DNA of 64,000 nt. Origin: Zygnema cylindricum. Its lineage: Eukaryota > Streptophyta > Zygnematophyceae > Zygnematales > Zygnemataceae. Below the pieces are notes generated by a model. It saw only the letters and a list, made by a program, of their open reading frames with translations, had not been told where the DNA came from and searched no databases. Position numbers and translations under genes: made by a program. Of this stretch, positions 1 through 64,000 are shown one piece after another (positions within the stretch are counted from its first letter, which is position 1; the number at the start of each line of letters is the position of its first letter). The stretch covers positions 370,737-434,736 of the forward strand of contig JBBHKE010001764.1 in NCBI GenBank assembly GCA_037447655.1, in the 5' to 3' direction.

Positions 1-708
1 CTAGTACTGCGGTACGCACCAATCACAAGAATGTACGTTACATAAGGTACAAGTGCCAGAGTACTTTGTGTACGATATTTGTACGGCATGACCATACAGG
101 TGAAATGTGTCACATCCGAACTTGTTATCGTGCGCTCCGAAGATTCCGTAATCCTGTAAAATGTTGCCATGTGTCGTTCGGAGTGGTGGCGTCCGAAAAC
201 CGCCAAAACGTTGTTCTCATGACGTCGGCGCTTACCCTGGTTGTCCGATTAGATCGGCTTTTAAAATAAGTTGTTGAAATAAATGTTCGCATCTTTTATT
301 TTGTGTGGTACAATAGTATACATCATGTTCTATGTTCTACCGTACATTTCGTTATTAAATGAAATATCCTACATATAATTGTTTAAATAAATATTGAACC
401 CTTTATACTTTAGCACTGGTCCTAAACTTATAGGACAAAACCAACGGCTACAGGCATATTGACAGGCGCTAGGTACCAGGATCTAATCTTGTTCCGTCAA
501 TCTCCATTTTGGTAAATCTACCAAAGCTACTCCATGTCTCTCTAGAGGGCCTATGTAGCCATGGCTCTAGCTCTTTATCCAGCCTTTAGTAACTACAACA
601 AGTGTGGGGGCTTGGAGAAGGGAGTTAGAGGCAGACTGCCTTTGCTCTTTTCAATCCTAATACAGAACTAGAAAATACTTAAACTTCAACACTTGTACAC
701 TTCTACAG
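1..708. other. Intergenic, GTAC-rich, no gene seen
   Basis: No reading frame here looks like protein and no RNA gene is recognised. The tetranucleotide GTAC recurs often (for example in the first 100 bases and near 700-710), a trait shared by most intergenic DNA in this window. Confidence 0.6.
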
Positions 709-710
709 TA

Positions 711-1270
711 CACCGTCAATCGCTATTAGCGTAATATATACTAATTCCGTCACGCTTTTTTTTTTCAAATTCTCAAATTCGATATCTTATTCTGTTTTTT
801 TCTTTACGCCATATGGGGTTTTTTTCCAAGTACCGTACAAAACGAAAGTACGTTGTCTTTTAAATAGTGTGGTGTAAGGTCAGTGTCACAACGTACAAAA
901 TCGTATCTTTTTAAGTGAAAAAGTATAATTAATGAGTTTTAGTAACCGTGGACGCATGAGAATATGCGCTCTAAAAAGGGGATGAAATCGGGCTGTCAAA
1001 TATCACGTTCGCACATATTTGTCCAACAACCACGTTTCGACCGTGTGAACGTACGATTTGTGTACGATTTGTCAGATTTTGTACAAGTACCTATATTAGT
1101 GTAAGCATGTTTGTGACCGACATATATTTTTTTCAAAGACCCAAATTAGCATTAGCAAACCATTAGAATGTATGTTTTTTTTTTTAATTTTCAAATTCCT
1201 AATTAGCGTAAATCACTGTAATTATTCCTATACGCTAAAGAAACCTGTACGCTAATAGCGATTGGCGGTG
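711..1270. mobile_element. MITE-like element, family M1 (long copy)
   Basis: The ends are near-perfect terminal inverted repeats: CACCGTCAATCGCTATTAGC at the left and its complement, with one mismatch, ending at 1270. Each end is flanked by TA, which fits a TA target-site duplication as made by Tc1/mariner-type transposases (inference). No coding capacity is seen. Related copies lie at 7641-7855, 21354-21455, 61697-61913 and 62655-62854. This copy is about 560 bases, longer than the others, and may hold a nested insertion. Confidence 0.7.
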
Positions 1271-1272
1271 TA

Positions 1273-2771
1273 CAGTATTGTACATTACAGTAAAGTAAAG
1301 TTCAGTACATTATATTAAAGTACGTTATAGTACAGAGATGTACTGTACTGATGTGGATGGACGTTACTGTAGTACAAAATAGTAAAAAACACAAGCTAAA
1401 ATTTTGGCAGCTGCCATCTGGCATCTTCGGACTCAGGGTGAAGTTCCATCATACGTTTCTGTAATTGTACGGCCAACTCTACATACCGGGTCGATTGAGT
1501 CGAAGTTCCATCACGTAGAGTCTGTAAGCCACGTGTTCTAAATTGACTAGCACCACGCAAGCAACGATCCGATATTAAATATCTTTCAGATTTTTAGCAC
1601 CGACAAACTTAACTTCAAATCTTGACTTGCGTACCATGTACCTGCGTACGACGTGACCATACGACAAAACTTTTATACATTTTGCAGACGACGCCAGCTC
1701 ATTTTTTAGGGTTTCAGTTTTCGAACATAACGAAAGTCCTTTGACAGAAATAGTGTGACGAACAAAAGTTACTGAAAATAGCGTGACGAGGGAATGTTAC
1801 GAAATTTCGTTTTTAGTTTCGTTTATATTTTGGAAACCGCGTGTCATGTGGAAATCTTAAGATTTTTCGTTGGTTTTCCATCATGACACGTAGCTTAATT
1901 GTCCACCGTGTCACAATTTTTTTTTTTCTGTGTATGCCAACCCACCTCGTCGAAGTGGGTTGAGTCTAACAGAGAAAATTGAAGCGAACTCATCGCAGAT
2001 GAACATCCGACGGCCAATATTACCTCCAAGACCTCCGGAGAGTATCGGCAAGATTCTCTGTAATGTTGGTTTTCGTATAAAAACAAAATAGGCGGTACGA
2101 TCTGGTACGGAGAGTCGCGGATTTCTGTTAGAAACGCCACTTTTCGCTTGATGGAACTTCACCCTCACTTGGATCGAAGTGAATCCCGCGGAACACGGAA
2201 ATGCCTGTCAAATAAATAAATGATTTACACGCACCCCAAAAATCACGATCGGACGGTTTATATATCTTCCGTGAAGTTACGATGTTGCTGAGTTCGATTG
2301 GGTGGGCAATTGTTTGCCGATATTCGGTGAAGTACAGTATACTACATTACTGTACTGTACTGTATTTTTCATACTATATCCAGCGTGGCATACCGTATCT
2401 CCATCTCTCGTCTCTTGTCTCTTCCCACTTCCTAATTTTGGAAAACCCTCGTGACGTGACAGTCTGCTTGAAACGTTGAATGATGATGCTCCCATCCATC
2501 AACTCGTAGGAAAGAACTACACACTATTTCTTGTGTAGGTCTTATCTGTTTTTCTTCTTTTTCCTTTTCCTCTGTCCTCCCGCTTTTTCCCGTACTCGGA
2601 CAAAAATCACGCTGGAAATAAATTTTTAGCCTCCTTAGTTGAGATATTCTTCTGTTCCTGTCTCTCGCTCTCTCTCTCTCTCTCTTTTCTTTCCCTTCTT
2701 CTCCCACACGTGTGTCAAAAATTACATATATATATATATATAGATACATATTTTTTATTCTTATCCTGAGA
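1273..2771. other. Intergenic and upstream region of the DUF212 gene
   Basis: No gene is supported. The stretch 1270-1380 is dense in GTAC/AGTAC motifs. Close to the downstream gene there is a pyrimidine run of CT repeats (about 2662-2692) and a short TA repeat (about 2726-2742). A CT-rich leader about 100 bases ahead of a start codon is common in plant genes, so this may be promoter or 5' UTR. Confidence 0.45.
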
Positions 2772-5700
2772 ATGGATCCTCTGTGTTCGGCGCTTCCGTA
2801 CACGGACCGCCCTCCCGCCCTTTTTTTCTGTCGGACAATCCACACTAAATCAGGTGTTGGCAAAAATAAAAGAAGCATAGAAGCACCTAAGGTTCCTCGA
2901 GAACATCATATCAGTTTAAAATCATCATTTAAGGGCTCTGTTCTGAAGAAGTACTCTCCAGAAACAGCATTTGTGCTATTAACAAAAATAGCATTTTCAA
3001 ACCAGCGAGTTCCTGGAAATGTTGTCGCAAGTTTCGGAAGTGATCTTTTGCAAAATGAGGTAAATAATTAAGTTTTTTATTAACATTTCTGTTTATTTGA
3101 CCTTACAAATGTTTTTTTTTTTTTGTTATTTTCTCTTTTTGTGACTCCTAAAGTATTTTACTGAGCTGTATTTAATTTTTGTGAAACACGGTTATACATT
3201 GTCAAACTTTTTTTAATGTCTTCAAATATTTACAAAGTTAGTTAACAAGTTTATGTTAATATTTAGTGTAATATTTACCAAGTCTATTTTGATAATTAGT
3301 ATAGTATTAGCATAATATTTACCAAGTATATGTTAAGATTTAGTGTAGTATTAGTGTAATTTACCAAGTTTGTATTTATCCTTATTTTTAACCTTTTGGC
3401 AATATCTCTTTAAGGTTTAAACTTTTCAAAAGTTAGATTGAGCATAAAAACTTTATTGGTCTATTGGTAGTCATGTAGTTAGTTACAAAGTCAAATTCAA
3501 ATATTTATGTTCAAATGTTTCCCTTCATTTCAATCTTTGGAAAAACATTCATTTTTGGGCTCTTTGGAGTTGTCCCTCTTTTTTTTTTTTTCTCCTTTAT
3601 CTTGAGTTATAGACACCACATGACCACTTTCTGAGTTTCCTTCTTTTTTTGTTTCCTTTTTGTTTTTGTTTCCTTTTTTTTTTTGTTTTTTCTCTTTTCC
3701 TTCCTTTTATCTTGGTTTTCTCACAGATTATAGCCACCACATCCATAGCCATGGTGGTTGCTCAGTTTCTGAAGCCAATCACAGCAGCTATTTCTGGACA
3801 GGGTTTCAACTGGAAACTTGTCATAAAATCAGGAGGAATGCCTTCTTCACATTCAGCAGTGAGTTTTCTTGCCTCAAACTCATTCACCACTATTAGAGTG
3901 GATATGGTTAACAGGTTTTTGTTAACAGGAAGGCTGCCTCCTTCACATTCAGAAGTATGTTTTCTTGTCACAATGGCCTCGATTATTATTAGTTGGATCT
4001 TGTTAACAGGTTTGTAAATAGGAGGAATGTCTTCTTCTTATTCAGCAGTATTTTTTGTCCTAAACTCCCTCACCACCATCAGTGAGAATGTTGTTCACAG
4101 GTTTCGTAAACAGGAGAAATAGTATGGTTTCTGCACAATCAGCAGCTCATTCTTTATCAGAAAAAACTCTCACCATTATTAGCGTGGATTTTGTTAACAA
4201 AGCTCATAATCAGGAATGACTTCTTCACAGGCAGCAGTGTGTCAATTATGTGATGACAAACATAAAAACTTTGACAAGGCGCAGAAATTTTGTTAACTAT
4301 TTTATGATGGTTTTACCATTTCTAATTGACTATTTGTACTTCCAAGTTAGGACTGTGTCATACATATCTCATTCTTATGGGAAACATCTTCACCTAATAT
4401 CTCTTAAAGAATCGTCAAGAAGAATAGCGTGAACTTGTTACAGGCGGTGAACATCTTTTGTTCGATGTAGTAAGGACTAAACCTTTACAGAGGTCCCTTT
4501 TTTTTTAGATACCTTTTCAATCCATACGTAATGCTTTCGTGAAGGTTATTTTATTGATTCAATTCTTTGTTATAAAAGGATTCTTAAGCCAGGTAATAAA
4601 TTTTATCTTTTTTGTAAAATCATGTTGCATTCTTGATTCCCTTGTAATGACATCATTTGAAGTTTTTTTAATTTTGTAAATGGATGCCAATGGTGCACCT
4701 AACTAAGTGTACAAACACCCACAAATGTTAATATAACTTGGCAAGTTAAAAAAATATTCTATAGAGTCTGAAAACAGCAAATATGTTTTGTTGAGCTTTT
4801 CCAATAATATACTTTCAGGATCGATTAAGGATTTATCAATTGAGTGTTTAAGTCCACTTACTCTCGGAGTTTAAATGTTACGCAGGAACTTGACTTTGAC
4901 TTTTATATTACAAAAACATTGTAAAGAGTAAATTATTTGAAGAATAAAGTTTTCTTCTTGTTTCAAACAAGGAGGTGTATGATTACCACTTCATATTTCC
5001 CTTCTAGAGAATCCTTAGGTCAAGTGCATCCGTTCTTCTGGAAACTTGCAAGAGAGTCAGAAGAAGTTCAGAAATTCAAGAAGTTAAGAAATCCAGTGAA
5101 GTACAGAAAATCACATGTAGTCGAGAAAGTTAACTGCATAAGCAAATCAAGGTGAGTTAAGAAAGTCAACTGAAGCCTGTCTGTTTTTGGCATGTCAGGT
5201 GGTGACGTCACTGGCCACTGCACTCTGTCTTCAGAGGTGAGTGGTGAGCATTCTTTTCCAAATAGGACATTTTGTGAGATTAATACTATTGAGGGTTTTT
5301 CGAGGGTTTATTTCAGGAGTTATCATTTTTTCTTTTCCATTCAATTTTGAAGTGGACCAAGGCAGTTCCAAGTCAAGTTTGTAATTTGAGAAAAGTGAGG
5401 TGAATAAAACATTGTTTGCGTTATACTCATGGAATTCATGTCTTTTAAGTTTTTGATTGGTTGTTATGCACAATTGAATTTTGTCTTAGCAGATAAAATT
5501 TGATAATTTTAGGATTCCTCGGCTCAAATTTGTTGATTCCTTCCTTTATTTTTTGGAAGAAAGGAAAAAAATATATATAGTCTTGTTAAACTTATACCTA
5601 CAACAAGACTTGATAAATGTGATTAGTCACACCTGTTTTCCTACAATATGCTTCTAAAATCCTCAAAAGAACGTGAAATCCTGTAAGAAACCCTATTAAT

Positions 5701-7016
5701 TAGCGCTCTAAAAACTCCTGATAAATATAAAACCTTTAAAATGCTTAAACGTTAAAATGATGGTTTCCTTATATGTAGTTGTCAAATAACAAATATTTGA
5801 AATGTTTCATTTCTTGAACAGAGGGGCATCAGATCCTATATTTGGTGCATTTGCCGTATATGCCTGCGTTGTGATGTACGATGCACAGGTAAGAAATTAA
5901 ACCACTTTTTTTACATTTTGTAACACTTTTTGACAGAGAAAATTTCCTTGACTGTAGGAGGATCAGGGATTAAAAATGGTGTGGATGCCGATGTTTTTTT
6001 TTTCCTCTTTACGTAATTTTTTTGCAGTAGAAATTTGTTACAACTGCAGAAACTGGCATGCTTATGTTCATATGTTTTTTTGCATCTTTTTGGTGGTTTC
6101 AGAAGTTTGGAATATTACTTATCATCATTTTTTACTGTTTTTCAGTTGCACATATCTTTGTCGAGTAAAATACAATTACTGTTAAGGTAAACACCGTGAA
6201 TTTCAGATGTAGAGTACTTACAAAACTATGTTTTTGTTGCTTTTTGGGTGTTATTGGGGTTTTCAGGGAGTGAGAAGAGCAGTTGGGAAACAAGCGGAGG
6301 TTTTGAACACATTAGTGGTTCCTGAACTGGCTCGGTTTCCCACACTAAAAGAGGTTTCATCACAACAGACAAATTTGGATGGAGGAGCTCTCCCTCCAAC
6401 AGCAATCGGAGTTGAATTAACAAATCCTCAAAAGGTAGATCTTCAATTCTATGAAAATGGGAGCACTGGAACCTCTACCTCCTCTCTCTATCCCTCCACC
6501 TCCACACTTTTGGGGCGTCAGGAAAATGGTTCTTCCATAGGAGAGGAATTGGCGAGAGCTTCAGGTCAATTGGAACTTGCCTTTGTTGAAAGTAGAGATG
6601 TTGGAGGAGGAGGAGGAGGAGGAGGGGAGATTTTGAATGAGGAGAGATCTCTACCTCTTGGGATTGGACTCAATACTCCGCAAACTTCGTCGGATGTTAA
6701 GAGTGTTCAAGAAACAACAGAGAAGAACAACTCTAATAATGGAAGTGGAAAAAGAGGAGAGAGAGAGAAAGGCCTGGTAGAAATTCCCGGTTTTCAAGCA
6801 AATCGTTCGCTGGAATTTTGGGCTGCTGCAAAAAATGAACCGAGCATGCGAGAAGGAGAGGTAGTAGAGCAAGAATTGGGGGAGAGAGAGGGATGGAGAC
6901 ATATTCCTTTGAAAGAGTCTGTGGGACATACAAAACCTGAAGTGGTAGTGGGCGCCATAGCGGGAATTGTTCTCAGTTTGGTTCTTCATGAATTAGGGTT
7001 TTACAGCTCGATGTGA
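2772..7016 (+). CDS. DUF212 (acid phosphatase/vanadium haloperoxidase-related) membrane protein, 5 exons
   Basis: The proposed join is 2772-3059, 3727-3858, 5199-5236, 5822-5888 and 6267-7016. All introns are GT-AG, phases agree, and the product is 424 aa. The core follows the plant DUF212/YuiD family: a hydrophobic segment ending in a Gln-Phe-Leu-Lys-Pro motif (about residue 110), SGGMPSSHSA (131-140), then VVTSLATA (exon 3), GAFAVYACVVMYDAQ (exon 4), GVRRAVGKQAEVLN (start of exon 5) and a C-terminal ESVGHTKPEVVVGAIAG block. The family is distantly like PAP2 phosphatases, but its reaction is not established. An unusual insert of about 180 residues (about 206-386), acidic and Ser/Gly/Glu-rich with a run of 8-9 glycines, separates the Lys-Glu end of the core from the last conserved block. 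The start is the first ATG in frame; residues 1-90 may be a plastid or membrane targeting region (inference). Exon 3 has only 38 bases. Confidence 0.85.
3830..4250 (+). repeat. Five decaying tandem copies of the exon 2 end and donor site
   Basis: Units begin near 3830, 3927, 4020, 4112 and 4212, spaced 92-100 bases. Each begins AGGA and carries versions of 'ttcttcacattcagcag', and most end in a 'gttaacagg'-like stretch. The first unit holds the real exon 2 end (SGGMPSSHSA) and its GTGAGT donor; the others lie in intron 2 and diverge progressively. The second still reads LPPSHSE in frame. Phase and homology say only the first unit is used, since exon 3 continues directly from it. Confidence 0.75.
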
Positions 7017-7638
7017 TTTGAGATAGACAAGAAAATATTATTTGTTTTGAACTCTGTATAGGAAAGTTTATGGGATTGTCGTTCTTTTCTTGGTTGTACA
7101 TTTTTTTTTAGTTTGTTTTGCGTCTTTTTGAAAATCGGGGAAAAGATTCTTATTTGTATTTTGAGGGAGTACGAGGAGGGAGTACAAGGTACAGGAGTAT
7201 GTACTTTATTCTTTTAGGGTTCTGGAAACAAATGGAGAGGTAGCTGTTTTCTTGTCCTTTTGCAGACAGTCTAGGGTTGTACTATATCGAAAATCCTCAA
7301 AGAGAAAAGGAAAGTGTTTTTGTGTAGGACTGGAAAAGAGATGGGAAGACGGACGTGGGATTTTACCAAATTATGGAGGAAAAAATAACGTTTTAGTAAA
7401 TGGTTAAAGGGAAGCTGCGTATCTTTTTTTTTTTTTATCTTCTTTCTTCCCCCTTTTTTTTTCCTCCTTCAGTCAAAGCTTTCATTGAATTTGAAGTCAT
7501 TTTGTCTGTCATCATAAGTGACAGTTGTCAACATATGATGTCAATGATGATAGAACCAATCTGGGTCTATTGGACTAGGAGTAGCGTTATGCCAGCTTAT
7601 TGACACTGATAGCGACCATTGCCATCACATTCTCAAAC
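7017..7638. other. 3' flank of the DUF212 gene
   Basis: AT-rich sequence with T runs, probably 3' UTR and intergenic DNA. No further gene is seen. Confidence 0.5.
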
Positions 7639-7640
7639 TA

Positions 7641-7855
7641 CACTGCTAATCGTAGTTAGTGTCAGAGTTTTTTCGCCACTTAAAAACATATTCTCTTCGT
7701 GCAAACTTGTCGGATTGTCAATCCCATGGTTGCCATTGGAAAGCACGTTTCTCAGCTTCCTATTGGCGGTCTCTGATTAACAATCCGATAAGTGTGCACG
7801 GAAAAAAAATGCTTTTAGTGGGGAAAAGACTAAACACTAATAACGATAAGCGGTG
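7641..7855. mobile_element. MITE-like element, family M1
   Basis: About 215 bases with degenerate terminal inverted repeats (left CACTGCTAATCGTAGTTAGT, right complement ending CGGTG) and TA on both sides. After the left repeat it shares a CACTTAAAA stretch with the copies at 61697 and 62655, which supports common descent. Non-coding. Confidence 0.7.
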
Positions 7856-7857
7856 TA

Positions 7858-9511
7858 CTGTTATTGAGACACATTACACATTATTGACGTGGGTAACATG
7901 TACTGTTGCTATAAGTGTGAGACGTTCATTTCAGCCTACTTTGAGGCCGGCAGAGACCTGTAATGATGGCTAGAATCATAAGTATGCATGGGCTATGCTT
8001 TCAAATAGCCACAAAAGGCACTTGACATGTGAAATTCTTTGGTTGTGCACTTGAGTTCATACAAGAATGGAACCCTGCATTCCGGTAATTATGCTGTACA
8101 TTACCATTGTACAGGTGGTCAAGAAGAAACAAACATTATAGTCAGCACCAGGTAATGCCAGCCTCCACCAAAGACAGCGAATCTGTCAGACATGTTTGGC
8201 AAACCGTTGATATATTCAAGAAATTTAAGTACCCTAAGAAGTTTGTCAGTGTTTTGCAAACGGGGCCCAGCTTTTCTATGTACACACCCCGTACATCTTT
8301 GAAACAAACTTCGCGATCCAAACTGAAGACAGTCATTGGTTTTTCTATCACATACTCCAAAATGTTTTATAGCCAACAACAACAAACAACTAAAAAAAAA
8401 CAAAAAAAAGGAGCAAATTACAGCGAAGTCACAAATACATGAAGCTTTCTAAAAACAAAAAGATCGACAAAAACAAGAAGAGTCCTCGGTTTTCTGACGA
8501 AATCTGAAAAAGTTGAAGCGGCACATTAATTCTTGATTGTCTTGTGAGACAAAGACTTCTTATTGCAACTTTCCTCGTTTCTATATACATATCATTGACT
8601 TCAGTCAATTGCCACAATAACCAAGATACAAAGACTTACTGAATTACTACAAAAAGGTGTAAAAAAGCAAAAGGTGTTCCTAAAAGCTTGTTTACAACGA
8701 CTTTCTCAATTTTAGCTTGCTTTTCAAAAGACCCACTTAAAAAGCAAAAACAATTAAAAGATAAGAGCTCAGTCTCTCTCCAATTGCCTCTATTCTCGCC
8801 AGAAAGCTTGACAATCTTTGCCACTAAAACTGCGATTTCAAAAGTAATTTGTCAAACGGTATCAGCCGATACCAATCCTCGAAGGAGAAAGAAAAGAAAA
8901 AAGGAAACGAGCCAAAGACCATAGAATCGGTCGATACCAATCATCAAAGATAAGAGAAAAAAGAGAAAAGCCAGAGACCATCTAAATCGGTGCCGAGTGA
9001 GATATATTCCTGCTAAAACGTTAAAAAGCCGTAAAACTTTTATTTGCTCATCTGGAAAACCCATCCCAGAAAAACTGCGATCTACTCCAACGTTTCTGAT
9101 TAGTTCAAACTGTCGAAGAATCAACTGAGGACCAGAAACTCCAACACTTCGGCCCTCAATTCGACAACTTTCACAAATAACTCGGAAAAATCGATTCCCA
9201 GTATTGTAAACATTAAGGTGCAAATATCGAACCTCCAAGCCAAATAATAGCATTTTTAATTGGTCTTTCTCGCACATACGAAAGAGGAAGCTTTGACCTG
9301 GATCAATATTTCCTGTAAGGAAATGGACAAGAACGGCTGAAATTTTGGTGATTTTCCACCCACTTTAATAGATTCTCCAAATCTCCTTATGAATGTTGAC
9401 AGAGATATTCTCGTGTCTATGGTAAGAACCCATTGTCGATGTAGATAAAGAATTCCTTCATCTCCTTGACAAAGTCAAAACCCGCCCATGACTTGCTTCT
9501 CATGTCCAGAA
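7858..9511. other. Intergenic between the two convergent genes
   Basis: No supported gene. A 141-codon frame on the minus strand (9277-8852) lies downstream of the metallophosphoesterase stop and recalls no known family. It may be 3' UTR or chance. Two near-copies of 'tcgataccaat' lie close to 8870 and 8930. Confidence 0.4.
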
Positions 9512-12500
9512 TCATGGAAGTTTCCTTCTTTCACAAGCTTTGTATTGAGTATAAGTTGAATACTCGAGAGAGCAGTGAATATGATGAGGACAATCTTCAC
9601 AACATTCTATACTATCTATCGTTGATGTAGGACTCGGTATTCTTCCAGCTGTCCGAAGACGACAAAATTCAGTAAATGTCTCTGTAGGATTGCCTGCAAA
9701 AAAAGAAAAAAGACAAACAAACAAATCCTACATAAATTTCTCATCTGATTTTATTGTCTAAATACCTGCTCATTAGCGGTCTAACTTTCAGATTACTTTC
9801 TGATTTGCCCAAAAAATCAGCCAATGTTATATCTGAAAATTATCTGATAGATTATCATCAAATTACTATTCAAAAAAGGGTCAGATTTATAATTAAGTAG
9901 TATATGAAACAAAAGGTGAACTCACCAGAGGCATTGAAAAAAGAAGAAGAAAGAATCTTTAGGCTTTCCAAGTCGAGAACTGGAAGGCCGTAAAGTGAGG
10001 TAGACCCATATTGAACACCCCAAAGTTTTGGCCTTTCATTCTGCACGTATCCGGCCCATAAACAAACTAAAACCCTTCAATAATTCAGAAAAGAATTGAA
10101 ATAATTGAAAGCTTATTTCTACCTGTCGAGTTAGCCACAGAGCTTTCAGAGCTTTTTGTTGCTTTCAAAAGGCAACAAAAGGAAATAAAAAAATGTACTT
10201 TTCAGGAGAGTAACAAAAAATTTGAAAGAGTAGTGGGTAAACTTAAAATTCAGTTTGGACAGTAAAACATTTGTTACGGTTCAGTTCTAAGTAAAGAGAG
10301 TTCATTTAGACACCTATGAACACATCAGTGAACTAAGCATATCAGCCGAACAGAAATGGAACAAACGGTGTAAATGATTGCTGAAATAGTTAGTTGTGTT
10401 TAAAAACTGCTGAAGTGTGTTGTAAGACAAAGACCTAAAATTTGAAAAGCAACAAAACTCGACATGTGTTTCCTTTTCATCCAGAAATGGAAGGAAAAAT
10501 AAAAACTTGTCTTAACTCACCCCCAAGACAGCTGTGTGCTCCGTATAGTCAATCAAAAGATGCAGTCTGTCATACCGAAAAATTCGAAAGGCAGGCCTAT
10601 TATCAAATATGGGACTTAAAGAAGGGACCATAAGAATCGCGGAACCTAAATTTTTTGATGTAGCTCCAAAATTACTTTTCACTCCAGTATTCCAGCCCTG
10701 TAAATCTTCAAACTTGCGACTAAGCTCAAAAGAAGGATCTTGGGAGGCGAATTTCCTTCCTAGCTTCTTGTTTTCCCTCACATTTTCTGACCCGGTCAGT
10801 AGAAGACCGTTTTCTCTTTTTGCAGAATAAGTAAATGGAGCCCACCTACTCCTTTCTGAGCTTTTTTCCAAAACCCTCCCATCATTCTCTCCCATTTCAT
10901 TTTCTCCGTTTAGTGTTTTTGAAATCAGCGATACCAATCCAATATTTGTCTTTTCTGTGGAACCGCCACCGTCCAAAATGCTTTCAGAATTGAGTCCCTC
11001 CTGCTTAGAACCAACTATGGCTGGATTATCATCACCGAAATCAACTGAATTTGCAACAGGAGTTCGCATTAATCGAAATTGGTCTCTATGAAGATACCCA
11101 AAAAGTTGCCCGGCAACCACATCTGAATATTTTAATATAAGTTTTGTATATCTGTCTTCAAATGGTGATTGCCATAAAGGACGCTCCCCTAAATGTCCTA
11201 CGCCTGGTGGTCTGTGGCCTGCAATAACCACTTTACGTCCCTGGAAAAAAAGGAGTACACGAGTGTAAATACATCAAAAATGAATTTGATTAAACAATAT
11301 GGTTAGATTAATAACTAGCTCCCTCCATCCACTTGATTCTGGAACAAATGCAGTTTAAAAAACAAATAAATAAACATTAGTGATTGAACAGATAAAGACA
11401 GGTACTCTAGTTATCCTTCATGTGCCAATGAATAACCAAGAAAGCAAAAAGGAAAAACTCTAAAAGTTTAAAATGGTCTCTCACCCAATGGCGAGCTCCC
11501 TTTAACTCCTCTTCTAACCATAAAAATTGACTGGCGGGATCAGTGTCATACACGGATAAATCAGGTAAATCAGTCTGCAGAAAAAAAAAAGCATGTAAAT
11601 TACATAAATTCAAAGACAAAAATCTCAAAGTTACCAATATTTTCAATTGAGCAATTTGTCAGCAGTTTCAGACTAGGGCCACATGGTTTGGAAGGAAAAT
11701 TTTACCGAATACAAGACAGTGTTGATAACAATAACAGCAACATTGGAAGGCTCACGACTTTTTCTGTGTTTTCCTTTTGCTTCGATGAGGGCGGTGAAAT
11801 AGCCTCCTGTCAAACAGACGTACAGAAAAATCACAAAAAAGAAACAAACAAACATTAGGAATGTTTATTGAGTTCACCTGCTAGATGAAAAATTAGCCAG
11901 AGACAAAATACGAACTTAACTGATAATACAATGGTTTATTCAGTTAATCAAATTCAATAATAAAAGACAAAAGCAAAGAAAAGAAAAGGTAATGACTGAC
12001 GATATCATGTAAAAGCTCCGTCAACACAAAGAGATTCTGAAAGAAGAAAACAACAAAATAAGAAAAATCAAAGCTGTGCTTTAATTAATCTGTACCTTTT
12101 TTAAATGTTGTGAAGGCATCAGGTCCAGCCTGCCATAAAACAGATCAAGAGAAGTAAGATACAAAAAGTAAACATGCTAAAAAACAGTAACTGGTACATA
12201 TGTTGTTGCAAATAACTTCGAGTTAATGCCCTGTGAAACATAAAATAAAATCAAAGTTACCTTAGACAATAAACTAAATATTTTATAAAGCAAACATATT
12301 TATTTTGGGGGAATCTCAAATCTAATTTCCTTCATCTAGAAGCCACATCCATTTCATCTGAAAAAGAGGGGAGAGGGAGAGGGAGAGAGAGAGAGATCAA
12401 ACAGGACACATGCAAGAGAAAAAAAGCTAACATAAATGAAAACATACAAAATCGAACACATCTAATGGAAACAAACCCGGTGAACAAGACGAGTTACACA

Positions 12501-15374
12501 CAAGACAAGTCACATACAGGACAAAAGGAGAAAGGCAAAATCGAAAGTTACAAACTGCTTACCTCCTTCAACATGTCATTCCATCTAGAAGCAATTTGAC
12601 TCAGCCAAAAGCTATTTTCTGTGCGTTGGTTTTCTCCATCTCTGTCAAACAGAAAAAAAATCTAAGAACACATTACACTGATAATCTTTCAACATCTTTC
12701 CCCCACCTCCCTCTCTCTCTCTCCCTCTCCCCCTCCCTCTCTCACTCTCTCTCCTATCCCTCTGTCCCGCCCCTTCCCATCCCCTTCTTCTCCCCCCTCC
12801 CTCCTCCTCCGATTGCTTCCCACTCAAACATGGAATAACAGACAACTTCAGAAAAACCAAAAAAGCAAATCAATCAATAGTAAGTAAGCTCAGATTCTTG
12901 AGGACTTACAAAAGGTATTCACTGTCACCAAGAGCATAAATGATTTTATTATTAGGATTAGAAAAAACCGATTGAACTTCCACATCCACCTGCATCAAAC
13001 AAATATCCTTACTCTATATGTCAATACTGCTTGCATTATTACCTTAAAACTAAAACCAAATCTAATATAACCAGAAAAATACATAAAAAAAAGCTCCAGT
13101 AGCTTCATACAATCAAGACATCTCTCATAATGTTCATTTACGCCAACACAACAGTAAAACTGAAACCATATTACATGAAAACAACTGGCAATAACTTATA
13201 AATAGAGGTCTGAAATCTGACTGGAAACATACCTGAGTAAGAACATGAAGGGTGGCATTACTGCTCGAGAGGTTAAACGCAGCAAAGTCCCCAGTGACGA
13301 GAATGAAGTCCGGATCATTTGAAAGTTTTGCCATTTCCTGAAGAGCAGTTCTTAAAAGCAGAATCGGGCTGATCACAAACAAACAATAAGAAAGTTAGAG
13401 CCTTCAAAAAAAATTCATGTCAATGGAAAGATGAAGATGAACAAGCTACTTACTCCTCCAAAATCCAAACTGAACTAAGAGAATGTAAGTCATTGACCTC
13501 TTTTAAGTTATAAGATTCTGAAAATATACAGCACAGTACATTGAAGCTGCTACTTTTATGAGATCAAACACAATCGCCAATTAAAGCCTCACTTCCCCTT
13601 CTCACCCACTTTCATCTATTTTTCTCTCCTCTAAAAACAAGTAGGCGTACATTCTTTGCTTCCTATAACTAGCAAGATTTGCTGATATCCATAGCTGCGA
13701 GTACTAAACAATCAGCAGATACAGTTTCTTCAAACCTACTCCGCCAGCGTTTACTCTTTAAGAAGCCTACCACTATCAGAAACAAGATAACCTTCGCAAA
13801 AATCCATAAGATTTAGACACTACCTGTCGCAACCATACTGCCCAAGTTGTTCACTTGCGTTTATTGTGAAGCCTCGACAATTAGACTTTGGAGTTGCATT
13901 TGCTCTGAAACAAGCGTTAAAAAACAAATGTTGAGAAAAAAATGCTTAACTGGACGTCCATCCAACCTAATAGAGATTATTTTTGAACACCACAAACATG
14001 CATCTCTGAAAGTTGGAATACTGCTTGTTGGGCGTTTGTCAAAACCTGCCCAGATAATAAAGCAAAACTACAGATTTCAAAATCTGGAAGATTTGACCAG
14101 CAACCTTTTGTGGACAAGTAACCACACATTTGTAATGTTATATATAATCTGTTCAGATAAAATACTTCTGCCTCTGACTACTGCACCAAAGAAGAATCAT
14201 GTCCAAAGTTCATTCCTTCTTGTTCATAACAAGAAAACCAATACCGCAAGAATACTTGACGCGTGCTCATTATGGAAAAAAACTAATTTGAAAAGCCTTT
14301 TTTGAAGCTAGGAGGAGATTGCTGACTATAATTAAGGAACTAAAGATATGTGACTAGCTAACTACAATTAACATTTATGTGCTGCAAAGTGATAATGCGA
14401 CACTTTGTCACATGTGAGCCTAACAGGTCAGACTTAGTTAAGGAACATTAATTGAGGTATAAAAAACGGCCACTATAATAATAAGCTGAACCTCACGACG
14501 ATGGAAATGAACAAAATTGCTATCACAAGCTCTCCAATGCCCTTAAGACTATGGTTCAATCGTAGCTGAAAAACATACCAGACTCTCCGAACAAATCTCC
14601 ATTCAAAGCCCTCCAAAATCTACCAACATAGACCTTGAGTAGCAGAGAGTCACACCTATACAAAGGATCCAAGTGTATATCTGAAATGTGAAAGAAAACG
14701 CCAATATTGTCGTCCTCATAATTCTCCACGATGTTTAAGCAAAACACTAACGTTGAAATCATTGCTCCAAGACAAACTAGAGAGAAAACCATTAAAGGAA
14801 TCACCCATTCATTAACATTAGTAACTCCTCCTCCTCCTCCTTGACCTTTAACAATTCCATGTCGCCGTACTCCTCTACGGAGATCCATAGCGCCCGAACA
14901 TTCTGAATCTGTACTATTTGATCGAACCTTCGCAGTAGATTCTTGCTCGGAAGGGCTGTCAATTTTAGATACAGGCAAAGGAGGTGGTGGTATCGAAGGG
15001 CTAATTGTTGAAGAAGGAGAAGAATAAAATCTTCTACCACTTGCCGAAGGTATACTGTTTCGAAACTCCTTCCGAAAAGGTCGAAGAGGTGACGGTTGAT
15101 TTAACAAAGGCTGAGACTGGACTGAAGTTACATGATTTGGCGATTCTATGGTTGCCCTTGTTGATTCTTGCTGATTGGAATCAGTACCAGAAGAATTACA
15201 AGGAGTATCTGTGGTGGTTGGAGGAGAAACAGAAGAGTCGTCAGGAAGAGGAGGAAGTCTTCGAGGTTGGGCAGAAAAAGACCTAATTTCAGGACTACTT
15301 TCGCTCCGACGAAAACCAGCTCTTGACGAACCGCTGGGAAACGCAGGAGAACGAGGCGGTTTGGGAGATGCCAT
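9512..15374 (-). CDS. Type II membrane calcineurin-like metallophosphoesterase (sphingomyelinase-like/endopolyphosphatase-like), 12 exons
   Basis: Join, from the start: 15374-14579, 13902-13824, 13368-13233, 12989-12910, 12641-12563, 12230-12198, 12129-12096, 11806-11706, 11574-11485, 11240-10521, 10040-9926, 9693-9512. All are GT-AG with matching phases, giving 814 aa. Layout: Ser/Pro-rich cytosolic region (1-185), one membrane helix (about 190-215), then the lumenal phosphoesterase domain with ISDIHLDPLY (D232, H234), VTGD (D319), ALGDSEY (D359), AGHRPPG (H485) and FGYLHRDQF (Y525, H527), and a Cys-rich tail. Order and tail resemble acid-sphingomyelinase-like phosphodiesterases and the vacuolar endopolyphosphatase. 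Two positions that are normally metal ligands differ: Asn of GN(H/D) is Asp359 and the first His of GHxH is Tyr525. An insert of about 150 residues follows FRLMRTP in exon 10. The substrate cannot be told from sequence. The 33- and 34-base exons are the least certain. Confidence 0.83.
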
Positions 15375-16917
15375 AGGCTTTCAGTTGACAGATTAATATG
15401 AAGATGATTGTTAGATGAACAACCAAAAAGGAAAGAAGGAAAAAAGATAAATGATAAAGGAAAAGGGGATAAACTGCAAGGAGGTGGTGATAGAGACTGG
15501 TTACAATTATATTAACCGAATCTAAACTTGCCAGGGTTTGTGAAAGGATGAGAAAGTTTCATTGTTGTAAACTGAAAAAGACTGAAAAAAGACACTGAGG
15601 CTTATGCGAGACATAAAAAGAAGAACATCTCGGAAAGTTTCTACGACCTTTTTTGTGTTTTTTTCCACAGCTTTAGATAGAACATCCGTTAAAATTTTGA
15701 TCACTTCCTCTTGTAATTCAACAAATTTAATCATCAAGATTTGCTGGCAATTAGCTACAGTACAAGCCAAAAAGTTGCAAGATTCAGTATGGTACTGTAT
15801 TGTACTACACTGGAAATCAGGAGTGTCAGCCAAAATGGAGCGTCCTGGAAAAGGGCGAATGTACGGTCGATTATAGAGTGTAGACCCAGTTCAAAGGCGA
15901 CACACAAGAGCTAAATGCCGTACATTTAGGTCAGATGTACGGCCGAACAGTTGCGAACAGGAATCCACGGATAATTCTCGAAACGTTACGCTTTTTTATT
16001 ATAATTCTGTACTTTTTTACTTTTTGTCCGCTTTTACGGCTACGACTCTACGAGCCTACGGCGCTTCAACTTCCGAAGCGGTCAGCGAGGGTGGATTGTA
16101 ACTCGCAAGTGTGAAACATTCTGTGGGCATGCAATTCAAAGGTTTAAACTTTCAGAATTACCAAAACGTTTTTTTAGATGTACACCAATGTAGGGTAGAT
16201 CTGGGTTCTTGAAATAAAACATCGACGGCAAGATATATTTCTGCAAATTTCAGCCATTGCGACGTATCACACGTGCTGACTAAACCGGTTGACCAGCTGG
16301 CACAATCTGACAGCCCTCGACAACGTGAGCTGCAGTAGTGGAGCCTGGAAGTACAGGTATATCGTATAGATATTTTGACATGTACTTTCGTAGATGTTAG
16401 GTTAAACATCCAAAGCAAGGCTACAAAACAGTACAGTACTGAACTGTAAAGTACTTGTACTTCAATTATCGCGGACGAAATGATTGGTGGTTGGCATTTT
16501 TACAGAAAAATAAAATTGTATTTAATTTGGAAAAATGCTTCTTGGTAGAGAACTCCAGGGTACAAGAAGTGACATGACAGTCTGGCTAGGTCCTTAGAAG
16601 CCACGTCGTCAAATACATCATTATTATTACTGGCTCATTTGGAGGAAAGCAAGTATTTCGCTGATTTCATTGGTTATATTTCCGCGTGGTCCATTAAAAA
16701 GCAGATAGATTCGTATCACGTGGTACCAAGCAGGCCAGTGGCCAGTCCCAAACGCTGACTACGTCACAAACGGTATCTTTTTATCACAAATGAAATGGCT
16801 TTAGGACAAAAGTACAGTCCAGCTCGATAAGACCATGTCCTATACTTCTGTAACCTGACAGGTTTTCCGACTTTGGCGCAGTGAGCATAATGACCACTTG
16901 ACCAATTTGATGTAAGC
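15375..16917. other. Upstream region of the metallophosphoesterase gene; intergenic
   Basis: On the minus strand the first 120 bases upstream of the start are pyrimidine-rich, as in many plant 5' leaders. Further out there are several AGTAC/GTAC clusters (15790-15810, 16430-16460). No gene seen. Confidence 0.45.
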
Positions 16918-17222
16918 ATAGTTCAAAAGTAGGTGAAAGTAGGCCCATACAATATGCCTATTGTATGCAAAACATACAATATCACCTTAAGACCCATATT
17001 GTATTAGGACCTATTCGGACCAATTAAAACATTCGAACCAAAAATTGGACCAATTAAAACATTCGGACCAAAAAAAATTATTTACACCGTCAGATTCGGA
17101 CGATCGGACGGTCTCCGATCAAAGTAGCGATCTAAGAAGATCACATGAAAAGCCCATAACACAACTTACGATAAAGGCGCCGACCAAAGGCCTACCATAA
17201 AAACGCCTACTTTTGAACTATG
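16918..17222. mobile_element. MITE-like element, family M2
   Basis: Terminal inverted repeats CATAGTTCAAAAGTAGG and its complement at 17206-17222. The left half holds an internal palindromic stretch around 'cctattgtatgcaaaaca'. Related sequence: a full copy at 45646-46214, in opposite order, and half copies at 39025-39114 and 43388-43680. No reading frame. Confidence 0.75.
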
Positions 17223-17721
17223 GTCCATGCTATCCAACATTATTCTACTTTGTACTGTTGGTATCGTGGAAGTACGTGACATCATGATTAGCGTCGCAAA
17301 TCTGACAAGGTACTAACACTATTCATTTCGCAAATCTTACTGGAAGATAAGGGCCGCAAATCGTACTCTATAGTCAAGTGTTAATTCTGCACTTTATACG
17401 GTGTTCCCAAAAATATGTCAAATTATTATGTCAATATCACGCGACATATCGTAATTATTAGCTTACTCATACGTCGTACATTATTGCGAAGTGCTAATTA
17501 TGCGTTTTATGCAGTGTTTCCACAAAATATCAATTTCACGCGACATGTAGTAATTATTGGTTAATAAATCAGTGGAAATCAAATTATTACGTCAATTTCC
17601 CACAACAAATCCTAATAATTGGCTTACTCACATGTTTCAAATAATAAATCGATAAATTGAAGTGCTATTTAAGTTAGAGAGACTCGACCACAATTCAAAC
17701 AAAACCTAGTCATACACCAAA
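17223..17721. other. Flank of the hAT remnant
   Basis: AT-rich. Two similar stretches (about 17385-17460 and 17490-17560) share 'ttatgcagtgtttcc'/'ttatacggtgttccc' followed by 'cacgcgacat', so there is a degenerate direct repeat of about 105 bases. This could be a sub-terminal part of the transposon, but no terminal inverted repeat could be fixed. Confidence 0.4.
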
Positions 17722-19698
17722 ATGGGGAAAAACATCCTCCCTTCCCTTAAAACCAAAATCCAAAACGAACTTCAAATATCAAAAAATGGTGAAACTGCCC
17801 AGTATTACCAAGTGAAAAAAAGCAGGGCCACTTCAAGTTTTTGGAAAAATATTGAATATGTCTATGAAGCTAAAACATCAAACAAATACATGGTAAAGGG
17901 GGGAGGTTTTGTGGTTTGTAATACATGTTTCATAGTTTATCAATACAAGTCAACAAACCGTACTTCAACAATTAACACTCACACATGTTTAGCTTTGGCC
18001 GACATGGATAATTCAAGAGGGACTTCTTCGTAAAAACAGAGGCGAAAACGAGTGACCGAAAAAAAATTGCGAAAATGGTGGAATTGATGTGTTGCAAGGA
18101 CCTTCGACCATTTTCGATAGTCGACGGTTCAGGTGTGATTTATTTTGAATTCCATTTACGATGGCTTTAATGTATATGTCCTTATAACTTGTTTTGTTAA
18201 TAGATTTATATGTTTGAGCTTCATCACTATTTTCTTATCAATAATATATATTCGTATGCTCATTTTTATTTTTTAATTATTATTTGGTTTGTCATGATGT
18301 TGTTTTTTATTTGTTTATCCATAAAAAAAAATCGGTTTGGTATAAACATTTTTTGTTGTTCATGGTTAGTAATTGTATGATATTTTCTTATTGATTTTTT
18401 TTTCCAAAATTTTGAAGCATTTTGTCAGACATTGTTTGATGTTGGTGTTTCGTCCAACAAAAGTATTGACATCGACCAACTACTCACGTCCGTCAATAGT
18501 GTAAAAAACTACATTATATCTTCTGCCAAAGATATTCATAGTTTGATCATCCCAAAACTTAGAGAAAAATACTGGTAACAATATTTTTGTCGCATTTACG
18601 ATCAATCTCTGAACCGAGACAAAAAAAAAACCTCATTCATGTCAGTTACGCTCATTTTATTGAAAATGAATTTAAACTTCATGCACGGACGTTTCAAGTC
18701 GATCATTTTCCGAAGGAAAAACACACCGCAGAAAAAGTTTTAACGCCTTTCGAAAATTGTTTGACCAAATTTGAAATGGCCAATTTTGATGTTTTGGAAA
18801 ATCGTTGAGTTGTTGTGACCGACAGTGGCTCTAACATGTGTGCGGTTGAAGGTCTACAGAGTATATTTACTTGGATACCTTGCGCAGACCATAAAATTGT
18901 TACAATTGCGACAACAATTTTGAACAAGAGCGAAACTTCCAAAAAATACAAATACGACGTGGAAGTTCATAATATTTTTGATCTAACTAATTCTTGTAAA
19001 TCGTTGGTCACATTTTTCAAACAGAGTATTTACAAAATCTTTTGAAAAACACTTTAAAACAAGAAAATGCAACGCGGTGGAATTCTTTGCTCCGATTGCT
19101 TAAGAGGATTTATGATGCATTCAATGAGATAGGATCAATCGCTCAAACAAAAAATAAATTGATACTCTTTGCTTCTATCGATAAGACTCATCTTACTGAA
19201 CTTATATGATTTTTGGAAATGTTTAAAAAAGCGACCCTAAATTTGGAAAAATTCAAAGAACCAACTTTACATTTGGTTGTGTTTGAACTATCGGCTCTCC
19301 ATAACCACTGTAAGATAAGAAAAACATCTTACAATGACGAAGAAAAACAATCCTCTGCCGATTCTTCAAACTTGCAAAAACTGAAAGAACCTTCTATGAA
19401 ATTTGCACAACTGAATTGGGGCCTTCCCGAGTACCATACTGTCGCGGCCCTTATAGATCCCCGAAAAAAACAAAGGCTTGAAATAATTGGGGTATCGAAA
19501 ACCGAAATTGAAAGCGTGAGGGTCAAACTTCGAGAACTCACAAACGACCTCGGTGATGACGTTGATTTCGGTATTCCTCAAGGCATAACAAAAAACCGAA
19601 AAACTTCGCAAAGTATGGACGGTTTCCACAATTTTTTTGGTGAGAGCGATTACGAAAAACGAGGTTCTTATTACCACCGACAAAAAAACGCTCGTTAA
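17722..19698 (+). pseudogene. hAT-family transposase, decayed
   Basis: Four broken reading frames follow one another. 17722-18030 resembles a BED zinc finger (W-K-N-I-E-Y aromatic block, C-N-T-C, then H-T-C). 18790-19045 carries VTDSGSNMCAVEG followed by CADHK, the second catalytic Asp region and the C..H element of hAT transposases. 19213-19698 carries LPEYHTVAALIDPRKK, the late hAT core (ALLDPR type). Several stops (for example the TGA just before VVVTDSG) and frameshifts separate them. The hAT C-terminal dimerisation region is not clearly seen. No 8-bp target duplication or terminal repeats were identified. Confidence 0.7.
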
Positions 19699-21238
19699 TA
19701 ACTCTATTATGGGTTCAAGGTCCTAATGCCAACAAAAATCAACTCTAATTTATACATCTAACAATAATTTGGATACACAATCCCATATTGTATTCACGAT
19801 AGCCTGTGTTCATATATTCGACCTTGAACGTGTTAAGTTCTTGCGATTTCCCCTCGTCTTTATGACCAGGAAACAAATTTGTGTCCGTGGCGACGCACTC
19901 AATTTCCCGTGTCAACGCCTCTATCCGACACTTGATCTGTATGTTTGTACGAAATGATGAGCAGTTTTAGTACGGATTCATACATTTTGTACAACACACT
20001 ATTTAAAAACAGTTGAGATTTGAGTAATTAGAGAGCTAATTCAACAGTATCTATATTAACGTAGAAAAAACTGAGTCATTAATTCTATTTTAGATTCGAG
20101 GGTCGAACTTTGGGGGCGCCGAATTAGCGTTAGTAACGGTAATGTCGATTCATGATGTAGAGAGTTAGAGAGATATTTGAAGTGACGTCGAAATGTGTTT
20201 CGTTTCGTTTTGAATAAATTGATTTTTTTTTTGATGAAGTGTTTTTTCTATTTTTTCTTTTCTTATCAAGAAAAAGTAGGTCAACTCATTTAATTAAAAA
20301 TGCATTTGTTCCATGAGTGTATTCATTTTATTTTGGGCATTCCATGTGGGCGTTTTATGCAAAAAAACCTTCATATGTTTGGAAGTCGTTTCGAACAGCA
20401 AAGGGTGAAAAGGGAGCCGTTAGAAAGATTTTATTCGAAAAGGCTGAAAAAAGACAACGTCAGGGAATTGAAGGAGATGGTGGTCCTAGAATGGCATAGT
20501 AAAGCTTAATGTACAAACACATTGTACGCAAGTGATAATTTTAAAACCAGGTTGCACGGTTTGAAAAATCTTTGAAGATTATCAATATCATAGTTTTAGC
20601 CTACGTGGTACCATTCAAAAAGAGCACGTATGAGAGTGCTAGGTGCACGACCTGATGGCAACTCGTCCTGACAACAACTGCCAGTAAGCGTGTCCGTAAA
20701 GTTACTGATGTAAATCCCGCATGGGCAGAATATCCTTACTGAATTAAGGTATCGCAGAATATCATCAAGATTTTGTCAACGGCTTATCGAAAGACAGGCG
20801 TACGGTGACTCTCAAAAGGTACGTGTACGGTTCAATAGGTCTCCTTGCATGTTTCAAAAACATAACTAGATAACGCATATGAAACAAAGTCAAAATGTAA
20901 CTAGCTAAAGGACAGCGACATGAAATCAAATCCGAGTCAAATCCAATCAAATAGTCAAATGAATGAATAGACCTGCGAAAGCTACAGTAGTTACGGAGAG
21001 TCGAGGGAATCGGGCATGCTTGCTCATGTCTTAAGCGTGTGTGATTTCCATGAAAATATATTACGAGAAATCCTTCATTCCTATTTGTTGGTATCTGCCA
21101 CGTGGATGTGTTATGAATGGCCAATAATGACTCGGGTCATGCCATTGGGCCATGAATCGGGTCATTGCGTTAAGGACCGGCTACGGGAAAATCTTTTCCT
21201 AATGGCTCATGCAGTTAAGTTATTCATTCGCAACCTCG
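19699..21238. other. Intergenic, no gene seen
   Basis: AT-rich. A degenerate M1-like terminal repeat may lie near 20123-20160 ('gcgttagtaacggtaatg'). GTAC motifs recur near 20815-20830. The reading frames present are short and lack recognisable motifs. Confidence 0.4.
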
Positions 21239-21353
21239 CACCAGTGCCGCCTTCCCCACATATGCCGATGGCGGACCAGCCGTTAAATGACAAAAGCGTT
21301 CAGACCGAGGATGACAATGATTCTCCATTTTGTGGATTCGCGCTTCGAAGGTA

Positions 21354-21455
21354 CACCGTGAATCGTTATTACTTATTAGCCTTATGTACTCTATATCGGC
21401 GCCACAAAATTTATTGATACTAATAATTTCTTTAGTCTAATAACGATTCACGGTG
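21354..21455. mobile_element. Short M1 MITE with perfect terminal inverted repeats, plus a third end
   Basis: 102 bases with perfect 18-base terminal inverted repeats CACCGTGAATCGTTATTA, flanked by TA on both sides. A third, right-type end (CGATTCGCGGTG, 21521-21532) follows 77 bases later, also followed by TA, so two overlapping or nested elements may share the left end. Absent from arm 2 except for about 12 bases near 42780. Confidence 0.8.
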
Positions 21456-21949
21456 TAGAGTTCATTACTCTAATTGTTTTTTTGTGTATTTTTACTCTAA
21501 TTTTTTCATTACTCTAATTACGATTCGCGGTGTACAGTCGCAATTCGCACTTTTTGGAGCGTTTCGTAATTCCGTGCGCAAAGCGGTATTCCGTGCGATC
21601 ATATTCAAATCTGTTTCGATGGCGGAAAGTAAACGTTAGGCGTTTGCCGAATAATCAAAGGCCAATTTTTGAACGCGAGTCACATATACGACAGCGAAAC
21701 AGATTTGAATCTTTTCGCACAAGTGTACGGCCCATCCTTCCATTTCCCAGCAGCTCTACACCGACCGCGCAGGACTCCGACAAAGTCGCGTTCTCCTTTC
21801 CATATGTACTCACCTAGATGTGCCTTCTCCACATACGACAAGCACAGACCGCGGACCACCGACAAAGCAAACAGTAGCGAAAAGATTCCAAACCTTTTTG
21901 CCTCTACGCTACTGGAGCGTAGCGAAAATGCGCATCGACGGAGACCCGC

Positions 21950-22030
21950 CACGTGGTCGAAACCCAAACCGTCCATCAGCCGCCCTTGCGACGTGACGTC
22001 CCTTAGGACGCGAGAACTACAAACTATAAA
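21950..22030 (+). promoter_or_regulatory. Promoter elements of PstS-like gene 1
   Basis: Three motifs are kept in both gene copies: a G-box CACGTG (21950-21955), a CRE/C-box-like TGACGTC (21994-22000) and a TATA box CTATAAA (22024-22030). The TATA box starts 109 bases ahead of the ATG in both copies, although much of the surrounding sequence differs. A G-box and TGACGTC are typical bZIP sites in plants; that they regulate this gene is inference. Confidence 0.6.
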
Positions 22031-22132
22031 CCCGTTTCTTCGCCATCTCTTCAAAATCATCTGGCGCACACAGCGAAATTAATATCTCCCGTCGCCTACT
22101 TCCGCTCTCACCCTCTCTCACGGTTCGCTGCA

Positions 22133-23443
22133 ATGGCCGCCATCGTCGCTTTCCTCGCAATCGTCGCTCTCGCAGCAGTCAACAGCGCCGAGGCAGCAAT
22201 TAAAATCGGTGGCGCCACGTCAGTGGAGAAGGTTTGTTCGAACTCCTCTGTGCGACTGTTTCGCTTGCTCTCTCTCCATCACATTTTCATTTTGCGGATT
22301 AGCCCTAAAGTTGCGGATTTTGGTGACGCATTTCTTTCCATTGTCATCGAGCTTTCATTGAGCTCTTGCCATTGCTATTTCAACCAGCCCTTCTTCTCCC
22401 TGTCTCTATTGTCTTTTGATATCTTTATAAACTGACCGAAGGAACCCTCCTACTAACTATTAGTACATGTTAAACTCTCCTTGCCTCATGAATTTCTCTT
22501 CTTACCTATTCTTTTTCCCTCTCTCTCCCCCTCTTTTCCCCTCAATCAGTATGTCGGGCAGCTCTGCCTGAGCAACAAGGCTCTGTACGGATCATACGCC
22601 TCTGTGGGATCCTCCGCCGGTATCTCCGGATTCATCCGCAAAACCTACCAGGTGGCGTTCTCCGACGTGGCAATGTCAGCCTCCCAGGACGTCCAGGCCG
22701 GAGGAAAAGCCAAGCTCAGCGTTCCCTTCACTGTCGCCACGTACTCTTTCTTCACCAAGAAGGCTTCCGGACTCCGTTTGACCACCGACCAAGTCGCCAA
22801 AATCTACACCTCCACCGTCTCCTGGTCCTCGATTAAGGCCGGTCTCTCTGGAAACGTCATTCCCGTGGCTCGAGCCGACGGCTCCGGAACCACCGAAGTC
22901 GTCTGCCGATGGCTCGCAAAGTCCTCTTTCTGGCCGGCCTCCGTCAAGAGCCCCGTCTGCGGCTCCGCTTCCTGGAGTGGGAAACGTGGTATTTCTAGGT
23001 CGGTTGTATTCAGGACAGGATCGAATGGAATTGGGCAGTACCTCGCCGCGACCCCCAACGCTCTCGGCTACTTGCAGACTGGAATCGGAGCTGTCACCTA
23101 CAAACTTTTCCCCACGGCTATCAGGAACTTGGGTGGAAAGTTCGTGGCTGCTGCGGGAACCACCGACCGTGGAGATATTTACGCCGCCCTTCCCCGAACT
23201 GTGAGGGCTTTGAACTTGCCATGGAACGACGTTGACCTTATCGATGTCTCCGGACCGTCGACTTACCCCATTTGCGCCCTTGCCTTCGAGTTCGCCAAAC
23301 TGAGGGGCGGGGCAACAGTCAAGAAATTCGTACTTTATACCATGTCTTCCGGCGCGCAGGGGTTGGCCACCACATTCCAGTTCGATCCTCTTCCGAGCCA
23401 GTTTACCGCAGCTGGTATCTCGTGGGCCAAGAAGATTGTGTAG
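22133..23443 (+). CDS. Secreted PstS-like phosphate-binding protein, copy 1
   Basis: Exons 22133-22231 and 22550-23443 around a 318-base GT-AG phase-0 intron; 330 aa. Residues 1-22 form a signal peptide (MAAIVAFLAIVALAAVNSAEA). The mature protein has the phosphate-binding loops of the PstS/DING family: GSSAGISGF (about 53-61), VAFSDVAMSAS (about 68-78) and ARADGSGTTE (R141-T148), the last equivalent to the Arg/Ser/Thr loop that holds phosphate in bacterial PstS. Length suits the family (about 320-350). In bacteria such proteins feed an ABC transporter; no partner gene is here. A secreted eukaryotic protein could capture phosphate at the cell wall (inference). Exon 2 is markedly GC-rich with C/G-ending codons compared with its AT-rich surroundings, suggesting strong expression or a distinct origin. 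Confidence 0.88.
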
Positions 23444-23985
23444 AGAACCGAAGACAGAGGGAGAGAAGGAAGATATAGGGAAAGGGAGGATTTTTTTTTG
23501 TGAGTTTTTTGATCATTTTGCCTCAATTTGTCTTGTAGGTTTTGTTAGGCAGTTTTGAGGTTCTATTGGGTAGGTATGTCGTAATGAGGGAATTAGACTC
23601 ACAGCTGCCGGTACCTTTTGGGTGAACAAGATTTTGTAGAGAGCGGGAAGAGGGAGAGTTAGTGAGGGGATGATCTTTGATGAGGGATGGATTTTTTAGA
23701 ACCAAGGTTTTTATTCTCTTGTGGGTTTGTACTGTACCTTTTTTATTGGATAGCGTTGTAAGAGGTAATTTTATGGCAATTTTGGTTATCCCGGCTTTTT
23801 TTGTACTTAAACGTTTTTGTAGCGAATAAATTAAACATATTTGACCTGTTTTTAAAACTTGCCACGGCTGGCAATTTTTTCCATCGATGTTGTGTTATGT
23901 TTTCTTCTTTTTTTGTCTCTGTGTATGAAATGCCGGTTGTGGTTCTCAACCTGTATTTTGTATTTTTGATTAAAATGGGCCACTT

Positions 23986-24577
23986 GAGATAAAACAAATT
24001 TAGTGTAGTTAATTTAAAGAAGATGTTATCGCGAATAATTCACTAATTCTAAAAGCGATGGGCAGCGTCCTCAGTGTTACAGTACTATTCCCTCTGTTTT
24101 TAATATTCAAGTCAATTAAACTCTGTCGTCCATTGGGTTCTTGAGGAGTTCGCTATGAGTATGGAGGATTACTTCTAAAGAGGTAGGCAATCAAGATTCT
24201 TTTCTCCTGCATCCAGTTTGGTCCTTGTTTTCATTATTTGCTCCCAAAAGCTTGGGAAGGAAGTCGGAGGAGGACAAGCTTTTGGATGGTCTGGAATCTG
24301 GTTATTACCTTGTTTTTGGGCATTAAAGCTGTAGTACCATTTTCCTAGAGTTTTTATTGTCAGTTACTCAATATTTTCCCTTGTATATTTAAATATCTCG
24401 TGTGCTGAAACCAGTACATTGCCAAAAGTCAAGTCTCTCAATTTTCCCTTTTTCCTTAGTTCAACTTTCAACAAATGGTTTTTTTTCCATCAAATTCTCC
24501 AAAAGCTGTCCCATTAGTTATGCCGAACCTTCCGTGGACAATAGATTTCCTAGTACAGCAATATATATCTTCTTTCT
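23986..24577. other. Intergenic, no gene seen
   Basis: AT-rich and T-rich DNA between the end of inverted-repeat arm 1 and the duplicated flank of the first copia element. Confidence 0.5.
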
Positions 24578-24941
24578 TTTTTTCATGTTTTCTTCTCTTT
24601 TCAACTGTTTATGATTATTTTTTCTTCCTTACTGTCAGATTTTTCTTCTACCTTCTCTCTCTCCTTATTGTCCTCTCCCCTTCAAGTTTTTACTCTCGAC
24701 CAACAGAATTTCTGTAAACCTTTCGTCAATTTCTGACTGAACCAGTACCCTAGTTTGAATACCATTGTCTTTCTTTCCTACAAGTGGACAATTTGCCTTA
24801 TCACTTCTTTTTCCTCGTTTTCCTTCTAGCAAAATTTCCTCTAATTTCTCATTATTCATTTCTTCTTTTCCTCTCACCTTTCCACCTTTCCACCTTTCCA
24901 TCTTACTATGCCTACGAACTGTTTTTTGGATCGCACAAAAA
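24578..24941. repeat. Flank duplication A, left copy
   Basis: About 364 bases, pyrimidine-rich, directly abutting the copia-1 LTR and repeated in the same orientation at 30350-30713, directly abutting the other LTR. By eye the two copies differ at roughly 5% of positions. This is far longer than a normal 5-bp target duplication. Confidence 0.85.
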
Positions 24942-25641
24942 TGTAGGATCTTAAGCAAAAGACATTCACTCAAATAAATTCACAAAACATAAAACATAAT
25001 ACAGCGGAAGCTCATAAAAAACAAGAGGAATATTCAACCAAAAAGAATTATAAGTGTTCTTGACCGAGCCTCTTTACATCATCTCTCTTCTCTTTAAATA
25101 ATCTCTACTCCAAGATTAATCCTCTAAGATTTAATCATATAAGATTGAATACTCTGCACATGTACACTGCTGCCTGTATACTCGTTACTCTGCACTAAGA
25201 GACAACAAGGTAAGACAAACAAGACTTAGCGTAGCGACGAAGTCTGTCCCTATATACTCGCTACTCTGCACTAAGAGACAACAAGGTAAGACAAGCAAGA
25301 TTTAGCGTAGCGACGAAGTCTGTCCCTAGCTGACTGTGCACACTGCAAAGACGTTTCCAGGAAGAAAGTAGCACGCGCTTTCTTCCTTCGAAACGACTAA
25401 CTCCAAACGTTGACTTAAACACATGTCGTCACACGAAAACACCTGCATGCAAAATGTGACACCTGCGCACGAAAACATAAAACGACGCGAAACGAAATAG
25501 TATGTTTTGTTCGCGGACGCTTCAAATAGTACCACGAAACGTCATCGCACATTTCGTACGATGACGTGATACTTTCACGTGAACAAATAAATGTTAGTAT
25601 GGCGCTTCGCGAAAATACCGCGAAACGACAATAACCCAACA
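24942..25641 (-). repeat. Copia-1 3' LTR (complete, 700 bp)
   Basis: On the minus strand it begins TGTTGGG and ends CCTACA, the TG...CA ends of LTRs, and is preceded by the purine tract GAGGGGGGT (25650-25642). A unit of about 75 bases (ending 'cgacgaagtctgtcccta') is present twice in tandem (about 25178-25327) but only once in the 5' LTR. Confidence 0.92.
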
Positions 25642-25650
25642 ACCCCCCTC
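25642..25650 (-). other. Copia-1 polypurine tract
   Basis: GAGGGGGGT directly precedes the 3' LTR on the element strand; such tracts prime plus-strand DNA synthesis. Confidence 0.8.
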
Positions 25651-25659
25651 TTATTGTCG

Positions 25660-26594
25660 GAATCGCCAAACTCTTCAAAATAATCCAAGTTTTGGACGCC
25701 CCCTCTCAAATACATCATGCGTGGCAGCCTTCGTCAACAAATATGCCGCCTCCTCTTTTGTCGGTACGTACGAAAATACAATCTCGTTTGCCGTAACTAA
25801 ATCTCTTACAAAATCTCTTTACAATATTGAGCTTGACTCAATTTAATGTTCCCCTCTTTGTCGCGTATCACTTCAATCCCCAAAATATATCGTACCTCTC
25901 CAAGATCTGTCACTTTGAAATGTAATCCAAGGTAACGTTTCAACTCATTAATGCGCTCCAACTTGTCGCATGCCATCAAGAAATCATCCACATAAACAGA
26001 AAATATGATTTGGTCAACTCCTTCACCTTTCACGTAAACTCCAGAATCGGACGTAGTCCGTACAAATCCAAATTTCAAAAGTTCTTGATGAAGTCTCAAA
26101 TACCACGTGCGCGGCGCCTGTTTCAAACCATATAATGAATTTTGCAAACGCCATATATTTCTTTCCTACAAAGGAGACACGCCTTCCGGTACCTTCATGT
26201 ATACCTCTTCCTCCAACTCACCATTTAAAAACGCAGTTTCCACGTCCATTTGATTGACGTGCTTCTTCCCCATCGCTGCAAGTGCAATAATAATCCGTAG
26301 TGAGTCGAACTTCACCACGGAAGCATATGTCTCCTTAAAATAGATTCCCTCACGTTGTTGGAATCCTTTACAAACAAGCCTCACCTTATACTTAATAATT
26401 TCACCCGAAGCTCTAGTCTTCGTCTTAAATAACCACTTTGCATCTATCGCCTTTTTCCCCTCCGGTAATTTTACTTCCTCAAAAGTTCGATTATCAACCA
26501 CCGATTTAAATTCTTTCTCCCACGCCGGTTTCCACTTACTCTCCCAATCAACCGACCTCCTTGCCTCGACATAAGATTGAGGGTCGCTGGTCAT
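25660..26594 (-). pseudogene. Copia-1 reverse transcriptase with RNase H deleted
   Basis: 26594-26166 carries the RT start (AKWLFKTKTRASGEIIKYK, then QMDVETAFLNGEL, with the first catalytic Asp). After one nonsense codon, 26147-25806 continues in the same frame with LYGLKQAPRTWY and the active-site box YVDDFLM, ending at YCKEIL. The next coding sequence (about 25805-25675, another frame) is VRDLVTANEIVFSYVPTKEE, the last part of copia RNase H. The RNase H catalytic region between them is missing, roughly 1 kb by comparison with the family. A short GAGATTT repeat sits at the junction, fitting deletion through microhomology. Confidence 0.88.
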
Positions 26595-26634
26595 ATTTTG
26601 CGTAAGTGATTGCTACAAAAGAAACTCCGTCTCT

Positions 26635-27912
26635 TTAGCACCGGAAAGAAAATAATGAGAATTCGATGCATTTTCCCCTTTTTGATCGTAAGTGAGTTTC
26701 TCCGGTTTCTTCCCCTTGTACTCCGAGAGCTCCTTCTAGAACTTGCTCTTCTTCAGATTCAATTTCAATTTCCTTCTCACTCGATTTAGAACTCGATCTA
26801 GAGCTTTGAGATTTCCGAATGTTCGAAGGCACTCGGGAATCCAAAGATCCGTTACTCTTTCTTTCAAATTCAATTTCAACTGATTTTCCCAATTTCTTTT
26901 TCTGAGTTTTCACATTCGGTTCCTCATCGGATTCCGAATCCCCAATGTACGGAAAACTCTCAATTTCACTCTCCTCATAAAAATCCAAATTTTCCTTAAA
27001 TTTCCCAACGGAATTCATGGCGGATTTGAGATCCTCATGAAAATCCACATTCCGAGATTCCTCCACGGTGTGACGAGCCGGATCATACACTCGGTACAAA
27101 TTCCCCTTTGCACTATAACCAACAAAAATTCCCGGCCAACACCTTGGAGCAAATTTCCCCTTCCTCTTGATTGATTCTACATAAACCGTAGCATGGCATC
27201 CCCAAATTCTTAAATGATGAACCGTGGGCTTTCTCCCACTCCATAACTCCTCCGGTGTTTTACTTCCGGAAACCGAAGTGAGTCTTCGGTTACAAATGTT
27301 ATTTGCCGTAAGAATCGCATCTCCCCACAAAAGCATCTCTCGTCCGGAGCTATGAACCATCGCACGGACCATTTCTTGTAAGGTACGATTCTTCCTCTCG
27401 GCCACTCCATTTGATTCCGGAGAATAAGGTGCCGTGAATTGATGCCTTATCCCCCACTCCTTACAATACCCCGCAAAAACAACAAACTCCCCTCTATTGT
27501 CCGAACAAACGGACTTAAGCTTCTTATCAATTTGCCTCTCTGCCATTTCATGCCATTTTTTAAATTTTTCAAATGCATCCGATTTCTTTTTCAATAAATA
27601 CACCCATGACTTCCGAGAAAAGTCATCAACAATCACCAAAGTATACTTATTACCTCCAATTGTCTCGGGTTTAATATGTCCACAAAGATCGACGTGGACA
27701 ACCTCAAAAGGACTTTGAGCTCGATGCTTGATGTCTTTATTCGGATGGGATTTCCGAATTTGACGTTCTTTGCTACATCCTCCGCATCCGTTCACCTTCT
27801 CATCGGATGCGAGGTCCAAACCCCTCACCGAAGAATGACGAATCATCTTTTTCAAACTTACCTCGGATGTGTGACACATCCGATGATGCCATAAGGTAAG
27901 ATCACCTTTCAA
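26635..27912 (-). pseudogene. Copia-1 integrase region
   Basis: A 425-codon open frame. It begins with the GAG-pre-integrase zinc site (WHHRMCHTSE ... GCGGCSKE), then the integrase core with Asp in VVHVDLCGHI, Asp in SDNRGEF and Glu in NGVAERKNRTL, then the copia GIFVGYS block. The catalytic triad is preserved. The C-terminal part is a variable acidic/Ser-rich linker (IEIESEEEQ). It is a part of a broken polyprotein: stops lie on both sides, toward protease and toward RT. Confidence 0.9.
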
Positions 27913-28104
27913 CTCCGAAATTTGATGTGAAATTCCCTCGGTGGGAACTTTAGATTTCGGCCTCCTCCATAAGAGCCGACTATGATTCGCATCCGTTACA
28001 ACTCGTTCTCCAATTACATCCCCCTTCTCATTCCAAATCTCTATAGATTGATCACCTCTCGCAAGTAAGCTTCCAACACTCTTTTGGATTTGTGGAACGC
28101 TTAA

Positions 28105-29715
28105 CTAATTGACCGAACCGTCCAGAATATAAAGAGTATTTTGTAGACGATACTCCGTCAATTTCTCTTTCCCATCATTATCCCATGAAAGGAGATCAAG
28201 CCGAACCGTACCAACCGTACCAACCGAAATGACATGGCCGCTTGCAACCGTAATAAACTCTGGAACCGTAAGTTCCCCCATGTCATCAAACAAGGTGGCA
28301 TCTGTGCAAACATGGTGAGATGCCCCCGTATCAATGATCCACTCTTTCTCCAAATTTCCTTCACTACTCACCGAATCAAGGGTAAGGTTAAGAACCGGAA
28401 AAACATCACCGGTTTCATTACCATAGTCAAAGTAATTTGCATTACCATAACCACGACCACCACCGCGGCCTCCTCCTCGGCCGCCACCTCGACCGCCTCT
28501 ATCACCTCCTCTACCTCCTCTTCCACTTCCAGAATCTCCACTCTTCGCATAACATTGAGGGCTCGTATGCCCCCACTTACCGCAAAAATGACATTGCTTG
28601 TCCTTATCCGGACAAGATGAAGACAAATGTCCAAGCGTGTTACATCGGTAGCATGTCACATTGGAAAGATCCAAAGGGACCTTCGGTGGAAGACCTTGCT
28701 CCTTCTTGTTGCCTCGGCCGCCACCACCTCTCGCGCCACCTCCTCTACCACCTCCTCTAGCACCGGCAAAGTTAAGATCCGGGGTTTCGGGAGTAGTAGA
28801 GTTGAGAACTCCTCCTCCTCCACTTGAAGAAGTTGATGGAGTTCCCTCTGACATTTTGATAAAATTGACGGTGAATCCTAAGGTGTTATCCGCCTTTGCT
28901 CGTAAAATAGCTTTAAGATGTGAAAGCTTCTCTTGTAAAGCATTAAAAAAAACTCTTAACTTATCCGCATCCAAGATAACTCGACCATTGTTGATTAATT
29001 GAACGAGTATAATATTGAAGCGCTTCACGGCATCATCCATTAATTCATTTGACTTGATTTTAAAATTCATAAAGTCGATATAAACATATTGACCCTTGTT
29101 CTCAACGCCTTTCTCATATTGCTCCTCAAGTGCTTGCCAACACTCATGGGCCGTGCCGTGAGCGAGGAAATGATCAAGCACGGAAGAAGTGCAATTCTTC
29201 ATCAAACCGGTTGTTGCCGCGATATCTTTCAACCTCCATTGAGCACGTGCCTTACTCTCGAGTGGCATTTTCTCTTCCCCATTAACAATCCTCCAAAGCT
29301 TCTTGAGAATAAGTTGGCCTGAAATAAACTTCTTCCAAACGGCATAATTGGAACCATTAAAGGCCACGGATTTCCCCGACATATTATAATTTTCTTCGTT
29401 TTCAAATCCTTCGTCAAACTCGGACTCTTCTTCTTCTATCTTTGACTTTCCCTTCCTAATCCTCTCTTATCTCTCACTCTCATTAGCTCCTCCAATGAAT
29501 GGATCGGTAGCCGGAAAAGAAGTGTTTTCTTTGCTCTCACTCGGTTGAATTTGAAAACGGGAATCTACATATCTCATAAGTGTATCAAACATTTCCTCAA
29601 ATTTTCTCTACGTATTTCGGGTCTCCTCAAATTGAGATCCCGAAATATTGAACTCTCTTGCTCTCTCCGAAGTCGACATGGGGGAAGGAGTATTTCTATT
29701 CTTCTTCCTCCCCAT
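28105..29715 (-). pseudogene. Copia-1 gag and protease
   Basis: The most upstream start is the ATG at 29715 (MGRKKNRNTPS), 29 bases past the PBS; the same frame then meets a TAG and a TAA before continuing as MSGKSVAFNGSNYAVW from 29382 to a stop at 28105. Gag has two zinc knuckles, CYRCNTLGHLSSSC and CHFCGKWGHTSPQC, each next to Gly/Arg-rich (RGG) tracts. The protease motif WIIDTGASHHVC follows. RGG tracts are usual RNA-binding regions; two knuckles in a copia gag are less usual than one. Confidence 0.88.
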
Positions 29716-29743
29716 GCTCTCTCTCTCTATCTCCGACGCACTA

Positions 29744-29755
29744 GCTCCGATACCA
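29744..29755 (-). other. Copia-1 primer-binding site (tRNA-iMet 3' end)
   Basis: On the element strand TGGTATCGGAGC lies two bases after the 5' LTR. This is the complement of the 3' end of plant initiator-Met tRNA (TGGTATCAGAGC) with one mismatch: the standard plant copia arrangement, unlike elements 2 and 3. Confidence 0.85.
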
Positions 29756-29757
29756 AT

Positions 29758-30349
29758 TGTAGGATCTTAAGCAAAAGACATTCACTTAAATAAATTCACG
29801 AAACATAAAACATAACACAGCTGAAGCTCATAAAAGACAAGAGGAATATTCAGCCAAAAAGAATTATAAGTGTTTTTGACCAAAGCCTCTTTACATCATC
29901 TCTCTTCTCTCTTCTCTTTAAATAATCTCTACTCCAAGATTAATCCTCTAAGATTTAATCATATAAGATTGAATACTCTGCACATGTACACTGCTACCTA
30001 TATACTCGCTACTCTGCACTAAGAGACAACAAGGTAAGACAAGCAAGACTTAGCGTAGCGACGAAGTCTGTCCCTAGCTGACTGTGCACACTGCAAAGAA
30101 GTTTCCACGAAGAAAGTAGCACGCGCTTTCTTCTTTCGAAACGACTAACTCCAAACATTGACTTAAACACGTGTCGTCACACAAAAACACCTGCACGCAA
30201 AATGTGACAACTGCGCACGATAACATAAAGTGACGCGAAACGAAGTAGTATGTTTCGTTTGCGAACGCTTCAAATAGTACCACGAAACGTCATCGCACAT
30301 TTCGTACGATGACGTGATACTTTCACGTCAACAAATAAATGTTAGTATG
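29758..30349 (-). repeat. Copia-1 5' LTR (truncated, 592 bp)
   Basis: Matches the 3' LTR from its inner end to 'gttagtatg', then stops 40 bases short of the expected TGTTGGG end and runs straight into flank copy A'. It has one copy of the 75-base unit that is doubled in the 3' LTR. Confidence 0.9.
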
Positions 30350-30713
30350 TTTTTTCATGTTTTCTTCTCTTTTCAACAATTTATGATTATTTTTTCTTCC
30401 TTCCTGTCAAATTTTTCTTCTACCTTCTCTCTCTCCTTATCGTCCTCTCCCCTTCAAGTTTTTACTCTCGGCCAATAGAATTTCTGTAAACCTTTCGTCA
30501 ATTTTTGACTGAACCAATACCCTAGTTTGAACACCATTGTCATTTTTTCCCACAAGTGGACAATTTGCCTTATCACTTCTTTTTCCTCGTTTTCCTTCTG
30601 GCAAAATTTCCTCTAATTTCTCATTATTCATTTCTTCTTTTCCTCTCACCTTTCCACCTTTCCACCTTTCCATCTTTCTATGCCTACGAACTATTTTTTG
30701 GATTGCACAAAAA
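30350..30713. repeat. Flank duplication A', right copy
   Basis: Direct repeat of 24578-24941. It ends with the same 'gcacaaaaa' at which the left copy meets the LTR, and then continues into new sequence (gagcgagtggg). So A' looks like the original empty insertion site joined to a broken LTR. Confidence 0.85.
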
Positions 30714-32280
30714 GAGCGAGTGGGGGTGTTTGTTTATTCGACAAAAAAACAAATACACGGGAAAAAAAAACAAAAACAAAACACACAATCCACCCACAAT
30801 CCACACATGATCCTCACTCAGTATTGTTATTCGATAATGTATTGTATTTGAATTGATGTAAAACAAATACAAAGTTGGGAACTGAAGGATGCACGCAAAT
30901 TTGAAAACGTTATGGGAAACGGAAAAGTACATCAATCCGTATGGATATGCGACAAGACAGACCAATAAGACAAAAATCTTTCTTTGCAGTTTGCCGTTCG
31001 GGCTGGAATACTTGCAAGCATGGGATTAGAGGAATCCTAATTGTTCTCTATGTTATTGAATTCTAACGTCATCGACTCAACAGAGTAAGAGAAAGAAAGT
31101 GATATTATTGTAGTGAAGATAACTCCTGTTAATATACTTATGTTCACCGACTCTCTCTTGCCATGGATGTAATGTTATGTTTCCGCTTGTGATATGATTA
31201 TGTGGTGATTATTCGGTGTATATGGGAGTGCTTTGAGTGATTTGTTGAGAATCGATCCTACCATTATTTCGATGCTCAGGTGAATCCTTTGTTGCTATTA
31301 CTACATTTATTGATATGTTGTGGTTCACACTTTGAAAGGTTCGTCAAATTTTGGTTAAAATTGCAATAGACCATTGAAATTGGAGCTATTTTTTCATGAC
31401 TAATTTACGGAATATTTACTGGAAAGTCAACGGGGATTTCACCATGAATCCTCATCTTTTTTATTAGAGAGGTATTTATAAGATTTAGCGCTCCCTCCAA
31501 AGCACATACAAAAATGTCCACCTTTAAAAAGAAAAAAACTTTGGTCTATATTATTGCGCATATTCTTGAGCAAGTGAAGTATTATTGATGATTTAAGGTA
31601 ATAATTATGTATTACTGTTATAAGGTTTTTGATCGTTTGAATCATCTTTTAGGAGCAATGCTTTACCACTTGTGTTGTAGGATGAGACAAAAAAGAAAAG
31701 ATAAAAAACCAAATTGAAGGATGCAACAAGACAAGGAAAGAAAAATGAACAGTTGCAAAGTTGAAGGAAAAAGAAATCTTCAAAATTGAGTAAGAAATGT
31801 CAGAAAAAGTTTACAGATGAAGAAAGGGGACCCACTCGATGCTTGAATATCCACCCAAAATCGAAGTCCGAGCTACACGACAACAAATTTTAAACAATTT
31901 TGAAAATATAGTCAAGATCACACATTTTTTAGGTCAAAAGGTAAGGAAAGCGAAACAACACGTTTCAATGACGAATTCACAAGCTCCCTTGCCGGCCCGA
32001 AAAAGTGTATAGAATAGAAGAAGTACATCGCAGGATATAGTCAGTATGCCGTGTATCGCCATATTCTTTGATGTTTTTTTCGCCATCTTTTCCGTGCGCA
32101 TATTTATCGGAATGTTAATCCGACGGTTGGGTTTAAAAGTTAAGGGCCTCGGCTTCTAATTGGCGGTCTCCAACAGAAAATAGTACAGGTGTGCGCAGTA
32201 GAGTCATAGTAAGTGTCGAAAAAACATTAACACATAAGCACTACACCGGCCACCGTTATTACAGCTAATTACATTAATTC
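30714..32280. other. Intergenic, no gene seen
   Basis: AT-rich. No frame over 100 codons with recognisable motifs. A possible M1-type end lies at 32243-32275 ('acaccggccaccgttatta'). Confidence 0.45.
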
Positions 32281-33391
32281 GGTCGCGACTTATTTGGCCA
32301 GAAGCCTCAAAATAGTGTCAAAAAACAGAACACTATTAAAGGACGTGGACTACAATCTGCCACGCCACCTTGCGCTAAATTAGTAATATTAATTATAATT
32401 TCGCATTAACACTAATAAATCCTTATGCTAATAACGATATCGATCTAAAAACTAAAAAAAGTACATGATAGAATCGTCGTCACGTCACATTGTACACAAT
32501 GTAGCCAACAAAATGTTACGTTCCTTATGCTCCAAACCTCCAGAATCAAATATTGTACGGAAACGCTCGGCGCACTTTAGTACTAACACCTCTACTCAAT
32601 GTTAAGTTCCCATCAGCCCCAATTGTCTTCCCTCCCTGCGTATCTTCCTCTCCCGTCACATTTTTACTTTCCACCGAAGGACTTTCTGTACTCCTATCGT
32701 ACAGAACCTGTACTCTAGCTTGAATATCGTTATCTTCTTCCCACAAGTAGTCAATTCATCTAGTCACTCCTTTTTCCACGGCCTCGTTTTCCTAAAACAA
32801 AATCTTCTTTTCCTCCATCCTGTTTTCCCCTCCTCCTTTCTGTTTTTCCTCTCTTCCTTCCTGTCTTTTCCCTCTCCGTCCTTCTTCTACTTTACACTCT
32901 CCTTCGCAACAAGCGGCCCCTTCATATGCACAGCCATTTCACAACTCTAGGAATCACATTCACAATTTCCAGTTTCCTCTCCCTCACTCTCCTTATACCA
33001 TCCTTGTCTTCTCCCTTTAATCTCTTGAGACGGGCGATCCACACTATCCATCAGCGCAAGTACTCATTTCCGATGTTTCGCAAAAATCCATTTGTGCACT
33101 GCCTAAAGTTTAAACAACATATAGTTGACAAATGCATTTATCAATCATTTATAATACACACAATAATTATCGTTACATCACTGAATCTCACGATTCACAA
33201 CTCACAAAATATTGAAAAAACACTTTGTTATATACATTTTTCAATGTTTCTGATGTTCTAAGACACCAAAGCATTGAGAAACTCAAACATCATAGCAACT
33301 AGTCCAAACCATTCTGTAAAAATGGCCCAACATACCAGTGTGAGCTCAACTTCAAAAATATTCTGGTTCGGCTTGTTTCAATTGGTAGCAC
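32281..33391. repeat. Tandem duplication, unit 1 (interrupted by copia-2)
   Basis: Matches 39115-40282 in the same orientation. Unit 1 is split after AGCAC (33387-33391) by copia-2 and resumes at 38943-38991. The two parts together (about 1160 bases) equal the uninterrupted unit 2. Differences are scattered single bases and small indels. Confidence 0.88.
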
Positions 33392-33874
33392 TATTGGAGG
33401 TGGATTGGTGGAAGCCATGAAATTGTACACAAGAGAAAGATCAATGCATTGGAGAGAGAAATTGATTTGTATTTGGGATGATTTCATTAAGTGAGAAGAG
33501 TCACTTATATACAAGATATACAATGCTAATTACTGTGGAGTCTAAGCGCTCTACGGTGCGCTGTAACAAAGGGATCCTAGTCTAGATTCTAACAAATGTA
33601 TGTAAGACAAAAGACTGGACCGTCGCCCAAAAGACTGGACCGACGGTCAAAGGACTTCTACGTAAAAAGAGACTGGACCGACGGTCAAAGGACTTCTACG
33701 TAAAAAGACTAGACCGACGTATGTAACAAAAAGTACAAATGACTGGACCGACGTATGGAAGTACGGACATGACCAAAAGTGAGACGTCCGTAAAAGACGG
33801 TCAACAAGACTTGACCGACGTAAGAAAAAGTACGGACAAGACAAAAGTAGCCTGACGCTAAATGTCCGTTAACA
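33392..33874 (-). repeat. Copia-2 3' LTR (483 bp)
   Basis: On the element strand it begins TGTTAACGG and ends CCTCCAATA. U3 contains several spaced copies of ACTGGACCGACG; one unit (about 40 bases) is doubled here but single in the 5' LTR. The end of the LTR includes the nine gag start codons, non-functional at this position. Confidence 0.9.
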
Positions 33875-33884
33875 CCCCCCCTCA
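33875..33884 (-). other. Copia-2 polypurine tract
   Basis: On the element strand TTGAGGGGGG(G) immediately precedes the 3' LTR start TGTTAAC. Confidence 0.8.
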
Positions 33885-34019
33885 AGCGAAAACTACAAAG
33901 TAGATTGAGATGAAAACAAAGGAAATTTAGCCACGAGGAAAAGGAAGACGAAGGCCACAGGAGAGGCGGTGCTGCTCAAAGTGAGGGCGATGAAGAGCCT
34001 TGGTGAGATAATCGACCAC

Positions 34020-37000
34020 TTAGTCGGCGGATTTGACATAAAGAAATTGGAGAGTGCCATCTTCAACCCGCTCCTGAGAGTAGTGATACTGAATGTCGAT
34101 GTGCTTCGTCCGCTTGTGGTGAACAGGATTGCGGATCAAAGCAAGGGCTCCTTGGGAATCAAAAAAAATTGGAGTTGGGGCTGAAGGGGGAAACCCAAGA
34201 TTGGAAAGCAGGGTCCGGAGCCAAACAGCTTCCTTGGCGGCGTGACAAGCGGCCATATATTCCGCCTCAGTACTAGATCACGCCGGTACTAGAGCACGCC
34301 GTGGTAGATTGCTTCCTGCATGACCAAGAGATTAGACCATTGCCCAAAAAGAAGCACGAGCCAGTGGTGGAACGGCGGGAAAGCTCATCTAGGGCCCAAT
34401 CTCAATCAACAAAACCCGTAAGAGTACTGGAGCCAGAGGAAGAATATGTGAGACAAAGAGTTTTAGTGCCCTGTAGATAACGAAAGACACGTTTGGCTGC
34501 GACAAGATGATAAAGAGAAGGACGTTGAAGGAATTGACTGAGTTTAGTGACAGCTGTGGCAATGTGAGGGCGGGTGGCCTGCATGGCGTACATAAGGGCC
34601 CCGACCATCGAGCGGTAAGTGGCATGGAGGGAGGGGGAGAGAAAGGAGTCTGTGGAAGGGAGGAGAGGGGCATTGGTATCCAAAGGGGTGGAAAGGGAGG
34701 AGCACTCTGCCATGCCAAAGCGTTCCAAAAGATCAGAGATAAAGGTCTCTTGAGAGAGGGAGAGGGTGCGAGCCGAGCGGTTACGAGAAACTTGAATGCC
34801 CAAATAAAAAGTGAGCTCACCTAGATCGGCCATGTCAAAATGGGTCTGAAGGAGAGACTTGACAGTGGAGATTTCAAAGAGGGAAGGACCAACAAGAAAG
34901 AGATCGTCAACAAAGATCGCAACAATGATCATGGAGGTGCCAGAGCCACGAGAGTAAATGCTAAAATCGGCATCAATTCGGGGTAAATCCTTCTTTCCGC
35001 ATAATGGCATCTATAGTATAGTTCCATACACGGGGGGATTGTTTTAATCCATATATTGTTTTAATGAGATGGCAAACAAGATGTTCAGATCCAAGGGAAA
35101 TATAGCCTTCAGGCTGATGCATTTAAATGTCCTCAGACAAGATCCCATTTAAGAAAGCATTTTTAACATCCATCTGATGAACATGGAAATCATGTTCAGC
35201 AGCTAAAGGAAGTAAAGTGCGGATAGATGTCAACCGGGCAACAGGAGCAAAGGTTTAAGTGAAATCTATACCTTCGATTTGGGAAAAGCCCTTCGCCACC
35301 AAGCGAGCTTTGTATTTGTCCACGGATCCATCCGCTTTTTGTTTTACACGGAAGACCCACTTTGAACCGATTGCCTTTCTTCTAGGGGGAAGGGGAACAA
35401 GATTCCATGTTTTGCTGGAAAGTAAGGCATTGAATTCAGCATCAGCGGCGATTTTCCAAAGGGAGGCATCGGGACGTTTTAGGGCAGCTTTGAGAGAGAG
35501 AGGGGCTAATATAAGAGAGGCGGAGGCCCCAGCCGAGTAAGCGTATGCTAGAGAGGCATGGCCTATGGAAGTAATAAGCCGAGAGGGGGGGAACCTAGAG
35601 CGTGCGGGGTTACCGCGAGGTAAAAGAGAGGGGTCAGGAAGAGGGGAAGGCTCATGCTCAGGAAGTGAAGGCTTAAGAGGAGCAAAAGGCCAAGGAAGAG
35701 TTGAGTGGGAAAAAATTGTGGGAGAAAGATTATCAAATAGAAGATCATCTTGGGAAAGAGGGAGAAAGGAGGTAGTATCTTCGGAATTTGTGACAGGAGG
35801 AGGGGCAGTTGATTGGGTGGCAGGAGTGATGGGAGCAGCCCGGGAAACTAGGGGGGTAGGAGAAGATGGAGGAGGAGGGGGGCTTGAACATGATGAGGGG
35901 AAAAATATGGGAGGATTAAGAGGAGAGGGGTGGGAAGGTGTAAGGTAAGTGAATTCAGATGGCTGAAGAGATTGAAAGGGAAGGTTTAGGGGAAGAGGGT
36001 CGTAGAGGGTGAGGGAAGGAAAGTCGGATAATGGGGGAAGAGGGGAAGGGAAGGGCATACAAGACAAGGTGTTGAGAAGTGGCGTTTCGTTGAAGGTTAC
36101 TTCTCTGGTAGTGATGACGCGATGCTGAGAAGGACTCCAGATGCGGTAGGCTTTGGAATTTGGAGCGTATCCAACGAAAATGCCACGAAATGCGCGGGTG
36201 CCCAATTTGCCGTCCGATTGGAGGAGGTCTTTATACCACGTTTCACACCCAAAGATTCTAAGGTGACGTATATCTGGTTATACAAAGGACCATGCTTCCA
36301 TTGGAGTAGATTTTGGTAAAGCGTTAGTGGGACAAAGATTGCGTAAGTAATTTGTGCAAACGACAGCCTATGCCCAAAATTCATAAGGCAAATTTGCAAA
36401 GTACAGCATGGAGCGTGACATGTCATGTAATGTCCGATTGTACCTTTATGCAATGCCGTTTAGTTGCGGCGTCCGAGGCGCCGTTAAATGACGCGAGATT
36501 CCATGTTGCGTGAGAAATTCAGAAAATTGGTTTGACAAAAATTCGCCACCGTTGTCACTGCGCAAGACCTTGATTCGTTTCTTGTGAAAATTTTCTGCCA
36601 ACGCCTTAAATTCTTGAAATCGTGCAAAAGCGTCAGATTTATGACAGATTGGATACACATGTGAAAAACGAGTGGCGTGGTCAATGAAAGTGACAAAATA
36701 AAGGGAACCACTGTAACTACGCGTGCGCATGGGGCCACACACGTCAGTATGCACGAGTGCAAGTGGTTCAGTGATGACGGTAGTGCTAGTGGGAAATGAG
36801 TGACGCGTCATTTTTCCTTGCACGCAACCGTCACAAAAATCGAAAGATTTGTTAGCGAATGAATTTAGTCAAGTTACAAGATTTGGCAAAGTACGCAAAC
36901 TTTCGCTATTTAGATGACCATATCTTAAATGCCAAAGTGGAAAACTGTCAACGCTAGCATTTAAAGCAAATATTTTTGGAATACTATAGGATTGTAGGAC

Positions 37001-37771
37001 GTACATAGAATCTCTTGCTACGCCAAAACCTAAAGTACTATTGTCTTTTCTATCAAAAAATGTTACTCTGTCACTATCAAATTCAACTTTTAAGCCATCA
37101 GAAGTGGCGACTTTGACAGAAAATAAATTCCTAGCTAGACCAGGAACAAATAGTACGTTGCGAATGTGAAGAGACACATGAGGGACGTTTACGTCGCCAG
37201 AATGAGTGGCCAACAGAATGCGGTCGTCTCCTAAGCGAATCTGCAGAGGAGATGATAAAGGAGAAAGGTGAGTGAACCAATCGGATCGCGGTGATAGGTG
37301 GTGACTAGCACCACTATCTATTAGCCAATCGTCAGAGCTTTGAGATAGAATAGCATACCCTTGTAGAAATTGATTATCCAGAGTGACAGAATTTGAGATA
37401 TGATGGGCAACATTTCCATATCCGAATTCTGGTGAGGGAGGGAGGACAAAAGGGGTAGCTACTGGAGTGGGTTAATTAGAGGGAAAATGTGGGGAGAAAG
37501 CGGTCGACCAAAGGAGGTTAACAAAGTTTGATGAGGCATAGTGCGCTGCGGCGTTAGAAGATTGTGGGAGGGATGGAGAATGGGAAAAATGATGAGGATA
37601 AAAATAATTTGGAGGGAAGGAAGGGTGTGGAGGGAGTGGGGGGGTGGGAAGAACTGGTGGTGTGGCATTGGCAACGTTGGCATTCCCTCCATTTTTAGGG
37701 GGATTGGATGCCTCGGTTGCTTTCCGCCTCGCCAATTTTTGACATTCTTCAATGACATGTCCTTTTGTTTT
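34020..37771 (-). pseudogene. Copia-2 pol (protease, integrase, RT, RNase H)
   Basis: In order: DDWLIDSGASHH protease (about 37330), WHLRYGHLNSESL pre-integrase (about 36915), LVHTDVCGPM and SDNGGEF integrase core (36750-36540), FRGIFVGYAPNSKAYR (36190), WVFRVKQKADGSVDKYKARL start of RT (35350-35290), [12 protein letters not shown] (35180), IFVDDLFLV active site (about 34900), then YRSMVGALMYAMQATRPHI and, in a third frame, RNase H with FFDSQGALALIRN and KHIDIQYH (34170-34070). Most of it down to 35255 stays in the gag frame but is broken by several stops; frame changes lie near 35000 and between 34400 and 34256. Confidence 0.9.
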
Positions 37772-38506
37772 TCAGTAAGCGCAAAACAAACGCTGCACCC
37801 CCCCCGAGTTAGTTTTCTGATTTTCAGCAATAAAGGCATTTGCATTAGAAAGATTTAGAGTAGAGAAAGAGAGAAATTTTGACTCTTCATGCAAAAGTTT
37901 TGTACAAAGGGAGTGAAAGGGAATGGATTGGTCTAGATTGTCCAACGAGGAAATGAAAGGGGAAAAGGTTTCAGGGAGGCCTCCTAAAAGGGTAGAAGAG
38001 ATGTCCTCGTCGGAGAGATGCACGCCTATAATGGTGCATTTTCCGGCCGATAATTCGACTGTGCTGATCCAATATTGCATGGATTCCGTCGGCTTTTTCA
38101 TAAAGTTAAAAAACGCTCGTTTTTGAATTCGTCGAGCGGCCCATCCGGTTTGAATGTAAACTGCCTGAAGACGACTCCAAGCTTCGGCGGAAGAGGAGGC
38201 GCCACGAATAAGACGAGTGCGCTCGGTAGTAAGTGACATCACTAGGCGAGCGTGCGCATCCTCATCTTTTTGTTTCCATGTAGCTATTGCCAACTCCGTT
38301 GTAGCTTTTTCTGTTGGTGTATCAGTAGAGGAAATGATAGGAGGTTTTGAAATTCCTATAAAATGGTCCCAAATCTTCTCGTGTTTGAAAAAATGCATTG
38401 CTGAAAATGACCAATCACAGAAGTTTTGGCCATCAAACTTCTGAATACTATTAGAAGTGGCATGGCTAGGCCCATAACCTATTGGAGGTGGATTGGTGGA
38501 AGCCAT
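37772..38506 (-). pseudogene. Copia-2 gag, start codon inside the LTR
   Basis: The ATG at 38506 lies 27 bases before the inner end of the 5' LTR, so residues 1-9 (MASTNPPPI) are LTR-encoded and residues 10-13 (GYGP) are encoded by the primer-binding site. The frame then gives KFDGQNFCDWSFSAMHFF, a typical copia gag opening, and runs 244 codons. It stops at TGA inside the zinc knuckle: Cys-Ala-Tyr, then the stop where the second Cys belongs, then KTKGHVIEEC in the same frame. One point mutation thus splits gag from pol. Confidence 0.85.
38469..38479 (-). other. Copia-2 primer-binding site (tRNA-iMet anticodon arm)
   Basis: Directly after the 5' LTR the element strand reads GGTTATGGGCC, the exact complement of the anticodon arm of initiator-Met tRNA (GGCCCAUAACC). 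Priming by a half tRNA-iMet is known from Drosophila copia and yeast Ty5. Confidence 0.85.
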
Positions 38507-38937
38507 GAAATTGTACACAAGAGAAAGATCAATGCATTGGAGAGAGAAATTGATTTGTATTTGGGATGATTTCATTAAGTGAGAAGAGTCACTTATATAT
38601 AAGATATACAATGCTAATTACTGTGGAGTGTAAGCGCTCTACGGTGCGCTGTAACAAAGGGATCCTAGTCTAGATTCTAACAAATGTATGTAAGACAAAA
38701 GACTGGACCGTCGCCCAAAAGACTGGACCGACGGTCAAAGGACTTCTACGTAAAAAGACTAGACCGACGTATGTAACAAAAAGTACAAATGACTGGACCG
38801 ACGTATGGAAGTACGGACAGGACCAAAAGTGAGACATCCGTAAAAGACGGTCAACAAGACTTGACCGACGTAAGAAAAAGTACGGACAAGACAAAAATAG
38901 CCTCACGCTAAATGTCTGCTAACAATGTCCGCTAACA
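38480..38937 (-). repeat. Copia-2 5' LTR (458 bp)
   Basis: Matches the 3' LTR apart from a few substitutions, one missing copy of a 40-base tandem unit and a short extra repeat ('aatgtccgctaaca' after 'aatgtctgctaac') at the outer end. Confidence 0.92.
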
Positions 38938-38942
38938 AGCAC

Positions 38943-38991
38943 CAGATATGTTTCCGAACATCCCGAATTCTCTACTTTTATTATCATCACT
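38943..38991. repeat. Tandem duplication, unit 1, right remainder
   Basis: Continuation of 32281-33391 on the far side of copia-2. It matches 40233-40282. Confidence 0.8.
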
Positions 38992-39024
38992 CAACCCTCT
39001 TAACCTTTTTTTTTCATTTTTCGA

Positions 39025-39114
39025 CCAATACAATATGGGTCTTAAGGGCATATTGTATGTTTTGCATACAATAGGCATACTGTATGGGCCTACTTTCACC
39101 TACTTTTGAACTAT
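39025..39114. mobile_element. M2 MITE, partial (one end)
   Basis: Carries the palindromic 'atacaatatgggtctt ... gggcctactttcacctac' half and ends CTACTTTTGAACTATG. The other end is missing; unit 2 of the tandem duplication begins exactly at this end. Confidence 0.7.
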
Positions 39115-40282
39115 GGTCGCGACTTATTTGGCCAGAAGCCTCAAAATAATGTCAGAAAACAAAACACTATTAAAGGACGTGGACTACAATCTGCCACGCC
39201 ACCTTGCGCTAAATTAGTAATATTAATTATAATTTCGCATTAACACTAATAAACCCTTATGCTAATAACGATATCGATCTAAAAAAGTACATGATAGAAT
39301 CGTCGTCACGTCACAGAGTACATAATGTAGCCAACAACATGTTCAGTTCCTTATGCTCCAAACTTCCAGAATTAAACATTGTACGGAAACGCTCGGCGCA
39401 CTTTAGTACTAACACGGTAACACTTCTACTCATTGTTAAGTTCCCATCAGCCCCAAATGTCTTCCCTCCCTGCGTATCTTCCTCTCCCGTCACAATTTTA
39501 CTCTCCACCAAAGGACTTTCTGTACTCCTATCGTACAGAACCTGTACTCCAGCTTGAAATCGTTATCTTTCTTCCCACAAGTAGTCAACTCATCTAGTCA
39601 CTCCTTTTTCCACGGCCTCCTCGTTTTCCTAAAACAAAAACTTATTTTCCTCCATCCTGTTTCCCCTCCCCTCCTCCTTTCTGTTTTTCCTCTCTTCCTT
39701 CCTGTCTTTTCCCTCTCCGTCCTGCTTCTACTTTACACTCCTTCGCAACAACCGGCCCCTTCATATGCACAGCCATTTCACAACTCTAGGAATCACATCC
39801 ACATTTTCCATTTTCCTCTCCCTCACTCCCCTTATACGCATCCTTGTCTTCTTCCTTTATCCTCTTGAGACGGGCGATCCACACTATCCATCAGCGCAAG
39901 TACTCATTTCCGATGTTTCGGAGAAATCCATTTGTGCTCTGCCTAAAGTTTAAAAAACATATAGTTGACAAATGCATTTATCAATCATTTATAATGCACA
40001 CAATAATGATCGTTACATCACTGAATCTCACGATTCACAACTCACAAAAAATTGAAAAAACACTATTTGTTATATACATTTTTCAATGTTTCTGATGTTC
40101 TAAGACACCAAAAGCATTGAGAAACGCACATCATAGCAACTGGTCCAAACCATTCTATAAAATTGGCCCAACATACCAGTGTGAGCTCAAACTTCAAAAA
40201 AATACTGGTTCGACTTGTTTCAATTGGTAGCACCAGATATGTTTCCGAACATCCCGAATTCTGTACTTTTATTATCATCACT
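39115..40282. repeat. Tandem duplication, unit 2 (uninterrupted)
   Basis: Direct repeat of 32281-33391 + 38943-38991. It keeps the empty copia-2 target site (ttggtagcaccagatatg near 40224-40241). No protein-coding potential recognised. Confidence 0.88.
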
Positions 40283-40889
40283 AACCCACAGATAAGTTTT
40301 ACACTGAATTGCGATATTGAATCTACAAAACATACACTGGAATCAATGAAAATTACTAATACAGTATTCAGGTTTAGAACAACAACCAACATTCATCCAC
40401 AAGGACAAGCAGAGAAGAAAACATAACACATAATTGATTGAAAAAACCGGCAACCCATGACAAGGTTTAAAAACATGTCGAATATGTTTAATTTATTCGC
40501 TACACAAATTTTAGAGTACAGAAATAGCCGGAATTACCGGCTAAAGCAGCTCCAAAATTGCCATAATTTCAACCCTTACGACAAGCTACCGCCAATATTA
40601 AAAGTACAGCACAACCTCATGACCAAATAAAAACCTTCTTTCTAGCTTATCCCTCCCTCACCCCAGATGCCGCCCTATCTCACTTCCCGCTCTCTACAAA
40701 ATCTCGTTCACCCAAGAAGTACCGGCAACGGTGAGCTTAATTCCCTCATTACGACATACCTACCCAATAGAACCTCAAAGCTGCCTCAAAAAATCTACAT
40801 TACAAAATGAGGCAAAATGATAAAAAAACTCGCTAATTTTTTTCCTCCCTTTCCCTATATCTTCCTTCTCTCCCTCTGTCTTCGGTTCT

Positions 40890-42200
40890 CTACACAATCT
40901 TCTTGGCCCACGAGATACCAGCTGCGGTAAACTGGCTCGGAAGAGGATCGAACTGGAATGTGGCGGCCAACCCCTGCGCGCCGGAAGACATGGTATAAAG
41001 TACGAATTTCTTGACTGTTGCCCCGCCCCTCAGTTTAGCGAACTCGAAGGCAAGGGCGCAAATGGGGTAAGTCGACGGTCCGGAAACATCGATAAGGTCA
41101 ACGTCGTTCCATGGCAAGTTCAAAGCCCTCACAGTTCGGGGAAGGGCGGCGTAAATATCTCCACGGTCGGTGGTTCCAGCGGCAGCCACGAACTTTCCAC
41201 CCAAGTTCCTGATAGCCGTGGGGAAAAGTTTGTAGGTGACAGCTCCGATTCCAGTCTGCAAGTAGCCGAGAGCGTTGGGGGTCGCGGCGAGGTACTGCCC
41301 AATTCCATTCGATCCTGACCTGTATACAACCGACCTAGAAATGCCGCTTTTCCCACTCCAGGAAGCGGAGCCGCAGACGGGGCTCTTGACGGAGGCCGGC
41401 CAGAAAGAGGACTTTGCGAGCCATCGGCAGACCACTTCGGTGGTTCCGGAGCCGTCGGATCGAGCCACGGGAATGACGTTTCCAGAGAGACCGGCCTTAA
41501 TCGCGGACCAGGAGACGGTGGAGGTGTAGATTTTGGCGACTTGGTCGGTGGTCAAACGGATTCCGGAAGCCTTCTTGGTGAAGAAAGAGTACGTGGCGAC
41601 AGTGAAGGGAACGCTGAGCTTGGCGGTTCCTCCGGCCTGGACGTCCTGGGAGGCTGACATTGCCACGTCGGAGAACGCCACTTGGTAGGTTTTGGCGATG
41701 AATCTGGAGATACCGGCGGAGGATCCCACCGAGGCGTAGCTTCCGTACAGAGCCTTGTTGCTCAGGCAGAGCTGCCCGACATACTGATTGAGGGAAAGAG
41801 AGGGAGAGAGAGAGGGAACAAGAATAGGTAAGAAGAGAAATTCATGAGGCAAGGACAGTTTGAACATGTACTAATAGTTAGTAGGAGGGTTCCTTTGGTC
41901 AGTTTATAAAGATATCAAAAGACAATAGAGACAGGGAGAAGAAGGGCTGGTTGAAATAGCAATGGCAAGAGCTCAATGAAGCTCAATAGCAATGGAAAGA
42001 AATGCGTCACGAAAATCCGCAACTTTAGGGCTAATCCGCAAAATGAAAATGTGATGGAGAGAGAGCAAGCGAAACAGTTGCACAGAGGAGTTGGAACAAA
42101 CCTTCTCCACTGACGTTGCGCCACCGATTTTAATTGCTGCCTCGGCGCTGTTGACTGCTGCGAGAGCGACGATGGCGAGGAAAGCGACAATGGCGGCCAT
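40890..42200 (-). CDS. Secreted PstS-like phosphate-binding protein, copy 2
   Basis: Exons 42200-42102 and 41783-40890 around a 318-base GT-AG intron of the same length and phase as copy 1; 330 aa, uninterrupted. The signal peptide and exon 1 protein are identical to copy 1. Ten residues differ, all in exon 2: for example Gly to Arg and Arg to Ala in the SGFIRK stretch, Lys to Thr in GGKAK, and Ala to Ser inside the phosphate loop, giving ARSDGSGTTE, the commoner bacterial-like form. The phosphate-contacting Arg, Ser and Thr are unchanged. Conservation of coding against diverged flanks suggests both copies are under selection or that gene conversion acts. Confidence 0.88.
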
Positions 42201-42302
42201 TGCAGCGAACCGTGAGAGAGAGTGAGAGTGGAATAAGGCGATGGGAGATGTTTAACTCGCTGTGAGTGTCGAATGACGTTGAATATTAGGCGAAAGTAAA
42301 GC

Positions 42303-42382
42303 TTTATAGTTCGCAAGTTCTCGCGTCAAAGGGACGTCACGTCGAAGGGCGGCGGATGGACGTTTTGGGTTTCGACCACGTG
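42303..42382 (-). promoter_or_regulatory. Promoter elements of PstS-like gene 2
   Basis: TATA box CTATAAA (42309-42303), TGACGTC-type site (42339-42333) and G-box CACGTG (42382-42377), in the same order as copy 1. The TATA box is again 109 bases from the ATG. Confidence 0.6.
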
Positions 42383-42905
42383 GCGGGTCTCCATAGATGC
42401 GCATTTTCGCTACGCTCCAGTAGCGTAGAGGCAAAAAGGATTGGAATCTTTTCGTTACTGTTTGTTTGTTTTGCCGGTGGAGCGCGGGCGGAGCCTGACT
42501 TATGCGGGGAAGGCTCATCTAGGTGAGTAAGGAGAACGTGACGTTATCGGAGTCCTGCGGTCGGTGTGGAGCTGCGGAAAATGAAATGATGGGCGGTACA
42601 CCTTTTGCGGACAGATGTAAATCTGATTTTCTGTCGTGTATGTAACTTTTAGGAAAGCGTCCAAAAGTTCTCCTTGACTTATTCGGCAAACGCTTAACGT
42701 TTATTTCCCGGCAGCGAAAGAGTGTTCAGCCTGTTTGCACGGAATTAGAAAAAGGCCAAAGCATTGTGAATGGCTACAGTTCACCGTGAATGCGGGAATA
42801 CACGGAATGGGGAATCTTTGTCATCCTCAGTGCGAAAATTTTTGTCGTTTTTGCGGCTGGTCCTCCATCGGCATATGTGGGAAACGAGGCACTTGGTCGA
42901 ATAAA

Positions 42906-43387
42906 TAAGGGCGTGTTTCCATGAAACCGAAACTTTGAAACGTTACCTTGGATTTTGGCGCAGATTTTACGGTGTACTTTTCAAAGTGTGTCTATGTCAA
43001 TCGTTACTTGCGCCTTCATTACTTCAAATATGTGACAGCTGTAGATGTCACCAATATCTTGCGACACCTGCAGACGCCAACAAACTGCTGACATTTGAAG
43101 ACGCCAACGAGCTCCTGACATTTGTACACGCCCGCACGTGGACAACATAAGCAATCGCCTACATCTACAAATGGACTGTACTGTAGTGAAAGTGACATTA
43201 AATGTTCAGCGTAACATTGTAGACGTCGGGCTTTCTTTCACTCCCATGTGCGTAGTTCTGGCGGATCCTGTCCGGCTGCCTGTTGCCATTTTCTACGCTT
43301 TTCCATTTAACGCAAAAGGTCACTACACCGCTGTAATCTCCGCAGACCCCTGGTGGAGAGAAATTGCGTACAACAAAACAAAGAAAC
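42906..43387. other. Intergenic with a short tandem repeat
   Basis: No gene seen. At about 43060-43125 a unit of about 33 bases, 'gacgccaacnngctnctgacattt', is repeated. Confidence 0.45.
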
Positions 43388-43680
43388 CATAGTTCAAAAG
43401 TAGGCGTTTTTATGGCAGGCCTTTGGTAGGCACACAAAACTTGGCACAAAACTCGCGCAGAGTAGGCATACTGTATGTGTGTGCGTTGTGCACATTCTTG
43501 TACGAACGTACGAATCTGACGTATTATCATAGTACAACGCACGCCGCCGGACATTTTTTTTAGCAAACTGACACGGCGTAGGATGACATTCCGCGGAAAA
43601 AAAAACCTGGAAAAAAAACGCGGACGTAAGTCCTATCGTAAGTTGTGTTATGGGCTTTTCATAGTAGGATTTTAATGTTA
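43388..43680. mobile_element. M2 MITE, partial (other end)
   Basis: Begins CATAGTTCAAAAGTAGG and shares with 45646-45935 the stretch through 'ggcacaaaactcgc', 'gtgtgcgttgtgcaca' and 'gacattccgcgg'. The opposite end is missing. Confidence 0.7.
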
Positions 43681-44211
43681 GAACAAGTGAAAATTGGGAA
43701 GAGAAATAAGAGGTAGTGATAGTGAGACGAGGATTTGACATAAAATTGGAATATGTAGAACTCCAAAATAAAAAGCGCAGTCGGACGTAACCGGGTCCGC
43801 AAAAGTACGTTCGGCGCAATTATTTTATTTTATTTTATTTTAATAATAATTTATTTATTTTCCCCCGTTGGCGAAGGTCTTAGCTACCAGATGCGACAAA
43901 AAAATCGTATATTTACTGTTAAAGAAACGGACCGAAAACGTGACGGTTTTAGTGTTGAACTAAAGAAAAAAAGAAAGAAAAGAAAAAGAAAAAGAGAGAG
44001 AGAGAAAGAGAGGAATTCATGAACTGATGTACTTTCCATCCAAAATAGCGCTGGATATTTTAAAAAGAAAAAAAATACAAAAATAAGAAACACACATTAA
44101 GCCTAACATTCCTTCTTTTCCAATTGTTTTTCCAAAAAAAATGCATAATTCACACTATTAAGAAAGCGATTTCCAACAAAAAAAGGGTTCAAAATTAGAG
44201 AGTATCTTTTA
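43681..44211. other. Intergenic or intron, no exon recognised
   Basis: AT-rich, with a TTTTA repeat (43820-43845) and a purine run (43960-44015). If 44462-44212 is a first exon, its continuation should lie here or further left; none was found before the M2 element. Confidence 0.4.
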
Positions 44212-44462
44212 CCTTTTACGCCTTTCACAAAAGAAAAATCGTTCTTCACTTTATGAGCTGTCACAATTGTCGTATTCTCATGACGTGGATAAACACTAAA
44301 TTTGGTTATCTTAGCTTCGGGTCCCTTTAGAAAAGGCATCCCTTTCCCCGCCGATGTGGGTTTATCACTATCTGCAGAGACCAATGAGCGGTCAGCAATC
44401 AGCCACGTGGCACAAACGACAAAATACACAAAAAAGCGGAGAAGCACCCGAAGGTCGGCCAT
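44212..44462 (-). CDS. Possible first exon of a secreted or ER-membrane protein (partial)
   Basis: From the ATG at 44462 the frame begins MADLRVLLRFFVYFVVCATW and then SLVSADSDK, a clear signal peptide. It continues for 83 codons with KGPEAKITKFSVYPRHENTT and reaches a plausible GTAAAAG donor (exon end 44212). I do not recognise the family, and no following exon was found. CCAAT boxes upstream support a real 5' end. The gene may be truncated by the M2 and inverted-repeat DNA to its left. The alternative is chance. Confidence 0.4.
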
Positions 44463-44634
44463 GGGAGCCAACGGGAAGAAGACGACAAGAATTCTTTTTT
44501 CTACCTATTTATTTTCTTTATTTAATTTCTTTTAAAGTCTTTAGGATTGAAGTTTTCGACTGGAATTATAGGAGCGGAGTTGCTGATACTAGACGACAAA
44601 ATAATGTCGCGCACAAACGACAAAGAGCTTAGCT

Positions 44635-44750
44635 CCAATCAGCGCACTTTTGTCGCACTCTTCGCACAAAGTCGGAGTCGTAGGTTAGGACCGACCAATA
44701 GGAAGGCTCCGAGCGACGACCGGGATTCGGTTTTCGGCCAATCAGCGCAC
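44635..44750 (-). promoter_or_regulatory. Twin CCAAT boxes
   Basis: The 13-mer CCAATCAGCGCAC occurs twice, at 44635-44647 and 44738-44750, 103 bases apart; another CCAAT lies near 44694. They sit 170-290 bases ahead of the ATG at 44462. NF-Y sites work in either orientation. Confidence 0.5.
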
Positions 44751-44764
44751 AGCGCGACCGAAAG

Positions 44765-45260
44765 CAACAATTGAGAAAAGTTACGGGAAAAAAAACAAAA
44801 AAACATTTGAGATTTTTTTTTTTAATGCGATTTTACGCGTCTCGAACGTTTTTTTTGGACCGACTTCCAGATCTGGACGAATCGTGTACTTTTGCGCGAC
44901 CTTGAAAAAAAGTTTTTAGAGTTTTTTGAGGGTTTTTGGGTTTTTAGAGTTTTTAGGGTTTTTACTTTTTAGGGTTTGGAGGTTTTTAGGGTTTTTTCAG
45001 GAGCAATTTTCGTGAACCGTGTCTTGTAGCTTTTTAATTTAGGGTAATTTGCACCCATTAAAAAATTAATGGCCCGCTCGATTTGCCGCGGCTGTCGTAT
45101 TCTTGGAGCTTGTCAGATTTTTTGTCATTTTCTGTCAGTTTTTGACAGTTTTTGAGGATTGTCAGTTTTTGTCGGTTTTTGAGGAACCAATCGCATTTCG
45201 TTGTACAAGTTGACGTCTTTCCGAAAATTGCGCTGAGGGTAAAAAAAAATAACTTTTTAG
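44765..45260. other. Intergenic with telobox-like and GTCAGTTTTTG microrepeats
   Basis: About 44910-45000 contains repeated TTTTTAGGG / TTTTTGGG / TTTTTAGAG units, a degenerate form of plant-type telomere sequence. About 45110-45180 repeats 'gtcagtttttg'. No gene seen. Confidence 0.55.
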
Positions 45261-45584
45261 TTTTAGCTGGTGGAGTACGGCCTCAGGAGGGTGGTACCGT
45301 ACTGTACTTTGTCCCTTGCTGACACGACCTGATGGAATAGTAATCAAATTTCATGCTAATTAACGTGTCCGTACACCTGTTCGTACGATTATTGGCAAAG
45401 CTTGACGGACAAGATTCGTTAGTCCCAGTAGGGTTGGGCTAGGCCCATTTTTGTGTACGGAAAAGTGTACGGACAAGTAAATTGGCAAGATATTTTAATA
45501 ACTATACCATCAGGTCGTGTCAGTAAGGGACAAAGTACGGTACGGTACCACTTGCCTGAGACCGTACCTCCACCAGCTAAAAAC
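45261..45584. mobile_element. Foldback element M3 with about 75-base terminal inverted repeats
   Basis: The left arm starts TTTTAGCTGGTGGAGTACGG and runs through 'ctttgtcccttgctgacacg' to 'acctgatgg' (45334). The right arm is its reverse complement (about 45508-45584) with a few mismatches. Total about 324 bases, non-coding, GTAC-rich. Confidence 0.8.
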
Positions 45585-45645
45585 AAAAAGTGAGGTTCTT
45601 CACAATACAGTACTGCCAGCCGTACTAATTCGTGACATTACGTAC

Positions 45646-46214
45646 CATAGTTCAAAAGTAGGCGTTTTTATCGTTGGCCTTTGGTAGGCGCACAAAACTT
45701 GGCACAAAACTCGCATAGAGTAAGCATACTGTATGTGTGTGCGTTGTGCACACTCTTGTATGAACGTACGAATCTGACGTATCATCATAGTACAGCGCAC
45801 GCCGCAGGACGATTTTTTTTAGCAAACTGACACGGCGTAGGATGACATTCCGCGGAAAAAAAAACCTGGAAAAAAAAAAAAAAACGCGGACGTAAGTCCT
45901 ATCGTAAGTTGTGTTATGGGCTTTTCATGTGATCTTCTTAGATCGCTACTTTGATCAGCGAACGTCCGATCGTCCATACCTCACAGTTTAAATAAAAAAT
46001 ACCTCAAAACTCACGGAAAAATAAAAATTTGTCTGAATGTTTTTCAAAATTTAGACATGACATTTAATTCTCTATCAATCGATGTGCAACTAAACCCTGT
46101 TACTTTTATTTTTCATTTTGCGACCAATACAATATGGGTCTTAAGACCATATTGTATGTTTTGCGTACAATAGGCATATTGTATGGGCCTACTTTCACCT
46201 AGTTTTGAACTATG
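45646..46214. mobile_element. M2 MITE, longest copy
   Basis: Both ends are present: CATAGTTCAAAAGTAGG at the left, and at the right CTAGTTTTGAACTATG, with one change. It shows which half copies at 39025-39114 and 43388-43680 belong together. No reading frame. Confidence 0.78.
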
Positions 46215-47251
46215 AAACCAACACATTGTTTCCAAACGGACAAACAACTTTTATTTCGTGTACTCTCCCAACTGCAAAAAAAAAATCGAAAACGTTTGAC
46301 ACGTCCAATCCAAGTTTTCTATTCGTCAATAGTGTCATGCCAAATCCTGTCAACCGAAATCAAACTGCATTTAACCGCATTTAAATGGCATGGAAACAGT
46401 CCGTAAAAACTAACGCCACACTAACTTGTATTTTGGTATGTTTCGGTGGCGACAGGACCTTACAGATTTCGTTGACGCCGTGAAACCCGCGGACAGATTG
46501 GATTTTGTACGCGAAGTCGTCACGCAACGTGGAACCCGCGAACATATTGAAGTCCATACGCCTATTCGTTAGGCGCCGGAATTTCCGCGATCCAATTTGA
46601 GTTGAAGTTCGTACTATATGCGTACCGAAACGTCGACTTGAAAGTATGTTAGGACCAGCGCGAATTCGAACACGCATCATCGGCCGCCAAGGACGCAGCC
46701 GAAAGGACGAACGAGATTCAAATTGCGCACCGCGACGCGATTGACCCATTTTAAGTCGTGGACCCTTGGAGATCTCACGCATTCACATGTAGCTTAGGAA
46801 GGATTTTCATCCTTACGTTGTAGATTTTGTAACGGAAGGCATAGGATTCTGGTCGCCTATTGGCCAGAATCCAAACTAGGCGCAGACGACTACATAGAAC
46901 GCATGTATGTATAGTAGGTTAGACGCTTAGCTGTAGACTTTGTACTAAATGAATTTTAGGTGAATTCTGTGCTCACAATTTCAAGAGCACAAGAATTCTT
47001 TTTCGAGGATTTAACCTTTGCTTTCATTATTTTCTTGTGGAATTGTTAGATAAGTTTTAGTGACTATTTTCTCTTGTCATTAAGCGTTCTCATGCCTAGC
47101 TCACACACACCTTTCTTTATAATCTGCCTTGCAATTTAATCCATGCGGCTCACGCCGAAGACTAACTGGTTTCCCTTCACTTCTAATCTCGCCCTATCAA
47201 CTGGATTGCTGCTCAGCCTTCTCTCTCATGCTATTGCTGAACCTTAGATTG
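46215..47251. other. Intergenic, possibly part of the gypsy 5' region
   Basis: No gene supported. A perfect stem GATTCTGG/CCAGAATC with an 11-base loop lies at about 46847-46873. The sequence just left of copia-3 may belong to the 5' LTR or leader of the gypsy element, because copia-3 is inserted between it and the gypsy gag region (inference). Confidence 0.35.
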
Positions 47252-48285
47252 TGTTGAAATTGATAGATTTCTAGAGTATTTTCTAGGTTTAATATGTTAG
47301 TATAAAAAGAAAAAGGACAGACAGCCTGCCTCCACCTCCTCTCTCTAACCCTTATACTTGTTGTAGTCACTGAAGGATAGAGAGGGTGGTTGATCCATGG
47401 TTGCCTTAGTCTAACAGGCATTTATTTTTAGTAGGTTACTCTAAAATTATACATGACGGACCCGGGATTTGATCGCGGTACCTACCGGTCGTCAGGTTGA
47501 CCGACAACGGTCAGCTTTATCCAATTAGACAAGGACCAATGCTAAATGCTATAGTATGTGATAGATATATATACATTTAGAAAGGAACAAATTTATTTAA
47601 CTAAAACTGGATACGGCGTGCATAGATGCAGTTTTATTAAAGTACGAAGTACGACATCATTTCTAATACGAATACCACGCATGTTTTTGGCAACGAAACA
47701 AATAACGCGCAAGTATTTATAACGACTACGATTGTGTCTCATTGCAAATCCGACGGCGCACATCATCGCCAAAATCCCACAGTGGTCACATTGGCATTTT
47801 GTGACGTGGCATGACCTGGAGCCACGTGGAGAGATGACATTCGGTCATAGGAATTCCGAGGAATGTACGGACGAGTAAAAAGCAGACTAGCGTCAGCTTA
47901 ATAACTTTGTCGCACATAGGCCGTACACAAGGTACACCGACACTAGTACTTTTTGGTACAGTACAGTAATCTGATTGGTCCGTACTTCCGTAGATAGAAA
48001 TTATTAGAGGGAATCAGGACTTAGAAAATTTTGGTAGGTAGTCACCTCTCCCTTTCAGAGTTTGTACAAATTGGCATTTTTACTGCCTCATAACTTATCG
48101 CTTGGTTGGGCGTTTTCAGAGATTCTTTTTTCTACGAACTCAGGGGAGTCCAGGCTGCACAAGGGTGCATACAAATTGTCAGCCTGATTACTTGGGCAGC
48201 AGTGGCTGTGGCTTAAAGTGGGCTAGTTAATTACTATCTAGAGGCTTCCTGTATTCTGTAGTCCAATAGAGGACACATAATTGCA
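47252..48285 (+). repeat. Copia-3 5' LTR
   Basis: Starts TGTTGAAATTG and ends ATTGCA. A segment on its minus strand (47545-47450) looks tRNA-like: GTCTAATTGG resembles an A box and GATCAAATCC a B box. Confidence 0.93.
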
Positions 48286-48300
48286 GGTTATGGGCCCACC
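48286..48300 (+). other. Copia-3 primer-binding site containing the gag start codon
   Basis: GGTTATGGGCCCACC begins immediately after the LTR. It is the exact 15-base complement of the plant initiator-Met tRNA anticodon arm (GGUGGGCCCAUAACC). The ATG at 48290-48292, which pairs with the CAU anticodon, also begins the gag frame (MGPPSRVPTFNGSWF). Confidence 0.88.
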
Positions 48301-49480
48301 CTCTAGGGTGCCCACCTTCAATGGATCTTGGTTCATCTATTGGGAAGCCATGATGATGGGAGCCTTGTGCGAAAAACGATACTCTGGTATCGTTAGTGGA
48401 CAAGTGAAACGTCCACCTTCGGGAATTCCTCTGGGTTTTGGAGGAGGAAGGTTTTCTGCAGCAGATACTGCTTCCGCGGAGGAGGTTGATGATGGGGACA
48501 ACAGTATATCCGAAACAGGGGAAGGGAAGGAGACACCACTCACCCCTATTGCCATGGCACCAGGATCGGCGGCCGTGAAGACCGTGGAGAACGATAATCA
48601 AACGTGGGAAGACGTAAACATGGCTGCCAAGAACTTCATTCTAAGACACCTCACCCAAGGTTTGGCCACCCCTCACCTTCATATTTACAAGGCTGAGGAG
48701 CTATGGGAGAGTTTGGTGTAAATCTATAGAGCTGGAACTATTCAGGAGCTCCAGTTGGCTGAGCAAAAGCTAGCTAGTTACACTTACAAACGAGGAAAGA
48801 TGTTAGATTATTGTAATGATCTTTCTTCTCTGTATATGGAGATGGAAAGTGCCGGGTGGACAGGTACAATGAAAATGAAAGTTAAGACTCTTATCATAAA
48901 GTTACCAGATGAGTTTGAGAACATAGTGTACCCAGTACAGAGAATGCCTGATAGTTCATGGAAATGGAACATAGTGGTCAGGATGATACTTGTTCAGGAA
49001 AACACAATGAAGATTAGGAGAGGAGGAAAGAGCATTCAAGCTCTAGCAGCAGGAGGGGACCGATGGGGGAAGGACCCAAAGAAACCTTACAACGGGGAAA
49101 GAGATCAGTTTGGAGCACGAAGGCCCCCAAAGGGTCTTTGTCATTTTTGCAAAAAACCATGACACTTCATCGCAGACTGTGTCAAGCTCTCGGAGCTGAG
49201 GCTCGAAGAAAACTGTAGAGGGGGTTATTCGAGAGGGAAGAAAAAGGCACTTGTGGTTACAAAAGTGACAGGAGAGACCGAGGATGAGTCCTCTGAGGAG
49301 GAAGGGGAACTTCTGCTTGACGAGAGTCTGGAGGAGAAGGAGAGCCCTCGAGACAGAAGTGTGCCCTTGGAGCAATTCGAGAAGCTCCACAAGAAAGATG
49401 GATCATCGACTCAGGTGCATCCTTACATATATGTCGTGATAAAGAACTCTTCACTAAACTAAGAAAGATCCTTATTGTAG
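48290..49480 (+). pseudogene. Copia-3 gag and protease
   Basis: The gag frame starts in the PBS and opens VPTFNGSWFIYWEAMM, the usual copia gag N-terminus. TAA at 48719-48721 interrupts it after ELWESLV, and the same frame resumes. The zinc knuckle reads CHFCKKP, then TGA where Gly is expected, then HFIADC. Near 49397 a frameshift moves to the frame with protease WIIDSGASLHIC. So two nonsense codons and one frameshift inactivate it. Confidence 0.88.
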
Positions 49481-49503
49481 AGATAGAGTATGGGGATGGG
49501 AGA

Positions 49504-51115
49504 GTGGTTACCACAGATCTAGTGGGATCAGTAGATCTGAAGGTCTTAGTGGATGGTAAGACTTCTATACTTACATTCAGAGATGTACTCTACAATCCTC
49601 AGCTGAGTAAAAATCTTGTCTCTACGTCTGTGCTAGATGACAAAGAGTTTGATACCTTCACAAGAAAGGGAGTCTTTACAGCTAAGTATGGGGATGAAGT
49701 TTACTTCACGGCAGATAAGGGTAGCCAAGGAATGTTTAGGCTTAACCTGAGTGATGAAAAGAAAAATGCTTATTATGTTGGTGTCCCTAAGTTGATGATT
49801 TGGCATAAGCGGTTGGGGCATGTGCATTTTGATAAGTTGAGGGAAATGAAAAAGCTTGGGGTAGTAGAAGGCATTCAATTTGGGGATAATGAAATGATGA
49901 ATGATTGTAGGGGATGTGCTCAAGGTAAGGCTCATAGACTTCCCTTTCCCAAAGCCGCCACATATAGAGGTGAGAAAGTGTTAGATTTGGTACACACATA
50001 TATTTGGGGACTTGCAAAAGTACCTTCGGTTGGAGAAAAGAGGTTTATGATGATAATAACTGATGATTGGTCTAGATACTCTAGAGTCTACTTTCTGAAA
50101 AATAAGTTGAATCATCAACTTACTTCAAAGAATATAAAGCTTGGAGTGTGAAGTTGCATGAAACCCCCATTAAGAGGATAAGGAGTGATTTACCTCTAAC
50201 CAGTTTGAGGACTATCTGAGAGATGAGGGAGTGCAACACCAGAAAACTGTACCATATAACTCAGAACAAAATGGGGTAGCTGAGAGGTTGAATAGAACAC
50301 TTGGAGATAGTGCATGCAGTATGTTGGCAGACAAGAAAATAGGAAAGAGATTTTGGGCAGAAGCAATGAGCTGTGCCAACTACATTAAGAATAAAGTCCT
50401 TACCTCAGCTGTAAAGGGAGTGACACCTTATGAGAGATGGGTTGGAAGGAAACCACATATATCACACCTTAAAGTATTCGGTAGCCAAGTTTAGAGTCTT
50501 GACACAGATAGGAAAAACTGGAAACTAGATGTTAAGGGAAAACCTGGATACTTTGTGGGATATGATGAGGATGTTAAGGGATATAGAGTCTATGAATTAT
50601 TAAAGAAAGATATCATTCTGGTCAAACACTTAGTTGTCATGGATGAAGGGAAGTCATTTGACCCGTTCAAATATACAAAGAAGATAAAAATCAGATTTGA
50701 GTCTGAAAGTGAGGAGAACTCGATCGTTCCCGAAAGGGACACGAGTGAAACCGTGATTGCAAATTCAGGGGAGATCTAAGATACATGAGACTCACAGGAA
50801 ACCTCACATACTCTTATGGACTTCGAGGAGATAGAAGAAGCGGGACAAGAACCGGCTTCCATGGACAGGGGAGCCGATGAGACAGTGAGAAGAAATCTAA
50901 GACTTCCATCCATTACAGCTTCGCAGTTTGAGGGAGGAAGGAGGAGCAGCAAAATGATACAAGAAAAACAAGCTGCTCATAAGGTAACTAAGCTATCTCA
51001 CCCAGATCAGCCTCAGTCTTACTCGGAGGCAGTGAATAGTCCAGAGAAAGAAAGATGGATTAGAGCCATAAATGATGAGATGGCTTCTATCATGGAAGCA
51101 ATACTTGGGAATTAG
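49504..51115 (+). pseudogene. Copia-3 integrase region
   Basis: 49504-50151 carries LVSTSVLDDKE, WHKRLGHVHFDKLREM and CRGCAQGKAHRLPFP (pre-integrase zinc site), then LVHTYIWG where the first catalytic Asp is expected (a Tyr is seen) and ITDDWSRYSRVYFL. After stops and a frame change, 50231-50494 holds YNSEQNGVAERLNRTL with the catalytic Glu. 50555-51115 holds GYFVGYDEDVKGYRVYE and an acidic linker. The middle Asp (SDNG type) region near 50180-50200 is damaged. Confidence 0.85.
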
Positions 51116-52635
51116 CGGATTGTCCTCTAGACATAAAACCTATTGGGTGTAAATGGGTATTTAAACTAAAACTGAACCCTGATAATACCATTGAGAGATA
51201 TAAGGCTCGATTGGTAGCAAAGGGGTTCACTCAAAAAGAGAGGATTGACTACGAGGAGACCTTTGCTCCATTTGTTTAGTTTCCCTCAGTAAGGATACTC
51301 CTCAGTCTAGCAGCAGCGGAAGACATGGAAATCCACCAGATGGACATTAAGACAACTTTTCTTAATGATGAGTTAGAGGAAGAAAATTTCATGAGGCAAA
51401 CCGAGGGGTTCGTGGAAGAAAGAGAAGAGAGCAAAGTCTGCAGGCTCATAAAATCCTTAAATGGACTGAAGCAGGCTCCCCGACAGTGGAATAAGAAACT
51501 AGATGAGTTTCTCACCGATCTGGGATATATCGAGATCAGCTCTGACCATTCTATCTATATGTTTGAAGATGAGAATGGTGTCATTTTTATTGCAATTTAT
51601 GTGGATGATCTGCTTGTGTTGAGTAAGTCTTTGGAGAAGATCAATAGGCTGAAGAAAGATCTTAGGGGCAGATTTGATATATATGATTTTGGGGAGGCAA
51701 AATATATTTTGTCTATCCAAATGGAGAGAGACAGGGGGAAGAAGATTATCAGACTTACTCAGAAAGAAGCAATAGGTAATATGCTTGAGAAATTCCAGAT
51801 GGAAAATGCTAACAGTTGTACCACTCCCATGGACTTGAAAAAAGTAAGTGATGGGAGTGTAGAAGGAGTGATGATCTTATACGATCAGATGAGTCTAGAG
51901 GAGAGAGAGTTTATGAAGTCTATCCCTTATAGACAGGTCGTAGGAAGTTTAATCTACTTTATGAACTGTACCAGGTCGGACATAGCGGCAGCAGTAGGAG
52001 TACTCAGTAGGAGTCTTAATGATCCTAGAAAGAGAGACTGGGAGGCAGCCAAGAGAGTCATGAGATATCTGGTAGGAACCAGAGAATTATGGTTGCATTT
52101 GGGAGGGGAGCACACTAGTATCACCACTTGGAGTGATGCCAGTTATGGGGATGCACCTATGAGAAGATGCACTTCTGGATATGTTTTTTATGTGGGGGAA
52201 GGTGCTTGCTGTTGGAGCAGTAAGCAACAAAAAGTGGTTGCTCATTCTACTATGGAGTCTGAGTATATGGCGTATTGTTCTGCTGTAAAAAAACTAATGT
52301 GGGTGAAATCATTATTGCAAGAACTGGGATATATCAAGGAGGGAGTGCATGAAATCTTTTGCGATAATCAAGTTGCAATCGCAATCGCAGCCAATCCAAA
52401 ACACCATTTCAAAGCAGAACATATGGACATAAGATTAAGCTTCGTAAGAGAAAAAGTTGAAAATAAAATTTTAAATCTTGTGTATAGACCTGATGAAGAA
52501 ATGGTGGCTGACATGATGACTAAACCAATGCCCTCTCCTAAATTAAAACATTTTTCGGGAAAAATGCGGGTTGAAAGAAAAATTAAAATTAGACTAGAAA
52601 ATAAGGAGAGTGTTGAAATTGATAGATTTCTATAG
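51115..52635 (+). pseudogene. Copia-3 reverse transcriptase and RNase H
   Basis: [20 protein letters not shown] opens the RT; TAG at about 51279 interrupts just before FPSVRILLSLA. From 51325 the frame is open for 436 codons: HQMDIKTTFLND, LNGLKQAPRQWN, AIYVDDLLVLSKS (catalytic Asp pair), TPMDLKKVS, PYRQVVGSLIYFMNCTRSDI, then RNase H with TWSDASYGDAPMRRCTSGY, HSTMESEYMAYC and FCDNQVAIAIAAN (catalytic D, E, D), HMDIRL and the C-terminal DMMTKPM. Apart from the nonsense codon this part looks functional. Confidence 0.92.
52601..52610 (+). other. Copia-3 polypurine tract
   Basis: ATAAGGAGAG immediately precedes the 3' LTR start TGTTGAAATTG. Confidence 0.75.
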
Positions 52636-53628
52636 TATTTTCTAGGTTTAATACGTTAGTATAAAAAGAAAAAGGACAAACAGCCTGCCTACACCTCCTC
52701 TCTCTAACCCCCATACTTGTTGTAGGCACTGAAGGATAGAGAGGGTGGTTGATCCATGGCTGCCCTAGTCCAACAGGCAATTATTTTTAGTAGGTTACTC
52801 TAAAAATATACATGACGGACACGGGATTTGATCCCGGTACCTACCGGTCGTCAGTTTGACCGACAGCGGTCAGCTTCTTCCAATTAGACAAGGACCAATG
52901 CTAAATGCTATAGTATGTGATAGATATATATATACATTTAGAAAAGAACAAATTCATTTAACTAAAACTGGATACGGCGTGCATAGATACAGTTTTATTA
53001 AAGTAAGAAGTACGACATCATTTCTAAAACGAATACCACGCATGTTTTTGGCAACGAAACAAATATCGCGCAAGTATTTATAACGGCTACGATTACGTCC
53101 CATTGCGAATCCGACGGCGCACATCATCGCCGAAATCCCGAAGTGGTCACCTTGGCGTTTTGTGACGTGGCATGACCTGGAGCCACGTGGATAGATGACA
53201 TTCGGTCATAGGAATTCCGAGGAAATCGCAAAAAAGCAAACCGCGTCCGCAATAGCCTTGTCGTATAGGCCCAAAAGGTACCCGACACTAGTACTTTTTG
53301 GTACAGTACAGTAATCTGATTGGTGCGTACTTCAGTAGATAGAAGTTATTAGAGGGAATCAGGACTTAGAAAATTTTGGTAGGTAGTCACCTCTCCCTTT
53401 GAGTTTGTACAAATCGACATTTTTACTGCCTCATAACTTATCGCCTGGTTGGGCATTTTCAAAGATTCTTTTTCCTACGGACTCAGGGGAGTCCAGGGTG
53501 CACAGGGGTGCATACAGATTGTCAGCGTGATTACTAGGGTAGCAGTGGCTGTGGCTTAAAGTGGGCTAGTTAATAACTATCTAGAGGCTTCCTTTATTCT
53601 GTAGTCTAATAGACGACACAAAATTGCA
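52611..53628 (+). repeat. Copia-3 3' LTR
   Basis: Matches the 5' LTR along its length with scattered changes and a few short indels (the largest near 53220-53280). The tRNA-like minus-strand segment is also present (52895-52810). Confidence 0.93.
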
Positions 53629-53633
53629 GATTG

Positions 53634-54976
53634 TGATTGGACAGTATTGGGTTTGCTTGTGTGGTTTTGCTTTAGGGTTACCTTTCCTTTATTTATTCCA
53701 TGGTCTGGCCGAATCTGGTTATCTCAGATTCGCTTGTTGTTTGTTGATTTCCAGCTTATGTGTGTTGAGATTTAGGTGAAGTCTTTATTAATCGAACTCT
53801 TGTAAGGAATATAAACAAGTGGCTATCCGTTGGCTTAATATCCCTGTGCTCTTAAAATTGTGTGTCTTGCTCTATTTTTTGCAATTTTTGACATTTTCAG
53901 TGTGGTTGTATTTTCTGCAATTTTACATTGATAGTTTTTGTATATTCTCGGCAATTTAAAATTGCACTTTTTCTCTATTTTCTCCGATTTTAATTTGATA
54001 TTATTTTTGGGTGTTTGTGCAACTTGATAATAGATCTTGGCATTTTGGAATATTCTTCTAAGTTGTACTTGTTTGTTGAAAAAAAAAAAACTAAAGAAAA
54101 AAAATCTATAACTAGTTTTACAATTTTAATTATTGTTTGCTTGTTAGTTGACATAATTATATCATTAACCAGTTTTTCGACCAAGCATGTACTACACTAA
54201 TTTGGGTATTTGGGGTTTTCTTGTTAGCTTTTGTTGTGAAAGGCATCGATCTTTCACATTGTGACATACCTCACCAAGCAAAGGAGATGGTGGAGCTGAT
54301 TCGTTTTTTGGGAGCTCTGCAAAACTCTGGTTGGAGCGAACAACCACAGTTCACCCTTGGCAATCACTTGGTTGCTAAGAGTGGTTTGTAAGTTTACTAT
54401 GCGTTGCGGGTGCAGGCGCATGTCGAGATAGCTGTTGATCGTCTAAAGGGTACGTCAGTGGATTGGGTCCAACCGGACCTAATTGTATTGAGCATCTGCA
54501 TTGTCCACGCTTTCTATGCTTGCCATCTGGCCGTGAGTGGCCTTGTGTTATTTTTGTTGTATGTATGGCGTGGAATTTCTTGGTTAGTTTTGGTCGTTGG
54601 TGGCCTTGGATAGAAATATTTTCTGACTTTGGAGCTTTAGATCTGCACCTCCGGGTGCTTGTTTAGCAGTTTTCTGCCTCTATAGATCTGGCCTTTCGGC
54701 CTTGCCCACTCGTTTGCAGGGTAGAGGTTTCGGTTAAAGCGACTTCTTGATTAGATCTGGCCATCGTGGTCATGTTAGAGACTTTTTGAGATTGTTGCCC
54801 ACGTGTGTGGTATGGTTTGGCATTTGTTGCACCTCGTATAGGGCGTATACATTAGTGGATTAGTTTGTTATCTCAATCATTTTTATGCCCACTGATTGGG
54901 ATAATCTTGATTACTCATACGGATCTACACGTAGTGGTGGAACCTTCCTTTCATCAAATTCGATCAATCAAATTTA
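53634..54976 (+). other. Leader of the gypsy element (LTR not resolved)
   Basis: AT-rich, without coding. 53640-53880 has features of an LTR R-U5 region (a 'ctcttgtaaggaatataaac' stretch and CT/GT-rich DNA), but no matching second copy was found right of the element, so the boundary is uncertain. Confidence 0.4.
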
Positions 54977-54991
54977 TGGAATTCGGTTCCT

Positions 54992-56290
54992 TTGATGCTA
55001 AGCCCTTTAATTGAATCTAAAGCGTCCTCTACTCGTTCAGATTTAACGACCGTGTCATCTTTGTCATCCATTATATCCACGCTATCTGTGGAAGAGGTTG
55101 ATAACGAAAGAGAACCCGATTCAGAGTTCCTTTTTTTTTTGTCTTCGTTAGCACCGATTCAGGCTTTGAATTCGGCTAACTTATCTCTTTCGATGGCCTC
55201 CACATCGGAGGGTACTCTTGGTAAAATTCAATTCTGCTTTTCCGGAATGAAGGATACTATGAGTTTATCTCATTTTCGAATGTTATTTGATGCTGAAATG
55301 CCAGATCTAGCTTTTCGTTATCACGATAAATTTGACATCCGTGTCTCTTTTTTCCCTTCTCGGGCTTTACCTTCGCGGTTCCGCCCTTACCTCACATTCC
55401 CGTAAGTATGAAGGCATACTTGCGATGACCGAATATTCCCCACTATTTGTTGGTACGCTTGAGGTTGTAGGTCAAGCAGAAATTCCTTATAAAGCTGCTA
55501 TTCTCGAGGTCTTAGATGCACACGACAATATACTTTATCCTGCTGTTGCAGAGGTTCCCCATCAATATGCCATTGCAGCACGAGCAACTGTCCGGCTCAT
55601 CCTGGGATCAACGTACCATTACGATATCCTCTCACCGTAATGTTTAATTTGCTACAAGAGGAGTATCGCATGCAAAATCTTGACCAAGTAAAGGAATTAA
55701 TGAATTTTGAGCGTAAACCGGGCGAAACTGCCCCCGCTTTACGAGCCCACATGAAGACCTTGCAAGAAGCGTTACCCGATCTAATATCAGATGCTGAAGA
55801 TGTCCTGAATTTCGTTGGAGGGTTTCCTTTCTAGTCAAAGAAATTTATTCAAAGCCATCTTACCCAAACATACGGTTTCAAATTTACTTTCCACCAAGCA
55901 GCTCAATACGCCGTAGAATACGAGATGAAAAATTGTTGGTGGGAGGCCCACGATCGACCAAAAGCCCCTCAAAAAGAACCTAACCCTTTCAATTCACCAA
56001 ATCCTCGTAACTTGGGGCCAAATAATCATCCACCAAGGGTCATAGCCATGGGAACCCCACCAAATCAATCATCCAATCGGATTTGTTTCCAATGTGGTAA
56101 GACCGGGCATGATGCTCGGATGTGTCCAGATAAATCTACGACTTGTACCCAATGCAAACAGACCGACCACTTTGCGTATCGTTGTCACATCAAAAACCTT
56201 GAATTTTCATATCAAAATCAGATTCGAAACAGTGCACTCCCGGCTATATCTGCCAGAGTAGTCCAACCGGTGCCGGTTAAAGAGACATAA
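54992..56290 (+). pseudogene. Gypsy gag
   Basis: Frames at 54992-55405, 55332-55640, 55640-55834 and 55925-56290 follow each other with frameshifts. 55640 onward resembles a retrotransposon gag core (LLQEEYRMQNLDQVKELMNF ... GETAPALRAHMKTL). Two CCHC knuckles follow: CFQCGKTGHDARMC (about 56084) and CTQCKQTDHFAYRC (about 56145-56195). Confidence 0.75.
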
Positions 56291-56336
56291 AAAACTCTCC
56301 ACCTAAGGTGTCTCGGAGAGAAAAGAGAGAGAGGAA

Positions 56337-57035
56337 ATGCAAACTCAAATGGCCGCTATGATCAAAGACCAATTTGCAGCCTTCATGGCTCAAATGAAAC
56401 CGCCAACTCACCTAACTGGTATGGCCCGTACAGTTGTCCACCTTCCAACGCTAGCTGGTCGAGTTTTACAAGATTCAACCATCCAAAAGCGAGCAACCAC
56501 GTTTGAAAAGGGGAGAGTTGATCATAATCGCGAAGGTAAACAGTCTAGCATGCGTCTTCCATTATCATTCTCTAAAGAGATAGAAACTAACTTGCCAGAA
56601 ACAACTTCCACCATAACGGCGGAAGCACTCACCATTCTTGACCGCTCTATTCACGACAGTCATAGGGTTAAAGAAAGATTGTGCATTTTATCTACTTTGA
56701 TTTCCGATTGTCCCAACCCTAAAACTACCGTCACATCCATCCCATATGCAACATTACAGGCTTTACAAATGAACCGCAATCTTGACGCTCTTAGACCTAT
56801 CTTTACCAACGAGCGTAGCTCACTTGACCCACACATCAAGTTTTTTGATAATTGGAAGGGTGCATTTTCAGTCAATGTTGTCACACCGTCCTTACCACTT
56901 ATGGACACCGGTGCAAAACAAGTCATTTTGGGGTTATCTTTTGCACTTAAACTAGGTCTGGTAGCTAATAAACTTCAGTCCACCACCACACGCATACTCA
57001 CCTCAGCGGGAACTACCGAACCAATACTCAGTTGA
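56337..57035 (+). pseudogene. Gypsy protease region
   Basis: A 232-codon frame ending in an aspartic protease start: PLMDTGAKQVILGLSFALKL (DTG at about 56904). It reaches RILTSAGTTEPIL and then stops at 57033-57035, earlier than the usual end of the domain. The next sequence in another frame is methyltransferase motif II, so the second half of the protease and the methyltransferase N-terminus seem to be deleted (inference). Confidence 0.72.
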
Positions 57036-57900
57036 CACTGACCCTTTAGCTCGGAAAGTCCAAACTCATCAATGTAATCTGTTACACAGACAATATCCAT
57101 ATCTTTTCCCCAAATCTGCCTTTGCTCACATGCATACAGCCTTACCTCAAGATATTCGTTTGATAGGCAATCAACAACTTCTCGATGTGGAACCAATCGA
57201 TCTTCTCTTTGCCGGTTGGGAGTGTCAATGAATGTCACAAGCAGGCTAAGGTCTCGGCTTAGTTGATCCTCACACTAAATTATTCTTTAAATTACTTCGT
57301 ATCATGCATTTTCTGCAAGCATTAGATCGACCATTGGGATATATTTTGGAAAACGTGCAGCCTATAACGATCCACGACCTACAGTGTTAGCTGATTACAA
57401 GCGGATAGAAGCACTAATTGGTCCTCCTTTTATCATTGATGTCGCTCGTCACGGGTCCTTAGCTCATAGGGTCCGATCTAAATGTACCAACTTGATTGAT
57501 ATTGGTCCCCTTAGAGAAGGAAATCTTTTTGTCAGACCCCTTTTTACAGATATTCAGACCGCACTTTTGCCTTTTCATAAAGTCCAAACATGTCTTCTGC
57601 TTGATCACCCACCGAATTACAACATTAAGGTTTTGGGTCAACCACTCAAAGTTCTCCTCACTCTAGTGTCTTATCCACACTCTCACGCTTTCTCCAGCGA
57701 TGGGCTCGACCTGCTCAGAAATATTCACACAGCCGGCCTAGATGAGCCTACAGCCACAGAACGGAAACACCTTATGCATTTCCTTCCCAACACTACGGCT
57801 GCCTATGGTCTCACAGAACGGTAGTGCTGCACCCTTTTAGGTCGTGTCATGGACCCTCAATCCCTCTCATTTATCTTAAGGCCTCGAATTTACAGCAGGT
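57035..57900 (+). pseudogene. C5-cytosine DNA methyltransferase domain within gypsy pol
   Basis: Conserved C5-methyltransferase blocks appear in order. Motif II-like SVDTDPLARKV lies at about 57030-57060. Motif IV is IDLLFAGWECQ, with the catalytic Cys at 57223-57225 (Trp-Glu-Cys-Gln where most enzymes have Pro-Cys-Gln), then GLGLVDPHTKLFFKLLRI. Motif VI is YILENV (ENV 57349-57357) and motif VIII is GSLAHRVR then CTNL (about 57451-57495). Next come a variable target-recognition stretch, motif IX-like EPTATERKHLMHF (about 57745-57785) and motif X-like LLGRVMD (about 57835-57853). Motif I (FxGxG) is not found. TGA (57229-57231), TAA (57247-57249), a frameshift near 57380 and TAG (57822-57824) inactivate this copy. 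Methyltransferases captured by gypsy elements are reported in charophytes (de Mendoza et al. 2018), where self-methylation was proposed. Confidence 0.8.
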
Positions 57901-58229
57901 CGTTACACACAAACCCATCTGTCTCAACCAGCTGGGGGGGGAATGTATCATCAATTTCTAAACACATACTTGCACGATCCCCTATCACCCTTAGAGAGAC
58001 ACCTTCTCAATTTTTCCTCTTTCTATCCCCTATAAAACCTTCTCCAGATGTCACAATCTACGACTTCCTGAATCCTAGTCACATGTCATGGTCCATTCCA
58101 GCATATAGTGCTGCCCAATCTGCTCCCTCTAGTCATATTTCAACGCCTCCTCACTGGACCGCAGCCTTTCCTACTCCCAGCTAGCACTATTGGGTAAACT
58201 GCTTACAGGAAACACCGATTGTTTACTCA

Positions 58230-59700
58230 TTGGGTCAGTCACTTATCGCGAATGAACATCTAGCTTTTGCACAAGCAATGGAAGCGATAACGATTAAAGG
58301 TTTAGAAAACCCTAAATGGAAATTTGGCTGTAATCTCTCTCAATCTGAACATGATCTACTGAACAAAGTCATTCTCCAGAATATCGACTCTTTTGCTTTC
58401 TCTATGAACGATCTTAGTCACCATACCACCTATAAAATGTTTATAGATCTCGAAGACGATCGTCCCATTTTCAAGCCAAAACACACCTTATCCAAGACAA
58501 AATGGGAATTAGTGGACCAACGTTGCGCTGAATTGGAGAAAGTTGGCCTCATTTATCGGTCGGACTCTACTTTTGCAACACCCACTGTCATGCCCCGAAA
58601 AAATGATGCCGAAAGAAAATTTACTGATCGCTGAATGTGCAGCGATTATCGTGAACTCAATGTTAAAACTATGTAAGATTGACATCCGATTCCATTTGCC
58701 GAAGAAATATTTGATCATGTAGGGGGCGCTAAATATTTTAGTATTCTTGATTTGCGACAAGGTTTTAACCAGATTGAAATAGAGGAAAAAGATAGGCATA
58801 AAACCGCCTTTTGGGGTAGTGATGGTTGTTGGGAATGGTGCGTGATACCTTTTGGACTTAAAAACGACCCCGCAGTTTTTCAAAAAGTAATGGATTCATT
58901 TTGAAGTGGTTGTAAGTTTGCGCGATGTTACATTGATGACCTAATTATCGCATCTGCCACAATCGAGGATGAAGCAACTCATATCGAATGGGTCCTGACT
59001 GAACTGAAAAAGGTTGGATTAAAATGTCATCCAGCTAAATGTACTTTCGGGTCCGAGGGTGTGCGTTACCTTGGACATTTCATTTCCTTCAAGGGAATCA
59101 CACCACTTGAAGCAAAATCGAGGCTATCAGCAAACTACCAACCCCCGCGGATCTCACAAGTCTTCGAGCCTTTCTGGGACTAACTAATTATTATCGCAGG
59201 TTTGTCCCTAGTTTCAGCACTATCGCGTCACCATTAAACGATCTGCTCAAGAAAGAGGTTCCTTTTGTATGGGGACCTGAGGTCCCTTTTGTATGGGGAC
59301 CTGATCAGATTTTAAGTTTTCAGAAGTTGAAAGATGCCCTCTGTAGTGCTCCCATCCTCCGACCTCCTAATCACAAATTACCTTTCTACATACAAACAGA
59401 CTTTGGAAAGCTTAGCATTGCGACCATCTTAACTCAGCGAGAACTAACAGGAGAAGAATAAGCGGAAGAAATAATCGTACAGAGTCAAATTACACTAGTT
59501 ATAAAGAAGAATGTCTTGCAGCAGTTTGGGGTATTGTACACTTTCGTCACTACCTTTACGGAAAACCGTTTACACTCCTAACCCACCACCAACCTTTACA
59601 TTGGCTGATGACAAACGATAAATCGTCAGGAAAATTAGCGCGATGGGCATTAATTTTACAAGAATACGATGTGAAGATAATTTACCCTAGGATTACTTAG
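58230..59700 (+). pseudogene. Gypsy reverse transcriptase and RNase H
   Basis: KMFIDLEDDRPIFKPKHTLS opens the RT (58436). HPIPFAEEIFDHVGGAKYFS and LDLRQGFNQIEIEEKDRHKT follow (58680-58800; first catalytic Asp), then the active-site YIDDLII (about 58929-58949) and VRYLGHFISFKGI (59060-59100), all with intervening stops (for example after KFTDR and MDSF). RNase H is only recognisable in fragments: YYRRF and PFVWGP, then QTDFGKLSIATILTQREL (about 59395-59450) and the HQPLHWL element (59588). A 23-base stretch, 'ggtnccttttgtatggggacctga', is repeated in tandem at 59258-59304. Confidence 0.85.
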
Positions 59701-59946
59701 TCTGAATTTAAACGGCATTTCCCGAAATCCTCTGCCATGGACCACAGACAACGGGGTCCGGCAAGACTTTGATGACGATGACGTAGCGACAATCTCAGCA
59801 GGGTTTTATATTACACATTCCTTAGCCTCGCTGCCCAACTCCCGTTCTGCCCCAGATCTATGGCGGGACGGAGCACTAATTCTTTTCCTCTCCTCACAAA
59901 CTTTCCGACCGGGCACTACATCTAAAGAGGAGGAAAGAGTAAAGAA

Positions 59947-61101
59947 ATGAGCTTCAAATTATCTGTGGTTAGGTGGATCGCTAGTTCGATTGTTAGCGAC
60001 GGTAGTCATAGACACGTGCCTCGTCCTACGGAGCGTCTCTCGCTGATCGAACAATTTCACACTAAGCTTGGTCACTATGGGACCAAACGCACCTTAATCC
60101 TGCTGCAGGGACGCTATTGGTGGTATGGGATGCAATCTGATGTCGCATCGGTATTGCACAAGTGTGCAATATGTGATCTTCTGCGTACCTCTTTCAGCAA
60201 CCGGCAGACTACCCTCCAACCGCTACCTATCACGGGGTTATTTTACCGCTGGTTTGGCAGATCCCTTTCCCATATTTCGGAGGGGGAAACAATATATAAT
60301 GATCATGATTGAAAATTTTAGCAAATGGGTTGAAGTAGTGGCGTTACCACACAAAACGGCAAAGCTCACCACCGGAGCTTTTAAAGAACATGACTTTATG
60401 AGATACGGGGCTTCAGCCGAAGTCCTCACAGATCAAGAGACAGAATTCCGCGGGGAATTCCAAAAAATGTTAGATAATGCGCTCATAGACCACCGTCGAA
60501 CCAGCCGAGATCATCCACATGCTGATGGATTGGCGGAACGAGCAGTTCAAACTTTCAAGCGAGCATTACGCAAGCACTGCTTGGAGAATCATATTACAGT
60601 ATGGGACGAGTCCCTTGGTTACATTACCATGGGATATCTTACGTCTCTACAGGCGAGCCTTGCTAATTTCAGTCTATACTATGTCTTATTTGGGCGTCAA
60701 CCCTTATTGGGTAGGAATATCCAGAAAGCTGCAAGCTTTCTGCTTCCCTTAATGTTTGACGGGGTTTTTCTGGAAGAACTTACTAATCGGGCGCTGTTTT
60801 TTTCCCGAGAGATGCCCATGGATCTTGACAACATGCAGATCGCTTAGAATCAAGATACTTTGCGCTTCGCCACGACACGCAACGGCAGTTACTGACCTCA
60901 ATAGAAGCCTTAGCGCGTGGGAGATTATGTCTATTTGCGACGACAATCCTTCGACACTTTGGACACCGATGTTTCAACCTACATTCTCCGTATTATCGAA
61001 GTGGACACGAATGGCATGCTGGGACTTCAACGAGCCGATACGCGAACTTTTCGGGAGCATGTGAAGAATTGTGCCCCATGTTATTTGCCGGATCTCTCTT
61101 A
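59947..61101 (+). pseudogene. Gypsy integrase
   Basis: The HHCC zinc site is FHTKLGHYGTKRT ... HKCAICD (about 60055-60175). In the next frame the core carries YIMIMIENFSKWVEVVALPH, VLTDQETEF (catalytic Asp) and GLAERAVQTFKRAL (catalytic Glu) within 60125-60847. The C-terminal GDYVYLRRQSF and LGLQRADTRTFREHVKN block (60917-61101) is the usual gypsy integrase tail; no chromodomain is seen. Frameshifts separate the three parts. Confidence 0.85.
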
Positions 61102-61696
61102 GGATTTGGTTCCCATGCGCATGCCTATCACTGAGGCTACAGAATGCATACTCACACTGAGGCTACAGAATGCATACTTTGCAACTGGGCTGACGGAGAA
61201 ACTTCCATGCTCCTACGCGACCATTGCAACCAAGGATAACACATGGAGTGTTTGGTCCCTCCATTGACGGCGGTTCCAAACGGCCATTTGTTTTGTCACG
61301 GCTGCCGAGAGTTACCAATCGTATTAGCCAGCTCTTCGGCAGGCTAAAGAGCTGGGGGGGGAATAAACTGAGCCTCCTAGCTTCCTCTCTCACCCTACCT
61401 TTATTTTTCTTGTGATATGTTTATTTGTTGCTTGCTGCTTGTACAAATTTGTGTCGCAGATTTTCCCGATTTGTCCATGACTTTCTTGTTTATTTCTTTG
61501 TCATTTATCTTTCTGCTGGTTGTGTTGCGTGTTTATCATTTCCTTTGTCACATGCACGACAAGAAGATTACGCCTCTAAGAGATTTCAAAAGTCAACGCC
61601 TACTAGTTGGTAACATGTGTTGCGGCAATTGAAAGTTTCTCTCGATAGCGAGAGATGGAAATGGTGGGACCTGATTTTAAGTGTTGGGCAGAAGTT
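61102..61696. other. Gypsy 3' end and flank
   Basis: A 22-base segment ('gaggctacagaatgcatact' and neighbours) is repeated directly at about 61131-61177. The G run near 61352 is taken as polypurine tract; a 3' LTR should follow but could not be verified, and M1 begins at 61697. Confidence 0.4.
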
Positions 61697-61913
61697 CACC
61701 GTGAATCGCTATTAGTGTTAGTAATTTGTTCATCACTTAAAATATCTTTTCTCCGTACACACGTGTCCGATTTTAACATGGAGACCGCCGATGGGAAGGT
61801 GAGAATATTGGCTTTCAATGGCAACCGTCAGATCCATAATCCAACTAGCGTGCACGGATAAAAGATGTTTTAAGCGGCAAAAAAAACATTAACAATAATA
61901 GCGATACACGGTG
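61697..61913. mobile_element. MITE-like element, family M1
   Basis: Left end CACCGTGAATCGCTATTAGT, right end its complement with small changes, ending CACGGTG and followed by TA. 217 bases, non-coding. The internal 'tcacttaaaat' after the left repeat is shared with the other M1 copies. Confidence 0.8.
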
Positions 61914-62654
61914 TAGTGGACCGAGAGAAGAGCCTCATGTAATTTTAGTAGAGGATCCTCCAAACACGAGGCGATCTTCGTCATCAACAATGAAACTAGA
62001 GGAAGACTTAGAATATTATTTACTCTTAGGCTGAAGAACTGGAGGTAACTAGCGTGAGAGTGCACCAAAAATAAATGCACTCTCTCTGTATAAAGGTACT
62101 TTTTAATTTTACCTTTTAAGCGTGTCCTGTTGGAAACACCTGAGCTGTACCGGAGAAGATCCGTGTACAACATTGCTGAAAGAGAGACGCGTGGGACGAT
62201 TTCCGAGTCCATAGATGAGATAGGGTGGTAATAGTGGATTCGAACTTGGTACAATAGTGTGAAAGACAATGAGAGCACAACTATATCCTTTCCATCATCC
62301 AGATGCAATAATTGTCGTTGACTACTTGCGAGGAGCATAATGACGCAGCATGTTCTTTATGGTGTAAAGCCGAGTCAGTGAATGTATCTTAAATTGTGTG
62401 TGACATTAGTTCGTGTGCATACAATTAAATATTCATTTATGAGGAAATTGGGTGTTTGTATGTAGGTGGTACAAAACCCACTGTACGATGCGATGTTCTG
62501 ATTAGTTAATTAGGCAGTATGGTTAGCTAGGCGGTAGAAGACTATGTAAGTAAAAAACTCACTAGTAGGACTCGTCGCTCAAAAAAGAATTAAAAATGAG
62601 GTAGAAGAGCAAGAACCTTCGGTCATAAAATTGGAAGAGTTAGTGAATACATTA
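61914..62654. other. Intergenic, no gene seen
   Basis: A 149-codon minus-strand frame (62338-61889) overlaps the M1 end and has no recognisable motif. Nothing else is supported. Confidence 0.4.
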
Positions 62655-62854
62655 CACCGCGTGTTGCTATTAGCGTTAATGTTTTTTTTTTCACTTAAAA
62701 CTTCTTCTTTGAGTGCATACTTCTTCTCATTAGATTGTTCATCTGACCGTTGTGATGGAAAGTTACGATGCTCACCTTTTAATTGACGTTTCCCAATCTA
62801 AAATCGGACAAAAAACATGTTATGAAAACACTAACACTAATAGCCATACACAGT
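62655..62854. mobile_element. MITE-like element, family M1 (degenerate right end)
   Basis: Left end CACCGCGTGTTGCTATTAGC preceded by TA; right end 'ctaatagccatacacagt', mutated. About 200 bases, with internal 'tcacttaaaac' as in the sister copies. Confidence 0.72.
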
Positions 62855-63587
62855 CAAACTGATGCGCAACATGAATCCGAGGGAAGGAATGAACCAACAT
62901 TGTTGGTGAGGGGAAATAATCCCTCCAAACTAGCATCGCTTTTCCTAAGAGGAATAAGAATGAACTCGACAAACAAAGGACATGCTATTTTGTTATTAAT
63001 TTTGTGCCTGTTATATCTTTCAATGTTTTTTCTTGTTGGTTCTTTCGCTTTGTTCCCCCCTTGAGTTGTATCCACGTGCATTCGGTTTTCCAGTTTCGTC
63101 TTTGTCTTTTATTGTTTGTTCGCATATACTCAATGGTTTACCATAGTAATTTCTTAATAAAGTCTTTTCGCTTGAGGAATAAGGAGGGAAATTTGGTGTA
63201 TGCATCCTCAGCTCAGACTTGTGAGCCCTTAACTTTGAATGAAAAAGCATTAGCATTTAAAAAGAAGAATATATTAATGGAAGTTGTGAATGATGAGAAT
63301 GGCATCCATCATGAAAGGCCCTGACTTAAAAAACCTTCAAAAATCCTAAAAAACCCTTGTGACTCGGTAGTTACCAAAAAACAAGAACATTATAGGATGC
63401 AGGTTTGTAAAGACCCAAAATCAAAAAAAAAGACTGAGCCATTTACGTCTATAAGTAATACTTTTGCATTGCACCACTTCAAAGCTGTTTTACAAGTTGA
63501 TAACATGCATGGGAATTCGACTACATTTGGGATTAATGACATCAGCATATAAATGTACCGATGCAAGCTCACATCATCGGAAAACAA
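62855..63587. other. Intergenic, no gene supported
   Basis: Short hydrophobic frames only (63004-63324 on +, 63256-63020 on -), without family motifs. Confidence 0.4.
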
Positions 63588-63912
63588 TTGGACAATAATC
63601 GGACAATAACTGGTCAATAATTGGACAACAATTGGACAATAATCGGACAATAACTGGTCAATAATTGGATAATAATTTGGCAATAATTGGACATTATTGG
63701 ACAATAATCGGACAATGATTGGACAATAATTTGACAATAGTCGAACGATAATTGGATAATAATCAGTCGACAATTGGACAATAATCTGACAATAATATGG
63801 CATTAATTGGACAATAATTGGAAATAATTGGACAACAATTGAACAACAATTGAACAACAATCGAACAACAATCAGCCAATAATCTTCAAATAATCGAACA
63901 ATCGCCGGACAG
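63588..63912. repeat. Minisatellite with 11-bp period
   Basis: About 28-29 units of the type ATTGGACAATA, in tandem with an 11-base period. Near the left end a four-unit block (44 bases: attggac.., atcggac.., actggtc.., attggac..) is repeated twice, so a higher-order unit exists. One minus-strand frame reads through it as Ile/Val/Leu-rich repeats; this is a by-product of the repeat, not a gene. Confidence 0.9.
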
Positions 63913-64000
63913 GTATCGGGCAAGTAATTACAATGCTAAAATGTAGATAGTCCACTCTATTTGATTGTAGTCAACCGTCCGTGGATTTGGAATGCAATGG

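Follow-up and report, generated by a model that had tools for sequence, protein, structure and literature searches.

Does a retrotransposon in the streptophyte alga Zygnema cylindricum carry a DNA methyltransferase of its own? Retroelements that carry the kind of enzyme that silences them are a puzzle, and each further member of this group offers another place to ask whether the enzyme serves the element or the host. The original prediction placed a cytosine-5 DNA methyltransferase (DNMT) inside a Ty3/gypsy element at 57035..57900 of the 64,000-nucleotide stretch of DNA analysed here (the window). The location was right and the limits were not; they were corrected to about 57031-57929. The stretch is very probably the decayed remnant of a Ty3/gypsy LTR retrotransposon with a cytosine-5 DNMT between its protease and its reverse transcriptase (RT).

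Results

Domain organisation

All parts of the element lie on the + strand. A gag-like region (54935..56290, +) carries two CCHC zinc knuckles at 56084-56125 and 56144-56185 (zf-CCHC, PF00098, E = 2.2e-5 in 55835-56287); its upstream part was assigned by eye from the list of open reading frames (ORFs), and a Pfam search of 55493-55831 within it gave no match. The N-terminal part only of an aspartic protease (56904..57032, +) follows, with DTGA at 56904-56915; it was matched by PF13650 (E = 0.007) and PF13975 (E = 0.025), both under their cut-offs. The DNMT remnant (57031-57929, +) comes next and is read in two frames, frame A (57031..57366, +) and frame B (57366..57929, +). Directly behind it is a 15-base purine tract, AGCTGGGGGGGGAAT (57930..57944, +), resembling a central polypurine tract and identical to 61350-61364. 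The RT (58185..59180, +) is broken at several places and has YIDD at 58929-58940 (RVT_1, E = 2.8e-10 in 58905-59180); its N-terminus (58185-58631) was assigned by eye, a Pfam search there being without a match. An RNase H-like domain (59111..59458, +; PF17919, E = 1.1e-11) and an integrase (59926..60844, +) complete the series, the latter with an H2C2 zinc-binding domain (PF17921, E = 1.4e-14) and an rve core (PF00665, E = 7.4e-8, 33 bits against a cut-off of 32.6). The second copy of the purine tract (61350..61364, +) was assigned as the 3' polypurine tract from its position after the integrase.

The order protease, RT, RNase H, integrase defines Ty3/gypsy elements (Metaviridae). This order was observed directly: the Pfam matches run from a weak protease, under cut-off, through RVT_1, RNase H and H2C2 to rve, with the integrase after the RT, and they bear out the predicted class of element. 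The DNMT, flanked by the DTG protease and the Ty3/gypsy RT, was likewise found where it had been predicted, as judged from the coordinates and from a match to PF00145.

The two halves of the methyltransferase

Cytosine-5 DNMTs are defined by the catalytic Cys of motif IV, the ENV of motif VI and the RxR of motif VIII. All three are present across frames A and B, the last as HRVR. Frame A contains VDTDPLARK, which is like motif II, then motif IV (AGWECQ, 57211-57228) and motif VI (GYILENV, 57337-57357). Frame B contains motif VIII (LAHRVRS, 57459-57479), a stretch resembling a target-recognition domain, an IX-like block (KVLLTLVSYP, 57648-57677) and two X-like blocks, EPTATERKHLMHF (57744-57782) and TLLGRVMDP (57831-57857). 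The predicted series of motifs, IV then VI, VIII, target recognition and IX/X, was therefore recovered in that order, but not in a single frame: the motifs are split between two + frames, which join near 57366.

The profile check proposed with the prediction was positive for frame A (57037-57366), which scored 36.4 bits against PF00145 (E = 5.2e-9, curated cut-off 22) with its two stops read as X. The read-through of A and B, again with stops as X, scored 35 bits. Without this device only 10.9 bits (E = 0.3) were left for the unbroken piece 57250-57387, and two other unbroken pieces, 56965-57228 and 57291-57821, gave no PF00145 score. Alignment of frame A to motifs IV-VI of DNMT3A scored 61 against a shuffle mean of 7.6 (12.3 SD), a value equalled by none of 1000 shuffles. 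Judged by its sequence, frame A is homologous to the cytosine-5 DNMTs, and this homology of the first half was observed directly. AlphaFold models of the two halves, made with no alignment, had mean pLDDT values of 36 and 49, too poor to use.

Frame B alone found no match in Pfam, NCBIfam or PDB sequences. Its global alignments to DNMT3A were at chance level, with 361 and 225 of 1000 shuffles as good. In local alignment the stretch around motif VIII did better, 1 of 1000 shuffles attaining its score. When the tail was aligned locally, the two X motifs did not fall opposite each other, and 22 of 1000 shuffles were as good. A motif X pattern, composed post hoc after both sequences had been seen, occurred in 7 of 200,000 shuffles of frame B; in the window, all six frames taken together contain it once. 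The phmmer alignment of A and B to DNMT3A extends through motif VIII. Frame B was thus assigned to the DNMT from context, namely the joint phmmer alignment, the order of the motifs, the comparison of motifs VIII and X with shuffles, and a frame that continues open into the RT. This frame was observed directly. From DNMT frame B to the RT N-terminus, 57291-58634 contains three stops, counting the terminal one, in 448 codons, and none of 200 shuffles had so few; the segment was picked stop to stop and begins just after one stop. So few stops argue for one Pol polyprotein and not for two adjacent fragments. With frame B running into the RT N-terminus, the DNMT lies within the Pol ORF of the gypsy element.

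Lesions

The inactivating lesions were also directly observed. Stops are present at 57229 and 57247 in frame A, at 57822 in frame B and at 58182, and together with the frame change near 57366 they split the DNMT and its connection to the RT. The protease frame runs as far as 57032, and VDTDPLARK comes directly behind it. When the three + frames of 55300-58700 were scanned by pattern, no SAM-binding motif I (FxGxG) was found in the DNMT region; of two weak matches elsewhere, the gag-like region holds one and the protease the other. The simplest reading suggests that an internal deletion took the end of the protease together with motif I. The stops, the frameshift, the truncated protease and the missing motif I mark the copy as dead, and for want of motif I it was classed as a remnant and not as a working enzyme. 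Going by its sequence, the present copy should methylate nothing now and is expected to be inactive. With the stops, the frameshift and the missing motif I, the predicted methylation of the element's own cDNA is not supported for this copy.

Element ends and CpG content

No pair of LTRs was found by a repeat finder over 52000-64000 (at least 40 bases) or by blastn of 53000-63000 against the window. Local alignment of 61360-62000 to 53600-55400, where LTRs were sought, scored 23, where 30 shuffles averaged 23.9. Primer-binding sites of the initiator-Met type had four matches in the window, against 3.5 expected, and none between 53600 and 55400. The missing LTRs and primer site were read as losses in a decayed copy, which was therefore classed as a remnant and not as a complete element. 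The ratio of observed to expected CpG was 0.85 in the element, 0.87 in the window and 0.68 in the DNMT part. As the element is near the value of the window, there is no clear signal of methylation decay.

Other features of the window

Rfam and tRNA scans of the window gave no matches. A self-complementary repeat at 61697-61913, like a small inverted-repeat transposon, has relatives at 7648-7860, 32049-32233 and 62650-62810; starting at about 61697, it may have cut the 3' end of the gypsy element. Direct repeats at 47639-48292 and 53000-53635 (90% identical) flank an RT of the Ty1/copia type (RVT_2, E = 3e-50); the second may begin before 53000, which was the edge of the query. Observed/expected CpG in 48300-53000 is 0.40, against 0.87 in the window. 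Further direct repeats at 24578-25601 and 29755-30713 (about 93-95% identical) flank a long gag-pol that is copia-like and lies on the - strand (ORFs 26166-29466). An inverted duplication joins 21588-23964 and 40358-42745, with 88.5% identity over 2.4 kb. Its first copy has an ORF for a protein like phosphate-binding proteins (PF12849, E = 5.6e-16) and its second a similar ORF at 40890-41870. The ORFs 3613-4014 and 6213-7013 match the start and the end, respectively, of the divergent PAP2 family model (DUF212; E = 2e-12 and 3.8e-9), and are perhaps one host gene split by an intron. A tandem array of an eleven-base unit occupies 63551-63878 and is crossed by a - strand ORF (63390-63935) as a repetitive frame.

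Type of methyltransferase and relatives

In the domains rearranged methyltransferases (DRM), motifs VI-X are set before I-V. A rearrangement of this type was ruled out by the motif order found here (IV, VI, VIII, IX/X-like), which is canonical. Among solved structures, the best match of A and B together was DNMT3A (24.2 bits, residues 38-153), followed by DNMT3B (18.1), HaeIII (17.6, residues 53-110) and HhaI (13.4). Frame A alone gave a tie between HaeIII (20.2 bits) and DNMT3A (20.0), which leaves the assignment to DNMT3 weak. An affinity to DNMT3 is, from these scores, likely but tentative.

The tie leaves some room for the capture of a bacterial or viral methylase, similar to Dcm or HaeIII, and not of a eukaryotic DNMT3. 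In keeping with such an origin, frame A also matched the NCBIfam model TIGR00675 (dcm; E = 1.1e-8, 35.1 bits), under the model cut-off of 100.65, and the one database protein recovered with a PF00145 label was 48% identical over 21% of the query. Once motif VIII is included, however, DNMT3A leads HaeIII by 24.2 to 17.6 bits over a longer stretch. Moreover, in none of 65 prokaryotic and viral loci encoding AGWECQG do the next 80 residues of the ORF contain the DNMT motif EN[VTI]; these loci (7 from IMG/VR and 58 from GTDB) include many short, chance-like frames and at least one pair with the same protein. In IMG/VR the pattern GWECQDF was found in no stretch and GWECQGF in one, in a frame of 20 residues that is not a DNMT. 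Similar motif forms containing Trp occur in ORFs of plant retroelements. A prokaryotic or viral source is judged unlikely; it overlaps with our preferred explanation, which does not hinge on the class of the DNMT.

A first search of protein databases returned no relative among 275 candidates at E = 1e-3. The PF00145 protein above came from a second search (E = 8.4e-4), as the only one among 2655 candidates at E up to 1. Neither the protein databases searched nor scans of IMG/VR, plasmids and GTDB yielded a close relative. Within the window there was no second copy, other tblastn matches being found only at E above 6.

The duplicated purine tract

There are exactly two copies of the purine tract in the window, one directly behind the DNMT (57930) and one beyond the integrase (61350). 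Shuffled windows had 0.11 matches on average when up to two mismatches were allowed, and none of 100 had two. The gag-like ORF starts about 3.0 kb away from the first tract, and the second tract follows 3.4 kb downstream, which puts the first near the middle of the remnant. Central polypurine tracts are known from lentiviruses and Ty1. By position and identity, a central polypurine tract would be the natural reading of the tract at 57930; alternatively, it may be left over from the capture of the DNMT.

The tract also bears on whether the arrangement is a one-off accident, in which a host DNMT pseudogene, or a single captured copy, came to lie between gypsy fragments by nested insertion or recombination and never belonged to a replicating family. 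The first tract could then mark the boundary of an element, and such an origin would fit with the lack of another copy in the window and of relatives in the collections searched. Against this, the frame stays open across the tract into the RT (the three stops in 448 codons given above), which disfavours a nested element, and the sequence after the first tract is by eye unlike that after the 3' tract. A DNMT inside a Gypsy Pol ORF has also been published for Klebsormidium nitens, as described in the available part of PMC5890265. An accident of this kind is thus very improbable. Chance resemblance in a decayed spacer with no methyltransferase at all can be dismissed: frame B has no profile match, the region is broken and its best piece without the X device has E = 0.3, but for frame A chance is refuted by 36.4 bits against a cut-off of 22 and by the shuffle test, in which 0 of 1000 reached the alignment score.

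Discussion

The arrangement is best explained by an ancestor in which one Pol polyprotein would have comprised protease, an unrearranged and probably DNMT3-like cytosine-5 DNMT, RT, RNase H and integrase. In intact relatives the protease would presumably free the DNMT inside the particle. The DNMT might then act on the double-stranded cDNA ahead of its integration and methylate it, and a new copy would thus arrive already marked like host DNA; we hold this last step to be about evenly balanced between true and false.

It is possible, if on the whole doubtful, that the remnant stands for a separate Ty3/gypsy lineage outside the K. nitens family, with a DNMT3-like domain of the WECQ type, the form that the original prediction put forward as a possible mark of a subfamily, and a central polypurine tract at the border between DNMT and RT. 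If this were so, plus-strand synthesis would start at two places and the resulting cDNA would be methylated, and capture of a DNMT by gypsy elements would be a wider and long-lived strategy and not the event of one alga. A new observation in the Zygnema remnant is the identical 15-base purine tract that follows the DNMT and recurs behind the integrase. If intact relatives prove to share the duplicated tract and WECQ, the family could be traced cheaply by these two sequence markers. Capture of a DNMT by a retroelement is rare and already known from a few algae, and the Zygnema remnant is of interest mainly as a lead to intact relatives.

A thin check of the literature found one study of retroelements that carry DNMTs, with two lineages (de Mendoza et al. 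2018, PMC5890265, available part). It bears out the precedent in charophytes and dinoflagellates that the original prediction had claimed. Three articles that cite it (PMC12344493, PMC11244446 and PMC9861306) name no further DNMT-bearing gypsy element in the passages covered.

The closest case found is KnitGypsy-Dnmt3 of K. nitens, which, according to the same part of PMC5890265, has a DNMT3-type domain in its Gypsy Pol ORF, under purifying selection. Such selection on the DNMT across copies, with Ka/Ks < 0.2, serves as a mark of the family. Both are LTR Gypsy elements with a cytosine DNMT of unrearranged motif order in the Pol ORF, the DNMT3-like affinity being tentative in Zygnema. KnitGypsy-Dnmt3, compared here by its text description, has DIRS-like repeats (PMC5890265, legend of Fig. 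4), whereas no repeat ends were found for the Zygnema copy, which is dead and without motif I. The enzyme of KnitGypsy-Dnmt3 had no activity in a yeast assay, a result that its authors call inconclusive, and the Symbiodinium DIRS enzymes carried out de novo CG methylation in yeast (PMC5890265, available part). SymbioDIRS-Dnmt3 and SymbioLINE-Dnmt of Symbiodinium are likewise cytosine DNMTs borne by retrotransposons, but of the DIRS and LINE classes and not of Ty3/gypsy, and their capture was independent (PMC5890265, as available). Among host enzymes of solved structure, the whole read-through matches DNMT3A best. The motifs of plant DRM are rearranged, whereas the Zygnema DNMT has IV, VI, VIII and X-like blocks in canonical order and is fused to retroelement domains.
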